Part shown: positions 1-64,000 of the stretch, one piece after another | Layout: each line of letters starts with the position of its first letter | How positions within the stretch are numbered: position 1 is the first letter of the stretch | Assembly: GCF_032118995.1 (NCBI RefSeq) | Contig: NC_092662.1 | Location: 17,187,701-17,251,700, forward strand | Source: Asterias amurensis | Lineage: Eukaryota; Echinodermata; Asteroidea; Forcipulatida; Asteriidae | Direction: 5' to 3' | DNA: 64,000 nucleotides | Notes under the pieces: model-generated | The model's input: the letters and a program-made list of their open reading frames with translations, nothing else | Told to the model about the DNA's origin: nothing | The model's database searches: none | Position numbers and translations under genes: made by a program

Positions 1-257
1 TTATTTAGTCCATTGTTCTGTGAGTGCGTCACACACCAAAAGCATGCAAGAACATGGTTCCTTTATCATTTGAAGTGGATGTCGAAGTCAAACTCAAACT
101 ATGTTGGACTCGTTGACCTGATGAAATTTTTCTGAAGTTCAAGTCAATGAACTGTAGGCTATTTCTCAATTAAAGAATAGTTTGGTTCCATTATGGTATA
201 TTGTGAACTTGTGTCCATAAACCCATTCATAACTGACAATAAGTCAAGGTGACATAC

Positions 258-2689
258 CTGGCGGGGTATTCTGATGCTGCAGCCACGGTTGGCCACACCA
301 GAGGAGAAATCATGGATGCTTGATGTTTCATGTCTCCCAGTTAACCGACGAGCGTTGTCACTTCCATCTTTAGGGTCATACGCTCTAATGTGCTCGTCAT
401 GATGCTTGGCGAGAAGCTCGATGGCTTTCTGGATTGGGCTGAGGGAAAAAGAAATACAATAGACATCTTCAATGCACGATTGAACATCAAAATATTTGAC
501 ATCTTCAAGCGTTAGTTCGAGTGTAGAAGTTCTCAAGACAGACAAATTTACTTTGCAAACAGATAATGTGTATTTTAGCACCTTTCAGAGTCAAAACTAA
601 ATTGTGTCCAACAAATATCAAACCACAAGGGAAACTGATTGAATGTTCAAGCGTCAAGTGAATTTTTTGTGCAAACAAATTTTACAACATTTATTTTTTT
701 TCTTGCATTTTCAGAATTGATTGAAGGTTACTTACACAATGCCTTCTGGTTCTCTCATCTCTTTTGTGCTGTAGTTACAGTGGGCACCAGCTCCATTCCA
801 ATCTCCTTCCATTGGCTTAGGGTCTAGGGAGCATACTACGCCAAAGTCTTCACAGACACGGTGAAGGATGAAGCGAGCAATCCATAAATGGTCTCCCATT
901 TTGATTCCTTCACAGGGCCCAACTTGGAACTCCCACTGGGCGGGCATCACTTCAGCGTTTGTTCCAGCGATTTCTACTCCGGCGTAGAGACAAGCTTTAT
1001 AGTGAGCTTCAACGATGGCGCGACCAAAGACTTTGTTGGCTCCGACACCACAGTAATAAGGTCCTGCATACAAATAATTTTAAGACACAATTATTGAAGG
1101 CAGAGTGGGGAAACCACCAAGAGGTTTGAAACAAAATTTTGTTTATCAAGGTTAGTGCCCGTTACATTAACTTTTTATATAAATGCAGCCTCTTTAAACA
1201 AAACCAAAACTACCTCCGAGTCTTTTATGTATGGGAATCAACACATGCATGATATTTGGCTCTTGTGGGAAAAAAGTAGGACAACTTTAAAAGTTTAAGG
1301 TCTAACCTTCGGCTACTTAATAAGAATTCTGCCGATTTTTCCGAGGGCCACCAATAACGGAAAGCAGACGTAAGTAGGCAGAATATTGTGCTCGCTTTAA
1401 CATTGGACACTCAAGAGAACTAAAAAATGATAGCAACACAATTTACCTTGTGGTCCAGGGAATCCCAGCTTGGGCCAGCCGAATGGATGACCATCCTGAG
1501 CTAGAAGTGTGTATTCTTGCTCAATGCCGAACCATGGTACTGATGCCTTCGCCTTCTCCATCACCTTGTTACATGAATATCTGTAGTTGGTCTCTGTAAA
1601 TTAATGAAGGAAACACACTGGGTTCAACCCAAGGAACTCGAGAAACTTTTATTTCCCACATCTATGAAAATGACAAGTTGTGTAATGCACGTAAAAGAAC
1701 CCAGTGCACTAATTGTAAAGTTAAAAACGGTTCACTTTGGTTTTCCTGGCTCGGCAGCATGTTGCGCTACAGCATGGTAAAGGAAAGGTAGTGTACTTTA
1801 TAAAAAAGGGATACCTTCCAAGGACAAAATACTAAGCAATTGATACGCACCTAGGGGTGTGACAAAGAGCTATATAAGAACCTAGAACTATTACTATCTC
1901 TCTTCGAATGAAATTGTAGAAATGGGTTGCACAGATGCATCTCAGCAAATGATAACTTTGACTATTGACTATTGAATCATGTTTTGATAGCACTTTCACA
2001 TTTTGGAGTTTTTTTGTTTTTTTTGGGGGGAGGGGGAATTCCATAAACAATTGGTAGAACTTACCGGCTGGTCTTTTGTCGTACTTCAACACCTCACACA
2101 TAACAAGTTTGTTGTCTCCTCTACGGAAGGGATCTTTAAATAGCGCCCTCGGGACGATGTACATGTCGCTGTTAGATCCTTCCGATTGAGCTGTGCTGGA
2201 CCCATCGTAGTTCCAAATGGGCAAATCTGAAGCAGAACAATATCGTTTTTAGAATATTTATATTTTATTTAACCAACTTGCTTCTACAGAAAGATAAGGT
2301 CTCTTTTGCTCCAGTAGTGGCATTTTAATAAGGAACTCAAAATAAGCCCAGTGCTTACTTCCTGCACGAATGCAAATCAAATTTTGACACATGGCTGTTT
2401 TCGCTCTGAATGTTTCACAGTTAAACATGTCTGAGTTTTTAAGACACCAATTTATTTCATAACAAATGAAAAATTGGTGGCAGTATTTTGAAATGTTCCC
2501 ATTTTTAATTTGTTTTGTATACTAACCTTCAGGTCTTTCTGGTACTTTGGCGCAGGTTTTTGTCTTACACCGGACATTTTCTCCAGATCCATCAATCCAT
2601 ATATACATGCATTGTACTCTACCATCTGATGGCAGGTCCATATAGCTATCCAGGACTGTTCTGTCGAGGCCTGCTGAGTAGTCGGCCAT
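258..2689 (-). CDS. GLUL: Glutamine synthetase, partial (last coding exon off the left edge)
   Basis: Makes glutamine from glutamate, ammonia and ATP. Coding exons, in transcript order: 2689-2527, 2226-2065, 1593-1447, 1063-736, 438-258. All joins are GT..AG and keep frame, giving 327 codons of an expected 365-375; the last exon lies left of base 1. Visible motifs are WNYDGSS (about residues 59-65, N-terminal domain signature), [15 protein letters not shown] (about 193-207) and the ATP-binding signature KP-x5-NGAGAH-x3-S (about 240-256). RAYDP and the conserved GVANRG...SIRIPR stretch near the C-terminal end of what is visible are also intact. This is the eukaryotic GSII type. The ATG at 2689 has A at -3 and G at +4 and lies just after an acceptor at 2695, so the 5' UTR is spliced. 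No break is seen. Family call is certain; a mitochondrial presequence is absent from the visible start. Confidence 0.97.
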
Positions 2690-3330
2690 TTTGTCTGCAA
2701 AGTAAGAAAAAAGTTGCTCAGAAAACAGTTTGAAGATTTTACCATGGTACGTTTATTAAACATTTTTGAGTTGCTGAACTACGAGACCTTATAAGTTTAG
2801 TTTATTTGTTTGTTACTTTTTTGGGGATGAGGTTCCCAAACCCCAATCGCAATAAATTATTTTACTGTTTTTAGATAGAACACACAGGAATGAGGATATA
2901 ACATTAGCAAGTATTTTTCCTCAAGACAACCTTCCTTGGGAACAAAATAGTCATTTGTCGAGTGTATGATCATAAAATAAAACTTTCGTTTTTACAGTTT
3001 GTGTTTACTCCAGATGGAACAGCACTACATTTCCAACTCTTCATAAACTACACTACACAGCAGTTCACTTTCCATACATTATTGTCTTCAATTTCAACAA
3101 AAACAAGCAATTTAACTTAGTTTAGATCTTATTTATCTCTTTACTTTCAATCATGGGCAATACACCAATGCAACTGCGTTTGCTTTCTGTAGTAAAAAAA
3201 AAGTGGTTCCCCACCCATCATTCAGGGAAATTACTCATCCAAAACTGTATACAATTTACATTGAAGTAGTTTTCACTCGTTCATGCACGTATTTTTGTCA
3301 ACCTTCCAAAACCCTTTGACTGCATGGTGA

Positions 3331-5031
3331 TGACGTCAATGAATGCGATTGTAAACAATGACCAACTGAACACACACACCCAGCATACAGAGGGGGCGCC
3401 GTGGCGTAATCCATCCACATGGTCGCTCAAATGACCCGGCCTTGCCCTCGCTCTTCAATTACAGTTTTCACCCATCGCTTTAAATTGTCAGGAATCAATA
3501 TCAAGTTAAATACACGGTTTTTACTGTTTCAAAAACCCTACGACTAAAATATTACTTCTAGATTTAATTGAAAAGATAATATTTAGCGTGCATGAACTCG
3601 TGGCGCGGTAGATTTCCAACAACAAAACAAAACTACACGATATAGACATCATTATTTCTTAACAAAATGTGTCTGAGAAAACAATCTTATCATAAAAACA
3701 TACAAATATCAATGATAAATTTCATCAAATAGTTTTCCCTTACCTTTTGAGTTGAAGTTGGTGAATACACGGAGAAAAAAAGCAAGATTTTTTAGCAGTA
3801 ACAGTGTAGGCGGCAGTACCAGTGTCAAAACACGTTCTGAATACCGCGAAACCTTGCCGCGAGAGTATACTAGAAATCCTGCTGAATGGGCTCGTCGTGA
3901 TTGGTTGATCGTCTAAGTAGCACGCGAGTACCTCATTCTGATTGGCTATTACTACCAGTGAATAGTGGGACGTGAATGTTATTATTATGGTTGAACATGT
4001 GCTGTAAAGATGACGGGGCTTTGCAGACACGCACGCCGCGAATGCTTGCTGCGGTAATGTAATAGGAATTAACGTGGTAAAATTATTACAATGGCAATCC
4101 ATCCACGTGCTTCTCCAAGTGTCCGAATTATTTCCGAAAAAAGACAAAGGAGAAATTCTTTCTTCTCATTAACATTAGCGCGTGTATTTTTAAGTGAGAT
4201 TTCGCGCCATGCAGCATAGAGAGGTGGGTATGCAACGGTCACGACTGAGCACCATCCGGACAGTAAGGCCCTATTTCTACCTCCATCTATTTCTACTCCC
4301 TATGGTAGAGCTATATGTGTCATAAGAAGAAACTATAACTTAATAAATAGTAAACTTGCGGGTACAACCATGTGAAAGTTCATCATTTGGGGTCTATGAC
4401 TTAAAATTGCAAACTAGTTCGTGTTGGCATTTTGATCACCAGTGTTCCCCTTGGCCCAAGATAATACTGTTCTATAATTATGTTGATGCCACTATAGGTC
4501 AGTGACCTTTCATGACCCTGAGTTTTCAGACTTCAAACACCCTATTCACCCGCAGTGCCCGTAACATGTGGGGCTTTTTCGCCATCTCAAAACTAATTTA
4601 CATTTTTGTAACTTTCTGCAGATAATATTCAGGCGAGAAGCAGAACCTTATCATAAATGTATGATAGGGTCTGTCTTAAAAACAAAATCTATACAATGAT
4701 GATAATTCATAGCAACTTCTTGCCCAGCTAATTTGTTCACAATTTGTTCATGTCATGTCAGTTCACTCTGAAGAGAGGCCCTTATATTCCCATCTTAGTT
4801 CTGCCACGAGCAGAGTTTGCTCTACGGTCGGCTTCTTTGCCTCCTTCCAGGCGCTTACCTCACATTTTGGTCCCAAATTGCTATGCTTTTAACACAATCA
4901 ACAAATCACAGACGACGATCAATCTGAACATTATTCAATAAGGAAACAATGACGTCATATGATGAAAGACAACGTGAAGTGCACTGCCACCCTAGGGAGT
5001 TCGTGTATGTAGAGTATATTGAGTGACGTCA
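3331..5031. promoter_or_regulatory. Three full CRE palindromes around the glutamine synthetase 5' end
   Basis: Exact TGACGTCA occurs at 3331-3338 (inside intron 1), 4950-4957 and 5024-5031 (upstream of the inferred first exon). The 8-mer is the CREB/ATF full site. Three copies within 1.7 kb is more than expected by chance for this base composition (below one expected in the whole window by a simple product of base frequencies). Function is inferred. Confidence 0.4.
3744..3860 (-). other. Probable noncoding first exon of glutamine synthetase
   Basis: On the minus strand a consensus donor (AAAAG followed by GTAAGG) lies at 3743/3744 and the next acceptor is the one at 2695, directly before the glutamine synthetase start codon. 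I infer that the 5' UTR begins upstream of 3744 and that 2695-3743 is intron 1. The upstream limit is a guess; no TATA box or start site was identified. The 135-codon open frame across 3740-4147 is chance. Confidence 0.55.
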
Positions 5032-5309
5032 CAACTTTATCACCGTCTCCTAAGAAAACAGCCTAATTAACGGGGATGAAGCTTTATAGCCGTGTGGTTG
5101 CCATGGGAATGATCCCATCATGGATCCCATGACTTGTGTTGACTAACAATAACACCCTTGCTTTTACAAATCCGAGATCGATCGGACAACGGGAGAATAG
5201 AAGATTGCCCCTATGCCGAATGCAGGAAGTAGGCCGACTATGCGGGGGCCTATTCATTTTATTCAATTCAATTCATGGACATATTTTGCTTTTAAGTAGA
5301 GCAGGGGCA

Positions 5310-5878
5310 ACTAAAACTTAAACATTATAAGAACGCTCAACCAGTAGAAATTATTGTACCTCCAAGTTATAAAATATTTGATGTGGCAAACAATGGGGAT
5401 ATGTTCCAGATAACATGCACCGTGAATATTACGAATTGTTTTTTTTCTGTAACAAAAACAATTTTGACACTTTAGTACAACACAGACTACTAATAATATG
5501 GTCGTTCCAAGAGAGATTTTCATCAATAAGAATGCCAAGGAGTTTTGTGAATTTCACTTTGCTTAAAATAGTATTATTTAAAATAAGTGGAGCATCTTGA
5601 TAATGTGTGCTGTTTTGCAGGACAAATAATATAATTGGTCTTATATCAAAGTAGTGACGTGTTGTTAATGAATTGACGACATCCACGGTGAATATAAGAC
5701 CCAGATAAGCTTGTGTGTCCCTGGGGAGCTCATCAAGTAAAAGGAGTTGCGTGAAGTGAATCGATAGATTCCACACACTAATAACACTATAGATAGACCA
5801 GTGGATTATTGAACGTCTCATCCTTATTATTGCATGCGGGGATAGCTCAGGGGTGGCTGTCCCTTGTCTGTTATTCAT
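5310..5878 (-). mobile_element. Decayed non-LTR retrotransposon reverse transcriptase fragment
   Basis: The minus-strand translation over 5429-5878 contains the spaced hydrophobic pattern KFTKLLGILIDENLSWNDHI followed by a K-x-S-K-L run. This is the C-terminal (thumb-side) signature of jockey/CR1-like LINE reverse transcriptases, usually K-x-LG-[VI]-x-[ID]-x-x-L-x-W-x-x-H-[IV]. The catalytic YADD region and endonuclease are absent. Downstream the reading continues only with frame breaks. It is a short 5'-truncated dead fragment; the exact clade cannot be set. Confidence 0.65.
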
Positions 5879-7426
5879 GGTTGGACATGGCTTCTTTTCC
5901 CCTCATTTCATCCATGGATTGATTTCCTTCCATTTGATACAGTCTTGGTTTGTCTAGTCTCTAATCATGGAGGTATAGACATTTCGTATTTCTACTGCCT
6001 ACTCTTTCGGAATGAAAAAACATATTTCGAAGCACACGGCCACCCACTTGAATGAACCAAGCATTTTTTAAATTGAGCCTATTATAATTTATAGAAACGA
6101 TTGAATTGTTTAAAATTGGAGCAAGTGTTTTTCACATAACATTTCACAATAATTTCATACTTCACGAGTATCCAAAAATACGACCTCTTCCCAACAAAAT
6201 AAGTTAAGCACGAACTCATAATCTGTTAAAATTATAAAGCCTACAAAAATAGGCCTCAATAATGTTATTCTCCTGTGAAATTGAACCTTGTTTGACTTGC
6301 AACATGCATCGCGCGAGTGGCTGTCACGGGACCCAAAACAATGAGTATAATTACCATAGAAACTACCAAAAGGTCCCTCATGGGGTGAACCGAGGACACC
6401 ACCAGCCTGAATTACGAAATAAAAACAAAAAACTACGACATATTTATTGCAAAGTCGGTCAATTTTTGACTGTTCAAACTATCAAGGACTATATATCGTT
6501 AGGAAACGGCTGCAGAAAAAAACTTAACTCGCGAAAAATAATCAACCTTTGGGAAGCTGTACAATGAAAACATTTTGCTTATATCCTTTCGACCTTTCGC
6601 ATTGTTTGATCCTCACATTGTTGCTGTGGATACCATATTTCCTCCATGCTCTGACGAACCCAAACATCTTAGCCTATAGGTGAATTTTCCCAGGTTTTTG
6701 GGGAACATTGTTCCAAATTTCATTATGTTTTTGTGACAAAAACAATAAAATAAGTAAAATACAAAACTGACATCAAAGTTTTAAAAGTTTAGTACCGAAA
6801 ACGTTGTCCTGTTTTCGCATTGTCAATTTAATTGCATCAACAATCAATAATTAGTGAACAAACAATATACATTTTTACACAAAATTAGCATTGACGCATA
6901 ATGTAGGCCAGTTTTACGTCACACGTCATGATCACGCCAGATGGCATCTCACCACAACAGACAGCGGGGTTTCTTACAGATCACGATTCTTACGGATCAC
7001 GGTCAACCTTTCGATTGTTAATAACAAAAACACTTCAAGTTTGCCTAAAGGAAGTCCTTCTAAACTCCACATGAATAATGGCTATTGCTCAAGGACACAC
7101 AGTTACACAACACAATCATGTGATATCACTCCATCTTCCGAGACAATGAAACGGGAAATTTGATTTGATACAATAATAAAGCAACTCCCATAACCTTTTA
7201 GGGAACAATCAAGTCTGTAAGGTCAAATTGTTTTGCTCATTACAATAGTTTACTCATGGTCAGATTTCAAAATGCACATACTATTTTCTACGTACATTAT
7301 TCATATCTCTAAGCAGAAACTTACACAATGTATTTTATTTTTAATTGTGATGGCAAAAAAGTAATGTTTGTTTTGTGATAATAATTACTCCGAAATACAA
7401 ATAAACAGTTTGTAACATGTCTCGCA

Positions 7427-7622
7427 GGGCCCAACTTCATAGAGCTGAAAAAGCAAAACAAATATTATTGCTAAACAATTATCTGTTTTAGCAGAAACTA
7501 GCAGGGTACCAGTCACAATTAGTACATCACACTTTGTAGTTTGACTGGTAACCTTTTTATGGAAGCATAATTTTGTTGTACTTAGCTCCTTGTGCTTTAA
7601 GCTGCTCCAAGAAACTGGGCCC
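7427..7622. repeat. Inverted-terminal repeat element, GGGCCC-ended family (196 bp)
   Basis: Begins GGGCCCAACTTCATAGAGCT and ends AAGCTGCTCCAAGAAACTGG followed by GCCC, so the two ends are inverted copies of one another. The interior contains the paired segments GCAGGGTACCAGTCA and TTGACTGGTAACC, also inverted. It has no coding capacity, so I call it a MITE-like element. The same ends recur at 13.3-13.7, 47.1-47.7, 59.3 and 60.4 kb. Confidence 0.7.
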
Positions 7623-8109
7623 CTGGTATTGAATTTATTCTGTAATTTTGAGCTATTTCATATTTCATTGCTTTTATTTTATTATATTATTTCCATTTGT
7701 TTCACTAAGCGTGGGAACTTTGGTAAAAGCTTCAATGTAATGATCAGAGATATAAAACTTGTCTATCAGGTGATGAATTAGGGTCAGGGACTATAAGCAG
7801 ATCTGAAACAGCTGTTCACAATAACAACTGATTTCCAGGTCTAAGGAGAAATGTAAATATTAATATTGATTAATACCTGACCAGATGTCAGTGTATTACT
7901 AAACCTTGTGTTTGATTACAATATTTTAAAAATGGTGTACAAATATTGTTGTGCATTTTTAGACGTAAACTTGTCCACTTCTTTCAAAAAAGAAAATCCA
8001 TACAGGACACAAATCAACTCTCCAAAAATTATGTAATTGTGCATAAATATTCTCAACAAATGTTTTTTAAACCCGTCTGTTTTGCAAAAAGTAATAGGCA
8101 ATGACAAAA

Positions 8110-8580
8110 CCAGAGCCTAATTAAATATTATACAGCTGCTGAAGCAAAAGATGTGCTTAACAAATTACTGCCAAGCAGAGTTGAGGATAACAGCACAATG
8201 GTACATGTGACATAGTGTATAAGAATATATGTTTTGGAGCTGAGCTACTTTTAGTGCTTAAAAGCAGCTCTGTATAAAATTGGGACCTGGGCAATAAGGT
8301 CTACATTACACACACACAGTGTAAGCAATTATTTATATAAATACTTAACTTTGTTTTGAGTAGACTTAGGCTGTCTCAAAGTTTTGTCCAAATAAACTCA
8401 AAGTGTTTTATCTATCGGCCTAAACAACTGGCCAGAAGAAATATTTCAAAACAAAAGGTATTTGTTAGGCAGAAATTAACAGGGAACCAACCCTAAAATT
8501 ATATTTTACTTATATTTTGGTTGGTAACCTGTTTTGCTTCGCAATATTTTACTGTCATTTACATTGAAATTGGCCCCTGA
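8110..8580. repeat. Degenerate members of the GGGCCC-ended repeat family
   Basis: 8110-8290 ends with AAGCAGCTCTGTATAAAATT followed by GGG; 8420-8580 contains the interior GGGAACCAACC ... TTGGTTGGTAACCTGTTTTG and ends GAAATTGGCCCC. These look like two adjacent older copies just downstream of the ANAPC5 stop codon, possibly inside its 3' UTR. Confidence 0.5.
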
Positions 8581-8633
8581 TGAAATTCTATATTTGTTTA
8601 AATGAGATCAATAACGTTGGCTGATAGGATAGG

Positions 8634-11600
8634 TTATAATGTTGATGTGGGTGGAAATACAGATGTGGGATACTGCTGATCAAGCTGGCGGAACTTAAGG
8701 GCACACTTGTTGCGTTCAGATGTATAACCCAATTCATTGTACAGATGAGCCTGGAAGATAATCAAGAGAAAAAAACCAAGAAGTTAATGTAGCCCTCTTT
8801 AAGTGTCAAGACAACCTGACATTTTTGGGGGAAATAAAATGGGAAAACAAGGTGCGAAATAGGTTCAAACAATTTAAAATTTACAATGCAGGCAATGTAT
8901 TTCTCAGCAAACACAAATAGTGAAATCAATGGCAGGGTAAATAGTCATATTATTCACATATTAACAACCTGTCTTCCTCATTAACTTAATTGATTATGTA
9001 GGAAACAGTGATTACCACAAAGCTGTATCCTTGAGACAGAAAGACAGGTGTATCTAAATCATCAGACACCAAATTATTCTGAGAGACTCCATCAGCATCA
9101 ACTAAGGGTAAAAAGATGCAACCCTGCATTATTGAAGTAACAAGTTTACAGAAATAAGCCCACATAAACATTTTGATACAAAGTCAACCCCTACCCTTCC
9201 CCCGACCCCTGAGAAAAGGAAGTGAGAGGGCAAGAAGGGGATACTTTACTTGAAGATAGATGACATCTTTGACTCGATACTCTGCCTCCATAGAGTGGTA
9301 TCCATCCGCAGTGTCTTGAAGAAGTTGCACCACCGATAGTAAGACTGCATAAAAAAAAAGAAACATAAGAATTCATTTCCAACTTATAATGTCACCCATG
9401 TCACATTTTAGTGCAATGTATTTGTTACAGTTAAATGGTTGTTTAGAAATGGAATATAAGTTTTCAAAGTTTGCCTCTATCAATACACAGATTCTGAAAT
9501 CTTCAGTTGTTTATTCTTTTCTTAGAGAACTTGACATTAAAAGGTTTTGTTTTGAGTATGCATGTGAAGACTGGACTCTCCTTCATGCAGACGAAATTCT
9601 ACATTTTGCAATATATGTATCATTTGAAGTGGTAATAGGGTTTAAATTTTCCAAATAGAAAAGTTTTATATCTTGTTTTGACAGCACAATCACTGCAGGT
9701 TGTTGAGTTTTGATAAAATTGTTCCGATTCAGAAAGTTGAAAGGTTTAATTGAGTCAAGGTTGTGACTTGCCAGCCGTATACTATTAACAAAGCTTGGTA
9801 TCCCAAGGCCATATCATCACCAATATTCTACGAGTACAACGACAAGTTCAATTCACAGAGTCTGTCTGTGGATAACTATTTTTTGATAAAGGATTGTACT
9901 TTGAAAGGACATATGAAAATATGATACAAGGGCACTTTAAAGCATATTGACTTAATGGTAAACAATTCATCCATTCCCATCTGTTGGGTAAAAACAGATG
10001 CATTTAATCAAATAAGGTTTTTAAGAGTTAAATAAAAATAGTTCAAAACTTGGTAAAGGATATTCTGCCTCTTCCCAAAATATCACAGGTTGACTGCCCG
10101 GCTTGATCCCAAAATACATATACAAAGAGTACAAGTAGTTCTTGTGTAAAATTCCTTCTAAACAGCATACCTGTAAACTAATACCTATTAATTTGGGTGG
10201 TTTTTTTCCTCGATTTGTTTATATTCCCGATGCAAATTTAACATCTCTTGTATCTTTGCGGTACCCGCTGCCAAAACATGGGATTTTAACTGCTTCTAGC
10301 TACCGGGCAACCTCGGTAGTCTAGTTGGTAAGACATTGCTCTAGAATTGCAAGGGTCGAGGGTTAGAATCCCACCCGAGTAACATGCCTGTGATATTTTT
10401 TCACAGAACTTGGGAAAGTACTGAGTATACAGTGCTAACACACATCTGTGTATGGGTAAAACAAAATGTTTAATAAATTAATACCTGTTTTTCTATTGCC
10501 AGCATCTGTGGAAGATGAAGAGCAGGCGACTTGGCATTTTGCATACAGGAACTTGACACAGCATTGGTCATATAAAGTACCTATCAAAGAATTAAAAGGA
10601 CAAGCTATAACTTCTTATTTCATAGAAAAACCTGACACAATAATATTGTCTGATTCCATCGAAATCCAACACTGTGCCTGAGCTTATGAACACTGAGGAA
10701 ATTGGCGTGGATGCTCATAAGCCACATTTTGTGGTGTGTCATGGCCGAGCGGTTAAGCCTTTGCAACTGTCTGGAAACACAACACAAGGGAGTTTGTCAA
10801 TAAGGCTGGGTTTATAACATCAAATCCTAAAAAATGCAAAGTTGCAAAATAGTTGTGAAAAGGGGCATTTACAGGGCACTGGTGAAATGAAGAACTAGGT
10901 CTATGCTAAGTGTCAAAGTCAGCTTTCTGAACAGGACATAAGTGTTTACATGAATATAGACAATTCAGCCCAATATTCAGACAAATAATGTTATGGTTGC
11001 ATCAGGGGGCGAAGGGGCGAAGGTAAGAAGGGGCGAGTACATAGGGTTAGGTACAAAGAGAGTCAACAATCCCTGCATTATCTAAAAGATACAAGCTCCT
11101 CACATACTATTATATGGTAATGTTGCTATACAAAACAAGTTAAACATTAAATGATGTGTTTGTTAGTTTCACACGCGTAGACAACATGTTCCGGGCTTCA
11201 ACTGAACTCGATCTATATCCGTCTGTATCGTATTGACTCAATAGGTAATACACCTGTGCTGGAGACTAATGATGTTAACAGGTATAGGCCTAGCTGACTG
11301 GGGTTACAGAAGGGGCACAAGCCCCTCCCCTCTCCCGGAATAGATGTGTAATCTGTTTAGTAGTAACTACTCTTACGGATTGTTTATGTTTGTCTTTAGT
11401 ACATTTCTGTATATTTGTCTCAGATCCTCTGAGTTTAACAATACAAAATATAAATATTGTAAGCTCAGTTGTGATTGTGTTTTTTTAGATAGAATAACCA
11501 ATACCATAGCCAAAAAACGGTGCACCAAATGGCTTGAAATATGCCTTTGGCTGCAATGTTTTTTTTTTCCAATAAACCAATTTATAATAAGCAACGGGTA

Positions 11601-14600
11601 AAAAGTATTAATAGACATTAAATGTATATTTTTTGCTTCATCAGTGCCAACGAGTTAACAGTACAATAGACCATAATTATTGCATAGGCCTTCATATTCA
11701 CACAGATGCAGGGGCATTTTGTATGTATTGGGCGTCCACTGAGGAAGTACTATTGTATTCCTGTGATGAGGTGGAAAATCAGGACTTCTATGCCATTTCT
11801 TTTCTTGCTTTAGAAAAAAAAAAAAAAAAAAAAAAAACTTGCCCACACAAATCCCATTTACTATTCTCTGTGGGTGGTTATAAGTCCGCAAATAACTGCA
11901 CTGAGACAGGAAACATAAGGCATAGATAATTTTACAGCCAACTACTTTAATGCAGTACTTTGTGACCAAACCCATGATTCTGCAAACAAAATAACAAGAC
12001 TTGTCTTGACTCTTGAGGCATTATTAATATTTTTTCTGATCTTTAACATGAAATTGAATTTTTGTCTGAGTTGCTTTAAGGGCACATATCCCCATGAAAC
12101 CCTCTTCCTTTTTTTCTGAATGTAATTTATTTTCTATTGCAAAATGGAGGAGAGAATTGTTTTCCAAAATCATGTGGAAACCTTGGAATGTTTTATAACC
12201 ATACCTATTGTTTTAATTATTTTTGGTTTTCATTATCCATATGAAGTAAGTAAAACCACAGCAGTAATATCAACTTCAGAATGAAGACAAATTTCATTGC
12301 ATTGCAAAACCTGTTAAAAAATTGAGTAATCTAATAAGTTTCTGTTTTACAATTGGGTGAGGTAACTTCTCTAGTTATAAACAGGCAACCTAAAGGGAGT
12401 CAATGAATAATGTGGTTATCATAAAGATGTCAAACAATGGGATAATAATCACCCTGTATAAATAAGTATGTGTACTATAACCATTGGGTTACCCTGGTTA
12501 GTCAACACGTCCATTGTTCAACCCAAAGTCTAAACTTCTTTTATAATACTCCGAAGCTCAGGTTTTTGGTGTCTATTTTGAGCAGGAAAAGGTTGCCAAC
12601 AAAATGACAATTTTTTTTCTTTCTAGTGTTCTGCAGGATTATACTTTACAAAAAAGGTGTTACTAATTATTCCCTGCCTAACCTCTCTTTGCAAGGTGAG
12701 CACAGGACAAAGTTAATTTTTTTTTGGTCAAGAAAACAAAACTTGAACAGGGGCAAGATTTGTTAGGTCTTACAGCAATGTGCCGGCCTGACGAGGCCAG
12801 TGATGTAAGCATCAGGCCAGTGATTTAAGCATCAGGCCAGTAAACTCATGAGCAGACAAGTCCAGTGTCTTTTGTTTTTCAATTGAACACTAATACCTCA
12901 CCCTGTAATATCTTGAACAAAAACAAAATTGTTCAAATGTTGACTTTTGAGTCTTATAAATATCTTTCAATACTCAATGAGATAAATGTTCTCATTTATG
13001 CGCCTGTTCAAACAAAAACAGTTTTAAAGTTTAAAATGTATACAACAGGGTTTTTCTCCTTTTCTGAAAACAATTCTGGTTATGTAAAAAGTTTGAGCGA
13101 CACACATGGATTTCAACACAAATTCAAGCCTTGGACACTAATCATACGATAATTAAAGTAACCTTTTATGGCATTCGATTGTGGTGACTGTGTCCACTTA
13201 TGGTGCATAAAAGAGTTAAAGTTTGGAGAGTGACTAGATGTTGAAATGATAACAAGAATCAGCTGATCTTTGTTTACCCAAAGGCCAGTCTGGTAAACAC
13301 TCAGCAGAAATCAAGATCAGGGTTTGACATAAGGGGTTAACAACCAGGGCTAAATTTAACGTTTTTTTTGTAATAATTTCATAGAGCTGCTTAGGCAGAC
13401 AATTTCTCTTAACAATTTTCTGCTAATACAAATTAGCAAGATACCAGTCAATGATAATTCATATGACATGGTAACCTTATTGTGGTAAGCAGTTTTATTG
13501 TGCTTAGCTACTTTTTATGGGGTTGAGCACCTCTATGCAGTTAGGCCCAGTACCCATTTCTGAACATTTCACTTACAAATTTTCTGCAAATAAAAAAATT
13601 AGCCAGATACCACTCAAATGTGGTGCATCTGACATGGTATAAATTGGCTGGTAGTCTTGTTCTGGTAAGCAAACTTTTAATGTGCTTAGCTACTTTTCGT
13701 GACTAAGCAGCTCCATGAACTTTGGGCCCAGTTGCAAAGGTTATTAGTTCCTACCCACCAATGTCAGACTTTGGCTATTGGTCAGAACCTTTCCATACAA
13801 TTAGGTCACGTTGATATGGAGCATATGAACTTTTTCTGAACTTTTTCTGAACTTTTTCTGACTTGCCAAATTAACCTACAAACGGCAGAACTTTTGTACA
13901 TAATTTTTACTTGAATACTGTGTACGTATTTATGGTAAATTATAATAATGCCTACTTCTACTATTTACAAAAATAAATATCTTTTAGTGTGAATATGGTG
14001 GGATGGTGCAACGTTTGTATGTTTGGAAAAGTAGTTTAATTAAACTGTAATTTTTTCCAAACTAAAGGAGCTTAAGATGCTCCCCGAGGATAAGAAGCAG
14101 TTGATCAAAATAAAGACGGACTGATTGCAAATGTATGATGTTTCTAATACTACAGTGGCAGAACAAACACCATACAGTATAAATTTGAGCAATTAACATT
14201 ATTTGCAAACATTTTCAGACAATCCCCAAACAATCTACTTAATCCTTTAATACTTTACGGGGTCATCCCTGAGGAAATTAGGCAAGTATGTCAACATTTT
14301 AAATACTGATTAGGGGGTGGTAACTCGGCAAAGTAAACAGAGCTGCCTCTTCAGAGCTGACGTAGGAAACACGTTATAGGAAACACGTTTTGAGTGACGA
14401 ACAATGCTTTTATATTACTGCTTGATAATGTGGCCGTATATGTCAGAAAAAAATCAGTTTTAGTCCCATTTTGAGGATTTTACGGTATGCAGGTAAAATT
14501 CTACATAATTTTATTGTTTTTGGTCGCTCGAAGATGGGGGGTGCACTGAAGTTTTCTTGGTTATATTGAAATTGCTCTCGTACAAATCTTGTTTTTCTTG

Positions 14601-17600
14601 GGCCCCCAATTCCATTTTTTCTGTTCCGCTGCCTATGTATTGGTTCTTTACTTATTGGAGTGCTAGTGATTTGTTTTTTCTTTTTACGTTTGATGTTAAT
14701 TTCTGTAACATATTTCAATGTTTTTAAACTTGTACAAAACATGAAATTCAGCCTACTGGCTATGAGAATGGTTTTTATTTTAATAAACCATTTCAAATCA
14801 AATCTAATCAAAATCCTTCTTGTGTGAAAGGAGTGAGTTCCAACAGATATTCAATGACCCTTGGGTCATAGCCTCAATCAGCTGTAGAATATCCAGCCAT
14901 AACTAACAACAATACAACGTGTGAGCTTGGCTGATTGCCAGCCTTGTAGTTCACAACTTCACAGTGACGTACATTCTAAACAGTGCATTCAGATGAATTC
15001 TTGCATGAAATATAAATATTGGATCCTAAGAATAACAATTACCCAAACTACTCTTGTAAACGCTTGTCGTCAGTGAGTTCAAACCATTTGGCCCCATGTG
15101 GGTGTAGTGCCACCCACAACTAAACACACAATTGTCTATGCGTTATGCATATGTATTCACCATATGATATCATACTGCAGAATACTTTGGGCAGGCATAG
15201 CATAAGGGTGGCACCACAAGGCATGGTTTTGAAACACTATGTGGACTTAAGTCCACAGAGTATTTTTTTAACATTTGTTTTCTTCTAAAAAGTGCACAGA
15301 ACAAAAACAGTCCCACAAAGGGTATGCAATACAGTGGTTTGTGTGTATCTATCACTAAAAGATCTGTATGACATTAAACGGTCACATAGTAGGAGGGTTA
15401 ATGATAAACATTCCAGATTTTGACTCACCATTTGCAAGAACTTGGGGCATGATTCCATCCACTAGGCTCATAGCATGTTTGTGCATCTTCATCATTAGCT
15501 ATAACAAAACATACAGGATTATCAAACTAAATTCTTTATTTAGGAATGCAATTCACAGAATAATTTTTACAAACTAGAATCCATGCCTTCTTTATAAACA
15601 AAAAACTTTTCATTTAAAACAAAATAAAATTGACAAGAAGATAATGTCCATTCTCCCCAGAGTTGACCTGTGTACAAATTATTAAATATTAATAATTGTT
15701 GCAACTGATATAATATAGACAAAGAATAAACTTTACCTGGACTTGTGCTAGACATGCCATTGCCTTGGTATACAGCGATGAGAGATGGTGAGTCTTACAC
15801 AGTGCCAAGGCCTGCAACAGGTGCGGGATTGCTTGAGTGTGATTGGAGGTGGATGAATGCAGCTCTGATAACTCAATAAGAGTCCTAAAGAGAATAGAAA
15901 ACAATGCTTAATCATTTACTTCTCAAATATTCCTCCCTACGTCAAATTTATACACTAGTCTTGAGCACTTTATGATTTGGGTCCACTTTAAACAATTTGT
16001 TTACAAATTTGCTTAGCATCAAACAAAGTCAAGCTTAGCAGAACTAGGTTACTAGACAAAATGTAATGTATGTTACTTGTTGGTATGGGAAGTCTGAGAG
16101 TAAGACGTCTGAAACTAACGAAATCTCAAGATCCTAGACTATGGCAATGTGTTGGCTGTGGCTATTGCTAAGGGTGTTGCTATGGGCAGCCTATACTTCA
16201 ACGCATGTTACCATGGTGATCAAGCCATAGCCACTAATTTGGAAATGGCTTAAGTTTGAAGATATAAGACTGAGATGACTGTACCATACATGAAGCTCTG
16301 TGGTGTACCCGTCTATTTTGTCTCTGCATTCACCGAGGATGTCATTGATGATGTCAAAAGCAGCAGATGTCTGCCCTTGTTTCTTTAACAGAATTGCTCG
16401 TCTGAAACAAAAGGATTTAACCCTTAAAAGGTGCAACATAAATTGGTCTCATAACTTCACACATAAAAGTTATATATCAAAATTTATATCATAATTTGTT
16501 ATTGATAATGGGAATAGAATTTAAGATAAAAGCTATCTTTCAAGAAAATGTATTGCCAAAACTTTCATTTTGTTAATTGAGCGCCAAGAACGTGAAACAT
16601 TATTTCAGAAAAGAGGGAAAATAGTTTGGTCATGGTTGGTTAGGCCTACTTGGTGAAGTAGTAAACCTCCAAGAGTAAACATTTGCCACCACAAGAGGGC
16701 GCTAATTCATTAATCCAATAATGCCAAATGAAATCATCTCCAGAACTCACCTAAAGAGGGCGTCAGTCTCATTCAAAGGTGACAAGTTCAAAATGGCTTG
16801 TTCAGCTTGAGGCCATTTCCCTTGTAGTATGGCTTTGTCAAATAACAACTTCTGTTCACATTCCATCCATAACTGGGCAGACAAAAACAAACAAACAAAC
16901 AAATCAAGGAGGATTATTTTTTTTTTTAAAACTCATAGAAACAAAAAAGAAAACAAATAGTAGAATCAGTTATAAAATAAATGAAACAAAATATGACAAA
17001 TGAAGTAAAACATTTTATCTGAACACAGTTTATTTCCTTACCTTTGCATGTCTTGAGAGGAATGGAAATCTGTCTTTAGCCAGCTTCAGGATGTCTTGAG
17101 CGGCAGCATACATTCCTTGTTCAGCATGGAGACGAGCTTGGTTATACATAGCAAGACATATAACCTCGCTGTCTTTAGTGATCAAGCAGTTATTGGACGC
17201 TCCACCGGGGAGATCTTGATGACTGAGATGAAGAAGTAGCTGGTCACAGTGGGAGGACATTGTCCTTCGGAAAAGAAAAAAAGAACGACAAATGAGGAAT
17301 GGTTAGTTACAGATCGAGAGATCTCTTAAAGAATGAATAGCTTTTAACCAAGAATCTGCCAGGCCTGATCTCACGGAGGCAACAAAGGCGATTGCCTCCA
17401 TGCCCCCTGGTCATTGCCTCAGTGCCCTTCAAATGCTCCGGTAAAAAATTTAAACTTCCTCACAGGGTGCCCTTTTAATGAGGAGAAAATGCCTTGGTGC
17501 CCTTGCCCTTTCCAAAAACGTAGCATACAGGCGGCGGCCTGATTTGCTTTTAATGTTTTATTTGAACTTATTTTATAAGTATAACACATCCAACAGCATT

Positions 17601-20600
17601 AGCGCTAATAACAGGATCACTAGGAAACAAAAAGAAAAATGTTTAGTTTCAGATGTGGGAGGAAAGCCCAAAGTAGAAAACACAAGCATTCAGGTAGGGA
17701 CTGAAAACCCAAACCCAAATGCAAGGCTCCAGTCTGAGGTAGGATTTTAACCGGGGTCCACAGAGGTGAAAGGCAAGGACATAAAACACTGAGCCAACCT
17801 GATCCTCTAGTTGATCTTTATTAGCAAGACACTTTATTTTCTCAAATGCAAAGCTTTTAATTAGCAGGAAAATTGTTGGACCGTAGTCAGATTCCTGGTT
17901 TATGATGACACAGGCCTGGGATTAGACAGCCTCTGTTGCCCCTTGTCTTGACCTTGGAGCTCGTTCAAAAGTTGTCCATATACTTCAACATTCTGCAACG
18001 AAACTGACCTTTGCAAACTAAAAATGGCCTTGCCCTCTCTAAGATGAAATTCCTGGTTTATGATGTCATGAGTGATCACTCACCTGTGTCCGTACATCTG
18101 CCAGAGGGCGCTTTGCTGGGCCAAACTGGTTTGAACCAGTTGTGGCTGGTTGTGTTTGCAGTTCAGGACATCACTTTTAGTCAGGTATTCAAAGACACTA
18201 AAAGGAAAGTAGGAGGATAACATTTTGATTATGAAGAGGTTTATCTTTACTTTGTGATGTTTGTAAACAAAGGAAAGGTGTCATTTCAAACAGGGTCCAA
18301 TTACATGGCTCTGCAGAGTTCTGTGATTTAGGGCCCAACAAAATTTGATCAGGCAACTTGCACAAATGCTGAAAAAATCAGTCTGTGAAATACAATAGAA
18401 AGGTGTATTATTACATGCTTTTAGGGTGCCTAGAGTGTAGAATTCTGTGGCACCATGATTTAGGCTATGATTGATTTACTATTTAAATTACCTGGCAGGA
18501 TCGACAGAGCTGAGACCTTTGTGTTGAGAAAAATGCTGAATACCCAGAGATGTCAGATACTGTTGGAAATACAAACAAATTGAGATCATTCGCAATGAAT
18601 TCATTACTTAACACAAAAATATGTCTTGAGTTAGACTTGATTTCAAGTCTGAGATCACAGTTATTCCTCATCATCAGCCAGGCAAAACACAACACCAGAT
18701 TAGCTATCACACACCCCAACTAGCAATAGGTAAATGGTAGAATTTAATCTAGTCATGAATTTACAGGTGCCAAGCTAAAGTCAGAGGCCCAGGACCTGCA
18801 GCCAAGTGTGATTTTTTCGAGCCTTACAAATCATCTCTCTTTTCCCCCTACTTACCGGCAGATTCAAAGCATCTGAACGTGTGATGGAGCGATCTAGAAG
18901 ATGAGAAACATCATCCCCTTTCATCTTTTGAAGTCTGTATAACCAACTCTGCAAAGATAAGGCTTACATCATTAAGATTTACTCATTTACTCGTTTTTCT
19001 AAACAGACCTGTGCTTGCTAATTGAACAGAAACATATACAGGAAATGTACAGAGAAGACAAAAAAGAAACTTTCAGTTTTAGTTGTTTGAGGAAAACCCG
19101 AGAAATTATTGCAAAGAAAACCCACACAATCGCCTAAGCTTGGATGTAAGTACATGTACTTACCAGTGCATGTTGAAGGCAGATATTGTCGTTACTCTCA
19201 TGTGCAATCCGGATTGCTTCTTTCAGCGCTAACAACGCTTCCTCCCTTTAAGAAGAAAAACAATCTCAACATTACCAAAACAAGTTTATGGAAATAACCA
19301 ATCTTTCAAGATGACAACAGCTGAACCATTCGTATAATTGGACAATATTGAAAGTAAAATCAACTCTAGCCTAAACATCTGCTGTTACACTTTGAGGCTC
19401 ATGAATAACGCCAGATAGCTTTCAAACAGATGCTGCCAGATGTTCCTTTGGCCTTGCATTCATTTCAAAAGGAGATTTGCAGTCAATTCAGTGAATTCAC
19501 TTGTACATGTACATATATGCAAGCTGAAAAACTACATCACCTTGGACCAATCATAACACAGATATGGAAAGCTCACTGCCATTTCTGCAATGAAATCATT
19601 GTATCAAATGAAATCATTGGGCCTGTTAGACCAGTGCCTGTCACCAGACTAAATCCCTTCTTACCTATGACCAAAAGTGCAGTGTAGACCTGCCAGATTG
19701 AGGGCAGCATAGCGGAAGCTTCTACTTGTTCCTTCATCTCTGTTGCTGTTTGTATCATTGGTTTTGGGCAACAGATGATCAAAGTAGCTATGGAGACTGC
19801 GTGTAGCACCACAGAACTCACTCAACCGCAGAGAGTTTAAATAGGAGAGAAAATGCTGTGGATTTTGAAGAGAATTAAGCAGTAACTTAGTTTACACTTT
19901 TAAAAGAAGTACATTATAAGGTTCAGCTTTAAAAACAGGAAATGTGTAATGAATACATGTGTCTAGTGCAACAACAATAGAGAATGTGGTAGTGTCATTT
20001 CCATGATTACATTATCTTCAGAAACAAAACACAAAAACAAAAAGTTGAAATATAGCACTCAAAAACATAATATTATAACTAACTGTTTCCGGCAGATCAG
20101 GGTTGGTCTCTTTTAAAGCCGTTATCTCATATTGTAGCCTGCTTGGACTAAGAGCCCCTGGCTCTTCGTTTTGAAGTAGACGAGCCTGCTGTGCAATGAA
20201 CACCTCTGCCTGCTGGTGTGTGAAGGTTTGTTCTGATGGCAGGTGCAATGTACCCTCCCTTGAAAAAGAGACATGAAAATAAGAGTTACATCTGTTAAGA
20301 ATCTTTAGTCCTTCTTCTGGCCATTGTAAAGTTCCAATACAAATGTTTACTTTCCTCATACTTCTTCTTCTTCTTCTTCCTATACAAGTACAAGCCTCAA
20401 ACCTCAAGGTATGCTAGACTATGTAAGTCTTACTGGTATTCAACAATTTGGAGATTAAAGTTTGTTTCCTTCAGATTTCCAGAGGTTCAATTATGTGCGA
20501 GTTGAAGGCAATGGACACTATTGGTAATTACTCAAAATAATTATTAGCATAAAACCTTTCTTGGTGACAAGTAATGGGGAGAGGTTGGTGGTATAAAACA

Positions 20601-22827
20601 TTGTGAGAAACAGCTCCCTCTGAAGTGCCATAAATTTGGAGAAAGAAGTAATTTCCACGAATTTGATTTCGAGACCTCAAGTTTAGCATTTGAGGTCCCG
20701 AAATCAAGCATCTAAAAGCACACAACTTCGTTTGACAAGGGTGTTTTTTCTTTCATAGTTATCTCGCAACTCCGACGACCAATCGACCTCAAATTTTCAC
20801 AGGTTTGTTATTTTATGCATTATGTTGAGATACAGCAAGTGAGAAGACTGGTCTTTGACAATTACCAATAGTGTCCATTGGCTTTCAGTCTTGCATAGTC
20901 TATTCTCAACATGTGTTATGAAGAAACTGAATACCTTTTTGTTTGTCGATTTGCAGGTCTGGTCCTTTCCAACTCCTCTGTAGTCATTGTTCCTCCATCG
21001 TCCACTACACTGATGTCCATCATAGCTTTGCTTCTCTCATCTTCGGTCAAGTGTCCATCAAGACCACTAAGGTATACCTTGAGACCTTTAAACAAACTGG
21101 ACACCTGGTCAAAGGAGAGTTTGTCATAGGAGAGCACCATACGCCGAATGAAAATACCTGTCCAGAAAGCAGCAACATTTATTACATCATAAATCCTTAC
21201 AATTTGTTAAATCAATGATGAAAGTGGAATCTTAGATGCATAACAAAACTTGCAGCAACAACTACTTATCATTAACAGTTGTTGGTACGAAAGTCATTGT
21301 CTTTTTGCCTTGTACACTGCCACACTGTGATTTGTTATTGTGTGCCTGTAAAGACGTGGTTACAGTGTTTAATTCTTATTCCTTGAATGGTTGTTGACAT
21401 CTGTTTCTTTTATAGACGAACGCATAATTAACTTCTGATTGGAATCTGTTGGAACGATTAAACAGAAGTCACTTTTCCCGCCTAAATAACGGTTTAGGAA
21501 AGTAAATGTAAGTTATGCACAACTCTAATTTTATTATTGATCTCATAATCCTTGTGGACTATAACTACTCCTAGAACTATTTCGGTTACGTCCGGCTATC
21601 GTCTCCCATGGGAGAGTTCTAGGAGTAGCCTTTAACTAGATCTCATAATTATCCTTACCAAGCACACTGTGTCGATGGACAGGGGATTGACCATTATTAC
21701 TATCAAGTAGTTTATCCAGAGATTGGATAAAATCAGCCAGTGCAGAAAGTCCTGAAGTGTTGATAGAACTCAACCTGGTAGAGTAAAAAATGTAAGATCA
21801 AGTTTTAAAATGTTGTTTCTTCACATACAAGCAAAATAGTGTGTTATTGATTTGGGGTTCAACTACTTCTATAAACTATACGGAGCCTTATAATATATAG
21901 TTTCTAGAAGTAGAGTTCAACAAAGAAATATTGACAAGAGTGGGATTTGAATGAGGATTTGAATGATTTATTTTGCTGTTTAACAAATGCAAACTTACAT
22001 TTCTACCAAATCTTTGCTCAGTTCTTCATCGATTTCCTTCACTCCCATCAGCAGATCTTGAAATTCCATATCAGAGCTCTGAAGTAAAATCAATGAAATA
22101 AAGTGTAATTTAATAATAAACCTAATGTCGGTCAAAATTGTGAATCAAAACACTCAACTCAATCACATTCAAAAACAAATTTCAAAATGGAAGTAATGCC
22201 TATTAATAAAAGTAAGGGATAACTTTCCGTATGGCGCCACCACTTTTTCACTCATTTTTACAAAAAGGGATATATCAATCAGGTAAATAAGTTCCTAGAT
22301 TATTTTATATCGAATGAAAAAGTGGTGGCGCCATACGGAAACTTTTCCAAAGTAAGATCCTGAAAATGAACAATATATAAAGTTTATATTATTATTAAAA
22401 TAAAAGTAAACATGATAAAACATACCAATAATACCATGAATCATGATTAATTATTAAGACATAATTGTGAAGAGAGGCTTACCTGGATCCATTTTAACAT
22501 CGAGAGTGCGAAATTTCGGCTGACCATAACACTCCAGCCTGTTGCAGCAGTTGCACCCGGTCTTACACTACTTGCACTGAGCTCACCTCCACCCTCAACC
22601 GGTGATTCCTTCGCATCCGACCCACCAGTTGAAGCTGCCGGCCACGGTGCAAACGACTCCTCGTCCGTACCCGTAATTTGGCCCGATCCGGTCACCAAGA
22701 CCGGTGACATTGCAACAGGACATTTCTCGTTAAACTCCTTCTCAGCAAACACAGTAACTAAGACAGCAAGGGACACTTTATGAGGTGTGACCCATTCTTT
22801 CCCTGAGCCAACATGAGACGGATTCAT
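8634..22827 (-). CDS. ANAPC5: Anaphase-promoting complex subunit 5 (TPR protein), 18 coding exons
   Basis: Scaffold subunit of the APC/C ubiquitin ligase platform. Coding exons, in transcript order: 22827-22483, 22078-21999, 21774-21659, 21157-20935, 20258-20084, 19855-19665, 19245-19164, 18948-18856, 18559-18492, 18197-18084, 17264-17042, 16872-16751, 16401-16285, 15884-15737, 15498-15429, 10580-10485, 9344-9250, 8750-8634. All joins keep frame, giving 2475 nt and 824 residues; human has about 755. Diagnostic stretches: EWVTPHK near the start, RRMVLSYDKLSFDQV, RYAALNLAGLHC, ALKEAIRIAHESND, CLQHALSWLY, LHAEQGMYAAAQDIL and HLLQALALCK. These cover the Apc5 N-terminal domain and the TPR array. 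In-frame TAG lies just upstream of the ATG at 22827, fixing the start. The extra length is mostly a Ser/Gly/Ala/Pro-rich insert in exon 1, about residues 42-98. The small exon 10485-10580 (YAKCQVA) was found by its fit to the family. Confidence 0.95.
10258..10452 (+). mobile_element. tRNA-derived SINE
   Basis: Contains a pol III A-box-like TAGTCTAGTTGGTAAGAC and B-box-like GGGTTAGAATCCCACC at tRNA spacing, then a non-tRNA tail (TGTGATATTTTTTCACAGAA ... GTACTGAGTATACAGTGCTA). It lies in the 4.8/1.1-kb introns around a small ANAPC5 exon. The same body is found, more decayed, at 53.5 kb. The flanks do not fold as a functional tRNA gene. Confidence 0.75.
10734..10785 (+). mobile_element. SINE head fragment, tRNA-Leu/Ser-like
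   Basis: The string TGGCCGAGCGGTTAAGCC is the D-arm region (A box) of a Leu/Ser-type tRNA, but no anticodon arm, B box or acceptor pairing follows. I read it as the 5' head of a truncated SINE, inside an ANAPC5 intron. Confidence 0.45.
12795..12842. repeat. Short tandem repeat, about 20-bp unit
   Basis: Two and a half units of a sequence like GCATCAGGCCAGTGATTTAA in direct order; simple tandem duplication. Confidence 0.65.
13346..13731. repeat. Two adjacent GGGCCC-family elements
   Basis: Copy one has ATAGAGCTGCTTAGGCAGAC near its left end and CCTCTATGCAGTTAGGCCCA at its right end near 13549. Copy two follows directly and ends AAGCAGCTCCATGAACTTTG, GGCCCA. Interiors share GCAAGATACCAGTCA / GCCAGATACCACTCA and GGTAACCTTATTGTGG / GGTAGTCTTGTTCTGG, so they are two divergent copies side by side. 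Confidence 0.65.
13827..13859. repeat. Three perfect copies of an 11-bp unit
   Basis: GAACTTTTTCT is repeated three times without a mismatch, within an ANAPC5 intron; a young microsatellite-like expansion. Confidence 0.8.
17360..17545. repeat. GGCCTGAT-ended repeat family, about 190 bp
   Basis: Starts CAGGCCTGATCTCACGGAGG and ends ACAGGCGGCGGCCTGAT. Interior has GCCTCAGTGCCCTTCAAATG and ATGCCTTGGTGCCCTTGCCC. The same body recurs at about 29.0, 43.5, 45.3, 51.9, 53.8 and 59.9 kb in both orientations. In the 53.8-kb copy the ends are inverted (GATACTTC ... GAAGTATC). No protein coding. MITE-like by structure. Confidence 0.65.
17670..17815 (-). mobile_element. SINE-like element, minus strand
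   Basis: On the minus strand GGTTGGCTCAGTGTTTTA resembles an A box and CCCCGGTTAAAATCCTACC a B box at tRNA-like spacing, followed by an unrelated tail. Decayed tRNA-derived SINE is the simplest reading. Confidence 0.5.
20502..20889. repeat. TGGACACTATTGG-family inverted-repeat element (about 388 bp)
   Basis: Left end TTGAAGGCAATGGACACTAT and right end ATAGTGTCCATTGGCTTTCA are inverted copies. Interior has its own symmetry (GAGACCTCAAGTTTAGCATT then TGAGGTCCCGAAATCAAGCA). Sits in an ANAPC5 intron. A second copy, of similar length but less well conserved, is at 37397-37780; a diverged one is at 47128-47501. Confidence 0.75.
21564..21639. repeat. Short palindromic element, TCCTAGAACT family
   Basis: ACTCCTAGAACT at the left is repeated inverted as AGTTCTAGGAGT at the right, around a CpG-containing loop (TTACGTCCGGCTATCGTCTC). 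About 76 bp. Relatives are clustered at 39.1-39.4 and 40.9 kb. Confidence 0.7.
22217..22348. mobile_element. hAT-type MITE with perfect 8-bp target duplication
   Basis: Element of 132 bp with terminal inverted repeats. Left arm carries CGTATGGCGCCACCACTTTT and right arm its inverted copy, AAAAGTGGTGGCGCCATACG. Outermost bases are GGATAACTTTCC and GGAAACTTTTCC. Flanked on both sides by AAAGTAAG (22209-22216 and 22349-22356), an 8-bp direct repeat as left by hAT transposases. Non-coding, so non-autonomous. A second copy lies at 39574-39711. Confidence 0.85.
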
Positions 22828-23718
22828 CAGGGAAATTAAGGTGAATTTCACCTAAAGAAGTTCGCGCTGTTTCGTTTGTATTCCTTACATGCATATCATA
22901 GGGTGCAAAAATCAAGACTCTTACCGCATCAAACCAATAACTTATGGATAGGGAACCTGACTATACAATTGAAGGTCGACTCGTCCAACGAACGTGTGGC
23001 GCGTGCACCAATCCATCTCAGTTTGTTGTGAATATTTCACACAGGTCCCCCTCCCCCCCCCCAACCTCAATTTTCACCTGTCCTCTCATATAAATGGTCG
23101 AAAAGGACTTTTTATTGTTACACTATGAAACACCATTGTTTACAGAAGGGGTTGACAGGATAACACGGAGTGTGACACTCGTAAATTGTTTAGTTTGTAT
23201 GAATTTTCGTTTATTATTGTTTTTTTTGTTTTTGTTTTTTTTACCGAAAATCATAAATCACGTTCACACATTGCCCCAAAATGCTTGTTAGTTTTTATCA
23301 TTATACACACAAATTATGCCTTGATTGACAGATGGCGCCCCATATTGCCCCACACACCTGTGAATGTGATGTAAAATAGCACTTTATCAATAGTGATTTT
23401 TCTCTTCTTACAGTAAATTAAAATAAACTGACATTTCAGTATCCGGCAAAATAAAAAAAGGCACGAAAACATCACTCAATCATCACACCCACGTATTTTG
23501 TTTTTCTCCAATAATTTTATTTTAACGATGACGACATCATCATACGTCGACGACCTGTACTGTGTCTGGTCGAATTTACTCAGCTATATTACGCCCAAAT
23601 GGGCTTATAACTGTACAGCTGTCATTACCCCTTTGATAAAGCGCACATTTATATGCTTTTGAGAGCCAATTGTTAACAAATAGCGCAATTTCTTCTGCAA
23701 TGGAGTCCATACAGCAAG
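22828..23718. promoter_or_regulatory. Divergent promoter region, ANAPC5 / uridine-cytidine kinase
   Basis: Only 891 bp separate the two start codons, which point away from each other, so both 5' UTRs and both promoters must fit here. Seen inside: a C-rich tract near 23047-23062, CpGs near 22980-23000 and 23522-23555, and no coherent TATA box. An ATG at 23700, 19 nt before the kinase start and out of frame, would create an overlapping upstream ORF if transcription begins further upstream. Confidence 0.7.
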
Positions 23719-26700
23719 ATGGCGGGCAGGGGTTCGAATGTCTCAACGAAAAGCTCTACCTCAAACGGGCAGCACAAACGTCCATTTCTAATTGGCGTCG
23801 CTGGAGGGACGGCATCCGGAAAGGTAAGAATATCAAAAGAGCTCTTGTGGACTTTCATCAAATATGTCTGCTTTTATATTGAGAAAAAAAGGGATTTTCG
23901 ACTTGGTATTGTTTCGCGGTCATGACGTCGTGAACAAAGAATTACGGTTAACATGCGTTCCATATGCATGATGCAACGTGATGGCAACACGTGTTAGCTA
24001 TATGTCTGGCTTCTGCCGCGCACACCACACACATTGGGTTTTTCAATAGGATTGACTGGAGAACGACCCAAACAACTTGTTTACAAAACAAAAAGTGACC
24101 CGTGGCCATCAATTTTTATTTTTAGCATATTTTCAAACAAGGGAAATGAGGCGCTTTCGCAACACAGTTTTTGGGGATTCCCTTGTAAATAATTACGCCT
24201 TACTTTACAAACTGATGACAATGACATTCCAATGGCCTTGCTCACAGTAAAATATTTTAATGTAGTCGAACAATGTCACTCTATACTCTATTACTAAAAA
24301 ACTAATAAAGACCGTATTTTAAAAAGTGTTTCTACCTCTCCGTTTAGATTTCTTCCTCCACTAGAGAGGAGTGAAAACAATTCTTTCTTTTTTGTGGGGG
24401 GGGGGGGGGGGGGCTTTTTATAACTTTATTAAGGGGGTTCCCAGTCGAGTCGTCCCCATCAAAAACTGAGCTGAAGGTGTTGGGGGAGCTAAAGTTTTCT
24501 GTTTTTATAAAAATCCTAACTAAACCATCACCATGCATGTGTGCCAATTAGTTTTGATTTTATTTGAACCATTGAGAGATTCCTTCCTCAACATTTCTTA
24601 TAAATATAAGTTATATTAGCAATGACAACATTTTAAATAGCTCTTTAAAATGTTAGTTTCATTGCCAATAAAAAAAACAGATTTTTGTTAAAATAAACCT
24701 AAGAATGTTTACCCCCCCCCCAAAAAAAAATAATAATAATAAAATGAATTACCATAACAATTTAATTTTAAGCTGTATCCTATATTAATTTTGCTAATAA
24801 TTATTGAATAAGTGTACACATATTCCACTCCACCCAATTTTTTTTTTTTTTTAAAGTGTTTCTGTTCTTTTATTTTCGTTTAACAAACTATCCAACCAAC
24901 CCAACAGCAACACAGTTTTTATATATATTTGTCAATGTCAGAGATTTGATGCATGCTCATGAACATTTTGGTACCTAAAAGTAGTTGGAATACAGCACTC
25001 GCAGTATGCTTCCAATGTTATTATGGCTAAGGGTTCGGGCTAGGGGGTTTGAGAGCTGTTGATGGCTAAGATCGTTGGATGGGGGTTTAAGGGGCTAAGA
25101 AATTATGCCGACTTTGACAGAATTTCATCAGAGTGCTATTTCATTTATGTAGCATGGAAAGATTTTACAAATCAGTATTTTGTTTACTTTGATAGCATCA
25201 AAAATGCATTACGAAAGGAACATTCCCCCCCCCATACTTAAACCATGGAGGTAGAAGGAAGACAGCTTGATTAAAACAATTGGTACAATATGATCACAGA
25301 GTAAGGGTATGAGGTGTTTTTAACTTGACTTTCTAGCGATTATAAGATGAGAGGGTTAATTAATTTGAACACTTCTCTTTCACAAGGTTGTGGGTTCAAA
25401 TCCCCCAGCTAACCACCGATTTCACACTGACTCTAGAATAAATATTGTTATCTAGTTACTGAATTACAATTTCTTGATTTGTGTAATTCACAATCTAAAC
25501 CAATGTTTGTATGAGAAAGATTGGCTGTTGCCAGCTTGGTATGTATATCCCTTTCTTATTCTTATTCTTATTCTTTATTTGGCCAATAAACAAATACAAA
25601 TACAAGCAGACAGTATGTCAAATAGATAATTATAAGTACATGTTCAAAAGTAAATACAAAGCAAGAAAAACAATAAGGGCACAGGAAATTATAAAACAAC
25701 CCTAATGTGATGGCCAGGATCAACAAAAGTATAATTAAACACTGTAGCTCGAAAGCCTGTTAATCCAGTCACATAGGGAAGCAAACACACTATATAAAAT
25801 ACTCTCTTTGGAAAATAATAATAAATAGAAATAAATATTAATATAAATATTCTGTTTACACAAAGTACAAATTAAAATAACAAAACCAAAACCAGAAATT
25901 AGACAAGCAAATAGCAAATAAATAAATAAACAAATAAATAGTTAATTAAAACAAATAAATAAAAAGTATTAACAAATGAATGAATAAATAATTAGAAAAG
26001 TACATGTAAAAAAGAGATTAAGCAACAAATAATTCAATGAAGGGATGGATTTAACAAAAAATAGGTCAATCAGTTCCCTTGATGGGAGATCATTCAAACA
26101 AACAAACAAACAAACAAACAAACAACTCATCAACATTACATCGAGTATGGCTAGGGCAATATAGGTCATGGCATTTGTGGCCTTGGTGTGGTAATCTTCT
26201 AGTCTAGGTTTAACGTTTAACCTTCTATTCTAGGCTAACTGTTCATTGTAACTTGTTATTGTTTGGATTTCTATAAACATACACTTTTATACATTGTTTA
26301 TTTTAAAGTGGTTTTGAAAATAGTTATTCAACATTGCGCTTTAGTAATGTTTGTTGAAGGGACAGGATGTCGCAAAGGTAACGTTTGTTTTGTTTTGTAG
26401 GAACACTTGGTGCCCTTTTGTCACTTGATTGGAGCGTCTTCCTTCCTACACATATTCTGTTGCTGAATTTAGAATAAACTTGTTTCCTGCATGACCCCTT
26501 TTGGCAAGCGGCGACTAACGCCAAGGTCTCACTTTAAACCTTTTTCTTTTTGTTATTGTTTTTGTTTGTTTAGATGAAGCCCTGGCCTTGTTTACTTTTT
26601 TGTCTAGTAATATGTTAATAAATACCATGTTTTATTAAATGTCTGAAGAAAACACATTTTTCTAGGTGCTTAAACATTGTCCTATTGTCCAATTTGTTGT

Positions 26701-29700
26701 CTTTATTCTGTCATTTCTTGTTTGCGTTATAAATTTATCATTAAAAATTGGTCTTGTTTATATGTTTTATATGATGAGAATTGCTCAAACAAACAAATAT
26801 TACAAAACACTTCTCTGAATATGTAAAAAAAAAAAAAAAAAAAAACTCTTATCAATATCTTTGTCTAATGTTCTTTTATTTAAGAAATATGTTTGTGTTG
26901 AGTGTTTATTCTCCCTTGTACTTTGTTCCCTTTTATCGGTTCAGCAAATGTAGGTGCCAAAAATAAGATTTCAATTCGCTGATGTGCAGCTCGGCACACC
27001 ATCATGCACAATATCTCCAAGGAGCCTTCAACCTTTTATTGGCACAATAGATATGGAGCTTCAAGGGGTTCTATGGCAGACCTCAGAGACTTTACCGGAT
27101 ACTCAATCCATTTTCTAAAAGCTGTTTACTGAAATGAAATCGAAAAGTATCCAGTTGCATTTATTCAGTAATAAAGAAATCTATGTACATGTACATTATT
27201 TGTGCAAAGACTTTTTGTACCTCGTCATCTTTGTATGACCAGGAATATTTTGTTAGTTAATTTTGTTATTGTGAATTTCTGGCTTGTCATTTGTCAGATT
27301 ATGCTAGATCTTAAACAAAAATTCTTGCTCAATGCAACAACTTGTTTGCATCAATTTTTTGTTAAGTTAAGTAGCCAAAGAAGGGATAAAGAACTGTCTC
27401 ATTTTCTCTGCTACTTCAACATTCTCAAAGGAGTTTTATTTGCTATGAACAAGGTGAAGGGAAAGTCGAAAAATTCCTCTGAAAATGAAATAGACACCCA
27501 ATGGGGACAAAAGGCTCCTTAAAGAATAGGCTGCATGAGCCATTTGGTCAAAACATACTTCTAGTTGGGGCATTAAGCCCCTTTAGATAAATGTCAAATT
27601 TGTTACATTTTAGATGCAAGAAAATATTTTACAACCATCATGACCATCAAGCAATGTTATATCAAAAGGGTGGTTTCACATCATCTGTATACACAAGACC
27701 ACGATGGGTGCTTGACTAGTTAAGTGACTTTATCATCAGCAGCCGTCTTGTTTTTCTTCTATGAAAATGAAATGAAACTGCAGGATGTCCAACTTGGCAG
27801 CTTTGGCTGTGGCTGTTGCCAAGGGTGTTGATAAGGGCAACCTGTGCTGTGCTTAAATAGATGTAAAAAAGGCCAAGGCTATTTATAAGAAAGTAGTCTG
27901 GCCCTTTTATTGCATACAGAGTACAAGACCAGGACATTAATGAAGCAGCCTAATGAAGGTTTTGAAACCTCAATAAAGCTCCCTTAAGATTGAAATGAAA
28001 CTCAACCTTTTTACTCAACCAATCAATTTTGGTTTGTCTTTTTAGTCATCAGTATGTAGCAAGATAGTTGAGCGTCTTGGTCAACGAAACCTGGACTGCA
28101 GGAAGCGACAGGTCACAGTCATTGGTCAGGACAGCTTCTATCGAGACTTAACTAATGGAGAACAGGCTCGAGCACTCAAGGGACAGTTTAACTTTGACCA
28201 CCCAGGTACACATTTAACTCTTGATAATAACTCTAGACACAAAATAATTTTCCAAAATCCTTCCCCAACTTGTGTTCTTTTTTTCTTTCTCAAAACTTGT
28301 TTTCCTTTAAGTTGGTTCTGATTAATTTTTTTCTACAGACGCGTTTGATTTTGATCTGATCAAGCAAACGCTAGAAGACATAATGGAAGGAAAGGTTGTC
28401 AAGATCCCCATGTATGACTTCACAACAAATTCAAGGTGAATTGATCTTACTGTAAATCTTACCCAATTATACCTGAACTTCCTTAGCAATTCTGTTCTAT
28501 ATTTATTCCTAAGATGCCATTATTGCCTTTGTATGATTTCATGAACGTTTGAAGGTTGATGTATTTAACCTGAATTTTAAAAGTTAATCACTCCCCAGTT
28601 TCGGTTGAGCTGTTTACATTCAATATGCAGGCTTCTGTTTGTTTTCTTTTATTCTAAGGTTATGTATGCTCAATTTGCTTGTTATGTAACTATATATTTA
28701 TGTATAATTAGTAATTTATGTGTGTTTCATAGTACTGTTAGTTCCTAGATTTGAATGATTGAGACTGATGGATTTTGAAGTATTTGCGATAACAGTTCTC
28801 AGAGGTTAAGGGTTAACCCTTGCCAACCACACCCCATCAAAATCCAACCGCAGGTTTTTTTTTTCATTCTGGCGGAATGAGGTAAACTAGTAAACTAGTA
28901 AACATGGGATCTGGCAAAACCACCATAATCAGAGCCCAGCTCGTTCTAGTAAAGGCAGGTCTGTGTGGGTGGTAGAGTAATAATTTTTCCTGGTTTTTGG
29001 CCTGGATAAGGGCACCTGTATGAGAGAAATTTAAATTTCTATAGGAACATTTCAAAGGACTAAGACGATGACAAAGGGCATGGAGGTGATTTCCTTTGTT
29101 GCCTCCATCAAGTTTCAGATGTGAGTAGGGAAGGATTCTAGTATACCACTCAAGGAAGTTCAATTTGTCAAAATGTTCTGCTTTCAGGAAAGTGGACGAG
29201 TACACAGAGGTGTATCCAGCCGACGTGGTGCTCTTTGAGGGAATCCTGGTGTTTTATATGAAAGAAGTCCGGGATATGTTTCACATGAAACTATTTGTTG
29301 ACACTGATGCTGATACCAGACTATCCAGAAGAGGTAGGTGTAGTATTTTTAAGGATTATTTGTCAGTTTGCTAAGCATAGAAATAGTTTACTTAGTTGAA
29401 ATAGCTTACAGGCTCCTACACTATGTTGGCTGTTTCAGGCCAATTGTCATATAACAGCTTATTATATAAAAATTGCCCAAAGATAAAAATCTTCTTAGCA
29501 AACTTTGAGTACCTGTCAAGTCGAGATCTCATGAAACATCAGTCATGGCCGAGTGCTACTGTTAAAATGTTCCACAGCTTAGCTTTAAAATATGTTTCTT
29601 GAGACGGCAATGGTTCTTCCCAAATCCAGATTGTTTGTCTTAATCATAATGAATGAACTTGGTTTGTTTATTTTCTTCAGTTGTTCGAGACACAAAAGAT

Positions 29701-30238
29701 AGAGGACGTGAGTTGGAACAAGTCTTGGTTCAATATGTCAAGTTTGTCAAACCTGCCTTTGAAGAATTCTGTCTACCAACCAAGAAGTACGCTGATATCA
29801 TCATTCCAAGAGGTTCTGAAAACACAGGTCAGTTGTGAGAAAGGATGCGGGTTCATCGATGCTTTTTATGAAGAGAGGAGAAAGGGAAATGTTTGTATAT
29901 TTTGAAGATATTCAATATGAATGTTGATATGTACATTTGTAGTGAATATTGTACTTAACAAGTACAATGACTGACACAACTGGTATATTGTAGAAACAAG
30001 CTTTGTGTTCCTTGTTTATTTAACTGTGATGCAAGTTTTTCGTAAAATGTGTTTGTTCTTTGTTTCCATAGTTGCAATCGGTCTCATCGTCCAACACATC
30101 AAAGATATTCTCAATGGAGGTATTAAGAAACACTACACCAACGGCAATACATTTCCAGATGAGGGTCTTGGAGTTGTTGAGAAACCAACCAGACAACGAA
30201 ACCCATCAGAGTCAGGTGCAGGTGGGAGACCTCATTGA
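23719..30238 (+). CDS. UCK2: Uridine-cytidine kinase (UCK1/UCK2 orthologue), 6 coding exons
   Basis: Phosphorylates uridine and cytidine to UMP and CMP in pyrimidine salvage; cytosolic. Exons: 23719-23823, 28046-28205, 28339-28435, 29188-29333, 29681-29827, 30072-30238; 822 nt, 273 residues (human 261-277). P-loop [10 protein letters not shown] (residues 26-35) ends exactly at the first splice site. Then [19 protein letters not shown], the substrate-loop region [27 protein letters not shown], the lid [37 protein letters not shown] and [13 protein letters not shown]. The C-terminus ends GGRPH, like vertebrate UCK2 (SSRPH). One gene in an invertebrate would be ancestral to UCK1 and UCK2, so the symbol is approximate. 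Intron 1 is 4.2 kb, others short. A polyadenylation signal AATAAA is at 30551. Complete, no breaks. Confidence 0.95.
23824..28045 (+). other. First intron of the uridine-cytidine kinase gene
   Basis: 4.2 kb with no exon I can support. It holds a run of 18 G (24396-24413), a tRNA-like B box (GTGGGTTCAAATCCCCCAGC near 25390, decayed SINE), simple repeats (TTATTC near 25555, CAAA near 26093-26124, poly-A near 26826-26845) and a fragment near 27800-27860 (GGCTGTGGCTGTTGCCAAGG) related to sequence at 16.15 kb. Confidence 0.7.
24396..24413. repeat. Homopolymer of 18 G
   Basis: Uninterrupted G run on the plus strand, 5' of TTTTTATAAC. Likely length-variable; assembly length may be inexact. Confidence 0.8.
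28980..29115. repeat. Fragment of the GGCCTGAT-ended repeat family
   Basis: Contains GGGCACCTGTATGAGAGAAA then GACAAAGGGCATGGAGGTGA and TTTGTTGCCTCCATCAAG, in the same order as the 53.8-kb copy. Lies in the intron before kinase exon 4. Confidence 0.5.
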
Positions 30239-33200
30239 AATAAGTGGCTCGTCAATTAGGACTTTAGTAGTAACAGGTGTTTCCAGATGGATCCCAGATT
30301 GATCTTAAGTTGGATTTATTTTAATGATTCAGAAAGGGTTGCTTTTTAGTTGCAGTTTTTACTTTAACTCTGGACTTTCTGAATCCATTAGAATGCACAG
30401 CAGATGTTGTAGTCCACACCATGGGTGGAATTGCATCAGATGTATTGGTCCCGTTGCCATGTTGTCTGAAGTGCACTTTACAGTCGGGTGATTTGTCACA
30501 ATTTTTACTGATTGAAGGAATTTGTACAGTCTCCCTCTGCATTGTTAGACAATAAATGAATTAAGGGAAGAAAGATGATAATTAATGGGAAGAGAGATGT
30601 AGCCCTAATGTAGAAGACCTCCAGGATGTACATTTGTGGTGATAGAGAGTCCGTTATCGTCGCAAATGTGACACCCTGGGAGCTCAGGGATTTTATCCCA
30701 ACAGACTAAATGGTACAACTTCCCATTTCAAGATTACAATACATAGTAGTTTTGAACAATCGCACTCCTGGCTTTATGACTTTCTTTCTTGAATATCAAG
30801 TCCATCAGATGCTGGTTTTTGATAGTTTAGGATGGTTAGCTTTATTGAAAACAACAACCAATCATAGCTGTTGTTCCAAAGATCCATAGGTTTTTCATGA
30901 TTGACTGACCAATGATTGGAGGTGAGGCATCAGAGATTTAATGTTTGGGGGACCTCATTGGATAGTTCAACATTATTTAAATAAAATCCTTGAAGAATTG
31001 AAAATGCTTTCAGTTATAGATGGTATTCCTGTTTATGATTTTTTAATTATTTGTTTATTGAGAGTTGGTACATAAAACATTTATTGGACAAACCAAAAAA
31101 TTTATTTTTGACAACTTCCATGTGTCAAGTTAATCGGAGTCTAGATTTTGACAGCAAATTCAGGTATCTCGAGGTGATAAAAAGATTGTTCTCCATTTCC
31201 TTTTTTTCCTTCTCTTTATTAAAAAGGTTTCTGGTGTGAGACTTTGCCCAGTCAAAGTTGACGATCCAATTTTGTTATTTATTACTTTTCGTTAAATAAA
31301 AAAAACATGGTGTGGGTTCATGTTGGTCTGACCTACATGTCAAAACAGCCTAACTTAAAAAAAAATGGTTCTTATATAAGATCATTTCTGAGTAAATTTT
31401 GAGATTTTTTTCAAATTTCAAAGCTTCAAATATTTACTACGTATGGATTTGAATGTAACATGTCCTATCTCGGGCTCTTTGTCGTGGAAGGGTCAAGTTG
31501 TCAAAAACATGTTTTTCATATTGTGTAATGAATTTGATTTATTTGTTGATTCTGTAACTTAACTATTCAGTGGCTTCGGTGAACAATGAAGCCCCGTCAT
31601 TGGTGGCCTTTGACATTTGAAAGCGTGTTTTATAATTGCTGCTCAGGGACTTGTAGCGACGTATTGATTGTGTCACTAGGTAACAATTTCATTAGTTTGT
31701 GGCTTCCTGTCTTAAACGAAGGGCCACCAAATAAACGTCATTCTTTTTAGTGTAGCTTATCTTGTAAGTTCATTTCCAAATGTGAACTGTAGATTGAAGA
31801 GATCTTTTTTGTACAAACATTGGTGCTAAGATGTGAAAGAGTGGCTCGTGTTTGGTTTGAGATAGTGTCATGAAGTACATGTAGCGTAGAAAAAACAAAA
31901 ATGTGTTTGTAATATAAACTCACTTTAAATTGGGGCTTCCAGGTATGGCTGATCTTAAATCCATACGGTTTATTCAAATGAATTTTATGACGGTGTAGGT
32001 AACGTTTTATGAGGGGACACAATTTTTTTTGAATGAGAATATCAATATTGGATTGTGCAAATTGTATCGTGAAAATGTTGTGTAAAAATTTAACACTTAT
32101 TGTAACTTGACTTGAATTTACTCGGAATGAGTTTTCCGTTTTCATGAAGTAGTGTTTGATTACCACAACCATGTAGTTGAATGTTGTAGGTTCAATTCCT
32201 ACATGAGTAATTTCTGCTTGATAATGAGAACAGCTGACTCATCAGTCCCAGATTAGCCTTTAGTCAAGGTGTACACAGCACCTTCAGATGTCAGGCGCGA
32301 CCCATCACGCATGAAAAAAGACCAGCCACTTACTTATAAATGGCTTGAAGTTTGAACTGAGATGAAGCTCCATGGTGTATCCACCTATTTTGAAATGGTT
32401 TGAGGATTAAACATAAGACTGAGATGACTGTATCCAGTACACGAAGATCCTTGGTGTACACTTCTATTTTGTCTCTGCATTTTCTGATGATGTCATTGAA
32501 GATATCAAATACGGCAGTCGGCACCGGTCTTTTCTCGTGCATGATATCTGGGGTGCCGTGTGCACCGTGACTAAAGACTAGTCCCAGATAAGCTTGGGGT
32601 CACAGTGGCTTATTAAACAAGAGAACAGTGGTTTTACTTCTGTCCAATTCAATTGTGGAGTTTTGATGGTGAAGAGGGAAGTTAAATTTAATTATGTTTT
32701 TCAAAAGCTGACAGTAGAACAAAGTTGTGCCATGTTGAATTATGTAACAAAATAATAAAAAAACAACAAGTGAAACTGATGAGGGTAATTTTAAAATAAT
32801 TTGTGGGTGAACAAAGAAATTTACGTTTATCTTATTTTCATGATACATTTTGGGTTTTTAGGATGTGCCAAACCATTTTTATGGATCGGAGTGTTTTATT
32901 TGTAAGATTGGCAAAACTGTCAACAGTGCAAACCATTTCCTGTTTGTAGATAATTTGTCAAATTTAGTTACTTTGTTTGCCACACATGTTTTTGTCCTTC
33001 CTAGGAGGCCTAGTAAAAAAAACTGATTTGTTTTACCTTGCCACAAGCATCAGTCTTTGTTAGAAAGCATGCGTCAAAGAAAGCAAAAGTTGCAATGAAG
33101 TTTGGTTTGTTGAGACAAGTTTATTTTTGTATGTTCATTACAACTATCCAATAACCGTTCTCAATTATTTTCTCAGTATACACAAAGTACTTGAATCAAG

Positions 33201-34766
33201 TTTTTTTTGTCTTATGGCCTAAAGAAAACTCAGCGTTGGCTTGGTAATTTGCTTAAATTCTTAGGGTAGAAAACCTCTAGACAGTCTGGCTTTGTTATTA
33301 AAAATACTGTTCTTTATTTGATTGACAATCTGTAAAAACCCGAGTATGCTAGAGGTACTCTTGTGTAAAGTAAGTTTTGTTAGTTGCGAAAAAGCTTCTA
33401 GTTTGCTTGTTTTTGTTAATTGTGATTTAAGCCTAAGGCGATGTTTAAGAAGTTGTGTCAGAATTTTATTCACAATATTTTGAGGATGTCTGTCAAAGTC
33501 TTGAGAGGAAAGTGTAAAATTACTTTTGTCTTGGTAATTAGTAAAATTCTTAAGAAATAAAAGTAAAAGCTCGGAAAGCTAGAGTATTTAAACATTTAGT
33601 AAAAAACACTTATTTAAACAGTACAAGCATGCTTGCATAAATTTATGTCATTCCATTTATTTCTTTTTAATGTTTATTTTATTTAAAACTTTTGTACATG
33701 TATTCAAATAATTACAGTAAACATTTTTCTTTGTTTTTCAAAGGAAAAAAATAAACTGCGTTCCTTTTTTTAGCACGGCAAGTAGCACTGTGACGAAAGT
33801 TACGAGTATAAGATTTACTTGTGTATAAGGGTATTATAATAAATATTATTTAAATACGGCAAGTCCCCAAAAACCTATAAGGATCACATTGAGGAGACGC
33901 AAGGCAGGGTTTCACTAAGACCCAAGATGTGAATCTTAAGATGTGAATCGATCTTGATTGCAAAGCAAAGTGATGTCACAATACAAATCACTATGGTAAA
34001 ACTGACAACACATCCTAAAATGAGTGATCTTAGTGTTTTGTTAAATCAAGTCTAGGATCTCCTGATACACTAGGTAATGTTTTCATAAAGCCTGTAAGCA
34101 AACAAACATGCTAAGCACAGACGAATCTTGCCTAGCAGAAACTGGGATTTTAACAATTTTGATCTGTTCAAGATCTTGGGTAGCTTAACCGTCCACAATA
34201 ATGAGCCATTGCTCAAATTAATTTGTATGATACATAGTCTACCGATGTAAAGACTATATTATATTTTCATCAATTTCTCTCAGCTATTCTGTGTCAAGGG
34301 TTCATAATCTACTTGAATAATAGCTTCTTGCTTTGCATTTTGCTGGTAAACTTCTGCAACACAAAAGGTGCTTGAAAATATGTATGTGCACTTCAAATCG
34401 CTTTTGTAAAAATCTCTTTTTAAATCATTTATTTACCTCACTGTTGTTTATGTTTTGTGTTTAGGAAAAACGCTTTGAATAGGCATTCTAAATAATCGCT
34501 TAAATTCCATTAGCAGTAGTTGTGTACTGGCTCTAAGCATTTCAACAAAAAACTTGTCACTGAACTATTCAGTTTTTGTAAAAAAAAATATTAAAAAAAA
34601 TACAACTTTAAAAAAATCATAAACATAACATGCATTGTTGCCATGTAAATATTGAATAAAACAGTGTTAAAAAAGCCTTTGATGTAGTTATGAAGTCTTG
34701 TGGTATTTTATTGTAGATTCCACTTCTTACTGAATGGCAGGGCTATGTTGGAATGGCAGGGGGTCG
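30239..34766. other. Tail-to-tail intergenic region, UCK / ACTR5
   Basis: 3' UTR of the kinase (candidate AATAAA at 30551) and, on the other strand, a candidate AATAAA (34712-34707) about 55 bp past the ACTR5 stop. Between them: AT-rich unique sequence, a partial ANAPC5 exon duplicate (32336-32545), a tRNA-like B box near 32190 (GTAGGTTCAATTCCTACATG) and a GGGCCC-family fragment near 34080-34150. No other gene recognised. Confidence 0.7.
32336..32545 (-). pseudogene. Duplicated fragment of an ANAPC5 exon
   Basis: The minus strand closely resembles ANAPC5 exon 16285-16401 and its downstream intron edge. Shared DNA includes TATTTTGTCTCTGCATT and AAGACTGAGATGACTGTA. Translation gives FDIFNDIIRKCRDKIEVYTKDLRV against FDIINDILGECRDKIDGYTT in the real exon. 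Part of the segment is itself doubled: two versions of the GAAGCTCCATGGTGTATCC motif, at about 32362 and 32439. There are no neighbouring ANAPC5 exons and no downstream frame, so it is a genomic (intron-containing) duplication, not a retrocopy and not a gene. Confidence 0.75.
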
Positions 34767-37700
34767 TCATGTTTCAACCACACCAGGAAGAGTTTTGCAT
34801 CTGTTGGATGCGATGTGTTCCTTAAGGTAGTCTCCTCCTTTCTCAAGATATTCCTCCCTCGTCACAAACCCATCATTGGCTGAAGGAGTGGTGGACCATT
34901 TCTTAGCTCCGTGCCACGCATCCAGAACTGGGTCTCCTATAAATGGGAATATATTCAATAGTTAACTTTATTTCCACTCAACAAATGCTTTATAGTAGAC
35001 ATAAGGTGCATGAGGCATACAAATCTTACCTGCTGGAATGACTTGGAATGTTGATTGGAACGGCCGCATTGCCATCAGTTCAGTCTCTATCCTATCCTTC
35101 ATGTTAGGATACATCATGTTACCTCCAGTCAGAAAAACCCTCTGGATCAAACAAAATATAATACTCATTACACTTTAGAAGGTAACCGCTAGAAGCGACC
35201 TCACTGACCTCGTCAATGAGCATCAATATTGATACCTCACACCAAATGCTCACCTGTGCCAGTCTATCTTGCGTCTTACTGTCATAACTCCTTAAGACTT
35301 GATCCAAGGTTTCAGCCAGTCCAGCCTGATCATGACCAATGATGGACGGTTGGAACAAGACCTCTGGGATGCGAATTCTCTCTACTCCGAGTTGAAGCTG
35401 GTAGTATTCGGCAAGGTCAAAGGTCATCCTTGGAGTAGGTTGGGGACTGGTTTCTTTGCTGTTGTGAACAGGGAGAACGATTAGTTCAGAAACGGGACCC
35501 CTTTAATGTAGATAAGATGATCGAGGAAAGTTTTGGAGGAAACTTTACAAACGTAATAATCCACCTGTTAATTGGAACTCAAACAAGAATCAGAAGGGAC
35601 TTAGAGACCATGGGCGTAACACTCAGGAAACATGTTGGAGACTTCAAACCTGACTGGACAGGCTTTGTACTTAAGATTTTTGTAAAGTAGCCCACCGGGA
35701 TAATTTACCAGGAACCCAGACACAAATACTACACATGGAGTTTCCTTTTGGTGACCTATTCTGATCAGCAAAATTGTTTTGTGCTTTTTGTCATTTAAGA
35801 AGGCCTGTGGCTGTATGGAATTATGAACCCTGGCAAATTATGAAACCATTTGAATGTTTTTACCTGTCATAGTCCTGATCAACGTCTCTCAGAAGCAGAT
35901 CAAGATCGCATAACTTCCCCTTCTCAGACTCGTTATCGCCTCCTTCACCGTCTGGGATCTGTGTGTAAAGTTACCGTGGTAATACATAAATGTACGTAAC
36001 CTTCACAACAATAATTCAAAAAGCCTTCAGTATTTTCTCTAGAAAGATTGTACTTCAAATTACCAATACTTCTGTTCCACTCTGCACCCACCTTTGATCG
36101 AGTCTCTTGTGATAGGTCAATCTGGGAAAGCTCTTGCTGTGATTGGCTGCTCACCCCCGATATCTTGTCTTTGATCTTCTGAATGGTTGCTGTAAGCTTG
36201 TCAATCATAGACTGTAGCTCCGCCCCTGAAGAGTATCCCAGCTCCAGTAGAGCTCTCTGATGTCAAGACATTGAACAATTACAAGAATGATGAAAGTCAT
36301 TTGAGATTTAAAAATGTGAAAATAGAATTAGCTGTTCTACAACAACTTACAAATCAAAAGGACCTATGGCATGAATGCAAAGAAAGAAACGGTAAATGGC
36401 CAGGCGTTTCGACCCTAGCAGAGTCTTTCTTAGATACACACTCACCTGATAACCTTCTTCATCTTCGTCTTCAAGGAGTTCTTGAACACTCTTCAATTGC
36501 TGCATCCTATCCTCTTCAGCAGCAAGCTACATCAACAAAAACAATAAAGCTCTCCTTTAAACTCAGTTTCATCAAATACAAGTTTCAAGCAATAAACCAT
36601 AAGGGAAACTGACAGTTGATTTGGGTTTTTTGTAATTTGGGGTTGACAAAGACAAATTTATTTAGAGCAGGACAATTGAGCCTGCTGCAACCTCTAGATT
36701 AACATGCTGGCGCTCAAACAACTAAACCATATATACAGATCTAGCCCTAAAGTTGGCAGTCTCCCACATACTGATTTATCAATTTCTTCAATTCAAGTAA
36801 TCACCCTTCATCCCGTATGATGAGTAGCAATTTTTTCACCTTTTTTTTCGAGCATCTGCAAAGTTTAACTCTTGGATGCATCATTGCTCTGTACTTTCTT
36901 CATTCTTTGTAAAAGTAAATAATTCACAAAAACTTAGACTTATGTTTCTTACTCTTTCTTCTCTCCTCTTAGCATTGATCTCCTGAAGGCGTTTTATCTG
37001 CTGTTGTTTCTTGTCTTGTTTCTTATCTTCGGAGGACCATCCAGGCAACTAAGAAAGAGAAGTAAAGTACGCTTGAAATCTCCTCCTTCAAGTTCTTCAT
37101 GATACTCATTTCCTCTCAGATACAGATTGGTTTTTTTTGGTGAACATTATGAGCATGGAAACACTTCTAAAGACAACACATCATTGGCATTAACTAAACT
37201 ACAACCTTATCAACAAGACATCTCTTGAGACAGTTTTTCTTTACAATTTATTTAAACTTACCGGTGTAAATGGTAGTTGTATTCTATGCATGTGTTTATC
37301 ACAGTAGGGTATTGACTGCCAGTCATTCACCTCTGCATTGTAATCCACTGATACATATGTGTGCTCATTCACCAGCTCCTGAAACACAAATAAGTTTTAA
37401 AGACATGGACACCTTTGGTAATTGTCAAAGACCTGTCTTCTCACTTTGTGTTTCTCAACATATGCACAAAATAAAAACCTGTGAAAATTTTGAACTCAAT
37501 TGGTTGTTGAAGTTGCGAGATAATAATGGAATACACACCCCTGTCAAACGAAGTTGTGTGCTTTCAGATGCTTGATTTTGGAACCTGAAAATCTAATTCA
37601 GAGGTCTCGAAAATAAAATTTGTGGAAAAACGCTTCTTTTCTCGTAAACTATTTTACTTCAGAGGGAGCCGTTTCTCACAATGCTTTATACTATCAACAG

Positions 37701-40129
37701 GTCTCCATTGCTTGTTACCAAGTAAGTTTTTATGCTAACAATTATTTTGAGTAATTACCAATAGTGTCCACTGCCTTTAAGGGTGTGAAGTTATTGTGAA
37801 ATGTGCTATATAAGACTTAGTTATTATTATTTTTTTTATTTAGAAGCAATTCAATGACACGGCAATTTAAAAAATGCTAACCTTTTTCTGCTAAGCAAAA
37901 TGTTCTGTGCTAAGCAGAATAAGTTCATGTTTGACAAACTTTCCTTACCTCGGCTCTACTCAAATTAATAGCAGCAAAATGTGCTGGATATTTCAGTTGC
38001 AGCAACTTATGCATGAATGTTGCTGAATGCAGACCACCGATGTTGACTCGTCGACTATGTGTGACGTCTATTTTGCCTTGAATCATGGGAAGAATATGGG
38101 TAGTCTGGTAACCAGAGGAGAGTACCAGACCATCAGAGGTTCCTGTAATCAAATGAGAGTTGTGGTAATAGTGGTCATCTTATTAAGCCTATAACTCTGT
38201 GACGCTTAACACACTCAACAATATAAAAAAGTGAAGAGCAGAAATACTAACTTTGTATAGTATAAAAAAGAGCAACACATAGTTATACTTTTTTTCAACA
38301 TTACCTGAGTCCGGGGAGTTTTGATAAAAGCTGAATAGACTGGCCACACCAAAAGCCAGTTTAGGAACATGGTAGCACTCAAACAAAAGCTCCGACATCA
38401 CTGAAAAGAAAATATTATCATAATTATGTCCTCACATGATTCAACATTTTCATTTTCTTTGGATACCTGCTAAGAATAACTGAACATGGAATGTTTTTTG
38501 TTTTTGGCTGGTAACCTGTTTTTACTAAGCAAGATGTTCATGTGCTTTACAAGTTTTTGTGCTTACAGGCTTTATGAAACTTGGCCCTGATTGACTTACA
38601 CTGCCGGCAGTAACTCGGATTACAAACTGTCTCTGTCAGTACTAAAGGGTGTGTGACAGCGCCCTCTGTGTCCAGACCAAGATGCGTAAAGATGTGATCA
38701 AATACAAGCTCTTGTGAGTCGTAATTTGTGACCACATCACGGTCGAACTGTGTCTTCAGCAACCAGCGTATCGTCTCCACATTAGGAATGTCGTTTCCGA
38801 TCTGAGACTCATAGTCTTTCTTGCCTCGTTGGCGAGCGATTAAGCTACGGAAGACAAGACGGGGGGAAGGATCACTGGCCCAGCCCACTCTGCAGTAACA
38901 AGATCCTTCGGGCAAATACAAAAAGAAGACCATAATTCAGTAATAAACAGCATACATAGGAAAACTTTAACTCTAATATTAAATATGGTGGTACGTAACA
39001 GCTTTATAAAATTGGGCCCAGCACAGTGAAAAGAAGACAGGGAGTCTAACTTTGGCTAAGCTGTGTACTGTTTGATTCAACAACCACGACAGCACCGCCT
39101 CCTCAGCAGTCAGAGCCTCCTGTCTCATAATCCTAGAATTATGAGGTTCCTTCCTCTATTGAGGTTGTTGTCAATTACTCCTAGAAGAATGGGGTACCTT
39201 CTTGGAGACGATAGCGAAACGAATCTCATAGCTCTAGGAGTAGCAGAACGAACGTCATAATTCTAGGATTTTGGAGGCGATAGCAGAGCGTACCTCATAG
39301 TTCTAGGAAGTACCTGTCTCATTAGTTGCGATAACGTAACCCTCCTCCAGAGGAGGGTTATGTTATCGCAACTACTGTTCATATAATTAAATACTTACCG
39401 TTATCAATAATGAGTGGAGTGTCACTCCCTCTAACAGCTTCCGGGTACTTATGATATTTATCAGGAGTGCGGTTAAGATGACCATCTCGGAACCTGAAGG
39501 TATCACTTGATTCTGCAACATGATTTATCAAAAATAAATAACTATATAAGAACAAAGGACTGGTTCGTTATTCGGAAAAGTTTCCCTATGGCGCCACCAC
39601 TTTTTCATTCGATATAAATAATAATTATAATAGTATCTAATTTACCTCAATGAGATAGCCGTTTTTGTGAAAATGAGTGAAAAAGTGGTGGCGACATACA
39701 GAAAGTTATCCTACTTAAGTTGTTCTTCCACCCAGTACTATGAGGCAGCCGTACTATGATGATGACTAATTCAAGTTTTGGGATCTCGTTCCAAAATTGA
39801 GAAAACAGACTGGAAAGTGGAAGTTCTTTCGATTGATCTTCTTTGTTGCAAATTAAATTGTATTGTTATTTAGTTAGGCCATGGTTAGGCCATCGAGTGG
39901 AGGTAGTAGTAGACTTCCCTTCGTGGTTAGGCGGAATCAATAATATGCTAGGGCCATGCTTGGGCTGGCTGGAGACACCGGGGAGACACCGGGGGAGGAG
40001 GGGGGGGGGGGGCAGAATCTGAGATCTCCCGTGGTGGTCACACAACACAGGGTGACAAACAAAAGACAAGGTCGAAAAGGGGAAGGAGTTCTTCTCCAAG
40101 TCAATACCTGAATATTCTTCAGCTGCCAT
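34767..40129 (-). CDS. ACTR5: Actin-related protein 5 (INO80 complex subunit), 13 coding exons
   Basis: Nuclear actin-related protein of the INO80 chromatin remodeller. Exons in transcript order: 40129-40108, 39512-39399, 38905-38600, 38400-38305, 38142-37949, 37378-37262, 37048-36953, 36526-36446, 36256-36092, 35958-35864, 35458-35254, 35141-35030, 34936-34767; 1773 nt, 590 residues (human 607). Actin-fold elements: PLIIDNGS (phosphate loop 1, about residues 40-47), [46 protein letters not shown] in the second phosphate-loop position, and [16 protein letters not shown]. Between them is the charged, coiled ARP5-specific insertion ([20 protein letters not shown] and an acidic EDEDEEG). C-terminus DAWHGAKKW...[15 protein letters not shown] matches ARP5, not actin or ARP8. 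Start ATG has A at -3; a second ATG 7 nt upstream is out of frame. Complete. Confidence 0.96.
37397..37780. repeat. TGGACACTATTGG-family element, reverse of the 20.5-kb copy
   Basis: Left end TTTAAAGACATGGACACCTT, right end ATAGTGTCCACTGCCTTTAA. Interior segments CTGTGAAAATTTTGAACTCA and GAGGGAGCCGTTTCTCACAA match the 20.5-kb copy in inverted order. Lies in ACTR5 between exons 37949-38142 and 37262-37378, 19 bp from the latter's acceptor. Confidence 0.75.
38470..38590. repeat. GGGCCC-family fragment
   Basis: Contains GGCTGGTAACCTGTTTTTAC and ends GGCTTTATGAAACTTGGCCC, the typical right half. It stops about 10 bp short of ACTR5 exon 38600-38905. Related scraps lie at 37868-37922 and near 39005. 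Confidence 0.55.
39126..39373. repeat. Cluster of TCCTAGAATTAT palindromes plus a near-perfect hairpin
   Basis: Several short inverted units (AATCCTAGAATTATGAGGTT, TCATAGCTCTAGGAGT, CATAATTCTAGGATTTTGGA, CATAGTTCTAGGAAGT) occur in row, with GACGATAGCGAAACGA between. The block ends in a hairpin: arm 39324-39346 (AGTTGCGATAACGTAACCC...) and arm 39351-39373, complementary over 23 bp with one mismatch and a 4-nt loop. Lies in ACTR5 intron 2, just before exon 39399-39512. Confidence 0.75.
39574..39711. mobile_element. Second copy of the hAT-type MITE
   Basis: 138 bp. Left arm GGAAAAGTTTCCCTATGGCG continuing CCACCACTTTTTCA; right arm inverted, AGTGGTGGCGACATACAGAA. Same family as 22217-22348 but in opposite orientation (the GGAAAAG end is left here). 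The flanks CGTTATTC and TACTTAAG do not match, so the target duplication is lost or an end has eroded. In ACTR5 intron 1. Confidence 0.75.
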
Positions 40130-41499
40130 TCTGCATTCCTGTAGAGCTATAAGACTCTTGAAAAATGTAAAAACCTCCACCAAAGTCGCTTTCAATTATA
40201 AATTAAAAAAAAACTAAAGAAAAGAATCACTTTTGATTGAAGCAGTCGACATCAGAGGACGCTGACATATTGAAACAGCGCCACCTCGCGGCGAGATATT
40301 CGTATGACGCATGCGTAAAAAGGAAAATATTGCTAGACTTGATCTCAAGCATGTTGTAGAGAAACAAAATGGAACTTCTTCTGCGAAGCACTGCCTAATA
40401 AAAATGCACAAAATGTTGTAAATAAGGTGTGTCGTATAAGACAAGGTAAGAAGTTAACATAACAGCTTTATTAGCCAGTGTGTCGGATGAACATTAAGCA
40501 ATTTTCAGTGTAGGTAGCAGTCAAACAATGCAGTTATTTCGAGCATTTTACAATAATTTAGCATGAATTTTATGTCATGTCAATATTAAGTGTTTCAATG
40601 TTAGTTCATTGAGTTGTTTAATGATGCGGTCTGTCAACAAAAAAGGTCCCAAGTCGTCCCATTATCAACGTTGACTGTCATTCATAATGACATTAACGTA
40701 AGTCCCACACTCCAGTATCACTGCCACACTTAATAAGCATAGTACTGCGTGGATAGCACTGAAATTGGGCCCCGATTGCATGATGTGAGACTGAGATTTA
40801 AAATAGAAAAAACGTGTAGTTTTCATCCCCATTTTTGACATGTCCCAACATTATTGCCTACTCGACCTGTGAATATGAGGTTCATTCCGCTACGCGCTAG
40901 CCAACATTACTCTTAGAACTATGATTCGTTACGCTATTGTCTCCATGAACCTTGAGACGATAGCGGAACGAACCTCTAGTTCTAGGAGTAAGCCAAGAAT
41001 CAAGATGACCAGTGACTGAGTGAGTAAGTTTTTTGTTATTTCATTGGTCCATCAGCTTATTGTTTTGTACTTGTTTGTAATTAATAATATTAAATAAGGA
41101 AACCTTTTTTATAAACGCCAAACTAGCCAGCCGGGACCACTTGAAGTGATTTTTGGTCCTCTGATGTTTTTACTGGCATTTGGGCAGTGGACCGCACTGT
41201 TAAAGGGGTAACCCTGCTACTACACCCATCCCTAGTGTAGTTGCGATGATCGTAACCCTCCATCCCTCCGACTGTCGATCCCGTTTTTACACGTTGTGCG
41301 CGCACATTTATACTGCAATACATAACATTGGTTTATTTTCGTCAAATTTTGTACTTTATTAGTGTTTTGTTTTTCACTCTGGAATTGTGTTGAGTGTAAA
41401 AATCTCAAAGCTTTTGGAATTGGGTATGGTAAATATGGGGGAAAATCAGTTCAAAAATTCAGATTTTAAATTGTCTTCTCAATTTGTTTTTCCTTCCAG
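40130..41499. promoter_or_regulatory. Divergent promoter region, ACTR5 / RABGAP1
   Basis: The two genes point away from each other. A CpG-rich core at 40276-40316 contains GCGCCACCTCGCGGCGAG and the palindrome ACGCATGCGT (40307-40316, close to an NRF1 site). On the plus strand a strong donor at 40445/40446 (GACAAG, then GTAAGA) suggests the end of a noncoding RABGAP1 first exon; its partner is the acceptor at 41498-41499. If so, the two start sites are probably within about 300 bp. The rest holds a palindromic repeat (40907-40991). Confidence 0.55.
40907..40991. repeat. TCCTAGAACT-family palindrome
   Basis: TTACTCTTAGAACTATGATT on the left and CCTCTAGTTCTAGGAGTAA on the right are inverted copies, and the inner ATTCGTTACGCTATTGTCTC pairs with GAGACGATAGCGGAACGAAC. 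About 85 bp; it would form one long hairpin. Confidence 0.75.
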
Positions 41500-41500
41500 G

Positions 41501-41506
41501 ATGTAA
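41501..41506 (+). promoter_or_regulatory. Minimal start-stop upstream ORF in the RABGAP1 leader
   Basis: The exon carrying the start codon begins after an acceptor at 41498-41499, and its second to seventh bases are ATG TAA: an initiation codon followed at once by a stop. If joined to the exon ending at 40445 the context is AAGG-ATG, with A at -3. Start-stop elements are known to stall ribosomes and lower downstream translation; that role here is inferred. Confidence 0.4.
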
Positions 41507-41631
41507 CTGTTGCCTCTGCGGGATTGGTTAAAATTTGCCAATTACCTGCAAAGGGCTCACTCGGCACATTCTCCACCCCGTAAAAACAGGGGTAACTTCA
41601 TTTTAACGACATCGCTATTTAAAGAGCATCC

Positions 41632-44600
41632 ATGGAAGACAAGGTTAGTCGCAGTTCTGCTGACTCTTTGTCTGTCACAGAAGAGTTTGTAGTCGTCACG
41701 CCCAACTCGGAGAAAACACCAGAGCCTAGTCAGGACAATGTATCAACAACGTCAGCGGAGAGCACTGGACTGAAGATTGTTGGCAACGGAAATATGGAAG
41801 ATCTTAAGCAACATCTGGATGAGGTCCTCGGAGGGGATCAACATGATGGTAAAGCGCCCTCGGATGGTCACGATGAAGGAGTAAGCGGTTGGGAGACACC
41901 GACTAATAACGATAAATCACGCTTTAGGAGTGTCAGCGAGCCAGTCTACTCTGCCAATAACCCATCTCACCGTGTTGGTGGTGATAGTCCAACTTCATTC
42001 CAGCAGATTTCATCACAAGATCTCGGTGAGCGAATTCTCTCGGGTCATGTGGAAAGTTGGAAGGTTAGGGATCAAGGGTCATCTAGGGATGAGGGTAGCC
42101 TTGACCCTTGGGAGCCGAGGTCAAGTCAAAATGATTTGGAAAGTAAGTAAATATTAAGTTTCTTGGGCACGGCATGTAGGAGAGGTTCCACTACTACCAC
42201 TCTCACTCCTGCACAACGGTCATGGTATGGTAATCATTTTAATTCTTAATTCATACCCAAAGGTTTTAAACTGTTTTACTAAAAAAAACGTCATGTAGGA
42301 ATACAAAGAGAATGATAACTCAAGTTTAATTCACTACTTCATGAACATTTCCAAATAATTCATAGCCAAAATATTACTTTTTATAAGAAATAACCATCAA
42401 CTTCTGACTATCCCGAATACTCTTTTTTATCATTGATGTTTTTTGCAAACTTCAAAAACTTGTTTTGACTAGAATGAAAACAAAAATGTATTTCTAATAA
42501 AATTGTTTGTGCCTTCGGGGATCTGAGCCAGAAAATTCAAAATATAAAGAATTGGTTTTTCACTTTCAAAGTTAATGAGAAACTGACTGTTATGTTAAAA
42601 CTATAGAGTATACTTAAAAATGAAAATTATAAATTTGTGTATTTAACAGTTGTTTGTCTGTTAATGTTGCATGTTGTAACTTAAATAAACGTTTGTAGAT
42701 TTTTACACCACTTGGTATCATGAAAAGTATAACTTACTAAACTTTAATTTGTTTTAAACATTTTACCACATCTTCACATGGGTTTCATTAACTTCTAACA
42801 CCACAAATCAATATTGAGAGTTTAGGAATGGTGTGCACTTAACAAAACTCTAACTTTCTTAATCCAAATCTTGTTTAAATGACTCATACTAAGTAATCAG
42901 TGCTATATGAGCAAATGTTGATAACGTTTAAAGAAACAATGCAATATCAGAGAAATCTGGAGTGATTTTTTACAGATTTTGCTGATGCTACTAGTTTCCA
43001 TGGAGGTAGAAATAGCTCTTTCTACATCCATGCTACTATACACACACATGTCCAGTACACTGGATGTAGGCCTAATTTACCAAAATGTCCCATAGTTCAC
43101 AAACGTCTGCACATTCCTATTGTTGAATCCCAGGCCATGTATTTCAAATTCTAAGGGAAATACCACATTCCTGGACTAAAGGGCAATTCAGTAAGAAAAA
43201 CAACAACAATACAAGTACACTGAGGGGTCTGAGGCTACATGATATTCCTCCCATGGGACAGTGGAAGCTTGTCCCATGTGAACTCTAGGAATTTCAGGCC
43301 TGTGGTGTCTATTTTACAATATCCAGAATCAGAATTGAGCTGAAAATCATGTTAAAAGCAATTGCTTCCGTTTCCTTGCCTTTACCTTAGGCATGCCTGG
43401 AATTTCATCTTTGAACATAGCAAAGGGCACTTCCATTGGAAAATCTTATAAAATCAATGGGAGACTTGTGACGGGCACCAAGGCCAAGACAAGGGGCAAC
43501 GAAGGCCATGCCCTTCATGGCCTGCATGTAATTCCTGCGTGGCATGCCATGGTGCCCTAAAAATTATCCCAAGTGGAGGTGTTGGAGTATGGTAAAGATC
43601 CATCCATTGGACTCCCATACACTGTGCTGCCCGGATGCTTTGTTTTTGAAAGAGCAAGGGCACCAAGGCGTTTTCTCTGCAAATTTCTGTTTGAACATTT
43701 TGAAGAGTCAATTGCCTCCATGAAATAGTAGGCCTCACTGCATGTTTGAAATTGCATATATACAAACTGCAAAGATTGGGACCTGACTATTTTTAATCCC
43801 ATCTGCAGTTTGGTTTAGTACATCAATAAACATGATAACTGCATTCACACTGAAAACAAAACATGGTTTATAATACCTTGTTATCAAGCAAGTAAATGTG
43901 GTGTACCATGTAGCACTGAAGTGTCAGACAAAACAATCAAAAGTTGTACTTAATCATTGTGTAATATTGCGTCAGTCAAGAATGTCCCAGCCACAGCAGT
44001 CTGAATAATCTATTTATTGACATAAGTCATTTCCTTAAAAATTGTACTCAATGAACTCTGTTGGGCGCTTCATTGGTCACACACGGCTAATTTAGAATCA
44101 GTTTCATTGTATGAACAAACCAGTGTATAAGGGAAGGAATGAAACCATGCGTAGTCATAAACTGCCTATCATAAGTCATACTTCCACGTTCTAGCAAAAG
44201 ACTGGATTCACTCCTCTACTCAACAACAAGAACAGTAGCCCCACTAAGTTTGGGCGTACACTCTTCATAGGTGCACAACCTACATGAAGGAGCTCTCCCT
44301 CATGACCTGACCTCATAAGAGTGTTATTGCTAGAAAGGAGCTGTTCAATTATTACATCAAGATCAAGTCAACAGTCCTTGATGGACAAATGTAGCTGCTC
44401 TGGCTATGGCTCAGGCTGTGACTGATGGTTATTGCTAAGGACATCCTACAGTACATCATGATGACGCTGCGATCCAGCCATAGCTGTAGTACTAGTACAA
44501 CTAGTCATAGCCGCAAATTCGGTCACTGTCTTAAATTTGCACATTTTGTACAAGACTTTACAAAATTTAATGTTTTTTTGCGGAAGAGTACATGTACTCG

Positions 44601-47600
44601 CTCAACCTAGATCCAGATTCAGCGGGTGTCAAATAAATTTCAATATTTTAATTGAAATAAATAGTTGAGAAAACATTGTGTAAACTTTTTCAAAATCTTA
44701 AATGCTATATAATTATGGGGAAAAAATCTTGTAAAAGTTCCTTCAATATAGCCATCATCTGTAAGATCAGGCGCTTCAATGTGCGCTATTTTCTTACTCA
44801 ACTATGTACCAAAAAACCTGTTAGAGTTTGGACTAATGAACATTAGTGATGATGTCTTAGTGTAAGACTTCATTCAACCAATTTTGTGTCTCATTAACAA
44901 TAATTCTTTATCTTATAGATCGGCTGAGCCCATCTCGAGTCGGCATGGTCCCTTTGGATAAGATCTGTACCCTGTTCTCCCGCATCATCTATCTTGGAGC
45001 AGCTTCGGTCAATGCTCCTAAGAGCGAGATGGAGGCCACTAAGAAAATGACCATCTTGAAGCAACAACAATCTCAGAATGCTATTGAGATTGTTCTGTCA
45101 GTGCCGAGGACATCTGAAGGATCTGTGAGGTGAGTTTTACTTCTTTACCTCGTTTCGATCTTCTGGATTTGGTTCTTAAGGAATATGTGTTTTGTTTGTC
45201 GTTAATTGTCGTGATGTACACAGGCCTGATACTTCACGGAGGCAACGGAGGCAACGGAGGCAATCACCTCTGTTGCCCCTTGTCATTGCCTTGGTGCCCT
45301 TGAAATGCTCCAGTAGAAATTTGCAATTTCCTCATAGGGTGCCCTTTAGAAAATGCCTTGGTGCCCTTGCTCTTTCAAAAACGAAGCATACAGCCCTGTG
45401 TACATATCCTACGAAGGATGATAGTACATGGCTCGAACTTGGGGGAAAATCCACAGAACTGAAGGGGGTTGTACCATGAAGCTCTGAAATTTTGACTGGA
45501 CCAGAAATTATTTTCCAAGACCAGAATCGAAATGAGTTGAGCAAGCACTCGGAGAAGGTCTACAGTACTTCATTTTGTGTTTACAAATGCCTTTAGTGTA
45601 CTTCTTGAAAGAAAAATATCCCATTCACGGTCAACATTTTTTGACAAAGCTATTACACAATGAGGTGTTTGATTCAAACAAATAACACAAGACCACCGGG
45701 GATGTCCCAGTTTGAGTTTACTAGCCAGACACTAACATCACAGGCCCTGTTCTGCTCAAGTAACTTTAAATAAAAGACTTCAGTGATTTACAGGAAGTGT
45801 TTCTCAGTAATTATCCATGTATTTGTTATTTCCTCCCTTGGCACTGGAGTTGCTATGTCAAGGATAAAACCATGGAAACATTTTCATTGATGAGAGAGTA
45901 GAGTACTTTTTGTTTCTCCTGAAGAAAAGCAGAGTACACATAAACTGTTTAAAACATCAAGACCACCAAACGGACGATGTTAATATTTGGTTATTTCCTC
46001 CCGTGGCACTGAAGTTCCTTTGTCAAGTACAAATTCAAGGAAACATTTTCGTTGTTAAGAGAGTATGATACACTATATATACTTCTCCTGAAGACGAGCA
46101 GAGTACTGTTCGAAACATCAAGACCACATCGGAAAATGTTTATATTTTTTCACATCAGTCTGTCCTTCTCCACCATACAGGGACTTACGTTTTTTGTGGG
46201 TTTGTTAAACAATATTTCACAAATTATTTTCTATTTCGTGTGCATTCTCAATTTTGTTAAAAGAAATATTGGTAATATTTTAAAGTAATAGTACACTGGT
46301 AAGCAGTAGTGCATACATTGTACAAGTACTTGATCCACATAATACTTCAGGTAAACATTGTACATACCCAAGGTTGCTCTGTGTACTTAATCTCATCCAT
46401 TACATTAAAGCAAGAGGAGTGCATACATGTAGATTGGAAACGCCAATGTTTCCCGAGGTCCTGAAATTTAATTCACAGGAAATTAGCAATATTGATGAAC
46501 AAAAGCAATGTGTGCTTTCATTAGATGCAGAAGAATTCATAATGTTTTACAAGGATATACTGAACATACATTTACCAGAGTGGATATTATGGTGGCCCTA
46601 CAGGGACATCTCATCTCATCTCAAATAATGTGCACATTGTACGCATGCGATGTTGTGAAATTATTCACGAACATGTTCGCACATGCACTCGTATATTTCC
46701 AGAGATGCCAAGTCCAGAGGCCAGCTATGCGTGAGATTTTTTAAAGCTTAACCCCCCCATTAGTCTCACGCCTAATGCGTGAGACTTGGTAGGTCTGTAT
46801 TTCCAATATACACTATTGTATACTTTGTTTTCTACCTCCATGGTTTCATAATGTATCTTTGAGATAATGTCATACATGTAGTTGTGGGAAATTTGTTAGT
46901 GACCTTTTAGCAGGAAAGTAGTCAGGCCCCTGTAAGCATCACTATGCAATATATGTACCCAGGAACTTGGTACCAGGCTAAGTCTTCCCATTTGGAAGAC
47001 CACCTCAACTTACTTGCCTCACAACATAACTACCACTAAAACTGCAACATTGGTGAGCAACATTTGCTACTTTTAAAAGCAGCTCTTAGAAACTATGTGC
47101 CTTGGGCCGAATTTCATAGAGCTGCTTTTAAAGCCATTGGACACTTTCGGTAAACGGTATCGTCCAAGTCCCACACTTCGTGTATCACAACTTAATATAA
47201 AACAACAAACCTGTGAAAATTTAGGCTTACTCGGTCATTGGAGTCGGGAGAAAATAACGGGAAACCCACCCTTGTTTCCGCACGTTTCGCCGTGTCATGA
47301 CATGTGTTTAAAATAAATCCGTAATTCTCGCTATCGAGAATTTATATTGTTTTACTGTTTTCTCAAAAAGTCAAGCATTTCATGGAATAATATTTCAAGA
47401 GAAGTCTTTCACCATTACCTTCTATAAACCCTGTAAATTATTTGTAAATCTGTGAACTTTTTTTTTTTCTTTCTGTACCGAAAGTGTATTATGGCTTTAA
47501 AAACACAAGAAGTAGCTATAAGCACAAAATAATTTATGTACAAGATTAAGGTTACCAGCCAAACTACAATGTAACATGTACAATTTGCGGCTGGTATCCT

Positions 47601-50600
47601 GCTAATTTCTGCTACAATTTGTAATATTTTGTGCGGAAGCAGCTGTATGAAACTTGGCCTAGTGGTGTTCCCTGATGTTACTGTACTGTGCAAATTTATT
47701 ATGCAGTCCAACTCATCATTCGATGAGTCATTTATCTACAATTTCATTGTCATGTTATTCCTATGACTATCAGCTTTCATTCTGACGACTCTTTCTTCCT
47801 CAAATTAATTGTTTGAAGGACAAAGTTGGAGTGGAATTATCTCTGAAAAAAATTATGTTTTATTTCTTTTTGAAATGGATTGGATTTTAAATACTGTATA
47901 ATAATAATTATAATATTGTTTTGATTTATAAATTGCACCCATTCCATAAAATGTACACAAGCGCATAACAAAATAAATAGACAATGATTAAAAAGATAAC
48001 TACTGGTAACAGCAAGAAAATACCACAATCCCTCAAAAATAAAAACACAAGACCCTTACAGTACTTCCCAAACAGTAAAAATGCATTAACATAAAGACTG
48101 TATGCAAGGATTATGCAAATATTTTCTTAATCTTTATTTAATCAGTTTAATCTATTGGAGATTATGGGATATTTCTGTCAGTTTTCAAATGCTTCTGTAT
48201 GATTGCAGTTCACTGTAGATTGTTGGTATGAACAGTAATAAAAATAATTTATATCTAGGTCTATTTATTAAGACCCTCCTGCTGATCAAAATCAGTCACA
48301 CTGCATGGGGTTTTTCCTTTAAATTTCCTCAATTAATCATAACAAAAATTGTTCAAAGGCACTCAAGACATTTATGTGAAATTAATTACAATACACTTTT
48401 TGAAAAAGTTGAGCAGTTTCTTAAAAGTAAGAATATTGTAAGCATCCTTTAATAGCGAGTTGCAAATGGCAGAGCATGTGTTCTTGGCACAGAAGATGTC
48501 CTCTCCCTGTCAGTTTCAAATTACCAGTTCACAGTATTAAACATTCATGCAGTTCGTCCTTTGAACGAAAACAAATGTCAGCATAATACAAAAAAGCAAT
48601 ATGTAACTTTCCATTTATAAACAACGGAGGGTTTAGCCAGTATTCCCTGTCTCAATATTTTGCCACTCTAAATATGTCACATTTTGTAAATAGCTGTGGG
48701 CGCTACACGCACTCGATCAGTATGAGCAAGACATGCCTCAGTGTCCCCCCTTCATTACCCCTTCCAGTCCTGCTCTAATCAGACTAGCTGTGAATCACGC
48801 TGTACAAATAATTACCTCACAATCACCGCGTCTCCAAGGGGGTGTAGATGTGACGTCATCGGTCCCCTCTGACGACACCACAATTGACCTCTGACCCCGG
48901 TGTCTTATTTCATATCAGCTGAGAGCTGTCGGCAGCATCTTCTCTTCTCTGCCTCTCTGAGTTCATTTCTTTGTGGATTCTTGTCTCAAGTGTCTATGGA
49001 TGATGTCTTGGATGGGGAAAATTGTCTCGGAAGATGATCTGGATTGATGTTAAATATCTCAAACAGGACAAGATGTTTTGCCAATTTTACTGACCTCTGG
49101 AGGCATGGGATCGTAATTTCATCACTTGGTATTGAACTTCTTCATTGTTTTAAGTGATGTTTGCTTTCAAAAGCCTTTTTGTATGTATTTGATTTTGTCT
49201 CTTCTTTTTCAGTTTACTGTCATCTGAGAAGATTCTTGTAATGTTTTTGTGAGATATTTGTCATGATTATTGAATATTCCAAAGTATGAAGTACCACAGA
49301 ACTGTACTGTGTCCGTCTGGCAAACGGACACCAGACCTAAGAAATCTGAGAAATGATTCACGCATTAAATTATTTCTTAGATTCTAATGTTTTGGGGTGA
49401 AGAGTTATTTAAACCATATAACTAATACTTCAGAATACTTTCTTAAAATAGTTTATACTATCAACAGCTGCAGTGCTTCTCACCAAGCTAGTTTTGTGGT
49501 AAATAATTTACCGATCTCTGACCTTATCTTAAAGTTGAACACTATCTTGCATAAAGTTGTTTTATTGCTCTTTATAAATATAGGGTATAAAGCACCACTC
49601 TACATAAAGTAGCTCATATAATTTTGGAAACACTTTTTGAATTGGTTTGTTGTCCATCATTGTGTTTGTAGTGCGTGTTTACATGTGGATGTCATTGGTG
49701 CTTTGTATTATCGAATATTATACATAATGTAAATATTTTATACTAGAGATTACATTTTGATAATTTAAACTGAAAGGTTCTGGCAAGGTTCGATGTTCAA
49801 CCATAGTGAAACCACAAATCTTATTTTTAACACACAGTAGTATCATGGGGCTCCATGGAATTACTACAGAGAAATGTACCCTGTGTTTGTGTACAGAGAA
49901 ATTGATAACTGGTCCTTTCGCTATGCAGGATACTTATCAATTTATTTAATATTGTATCATAAAGCTTGGTAGGTAAAAGGGAGTTACAAGGTTTGATGCT
50001 CTCTGACCATAGCTCTATGCTCTATCTATGCTCTCTAACCTCTTCAATATCAATCCTGGCTGTAGCTTGGTCCTTTTTATAGCTCCGTGGAAGTATCACT
50101 ATGGATGTAACATGATACATTTACATGTATGTGTATACATTAGCTTTTCTTTAAAGGGATGAGAAACACCTGTATTACCAATTAATTACAACCTCATTAG
50201 TCTCTATCTAATATCCATCATTACACCTTAGATGTATTGACCTCTTTCACTGATGTCAAACATGTCTGCTGTCTGTCCACGATCGGCCATTTTGGCAGAT
50301 ATGGTGAGCAGGTTATTTTGCACATGATACAGTATTTCCCCCAACAAAATTCTGCAGTCAGGAACACTTGAGAAATTAAACTCCCTTAATGGTAACCCAG
50401 ATTTATTGTGATGATTATGTCAGGTGAGGTGAACTTAGTGCCTTTTGCAAAATAAAAATCCCTTTTAAAGATGAAATTCTAGTCCGGAACGGGGATAATG
50501 GTTTCCTTTAAACCAAACCCCGGGGCTGAATTTCCTTCTTCACATTATCGGTACACCATGATACAGCAAGGATACATCCATGTTACTGTACATGCACATT

Positions 50601-53600
50601 GTTTTTCCCAACGTCTATATCTGCCTTCTTACCGTTCGACACTTGACATGTAAGTTGCGAAAAAAATCAATTCGGTCAAAATTCAATTCAGCTGAATGAA
50701 GGTTACGATAAGGTCAAATAATTTAAAGCTTGTGTCGTCAGTAAGTGATAACGGTGCTCATTTATGCCGTTATTGTTTCATGAGATTAACTCAATATTAG
50801 TTTAGTTTATTTCTTTTTGAATCCATCGGGGGTGCTACTTTTTGTTGTTGTCTCTCCTATGTGTAGATATGTTTTCTTTATCGTTCTTTTTTGTACAATT
50901 TGCTTTTTTTCTCTCTGTGTAATTAACAGATGAATAGATGAATTTGCAGTGCAGAGTGTACTTGTGAACACTCCAAAGATGGCATTATGGGTATCAAATG
51001 TGCATTATGCACACAATTTGAAATAGAATTTGTAACCTTTTGATCCAATCTCGAGACTCATCTGGAGTATGTAGACACAAGGCATGGATACAGAAATAGA
51101 TTGCATCCATGGCGAGAGGAGACCCACTTGCCAATATGGGTCGCCATGATGAACCTTGTTTGTCAAAGGGGGTGTATGAAAATTACAATGCATCGACTGC
51201 ACTCAAAATGTTGATTAACTTTAAAGCAAGTGTCACGTAGAGTGTGTTTGTTCATTAATGTGCATACTATAGACCGGTTTAATAACAGCCTGTTTAATTT
51301 TCTCAATCTATCGCACAGAAGTACTCATTGTACGCACAGTCCCGATGGATGGAGATAAACCATGGTTGGTTGGGCACTATGCATCCAGGGAAATATGTGT
51401 AACCAAAGCTGTTTGTCTAATTAAAATTCATGGGTGCGATATGATTGTATCTAACATGAACAAAACCTTTTGAATGGCTGATATATCGTAACACTAAGCA
51501 TGTACATGTATGAGATAACCTTGTGGTTTAAAGGTAACGTACCATTGGTTTTTGAACTGGTTTAATTGTTTTAATCCTATACAATGAAACTAACCTACGA
51601 AAGTTCATTTCAAAAAGTCGAGACACGTGTTTTTGAGATATGTCCATGCAGGAAGAATAATTTGTAATTGAAGTGGAATACACACTCTGAGAAATGATTC
51701 ATGCTTGAAATGTTTCTCAGAATGATTGTAAAATCTTTTAAGTCTTTAGGTAACTTTTGAAGAGACCTTACCAATCAAAGGAGTACCATGGCCAAGACCA
51801 GGGCAACACAGGTCATGGCCTCTTTGGCATCCATGTCATTTCATGTTGGGTCCAGGAATTTTGTTCCATCACACTCAGGAACCCAAGGTTCTTACAATAT
51901 TGCAGGCCTGATATTTCTGTGCCCTATGGTCATCTTGGCCATAGGGAAAAAAATTCATTACTACGCTCGGCAGTGAAAATTTAAAATTTCCTCACAGGGT
52001 GCTCTTTACCAAGATGCCTTGGTGCCCTTGCTCTTCCATAAAACAAAACATACAGGCCTGATATTGAAGTAAATTTCAGAGTTAGACAGTCTATACATGT
52101 ACGCTAACTCATTGTAATGCAGGTAGTGTGCTATAGTACAGCATACTGCCACCATCGTGTTGTCACTATAGAGTACATGTAGTGTGATTTATCTCACAGG
52201 CTCAATATAGAAACTGTTATCAGAATTGATTTTTCAGGAATTACTGAGTGTGAGCCTTTGTTCTTCTCTAGTCTTATGGAAACTGTCAGTTTGACTGTGT
52301 TGATTTTAACACCCTGCTGCCTGATGCCAGGGATTGCGCCAGTAACAAAATCTGTCACCTCATCAATCTTTTATGATTAATGGTTTGAAAGCAAATTATG
52401 TAAACAACTTCACAAGTATTTCTATAATAATTATCCAGTTATTTCTGATACCTCTGAAGTTTCATTTTATTTTGTCTAATTTCGTGGCCAACAGGCCAAA
52501 TTGGATGTGATGCGTTTCAAGCAATAATTAGTCAAAACAAAAATCTAAATCAAAGTAAAATTGCGTTGATAATCCTAGAACAAAAAATGTAATTGAGTAT
52601 GAAATATGAGTATGAGTATGAAATTGTTAAGACTTGTCTGATGGCAAATGGAATCTAAAGTCTAAGACTTCGCCTCCTTGGCCGTACCATCCTTCCTCCT
52701 TGGCCGTACATGTCCCGTCCCTCAAAGATTGACTCAACCAGGAAATTGGGATTACATAACGGTAATTTGGGAATCTTATTACTTTGTCAGGACTATCAGT
52801 CATAGGGAATTTAGTCTTGATGGGAAACGTTCATGTTGTAAAGCGTTGCCGATGTCGTAATGCGCATTACTGGAGGAGAGATTCTCATCAAACCATAGAG
52901 CAAAGAAACGTCAGGATCAATACCTGGTCCAGATTTACAGACATGCCCTCTGTACCTCTGTCCCATATCGGCTTATAAATTTTACTGCACCAGGCATCGA
53001 AATAACCCACGGCGCCCACATCAACTGCAGTGGTGCCCTGTGCTTTTGAGGTTGTACTACACGTACATGTACCATCTGCAAGGTTCCAATAAGAGGAACA
53101 TTTCTGTGCCCCTTTAAGAGCGAAGTTCAAGACCTGCTGCATAATAAATCACAGGAGATTTTCCTGAGATTACAGAAATTTTTTCTCTCATTGTGACTTT
53201 TTTTCATTTTTTAGTCCACAAAACATTAATTGAATGCACCCTGCCTGGTACCTTACCCCAAGGTGTAATTACAATCCATGTACTGACTCAATGCTACTTA
53301 ATTACTGTGTGTTATTGATTTTAAATACTGTTGATATTGATCATTCCAAATTGAAGTGGACCTTGACACTATCTATTTGCTGTGACCTCTGACACAGCTT
53401 GTTTACATCAATATTTTCATTGCTTGGAAAATAAACAAGTAATATTCTTTTTGATGTAAAAATTTAAAAAATGTACATCCATTAAATAGTTGTTAAGACG
53501 CTGCTAAACATAAAGGATTCCTACTGCCTCTAGCCACCGGGCAAACTCTGTGATCTAGTGCTCTACCATGGCAAATGTCAGGGTTTGATTCCCATCTGAG

Positions 53601-56600
53601 TGATTTGCTTAGATTGATTTTTTTACAGGACTCGGAAAAAGTACCACAGCTGGATTTTGAAGGGTCGGGATTGGGAGTTGAGGGACCCGTAGTTTCATCA
53701 AGAGTCTTAAAATAGATTCAAGCGTGATACTTCATTTTTGAAAAGGCAAGGGCACCAAGGCGCTTTCTCCTTGGTAAAGGGCACCTCCAAGCGGAAATTG
53801 TCGGTACATGTAGCAAGGCAATAACCAGGGGCAACAGAGACAATTGCCTCCTTGAAGTATCGGGCTTTTAGATTCAACTCCTCAGAAGAATCTTTTTGTT
53901 AAGTCAAGATGTGTAAGACACTCCACTCTGAAGGTTAAACCCCCTCTAGCTGTCACAGTCGTAAACTCATTGCGTAGAACTTGCTTCAGATTTAGTAATT
54001 AAGCGTCCCTAGTTTCCCAAGACTTAAGGTTTTTTGGTCTTGGCCTGAAGTGATGATTTGATGATAATTTGGATTCATCCATACCTGAAGGGCTCATTCG
54101 TTTCTAAAATTTTAAAAACTGCCGTTACACTTACAGCTTTGACATGTTGTGTTCGTTTATGGTTTACATGTGAAATTGTGTGCGTATAGACGCATGCAAC
54201 CTTACAATACAGTTGTACAAGTTTGGTTTGCGGGGTCCTCTTATTGTTATATTATTCCTTTTTAAAGGAATTCTTCTGTGGATCCAAGTTGGAACAAGAA
54301 AGAATCTTGTGGAGGTCTTTAGTAAACCCCCTGCAGTGGTCGCCATCTCTAGTGAAACGTATGCAAAAGGCTTTCATTGGTTGTAAGTCATGCGCAGCGC
54401 GTACACAATTGCACCTTTCCATTGATGACCTCAGCGATGGTGTCATATACACAAAGGAGTCTAAATCCATAAGTTTTAATAAATAAATAAAAATTAAAAT
54501 TTCAAGGGAAAAAATTCAGAAATAAATTTCTAATCATTGTGTCAAAATTTTGATTGATCCAAAACAGTAATTAGTGCAAAGACGTAATCGACCAATCATA
54601 CCTCGTTTCCTGGTCTCTGCTGCGTTTTTTGTTGTACAAACATAATACACATTGTTACTTGTATGTATAATAACCACTGTTTGTTAGTCACTTAATTAGT
54701 GGACCAGACTGGCGGCACTGGAAGATTGTTTGCCAAGCAGGGCCTGATTACCTCCCCTGGAATTCTGTGCAAGCTCTGATTGTTGGGCTAGCGCTAAAGG
54801 CACATGCTCCTTGCTTTTCCTGTGAATAACGCTTTTATTAAGCATTGAATGTTTTTCTACCGTATAAGCACATCAAGCAGAACCATAAAGTTTGGCCTAA
54901 GTACCAGCAGATGATGTACAGTTTGATACATTTAGGCTGGTAACTATTTTGGGTTTTGTAATATGTGTACATTTTTAGTGGGAGAGAAGAGGTATAAAAT
55001 TTGGGATTTTTTTGGTCAACAAATTGACCTCTTCACCAACTGATTAACTGTAGACGTGAAACAAAACACAACCATATCCCATCAAATACCAATTGTGCTG
55101 GATGTTAGTTCATGCTAAGCTATTTTCTTCCTGCTCGTCAACTTGTTGGCTCAGTTATCAGGATCATGATATCCAGCCCTAAGCTAAGGAAACTTGTGAG
55201 AGTAGGTAGAGGGCTTTAGGAAGCTAGATCCTGTAGTTAGTGCACTCAATCATGGGGCTCATTATTAGCACTTATCCAGACACCTGCAGCATCTATCCCC
55301 CTCTTGAGAAACCTAAAGTCTTCCATTCAATCCCTGCCTGATACATCAGCATCTTGACTCTACTGTTCTATTCAACATACTTAATTGAATCACACCGATT
55401 GCTTTCTCTTATCTTGCCAGATTACTGGAGCCTGATGGGAAATCAGAGATTTCGGCCTATCGGATTACGACCATTCTCTTCTGTTGCCGAGGCCGAGAGG
55501 GTACGGGTATCAGTGACTGCTTCGCATTCACCTGTGGCCATGGCAACCGTGACAGTCAGCTGTTCCAGTGTCACATCTTCAGATGTGAGGTTCCTGAAGC
55601 AGTAAGTTAAGATTCTTATTTTCAAATATGGTTGATTTTTAGCAAAAACAAGTTTTTATCTGAAAGGCCGTAAAATATTGTTTTAAAAGTTGTTGAAGCA
55701 TAGTTTTCTATAAAGAGCTTAAGGGCCTTGTCACACAAGGTAACTTTTACAGGCAACTTGGAGGCAACCAACTAAAATGGTAAGTTTTTTGAATTCAGTA
55801 TTCACTGTGCTATTTTCTATTACAGGTGCAGCGAATCTTAACGTGTTTTGGCCAGGCATTCCATCGTGTACCCCGTAGCCCTGGTCTAGTGGACAGCGTC
55901 CACGGTGCCATGCCAGCACCCAGGGAGACTCTAATGAGCTTCACCATCCCAGTCTTAGTTGACATCAGAGAGGAGGATGGTAAAGGAAACTTTGGAGCTG
56001 TGCCCAGAGATAAACGATGTTTCAAACTGAGACAAGGGGTAAAGAAAGAGGTGTTGGTGACGGTTCAACAAACTCACCATCAAGTACTCAATATTGAAAG
56101 GTTGGTGTGGCATGGTTCTCCTCATGCACAAGAGTAACGGGCCAGTACCAGCAAATTTAAAGACAAATGATATCTTTTTTTTACAAAACCACTGAGAATG
56201 CTGCATATTGCGTTTGGGTTTCTAGAGACTTCAGATAGAAATTATTCCGAAAATCTCATTTCACTTCAGTGTCCTTTGGTCAAAATTCAAATTTGGGTCC
56301 AGAATGGCACACAGTTTTGAAAACACCTGGGGAGAACCTTAGCTGGTGTTTTAAAGATGCTCTAAATAACTTTGGTAATAGTCAAAGACAGTATCCACAT
56401 GTGTGTGACCCAACATATAAATCAAAAATTAAAAACTGTGAAAGTTGAAGTCGGGGTCGCAAGAAATTAGTTAAAATCACTATTTTTTATTTTTACCTTC
56501 AAACAAATTTTGGACTTTTGGGATAAAAACTAAGTATTTTATTAATTTTTGTTTAGGTGTTTTGGTCTTCTGATCAGCCCGGGAAGGGAGGTTCCAGACA

Positions 56601-59600
56601 GAGAGATGCACCTCTTAGATGTGGTAAGTCTTGTTTTACCTTTACGTTTTGGTATTGCTCATTGTGTCACATACATGCGTATCCGCTGCATGCCCAAAGT
56701 TTTCACTACTTTCAGCTCCAAAGATGGTCAACTTTACACTGAGTGACGTCAAATGCAAACAATCTAAACTTCATGGATGCGTCCTTGCAATATAGGCAGA
56801 GCAGAAGAGTCAGTATCCTCTTTGCTTGTCACCTACAAAAGAGGATTATATCGTCGCATTAGTGCAAAAAAAGTTTATCTTCATTTTGCAAAAACCCTGT
56901 ATCTCGGCGCATTCTTGCTTTGCGTGTGCAACCGGGCTATTTTAAGCGAGGTGGGACATTGCGGCAATTGCAAACTTGTGTGTATGTGCTATGTTTGGAG
57001 ATGCGACACTTTTGCTTTGACACAGCAATATTGCCCTTTAGTTTCAAAACTTACCTCTATGCTTTTAAGAATGATATCCTTTCAGTAGAATATTGTGATA
57101 TTTTGTTTGCAGGTGAATCTTGAGACAAGCTCTGATTGTAAGAACTACACAGTCACTAGTATGTGGGATCCTAATAAGGCAGACCTTGAAGTACTCAACA
57201 CTGAATCTCCTCCAGGATTAGGTAGGTCAACCACACCCACACCAACACATAAGCCCCTCTTCTCACAATGCCTACCTTTGATCTGTGTAATTGGTGACTT
57301 TTGTAAAAGGTCTGCTACATGGATTAAAACTAAATAAGAGATTCCTTACACCCAACAATGTCTAACCCAGAGAAAAGTTCAACCAGTTCCATACTAACAC
57401 TGAAAATGGTGGTTTAACCCTGGGCAGGGTTAAATTTTACTCGGATTAAGCCAGTTTTGGGTTTGTTAATCGGGATAATTTTTAGCCCTGACAAATCTTG
57501 TGTGAGCACTCCACTTATTTCAGAGAATCGCTGGGTTAAACTTTTCCTGTGAAAGGGGCTATACAATTATTTCTTACGTTTCATGAGTTTTCACCCATTT
57601 AAAGCTTCTAAGATTTGATTCTTCATGTTTATGATTTTTGACCATGCCATTTTCAAATATTTACTTCTGGAAATTGTTTGTGTTAACAAACCTCTTGCAT
57701 TATCACTTGCAATTATGGTGAAGTAGTTGGTGCTACAAAGAAAGCTCATGCAGTTTTGTATGTAATTAGTTAGTAACTGCTACTACTACCTACCTTGTTT
57801 CCGGCAATTATGTGTACGACTTACAAAATCTTCTCCAGTCCCAGTCAGCAATTGCATTCGCTAGTATAAAAGCAAACGCTGAAAGACAATGGAAGGACTT
57901 GCAACCAGTTTATTAAACTAAGTGCAAGCACCCAGTGATAACCGGTGCAAGCTGGATAGCGTAGTGAATTTCATTTGTTACTTTACCTTTGAGGCATCTT
58001 TACAAACACTGTCCCTTTCTTGGAAGGACGTTCTGTTCATGGAGTTTATGACCTGAAAGCTCATATTCTACAAAATTAGAACTGTTGGCAACATTTCAAA
58101 ATCTGACCTAGAAGAAAAAAACGTGAACTTTTCTTTTTGGATCACTATTGGCAATCCAGTTCCGGCAGGATTTGACAGTAGCTTTACCTGTGTACATGGT
58201 AAGTGATTCACCGCACGATGATTTACTTGGTGAAAAGTACGTTGTCTGAAACATGAATGTTGGGAGCTGATCACACCCCCCTCCCCTGCATCCCCCGCTC
58301 TCCTGCTTTACCCTTCCTGTTCCCCAGGGCATGGTGCTGGGCCCTTCATTGTCAATCCTCCATCCTCCCACCCACACCTTCATTGCATCATTGTTCACAT
58401 TTTCTTGTTCTCTTAAGCATGTTCAATATGTTTGGGATTAGGTATGCAGATCTGTTAATCCCTCAATTGTCTTTAAACCACCTCCAGTTATAATATTTCA
58501 GTAAATACTCAAATAATTCTCGTCTGGTTCCCTTCGCAGATAAAGGCATGTTTATGACCATAGCTGTGGATCTTGTCATCACTGGTATCCAGGAGCCAGT
58601 TCGTTTTGTGGTTGAGACCAAAGTGCGTATTTTCCCACCCACGGAGAAATTCTGGTATTTCAACAAGAAGCCTGTTCAGGAATTCTTCTATCTCATGCTG
58701 GAAGAGGTAGGTTGAGAAAGGAACGTTGTCGGCACTCATCAAGAAAATAAAAATTGACTAAAATGTGTCATTCCAGGCCTGAGAAGAGAACAATATCGTA
58801 TTTCACTGTCACATATTCTGATTTGTTTTTAGCATTTAAGCATTCAAATAAATTGATTTCTAGCAAATATTGATTTCTATATTTTCTTGTTAACATTCTC
58901 CTGAAGACGATCAGAACATCCTGATCAAAACAGCGAGTCTTTAACCATCGGTTCTTGTCAGAACCAACACTACTTAAAAGAGATATTCACATGGTGTTAC
59001 CGCAAACCTCTCTTAAACACCTTGTTTTTAAGCAGCTTCAAATCACAGTAAGACCAAACTAACAAATCACAAACATTTCACTCCAATGTGCGTTTATCTT
59101 GTACCAGATTGAGGCTGCTGTTGAGAATGAGCCAGCGTATGCCGTACTGACTCTAGAGAGTGAATCCCAACGAGAGAGGAGACGGATACCAACACGCTCA
59201 CCAAGCACTAACCTTGTACAAACACCTGACAGTATGACATCAGTCGCAGAGGAAGAAAGTGGTAACTAATTTATTCATTAAATATTATTATCAGAATAAA
59301 TAGTAAGTCTGGGCCCAATTTTATGGCTCTGCTTACCTCAGAATTCTGCACTTACAATCACTATTCGCTGCTTACCTGCAAGCGCCGAATTTCTGCGCTA
59401 GCCTTGTAAGCGTAGAATGCCTATAGTAACGTTTAGTACGCATGTGCAGAAGCCAAAATTCGCCGCTTACCCGTGAACTACGCTTGCCGTAAGCACAGAA
59501 TTCCCTGCTTCCATAAGCGCCGATTCTGTGCTTACGGTAAGCAGAGCCATGAAACAGTACCCAGTTGTCTTTATTATAATAATACCAATATTCTTGCCAA

Positions 59601-60329
59601 AGTATTCCTTAACTCTTCTTTCACCAGAGGTTTTCTTTAACGATTTCCTTACAATACTGTTTCTCTTCCCTTACAAAAATTTGTCTTCAACTCTTCCCTT
59701 ACCAAAGTTTCAATAACTCTCTAATTTGCAAGGTATTCCCTTTCTCTATCCTTATTTAAGTACTAATTACCTCTTTGTTGACCAAAGTTTATCCCAAATG
59801 CTGCCCTCACCAGACATTTTCTCTGGTAAGGGACTAAGGGGCACCTATATGAGGAATAATTCAATTTGCTTTGGAACTTTGCAAAGGGCACCAGAGTAAA
59901 ATCACAGTACCACAGCAATTCTTGGGGTGCTATTTGTCATTTCCAGGCCTGGCTTTGTTCGTTGGGAATGTCTACCTGTAGACACTGAGGATTTTTACAA
60001 AATATTTTTGTCTTTTGAACAAAGAGAAGATGACCTGACATGCTAGAGCGGGATTTACGATTACTTTTGATTTTTTTACTCCAGATGATGATGAGCCTCT
60101 GCAGAGTGGATCCGGCAACGTTGACAAAGACTGTGAGGAAAGTATCCTATTGAATTGGGGAGACCTCCTGGCTAAATGGCGTTCCAATCTCAGTGTCCGC
60201 CCCAAACATCTCCGCTCGATGGTCCGCAAGGGTATTCCTGAAGCCCTACGGGGTGAGGTTTGGCAGCTCCTGGCTGGGGTTAAAGAGTGTGAGGACCTGA
60301 TGGAAGAATACCGTGTTCTTATCACAAAG
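41632..60329 (+). CDS. RABGAP1: Rab GTPase-activating protein 1 (TBC family), N-terminal 640 codons; continues past the window
   Basis: Rab GAP with PTB, kinesin-like and TBC domains, then a coiled coil. Exons: 41632-42142, 44919-45129, 55421-55601, 55826-56100, 56557-56623, 57113-57221, 58540-58706, 59108-59261, 60085-60329; all joins keep frame, 1920 nt. N-terminal tail (residues 1-180) acidic, with GLKIVGNGN as in vertebrates. PTB domain about 185-320: RIIYLGAASVNAPKSEMEA, ISDCFAFT, FQCHIFRCEVPEA. The kinesin-like (DUF3694) region follows: IREEDGKGNFGAVP, KRCFKLRQGV, ERCFGLLISPGRE, VDLVITGIQEPVRF. Acidic linker EEESGDDDEPLQSGSG, then WGDLLAKWR and the TBC start RKGIPEALRGEVWQLLAG (about 607-624). 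The catalytic Arg and Gln fingers must lie in exons beyond 64000. An in-frame TAA 12 nt upstream fixes the ATG. One invertebrate gene would be ancestral to RABGAP1 and RABGAP1L. Confidence 0.96.
42143..44918 (+). other. RABGAP1 intron after the first coding exon
   Basis: 2.8 kb. Contains a GGCCTGAT-family repeat (43440-43735) and a fragment near 44395-44525 (GGCTATGGCTCAGGCTGTGA ... AGCCATAGCTG ... CATAGCCGCAAATTC) of a further low-copy repeat also seen near 16.15 and 27.8 kb. No exon recognised. Confidence 0.65.
43440..43735. repeat. GGCCTGAT-family repeat copy
   Basis: Contains GACGGGCACCAAGGCCAAGA, GAAAGAGCAAGGGCACCAAG and ends CAATTGCCTCCATGAAATAG. Reverse orientation relative to the 17.4-kb copy, with an internal stretch not shared by it. 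Confidence 0.6.
45225..45395. repeat. GGCCTGAT-family repeat copy
   Basis: CAGGCCTGATACTTCACGGA followed by duplicated GGCAACGGA units, then GCCTTGGTGCCCTTGAAATG, CTCATAGGGTGCCCTTTAG and ATGCCTTGGTGCCCTTGCTC. Same orientation as the 17.4-kb copy. Confidence 0.7.
47102..47668. repeat. Nested repeats: TGGACAC-family element inside a GGGCCC-family element
   Basis: The outer element opens TTGGGCCGAATTTCATAGAG at 47102 and closes GCAGCTGTATGAAACTTGGC near 47665. Between its left end and its interior (GGTTACCAGCCAAACTACAA ... GGCTGGTATCCTGCTAATTT) sits an inverted-repeat element, 47128-47501, with ends TTTAAAGCCATTGGACACTT and inverted AAGTGTATTATGGCTTTAAA. This gives a relative age: the outer element was in place first. 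Confidence 0.7.
48700..49120 (+). promoter_or_regulatory. Candidate internal promoter or enhancer in the RABGAP1 intron
   Basis: A unique, less AT-rich stretch contains CGCTACACGCACTCGATC, a full CRE TGACGTCA (48851-48858), the E-box-like palindrome CAGCTG (48916-48921) and a pyrimidine run (CTTCTCTTCTCTGCCTCTCT). An ATG near 48996 opens only 13 codons. Position and composition resemble an alternative start region; no splice donor was confirmed. Confidence 0.25.
51775..52068. repeat. GGCCTGAT-family repeat copy
   Basis: Carries GGCAACACAGGTCATGGCCT, CTCACAGGGTGCTCTTTACC, ATGCCTTGGTGCCCTTGCTC and ends CATACAGGCCTGATA. The 62-codon open frame within it is repeat sequence. Confidence 0.65.
53513..53665 (+). 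mobile_element. tRNA-derived SINE, second copy
   Basis: Matches the 10.3-kb SINE in order: CTGCCTCTAGCCACCGGGCA, an eroded A box (GTGATCTAGTGC), the B box GGGTTTGATTCCCATCTGAG, then TTTTTACAGGACTCGGAAAA and GTACCACAGC. Confidence 0.7.
53722..53870. repeat. Short GGCCTGAT-family copy with clear inverted ends
   Basis: Begins CGTGATACTTCATTTTTGAA and ends CTCCTTGAAGTATCGGGC, so GATACTTC and GAAGTATC are inverted. About 150 bp, directly after the SINE. Confidence 0.7.
59311..59563. repeat. GGGCCC-ended element with internal GCTTAC repeats
   Basis: Opens GGGCCCAATTTTATGGCTCT and closes GTAAGCAGAGCCATGAAACA, inverted. The interior repeats GCTTAC/GTAAGC with AATTCTGC-like motifs on both strands (CTGCTTACCTGCAAGCGCCG, TCCATAAGCGCCGATTCTGT). 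A distinct subfamily, directly after RABGAP1 exon 59108-59261. Confidence 0.7.
59805..59955. repeat. GGCCTGAT-family repeat fragment
   Basis: GGGGCACCTATATGAGGAAT, TTTGCAAAGGGCACCAGAGT and TTTCCAGGCCTGGC correspond to the right half of the family. Confidence 0.5.
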
Positions 60330-60352
60330 GTAAGTTCTTTCAAGTTATTTAT

Positions 60353-60600
60353 GGACCCAATTTCGTAGAGTTGCTCAAGCACAAAAAGTTGCTCAACACA
60401 AGTAAGGTTTGCGGTGACACCTTGTAAAATCTGTCAGTGTGTTGTGGTGGCTCTGAGAGAATTATTCTTACCAGAATTAGGTTCCCAGCCAAAATACAAT
60501 GTCTCATGTACAACTTGTGACTGGTATCCTGCTAAAGTTCTGCTAAGCAGAATATTTTTAGGCAGCATTTTCTGATTCAGTAGCTCTATGAAATTGGCCC
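60353..60600. repeat. GGGCCC-family element, 248 bp
   Basis: Left end GGACCCAATTTCGTAGAGTT, right end AGTAGCTCTATGAAATTGGC; inverted. Interior GGTTCCCAGCCAAAATACAA and GTGACTGGTATCCTGCTAAA. Begins only 23 bp after the end of RABGAP1 exon 60085-60329, next to the splice donor. A related fragment is at 61540-61625. Confidence 0.75.
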
Positions 60601-62724
60601 AGGTCATGTTTAATTTCCCCACATCAATTTTGAAATTATATGCCATATGGTTCGTCAAAGTTATCTTTGCAATAGGTGACACAACACAGCAGGTGGAGTT
60701 GGCTTAAATTGACCCCTTCCCTGCACCCTATCCCTCTTGCTGTTCCTGTTCCCCTTCTGTCCTCCTACCCCACCCACCCATCATCTTGCCCCCTATACAC
60801 TCCACTTCATCCCTTGTACAGATCAACAAGCAGACCATTCAACTTTGACTCTTAACAATTTTTCAAATAAGTTCACATAATATTAACGATCTACTTCTCA
60901 AAAATGTATAATTTCTAAAATTGAAATCCAAAGACTTTCTGTCTTTTTGACCTAGTAAGAACTGTGTCATGGTTAGCCTCCATTGAACAATTCAATGTGT
61001 TGTACAACTCAAGTAAAAAGAGCCCTCTATTGATCATTGGTTCAAGATTTAATGAGAAGTGACAGTTAATTGAGTGTGGCGCCCTCTGTTGAATGAGACT
61101 GTTGTGAGAATTTTCTATGGCTGTGTGTATTACTCTGAGGTTCTAGATTTTTGAACTCTGAATTGACAGTTTCAATACTGCATTTAAAATGTATGAACAG
61201 CGTTAGTGCAATGAAATACTTTCATTGAAGAAAGTCACCGTCACACAAAATTCTGATGAAAAGAAAATGTAGCAAACTTGAAGACAGATTCTTTGACCAT
61301 CACATCCACAGACAATTCATAAATCAATTTGGATATTTGCCATGATAATTTATTTTTAAATAGACAGTGATTATGTACATTTATACATAATAATATAATT
61401 AAAAGTGTCCCACAAAATCTTAACAATTACTTTCGTTTTTAACAACATACTGTTTATGTAGTCATCAATTTAATATTAACAATCTTGGTTGCATATTATC
61501 AAACTCTCATCTTTGTAAAAACAAATTTAAGCTCACCAAAATACAATGTCATGCTTAGCACATATGTTTTTAGGCAAACTGTTACAGGTTTATTTTGCCA
61601 ACAGTTCTATGCAATATGGCCCTGGATTTGGCTTGGGTTTTACAAGAAGAAAGTTGTGATTTGGGACTGTCTAATTCCTTTCAAACTTTTTACTATGTAC
61701 TTTTTTTTTGAATAGGAATGTTTTTTAAATGTGTCAAGTGATAATTTACAAGCAACCAGGTTTGGGTCATCTCCAAGAAAAGAACAAATCCCATAGTGTC
61801 AAAACAAATTCCCATGGATAGTACGTCACTTTCAGATAATTTGCTTTTGCCATCCAAGTGAAACAAATTTGTGTACTACACACCTTTTATAGACCAAGTT
61901 ACAGGATAAATAATGTCAAGTGTGACATGGCCCCAATAATACATTAATAACATTATATTCAGGTCAATAATCTCCAAGGTTTTTCTTCAATTCTCCCAAT
62001 TCTCCATTTGCCTTAAAATTCCAGCACGTAAGAACTAAAGAAGCCATTAGGGAAAGCTGGGAGCTCTTGAAATATCTCGTGGCTGAGTCCAAGATTTTGT
62101 TTTCTATATTTGTGATGATTCAGAGAGTTTGATAACCATGGAAACGTAACCCACAAGATGATTGTGAACCTTTTCCCATAAGTCCATGAGACTAAAGGGA
62201 CACCTGTGTCAAGTTTATTTACTTTGTTCAGTTTGCCTCTTTTTTGTACAAACAACATTAATCGTGCCAGATTTACTTGTAAACAAGGGCCAAAGTTTTT
62301 GTTAATTTTTTTTTTAAAGATTTGTTGTTTTATGTCTAACCACAAATATCAACAAAAAGTTCACAACACTTTTTCAAAAAATTGTTTTTTTTAAATTCTT
62401 TTGTGGTCAATGACACTTGATATGAAAAAAAAATCAGTTGTAATAAATGCAATCTGTCAATGCATTTTTCCTGCTAATTCCTTGATCATGTCTTTTTGCC
62501 ATCAAAATCCATTTTGACTTAAAAAAATAAAAGAAAAATCTTATTTTGTGAAAAAAATACATCTTTCAATAAACATGCCTGTAGTACTTAGTAAAATATT
62601 TTATCTCAGTACTTAATAAATCCATCTCTGTTACAGTTTCATAACCAAGTTTGTTACATAAATTTGTTAAATTTCAAACCAAAAATACTTCAGAACTAGA
62701 TCTCTTTTATTAGGTAGTCTAAGA

Positions 62725-63789
62725 TTAACAGTTCGTCACAGAAAATTCCTGTAGCTGCATCACCTGACTTTGTGAACGTTCCCTGCTCTTAGAGAAGCAA
62801 AGATCCTTACATGTTTTACATACTGAGGTTATACCACGCCAACATGACCTGAGCATCAAGTAGAACCCCTCACGGAATGATCGATGTCCGATGATATAGA
62901 TGATGCAGTTAAGAAAACTATTTAAGAATCCCAGCCATGCGGTCAAGAAGCTGACCACTGGATTCACCTGGACTTGACATGTGACTTCGATGATCTTCTG
63001 AATCACAAAGGGTATCCAGGAGAAGTAGAAAGCACTGATTACGATAAGGAACATCTTAGCTAGCATCCGCTCGTAGATTCTTGTGGTTGTATCTTGAGTG
63101 TCTGGCTCGTGAAACAGCGTCTCTAATCGCTCAATGTGTCTAGTTTGTGCCAGGCAAGCATGTAGGATGTGATAGTAGCAGAAAATAGATATAATGAGTG
63201 AAGGAATAATGAGGATGCAAATCACGCAAAATGACACTTGTAAACTTTTGTCGAAAGTTACCTTGCAGTCATTGCTTTGAGCGAATCCACCCCAACCAAA
63301 CATGGCTGGTAGAAATATGAGTAAAACTAAAATCCATACAATCAAAGCGTAGATGCGAGCTCGGCGTTTAGTCACGATGGATTTATATTTCAGTGGTTTA
63401 ATGATTGCGATGTAACGATCGATGCTTACACATGTTAAGCTCAATATAGATACAGCGACCATAACAGCTAGGAGGTACCCCATGAGCTTACATGACCACA
63501 TCTCATGTGGCCAATCGGTAGCCCACTGGGATTGCGTCGCGATCAAGACACAAACACCAACCCCCAGATCGGCCACAGCTAACGAGCGAACAAATACACC
63601 CGTCATGTTCTCCAATGTCTTCATATATTGGAACACTATCAAGACAATGATGTTTGCTGATATAGTTAAGATGGAGGTGAGAAGTAATGTTACTCTAGCC
63701 AACTCAGCATTCAAACCAACACTGTCCGTGATTCTCGTTGCATTTGTAACATTATCATAGTACATGTAGGAGTACAGTGTCTCGGCCAT
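62725..63789 (-). CDS. GPR52: Intronless class A GPCR, GPR21/GPR52-like, nested antisense in RABGAP1
   Basis: 354 residues, one exon, ATG at 63789 with A at -3. Two N-glycosylation sites (N13, N16). Seven hydrophobic segments: TM1 about 30-54, TM2 64-86, TM3 98-122, TM4 146-168, TM5 184-207, TM6 244-268, TM7 276-300. Key residues: D74 (2.50), C100 and C175 (disulfide pair), DRY 124-126, W152, P196, SWIP 257-260 in TM6, and NCIIY 294-298 in TM7 where most family members have NPxxY. Vertebrate GPR21 and GPR52 share this NC-x-IY variant, as well as FLPxxFGWG in TM4/ECL2 and SFLT-WL before TM7. A Cys-rich tail (C316, C324, C327, C331) suits palmitoylation. Known members are Gs-coupled orphans; coupling here is inferred. 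Location in RABGAP1 strongly supports the orthology. The symbol is approximate: the gene should be ancestral to both vertebrate paralogues. Confidence 0.9.
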   Translation of the reverse strand: MAETLYSYMYYDNVTNATRITDSVGLNAELARVTLLLTSILTISANIIVLIVFQYMKTLENMTGVFVRSLAVADLGVGVCVLIATQSQWATDWPHEMWSCKLMGYLLAVMVAVSILSLTCVSIDRYIAIIKPLKYKSIVTKRRARIYALIVWILVLLIFLPAMFGWGGFAQSNDCKVTFDKSLQVSFCVICILIIPSLIISIFCYYHILHACLAQTRHIERLETLFHEPDTQDTTTRIYERMLAKMFLIVISAFYFSWIPFVIQKIIEVTCQVQVNPVVSFLTAWLGFLNSFLNCIIYIIGHRSFREGFYLMLRSCWRGITSVCKTCKDLCFSKSRERSQSQVMQLQEFSVTNC

Positions 63790-64000
63790 TGTTACTAGTT
63801 TTTTAAATTTATTTTTAGGACAATTTCACTTGATTTTCCTTTCTGAGATATGCCGGTTCTCAGCTGTTATGTTGTGCTTCATTGATGTCAAAATGAGAAT
63901 TAGTCGAGTTGTTTTCATGAGAGTGACCAAACCAGTATATTGTTGTGTATCCCTTACTATGTTCATCTCTAGCGGGACGTCAAACCCAAGATCTAAATGC

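Follow-up and report, generated by a model that had tools for sequence, protein, structure and literature searches.

Altogether our results make it very likely that the intronless receptor gene at this Asterias amurensis locus is the single pro-orthologue of the vertebrate receptors GPR21 and GPR52 and has sat inside RABGAP1 since before the vertebrate genome duplications, kept there mainly, we propose, because the intron acts as a trap. This gene-within-gene is probably older than the vertebrates. The window that we analysed is a stretch of 64,000 nucleotides (C15:17187701-17251700) from a genome of 491,506,623 bp in 23 contigs, of which C15 comprises 18,103,274 bp. Within it, RABGAP1 exons lie on one side of the receptor only, and nesting is unreadable from the window alone because the next host exon falls outside it. 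Window-extended coordinates, used below, continue the window numbering through 40 kb of adjoining DNA on the same chromosome. From the window, RABGAP1 was reassembled as nine coding exons lying between 41632 and 60329, which have GT-AG borders and join into a single open frame of 640 residues. The host protein shares 97% identity with RABGAP1 of Asterias rubens. The host and receptor features are as follows.

41632-42142, plus strand: RABGAP1 first coding exon, with the ATG (A. rubens isoform X1 has a shorter form, ending near 42024)
44919-45129, plus strand: RABGAP1 coding exon 2
55421-55601, plus strand: RABGAP1 coding exon 3, starting within an arginine codon in phase 2, like human exon 5
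55826-56100, plus strand: RABGAP1 coding exon 4
56557-56623, plus strand: RABGAP1 coding exon 5
57113-57221, plus strand: RABGAP1 coding exon 6
about 58160-58198, plus strand: RABGAP1 cassette exon VPAGFDSSFTCVH, 13 residues, from Asterias rubens isoform X1, borders placed by eye
58540-58706, plus strand: RABGAP1 coding exon 7
59108-59261, plus strand: RABGAP1 coding exon 8
60085-60329, plus strand: RABGAP1 coding exon upstream of the receptor and last in the window, ending VLITK in phase 0 with a gtaagt donor
60330-64000, plus strand: host RABGAP1 intron, in-window part, continuing to window-extended 76814
62706-62711, minus strand: putative receptor poly(A) signal AATAAA, a sequence match only, 13 bases past the receptor stop
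62725-63789, minus strand: GPR21/52-type receptor, complete single-exon coding sequence of 354 residues, identified by ORF, Pfam, matches and trees

The next host exon (beginning ISPAEQ) is on the plus strand at window-extended 76815-76928 and has proper borders, the remaining exons come after it, and the last coding match ends at 86296. Since host exons of the same strand flank it on both sides, the receptor is nested in a RABGAP1 intron, as an earlier note on this DNA had claimed, and it is antisense to the host, as that note had also stated. The intron (60330-76814) spans 16,485 bp, is of phase 0 and contains no N; the receptor lies 2.4 kb from the upstream host exon, and its frame, 366 codons from stop to stop, is the longest open frame in the intron, the next having 115. 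Past LITK, the host frame continues in the window for 12 residues and then meets a stop. On the plus strand AATAAA occurs at 62442, 62526, 62568 and 62615, just before the receptor. The host itself is single-copy, again as proposed: 20 of the 27 genome matches of RABGAP1 (query P0022) are pieces of this one gene, and the remaining seven are confined to the TBC region, at 24-46% identity.

Several lines of evidence place the receptor in the GPR21/GPR52 family. No intron interrupts the open frame between its ATG and its stop codon, and the product matches Pfam 7tm_1 (E 8.5e-45), which makes it a class A receptor. Among solved structures, GPR52 (172.7 bits) and GPR21 (153.7) come out on top, with the next match at 106.8. 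In a reciprocal search of the starfish genome with a primate GPR52 (P0145), the receptor locus ranks first at 180.4 bits, the next at 92.4. These matches, together with the trees below, bear out the description of this gene as an intronless GPR21/GPR52-family receptor. The motifs that the earlier note had taken as family marks fared differently from each other. In TM7, NCxxY replaces NPxxY in the starfish receptor and in 43 of 43 family rows, and that mark stands; among 16 other rows tested, NPxxY is present in 11, and in four the pattern was not found at TM7. NCxxY also occurs in own_L002. FGWG, at the start of extracellular loop 2, is present in the starfish receptor and in 33 of 43 family rows, and for that reason it is no defining mark. 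Forty columns are invariant across the 43 family rows, and the starfish receptor is 72% identical to that of Patiria. Together with the close match of the host protein to Asterias rubens, this bears out the echinoderm origin inferred in the earlier note. An AlphaFold model (mean pLDDT 78.0) has a class A receptor fold, and the fold comparison gives no closer placing within class A. GPR52 couples to Gs and has basal activity, and the starfish receptor is predicted to signal in a similar way, through G-protein coupling and perhaps Gs. The sea cucumber receptors P0170 and P0194 are without FGWG and more diverged than other echinoderm receptors.

Phylogenetic trees carry the orthology. With 43 rows, the echinoderm receptors and GPR21/52 form one clade (98/92) that also includes own_L002; in a 34-row tree the support is 100/99. 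The outgroups of these trees are a limited set, three of them entered by hand. Left out between the two were long branches (own_L002, own_L004, own_L005, own_L006, own_L008, a TAAR and a bradykinin receptor) and both holothurian receptors. A tree with GPR21, GPR52 and other receptors had been suggested as a check, and in both trees the starfish receptor falls inside the GPR21/52 clade. It lies outside the GPR21 plus GPR52 pair, which has support of 100/100, and in AU tests the trees that unite the echinoderm receptors with only GPR52 (p 2.2e-5) or only GPR21 (p 2.6e-5) are rejected. The starfish receptor is thus co-orthologous to vertebrate GPR21 and GPR52. In the 34-row tree, GPR52 is a clade of its own (100/100), GPR21 is not resolved as a clade, and the echinoderm receptors form a single group at 91/81 only. 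No hemichordate, amphioxus or protostome receptor is among the 120 of 383 receptor rows listed, which proves nothing on their absence and leaves the gap between starfish and vertebrates unfilled.

A second starfish receptor, at L002 1354-2556 on the minus strand (C2:15472183-15473181), has NCLIY in TM7 and ERY in place of DRY. It is the second-best match both to the nested starfish receptor (150.8 bits) and to GPR52 (92.4). In the 43-row tree a very long branch attaches it to the echinoderm receptors (support 85/92), and it is perhaps a divergent paralogue.

The association with RABGAP1 extends to other echinoderms. As a proxy we compared the sizes of the contigs that encode the two genes, equal size indicating linkage and neither nesting nor strand, in 120 of 1085 RABGAP1 rows and 120 of 383 receptor rows. 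Five of the six echinoderms with both genes named among the matches listed have them on contigs of equal size: Acanthaster (2,206,660), Patiria (28,613,699), Diadema (3,430,391), Lytechinus variegatus (33,098,554) and the crinoid Anneissia (1,418,838). Apostichopus differs, with a receptor contig of 185,290 and RABGAP1 contigs of 400,897 and 26,795,855, perhaps because the assemblies are different or fragmented. Since the linkage is common to a crinoid, a sea urchin order and several asteroids, it is old on the echinoderm side. Among the matches listed, Amphiura, Antedon and Holothuria appear with the receptor only, and Strongylocentrotus, Lytechinus pictus and Asterias rubens with RABGAP1 only. 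By eye, contig sizes also agree for GPR21 and RABGAP1 in all three vertebrates present in both sets of listed matches (Latimeria, Phodopus and Apodemus). RABGAP1 words, a sign of read-through models, occur in none of the 120 of 383 GPR21/52 rows listed.

The vertebrate nests, as described in excerpts of two papers, can be set beside the starfish one. Like the starfish receptor, which is co-orthologous to it, vertebrate GPR52 has a single exon and lies within an intron of a RABGAP1-family gene, RABGAP1L. GPR52 and RABGAP1L have the same orientation in seven named vertebrates (excerpts of PMC4372774); in the starfish, by contrast, the receptor runs antisense to its host, and each of the two genes is a single pro-orthologue. 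In the mouse, Gpr21 lies within Rabgap1 between exons 13 and 14 (PMC4813635, in excerpt), which matches the starfish in receptor family, host family and host exon structure at comparable borders. Mouse Gpr21 is on the positive strand, with only Strbp opposite (same excerpt), so it shares the strand of its host, unlike the starfish receptor. The statement in the earlier note that the human receptors share the host strand agrees with what both papers say of vertebrates. The same excerpts of PMC4372774 use Drosophila DopEcR and GAPcenA as homologues of Gpr52 and Rabgap1l, treating them as the fly receptor and host.

Does the starfish receptor occupy the same intron? Human RABGAP1 exon 5 starts at c.591 (PMC12210447, in excerpt). 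This is the last base of codon 197, which encodes an arginine in mammals, and starfish coding exon 3 begins at the same base of the corresponding arginine codon. Further downstream, the borders to which mammalian isoforms point, at residues 636, 661, 703, 751 and 765, agree with starfish exon borders. In nine of 105 rows (P0035, P0038-P0141; vertebrate where named) the protein departs right after LITK, through an exon skip or a different end, which indicates that the LITK exon boundary exists in vertebrates; in P0043 and P0054 the residue following LITK is still the usual E, and the break there could be one residue later. Judged from these sequence comparisons, the host gene structure is old and conserved at comparable borders, the LITK boundary included. 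Counting from human exon 5 and allowing one vertebrate split (suggested by the sturgeon model P0035, whose record is unverified), LITK would fall at the end of exon 12, or of exon 13 given one extra vertebrate intron; the count is uncertain by about one. Among the papers searched for RABGAP1 exon numbers, c.591 is the only usable anchor for placing the host exon that precedes GPR21, and the excerpts of PMC5089861, PMC8622392, PMC4190321 and PMC7616538 gave no help with the numbering.

Host transcripts appear able to end in the LITK intron in sea urchins and in vertebrates, because gene models stop soon after it: three sea urchin models (P0026-P0028) 4 to 8 residues past LITK, and models from Xenopus, two caecilians and tree shrew 1 to 50 residues past it, without the TBC domain. 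The early-ending, TBC-less models are P0026, P0027, P0028, P0043, P0054, P0077 and P0109.

We envision a scenario in which one intron of the single ancestral RABGAP1 already housed the receptor before the vertebrate genome duplications, as the earlier note had proposed and as the tree and the linkage together support well. Host duplication would then have given RABGAP1 and RABGAP1L, with the nested receptor carried along to become GPR21 and GPR52, and an inversion within the intron, in either the starfish or the vertebrate lineage, would have left the receptors on opposite strands. The intron of a needed gene may be a trap, in that moves taking the receptor out would tend to break the host and an inversion inside the intron would cost little; the nest would thus persist mainly because exit is hard and inversion inside is harmless. 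Against this explanation stand the orientation opposite to that in vertebrates and the unequal contigs of Apostichopus, and equal contig sizes elsewhere speak for linkage only.

The opposite orientation could also be read as a sign of two separate insertions of the receptor into a RABGAP1 intron, one in echinoderms and one in vertebrates. It is a single-exon gene, like retrocopies, and the vertebrate intron may be a different one. We nevertheless regard independent insertion as quite improbable: the receptors are orthologous and the hosts homologous, an unlinked gene would land by chance within the host gene span with a probability of about 9e-5 and within this intron with one of about 3.4e-5, and the linkage is old within the echinoderms. 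It is hardly credible that assembly error, a pseudogene or a chance open frame accounts for the arrangement. The receptor is known here from its sequence, but its 354-codon frame is intact, the invariant family columns and the modelled class A fold speak against such an origin, and equal-sized receptor and host contigs recur in five other echinoderm assemblies.

What keeps the nest is a separate matter. Selection might hold the same ancient nest through receptor enhancers in host introns or through required co-expression, as the earlier note had suggested, which we consider possible if doubtful. Excerpts of PMC4372774 report that Gpr52 and Rabgap1l have opposing effects on huntingtin levels and that HTT knockdown lowers both mRNAs, and suggest shared enhancers; moreover, the starfish and vertebrate lineages have both kept the nest, the latter in each of its two hosts. 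However, the strand flip speaks for an unconstrained relative orientation, and the trap accounts for persistence without regulation. A bolder proposal, which we think unlikely, is that the nest dates to the deuterostome ancestor or earlier, that it occupies the very same phase-0 intron, where the TBC (GAP) domain begins, and that receptor enhancers within the host keep it there. If this were true, one intron may switch both genes, because host models from sea urchins, amphibians and tree shrew end there and lose the GAP domain.

An echinoderm copy would date the nest to before the vertebrate duplications and account for the RABGAP1-type hosts of both GPR21 and GPR52. The excerpts of PMC4372774 connect GPR52 with its host RABGAP1L in models of Huntington's disease, ask whether the nest is functional and raise the option that Gpr52 mRNA is cut from host intron RNA. 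The starfish separates these hypotheses: since its receptor is antisense, it cannot be cut from host pre-mRNA, such processing is impossible here and the receptor needs a promoter of its own. We found no report of the nest outside vertebrates among the papers searched on GPR21/GPR52 with RABGAP1/RABGAP1L, which is weak evidence of absence, and none among those on nested genes and microsynteny; in the invertebrate deuterostome literature neither receptor is mentioned among the matches listed. Starfish and sea urchins offer test systems for the persistence of nested genes.

Four neighbours of RABGAP1 lie in the window. Glutamine synthetase is matched at 732-1076 and 1832-2245 (minus), the APC5 N-terminus weakly at 20916-21203 (minus; 26 bits against a cut-off of 27), uridine-cytidine kinase at 28046-28318 (plus), and an actin-family gene, by eye resembling ACTR5, at 35119-35499 and 38547-38933 (minus). 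We take human 1q to carry GLUL, UCK2 and RABGAP1L, and 9q to carry UCK1 and RABGAP1, a placement that would fit a shared ancestral block. The window also contains one tRNA gene.

10310-10383, plus strand: tRNA-Ser (anticodon AGA)
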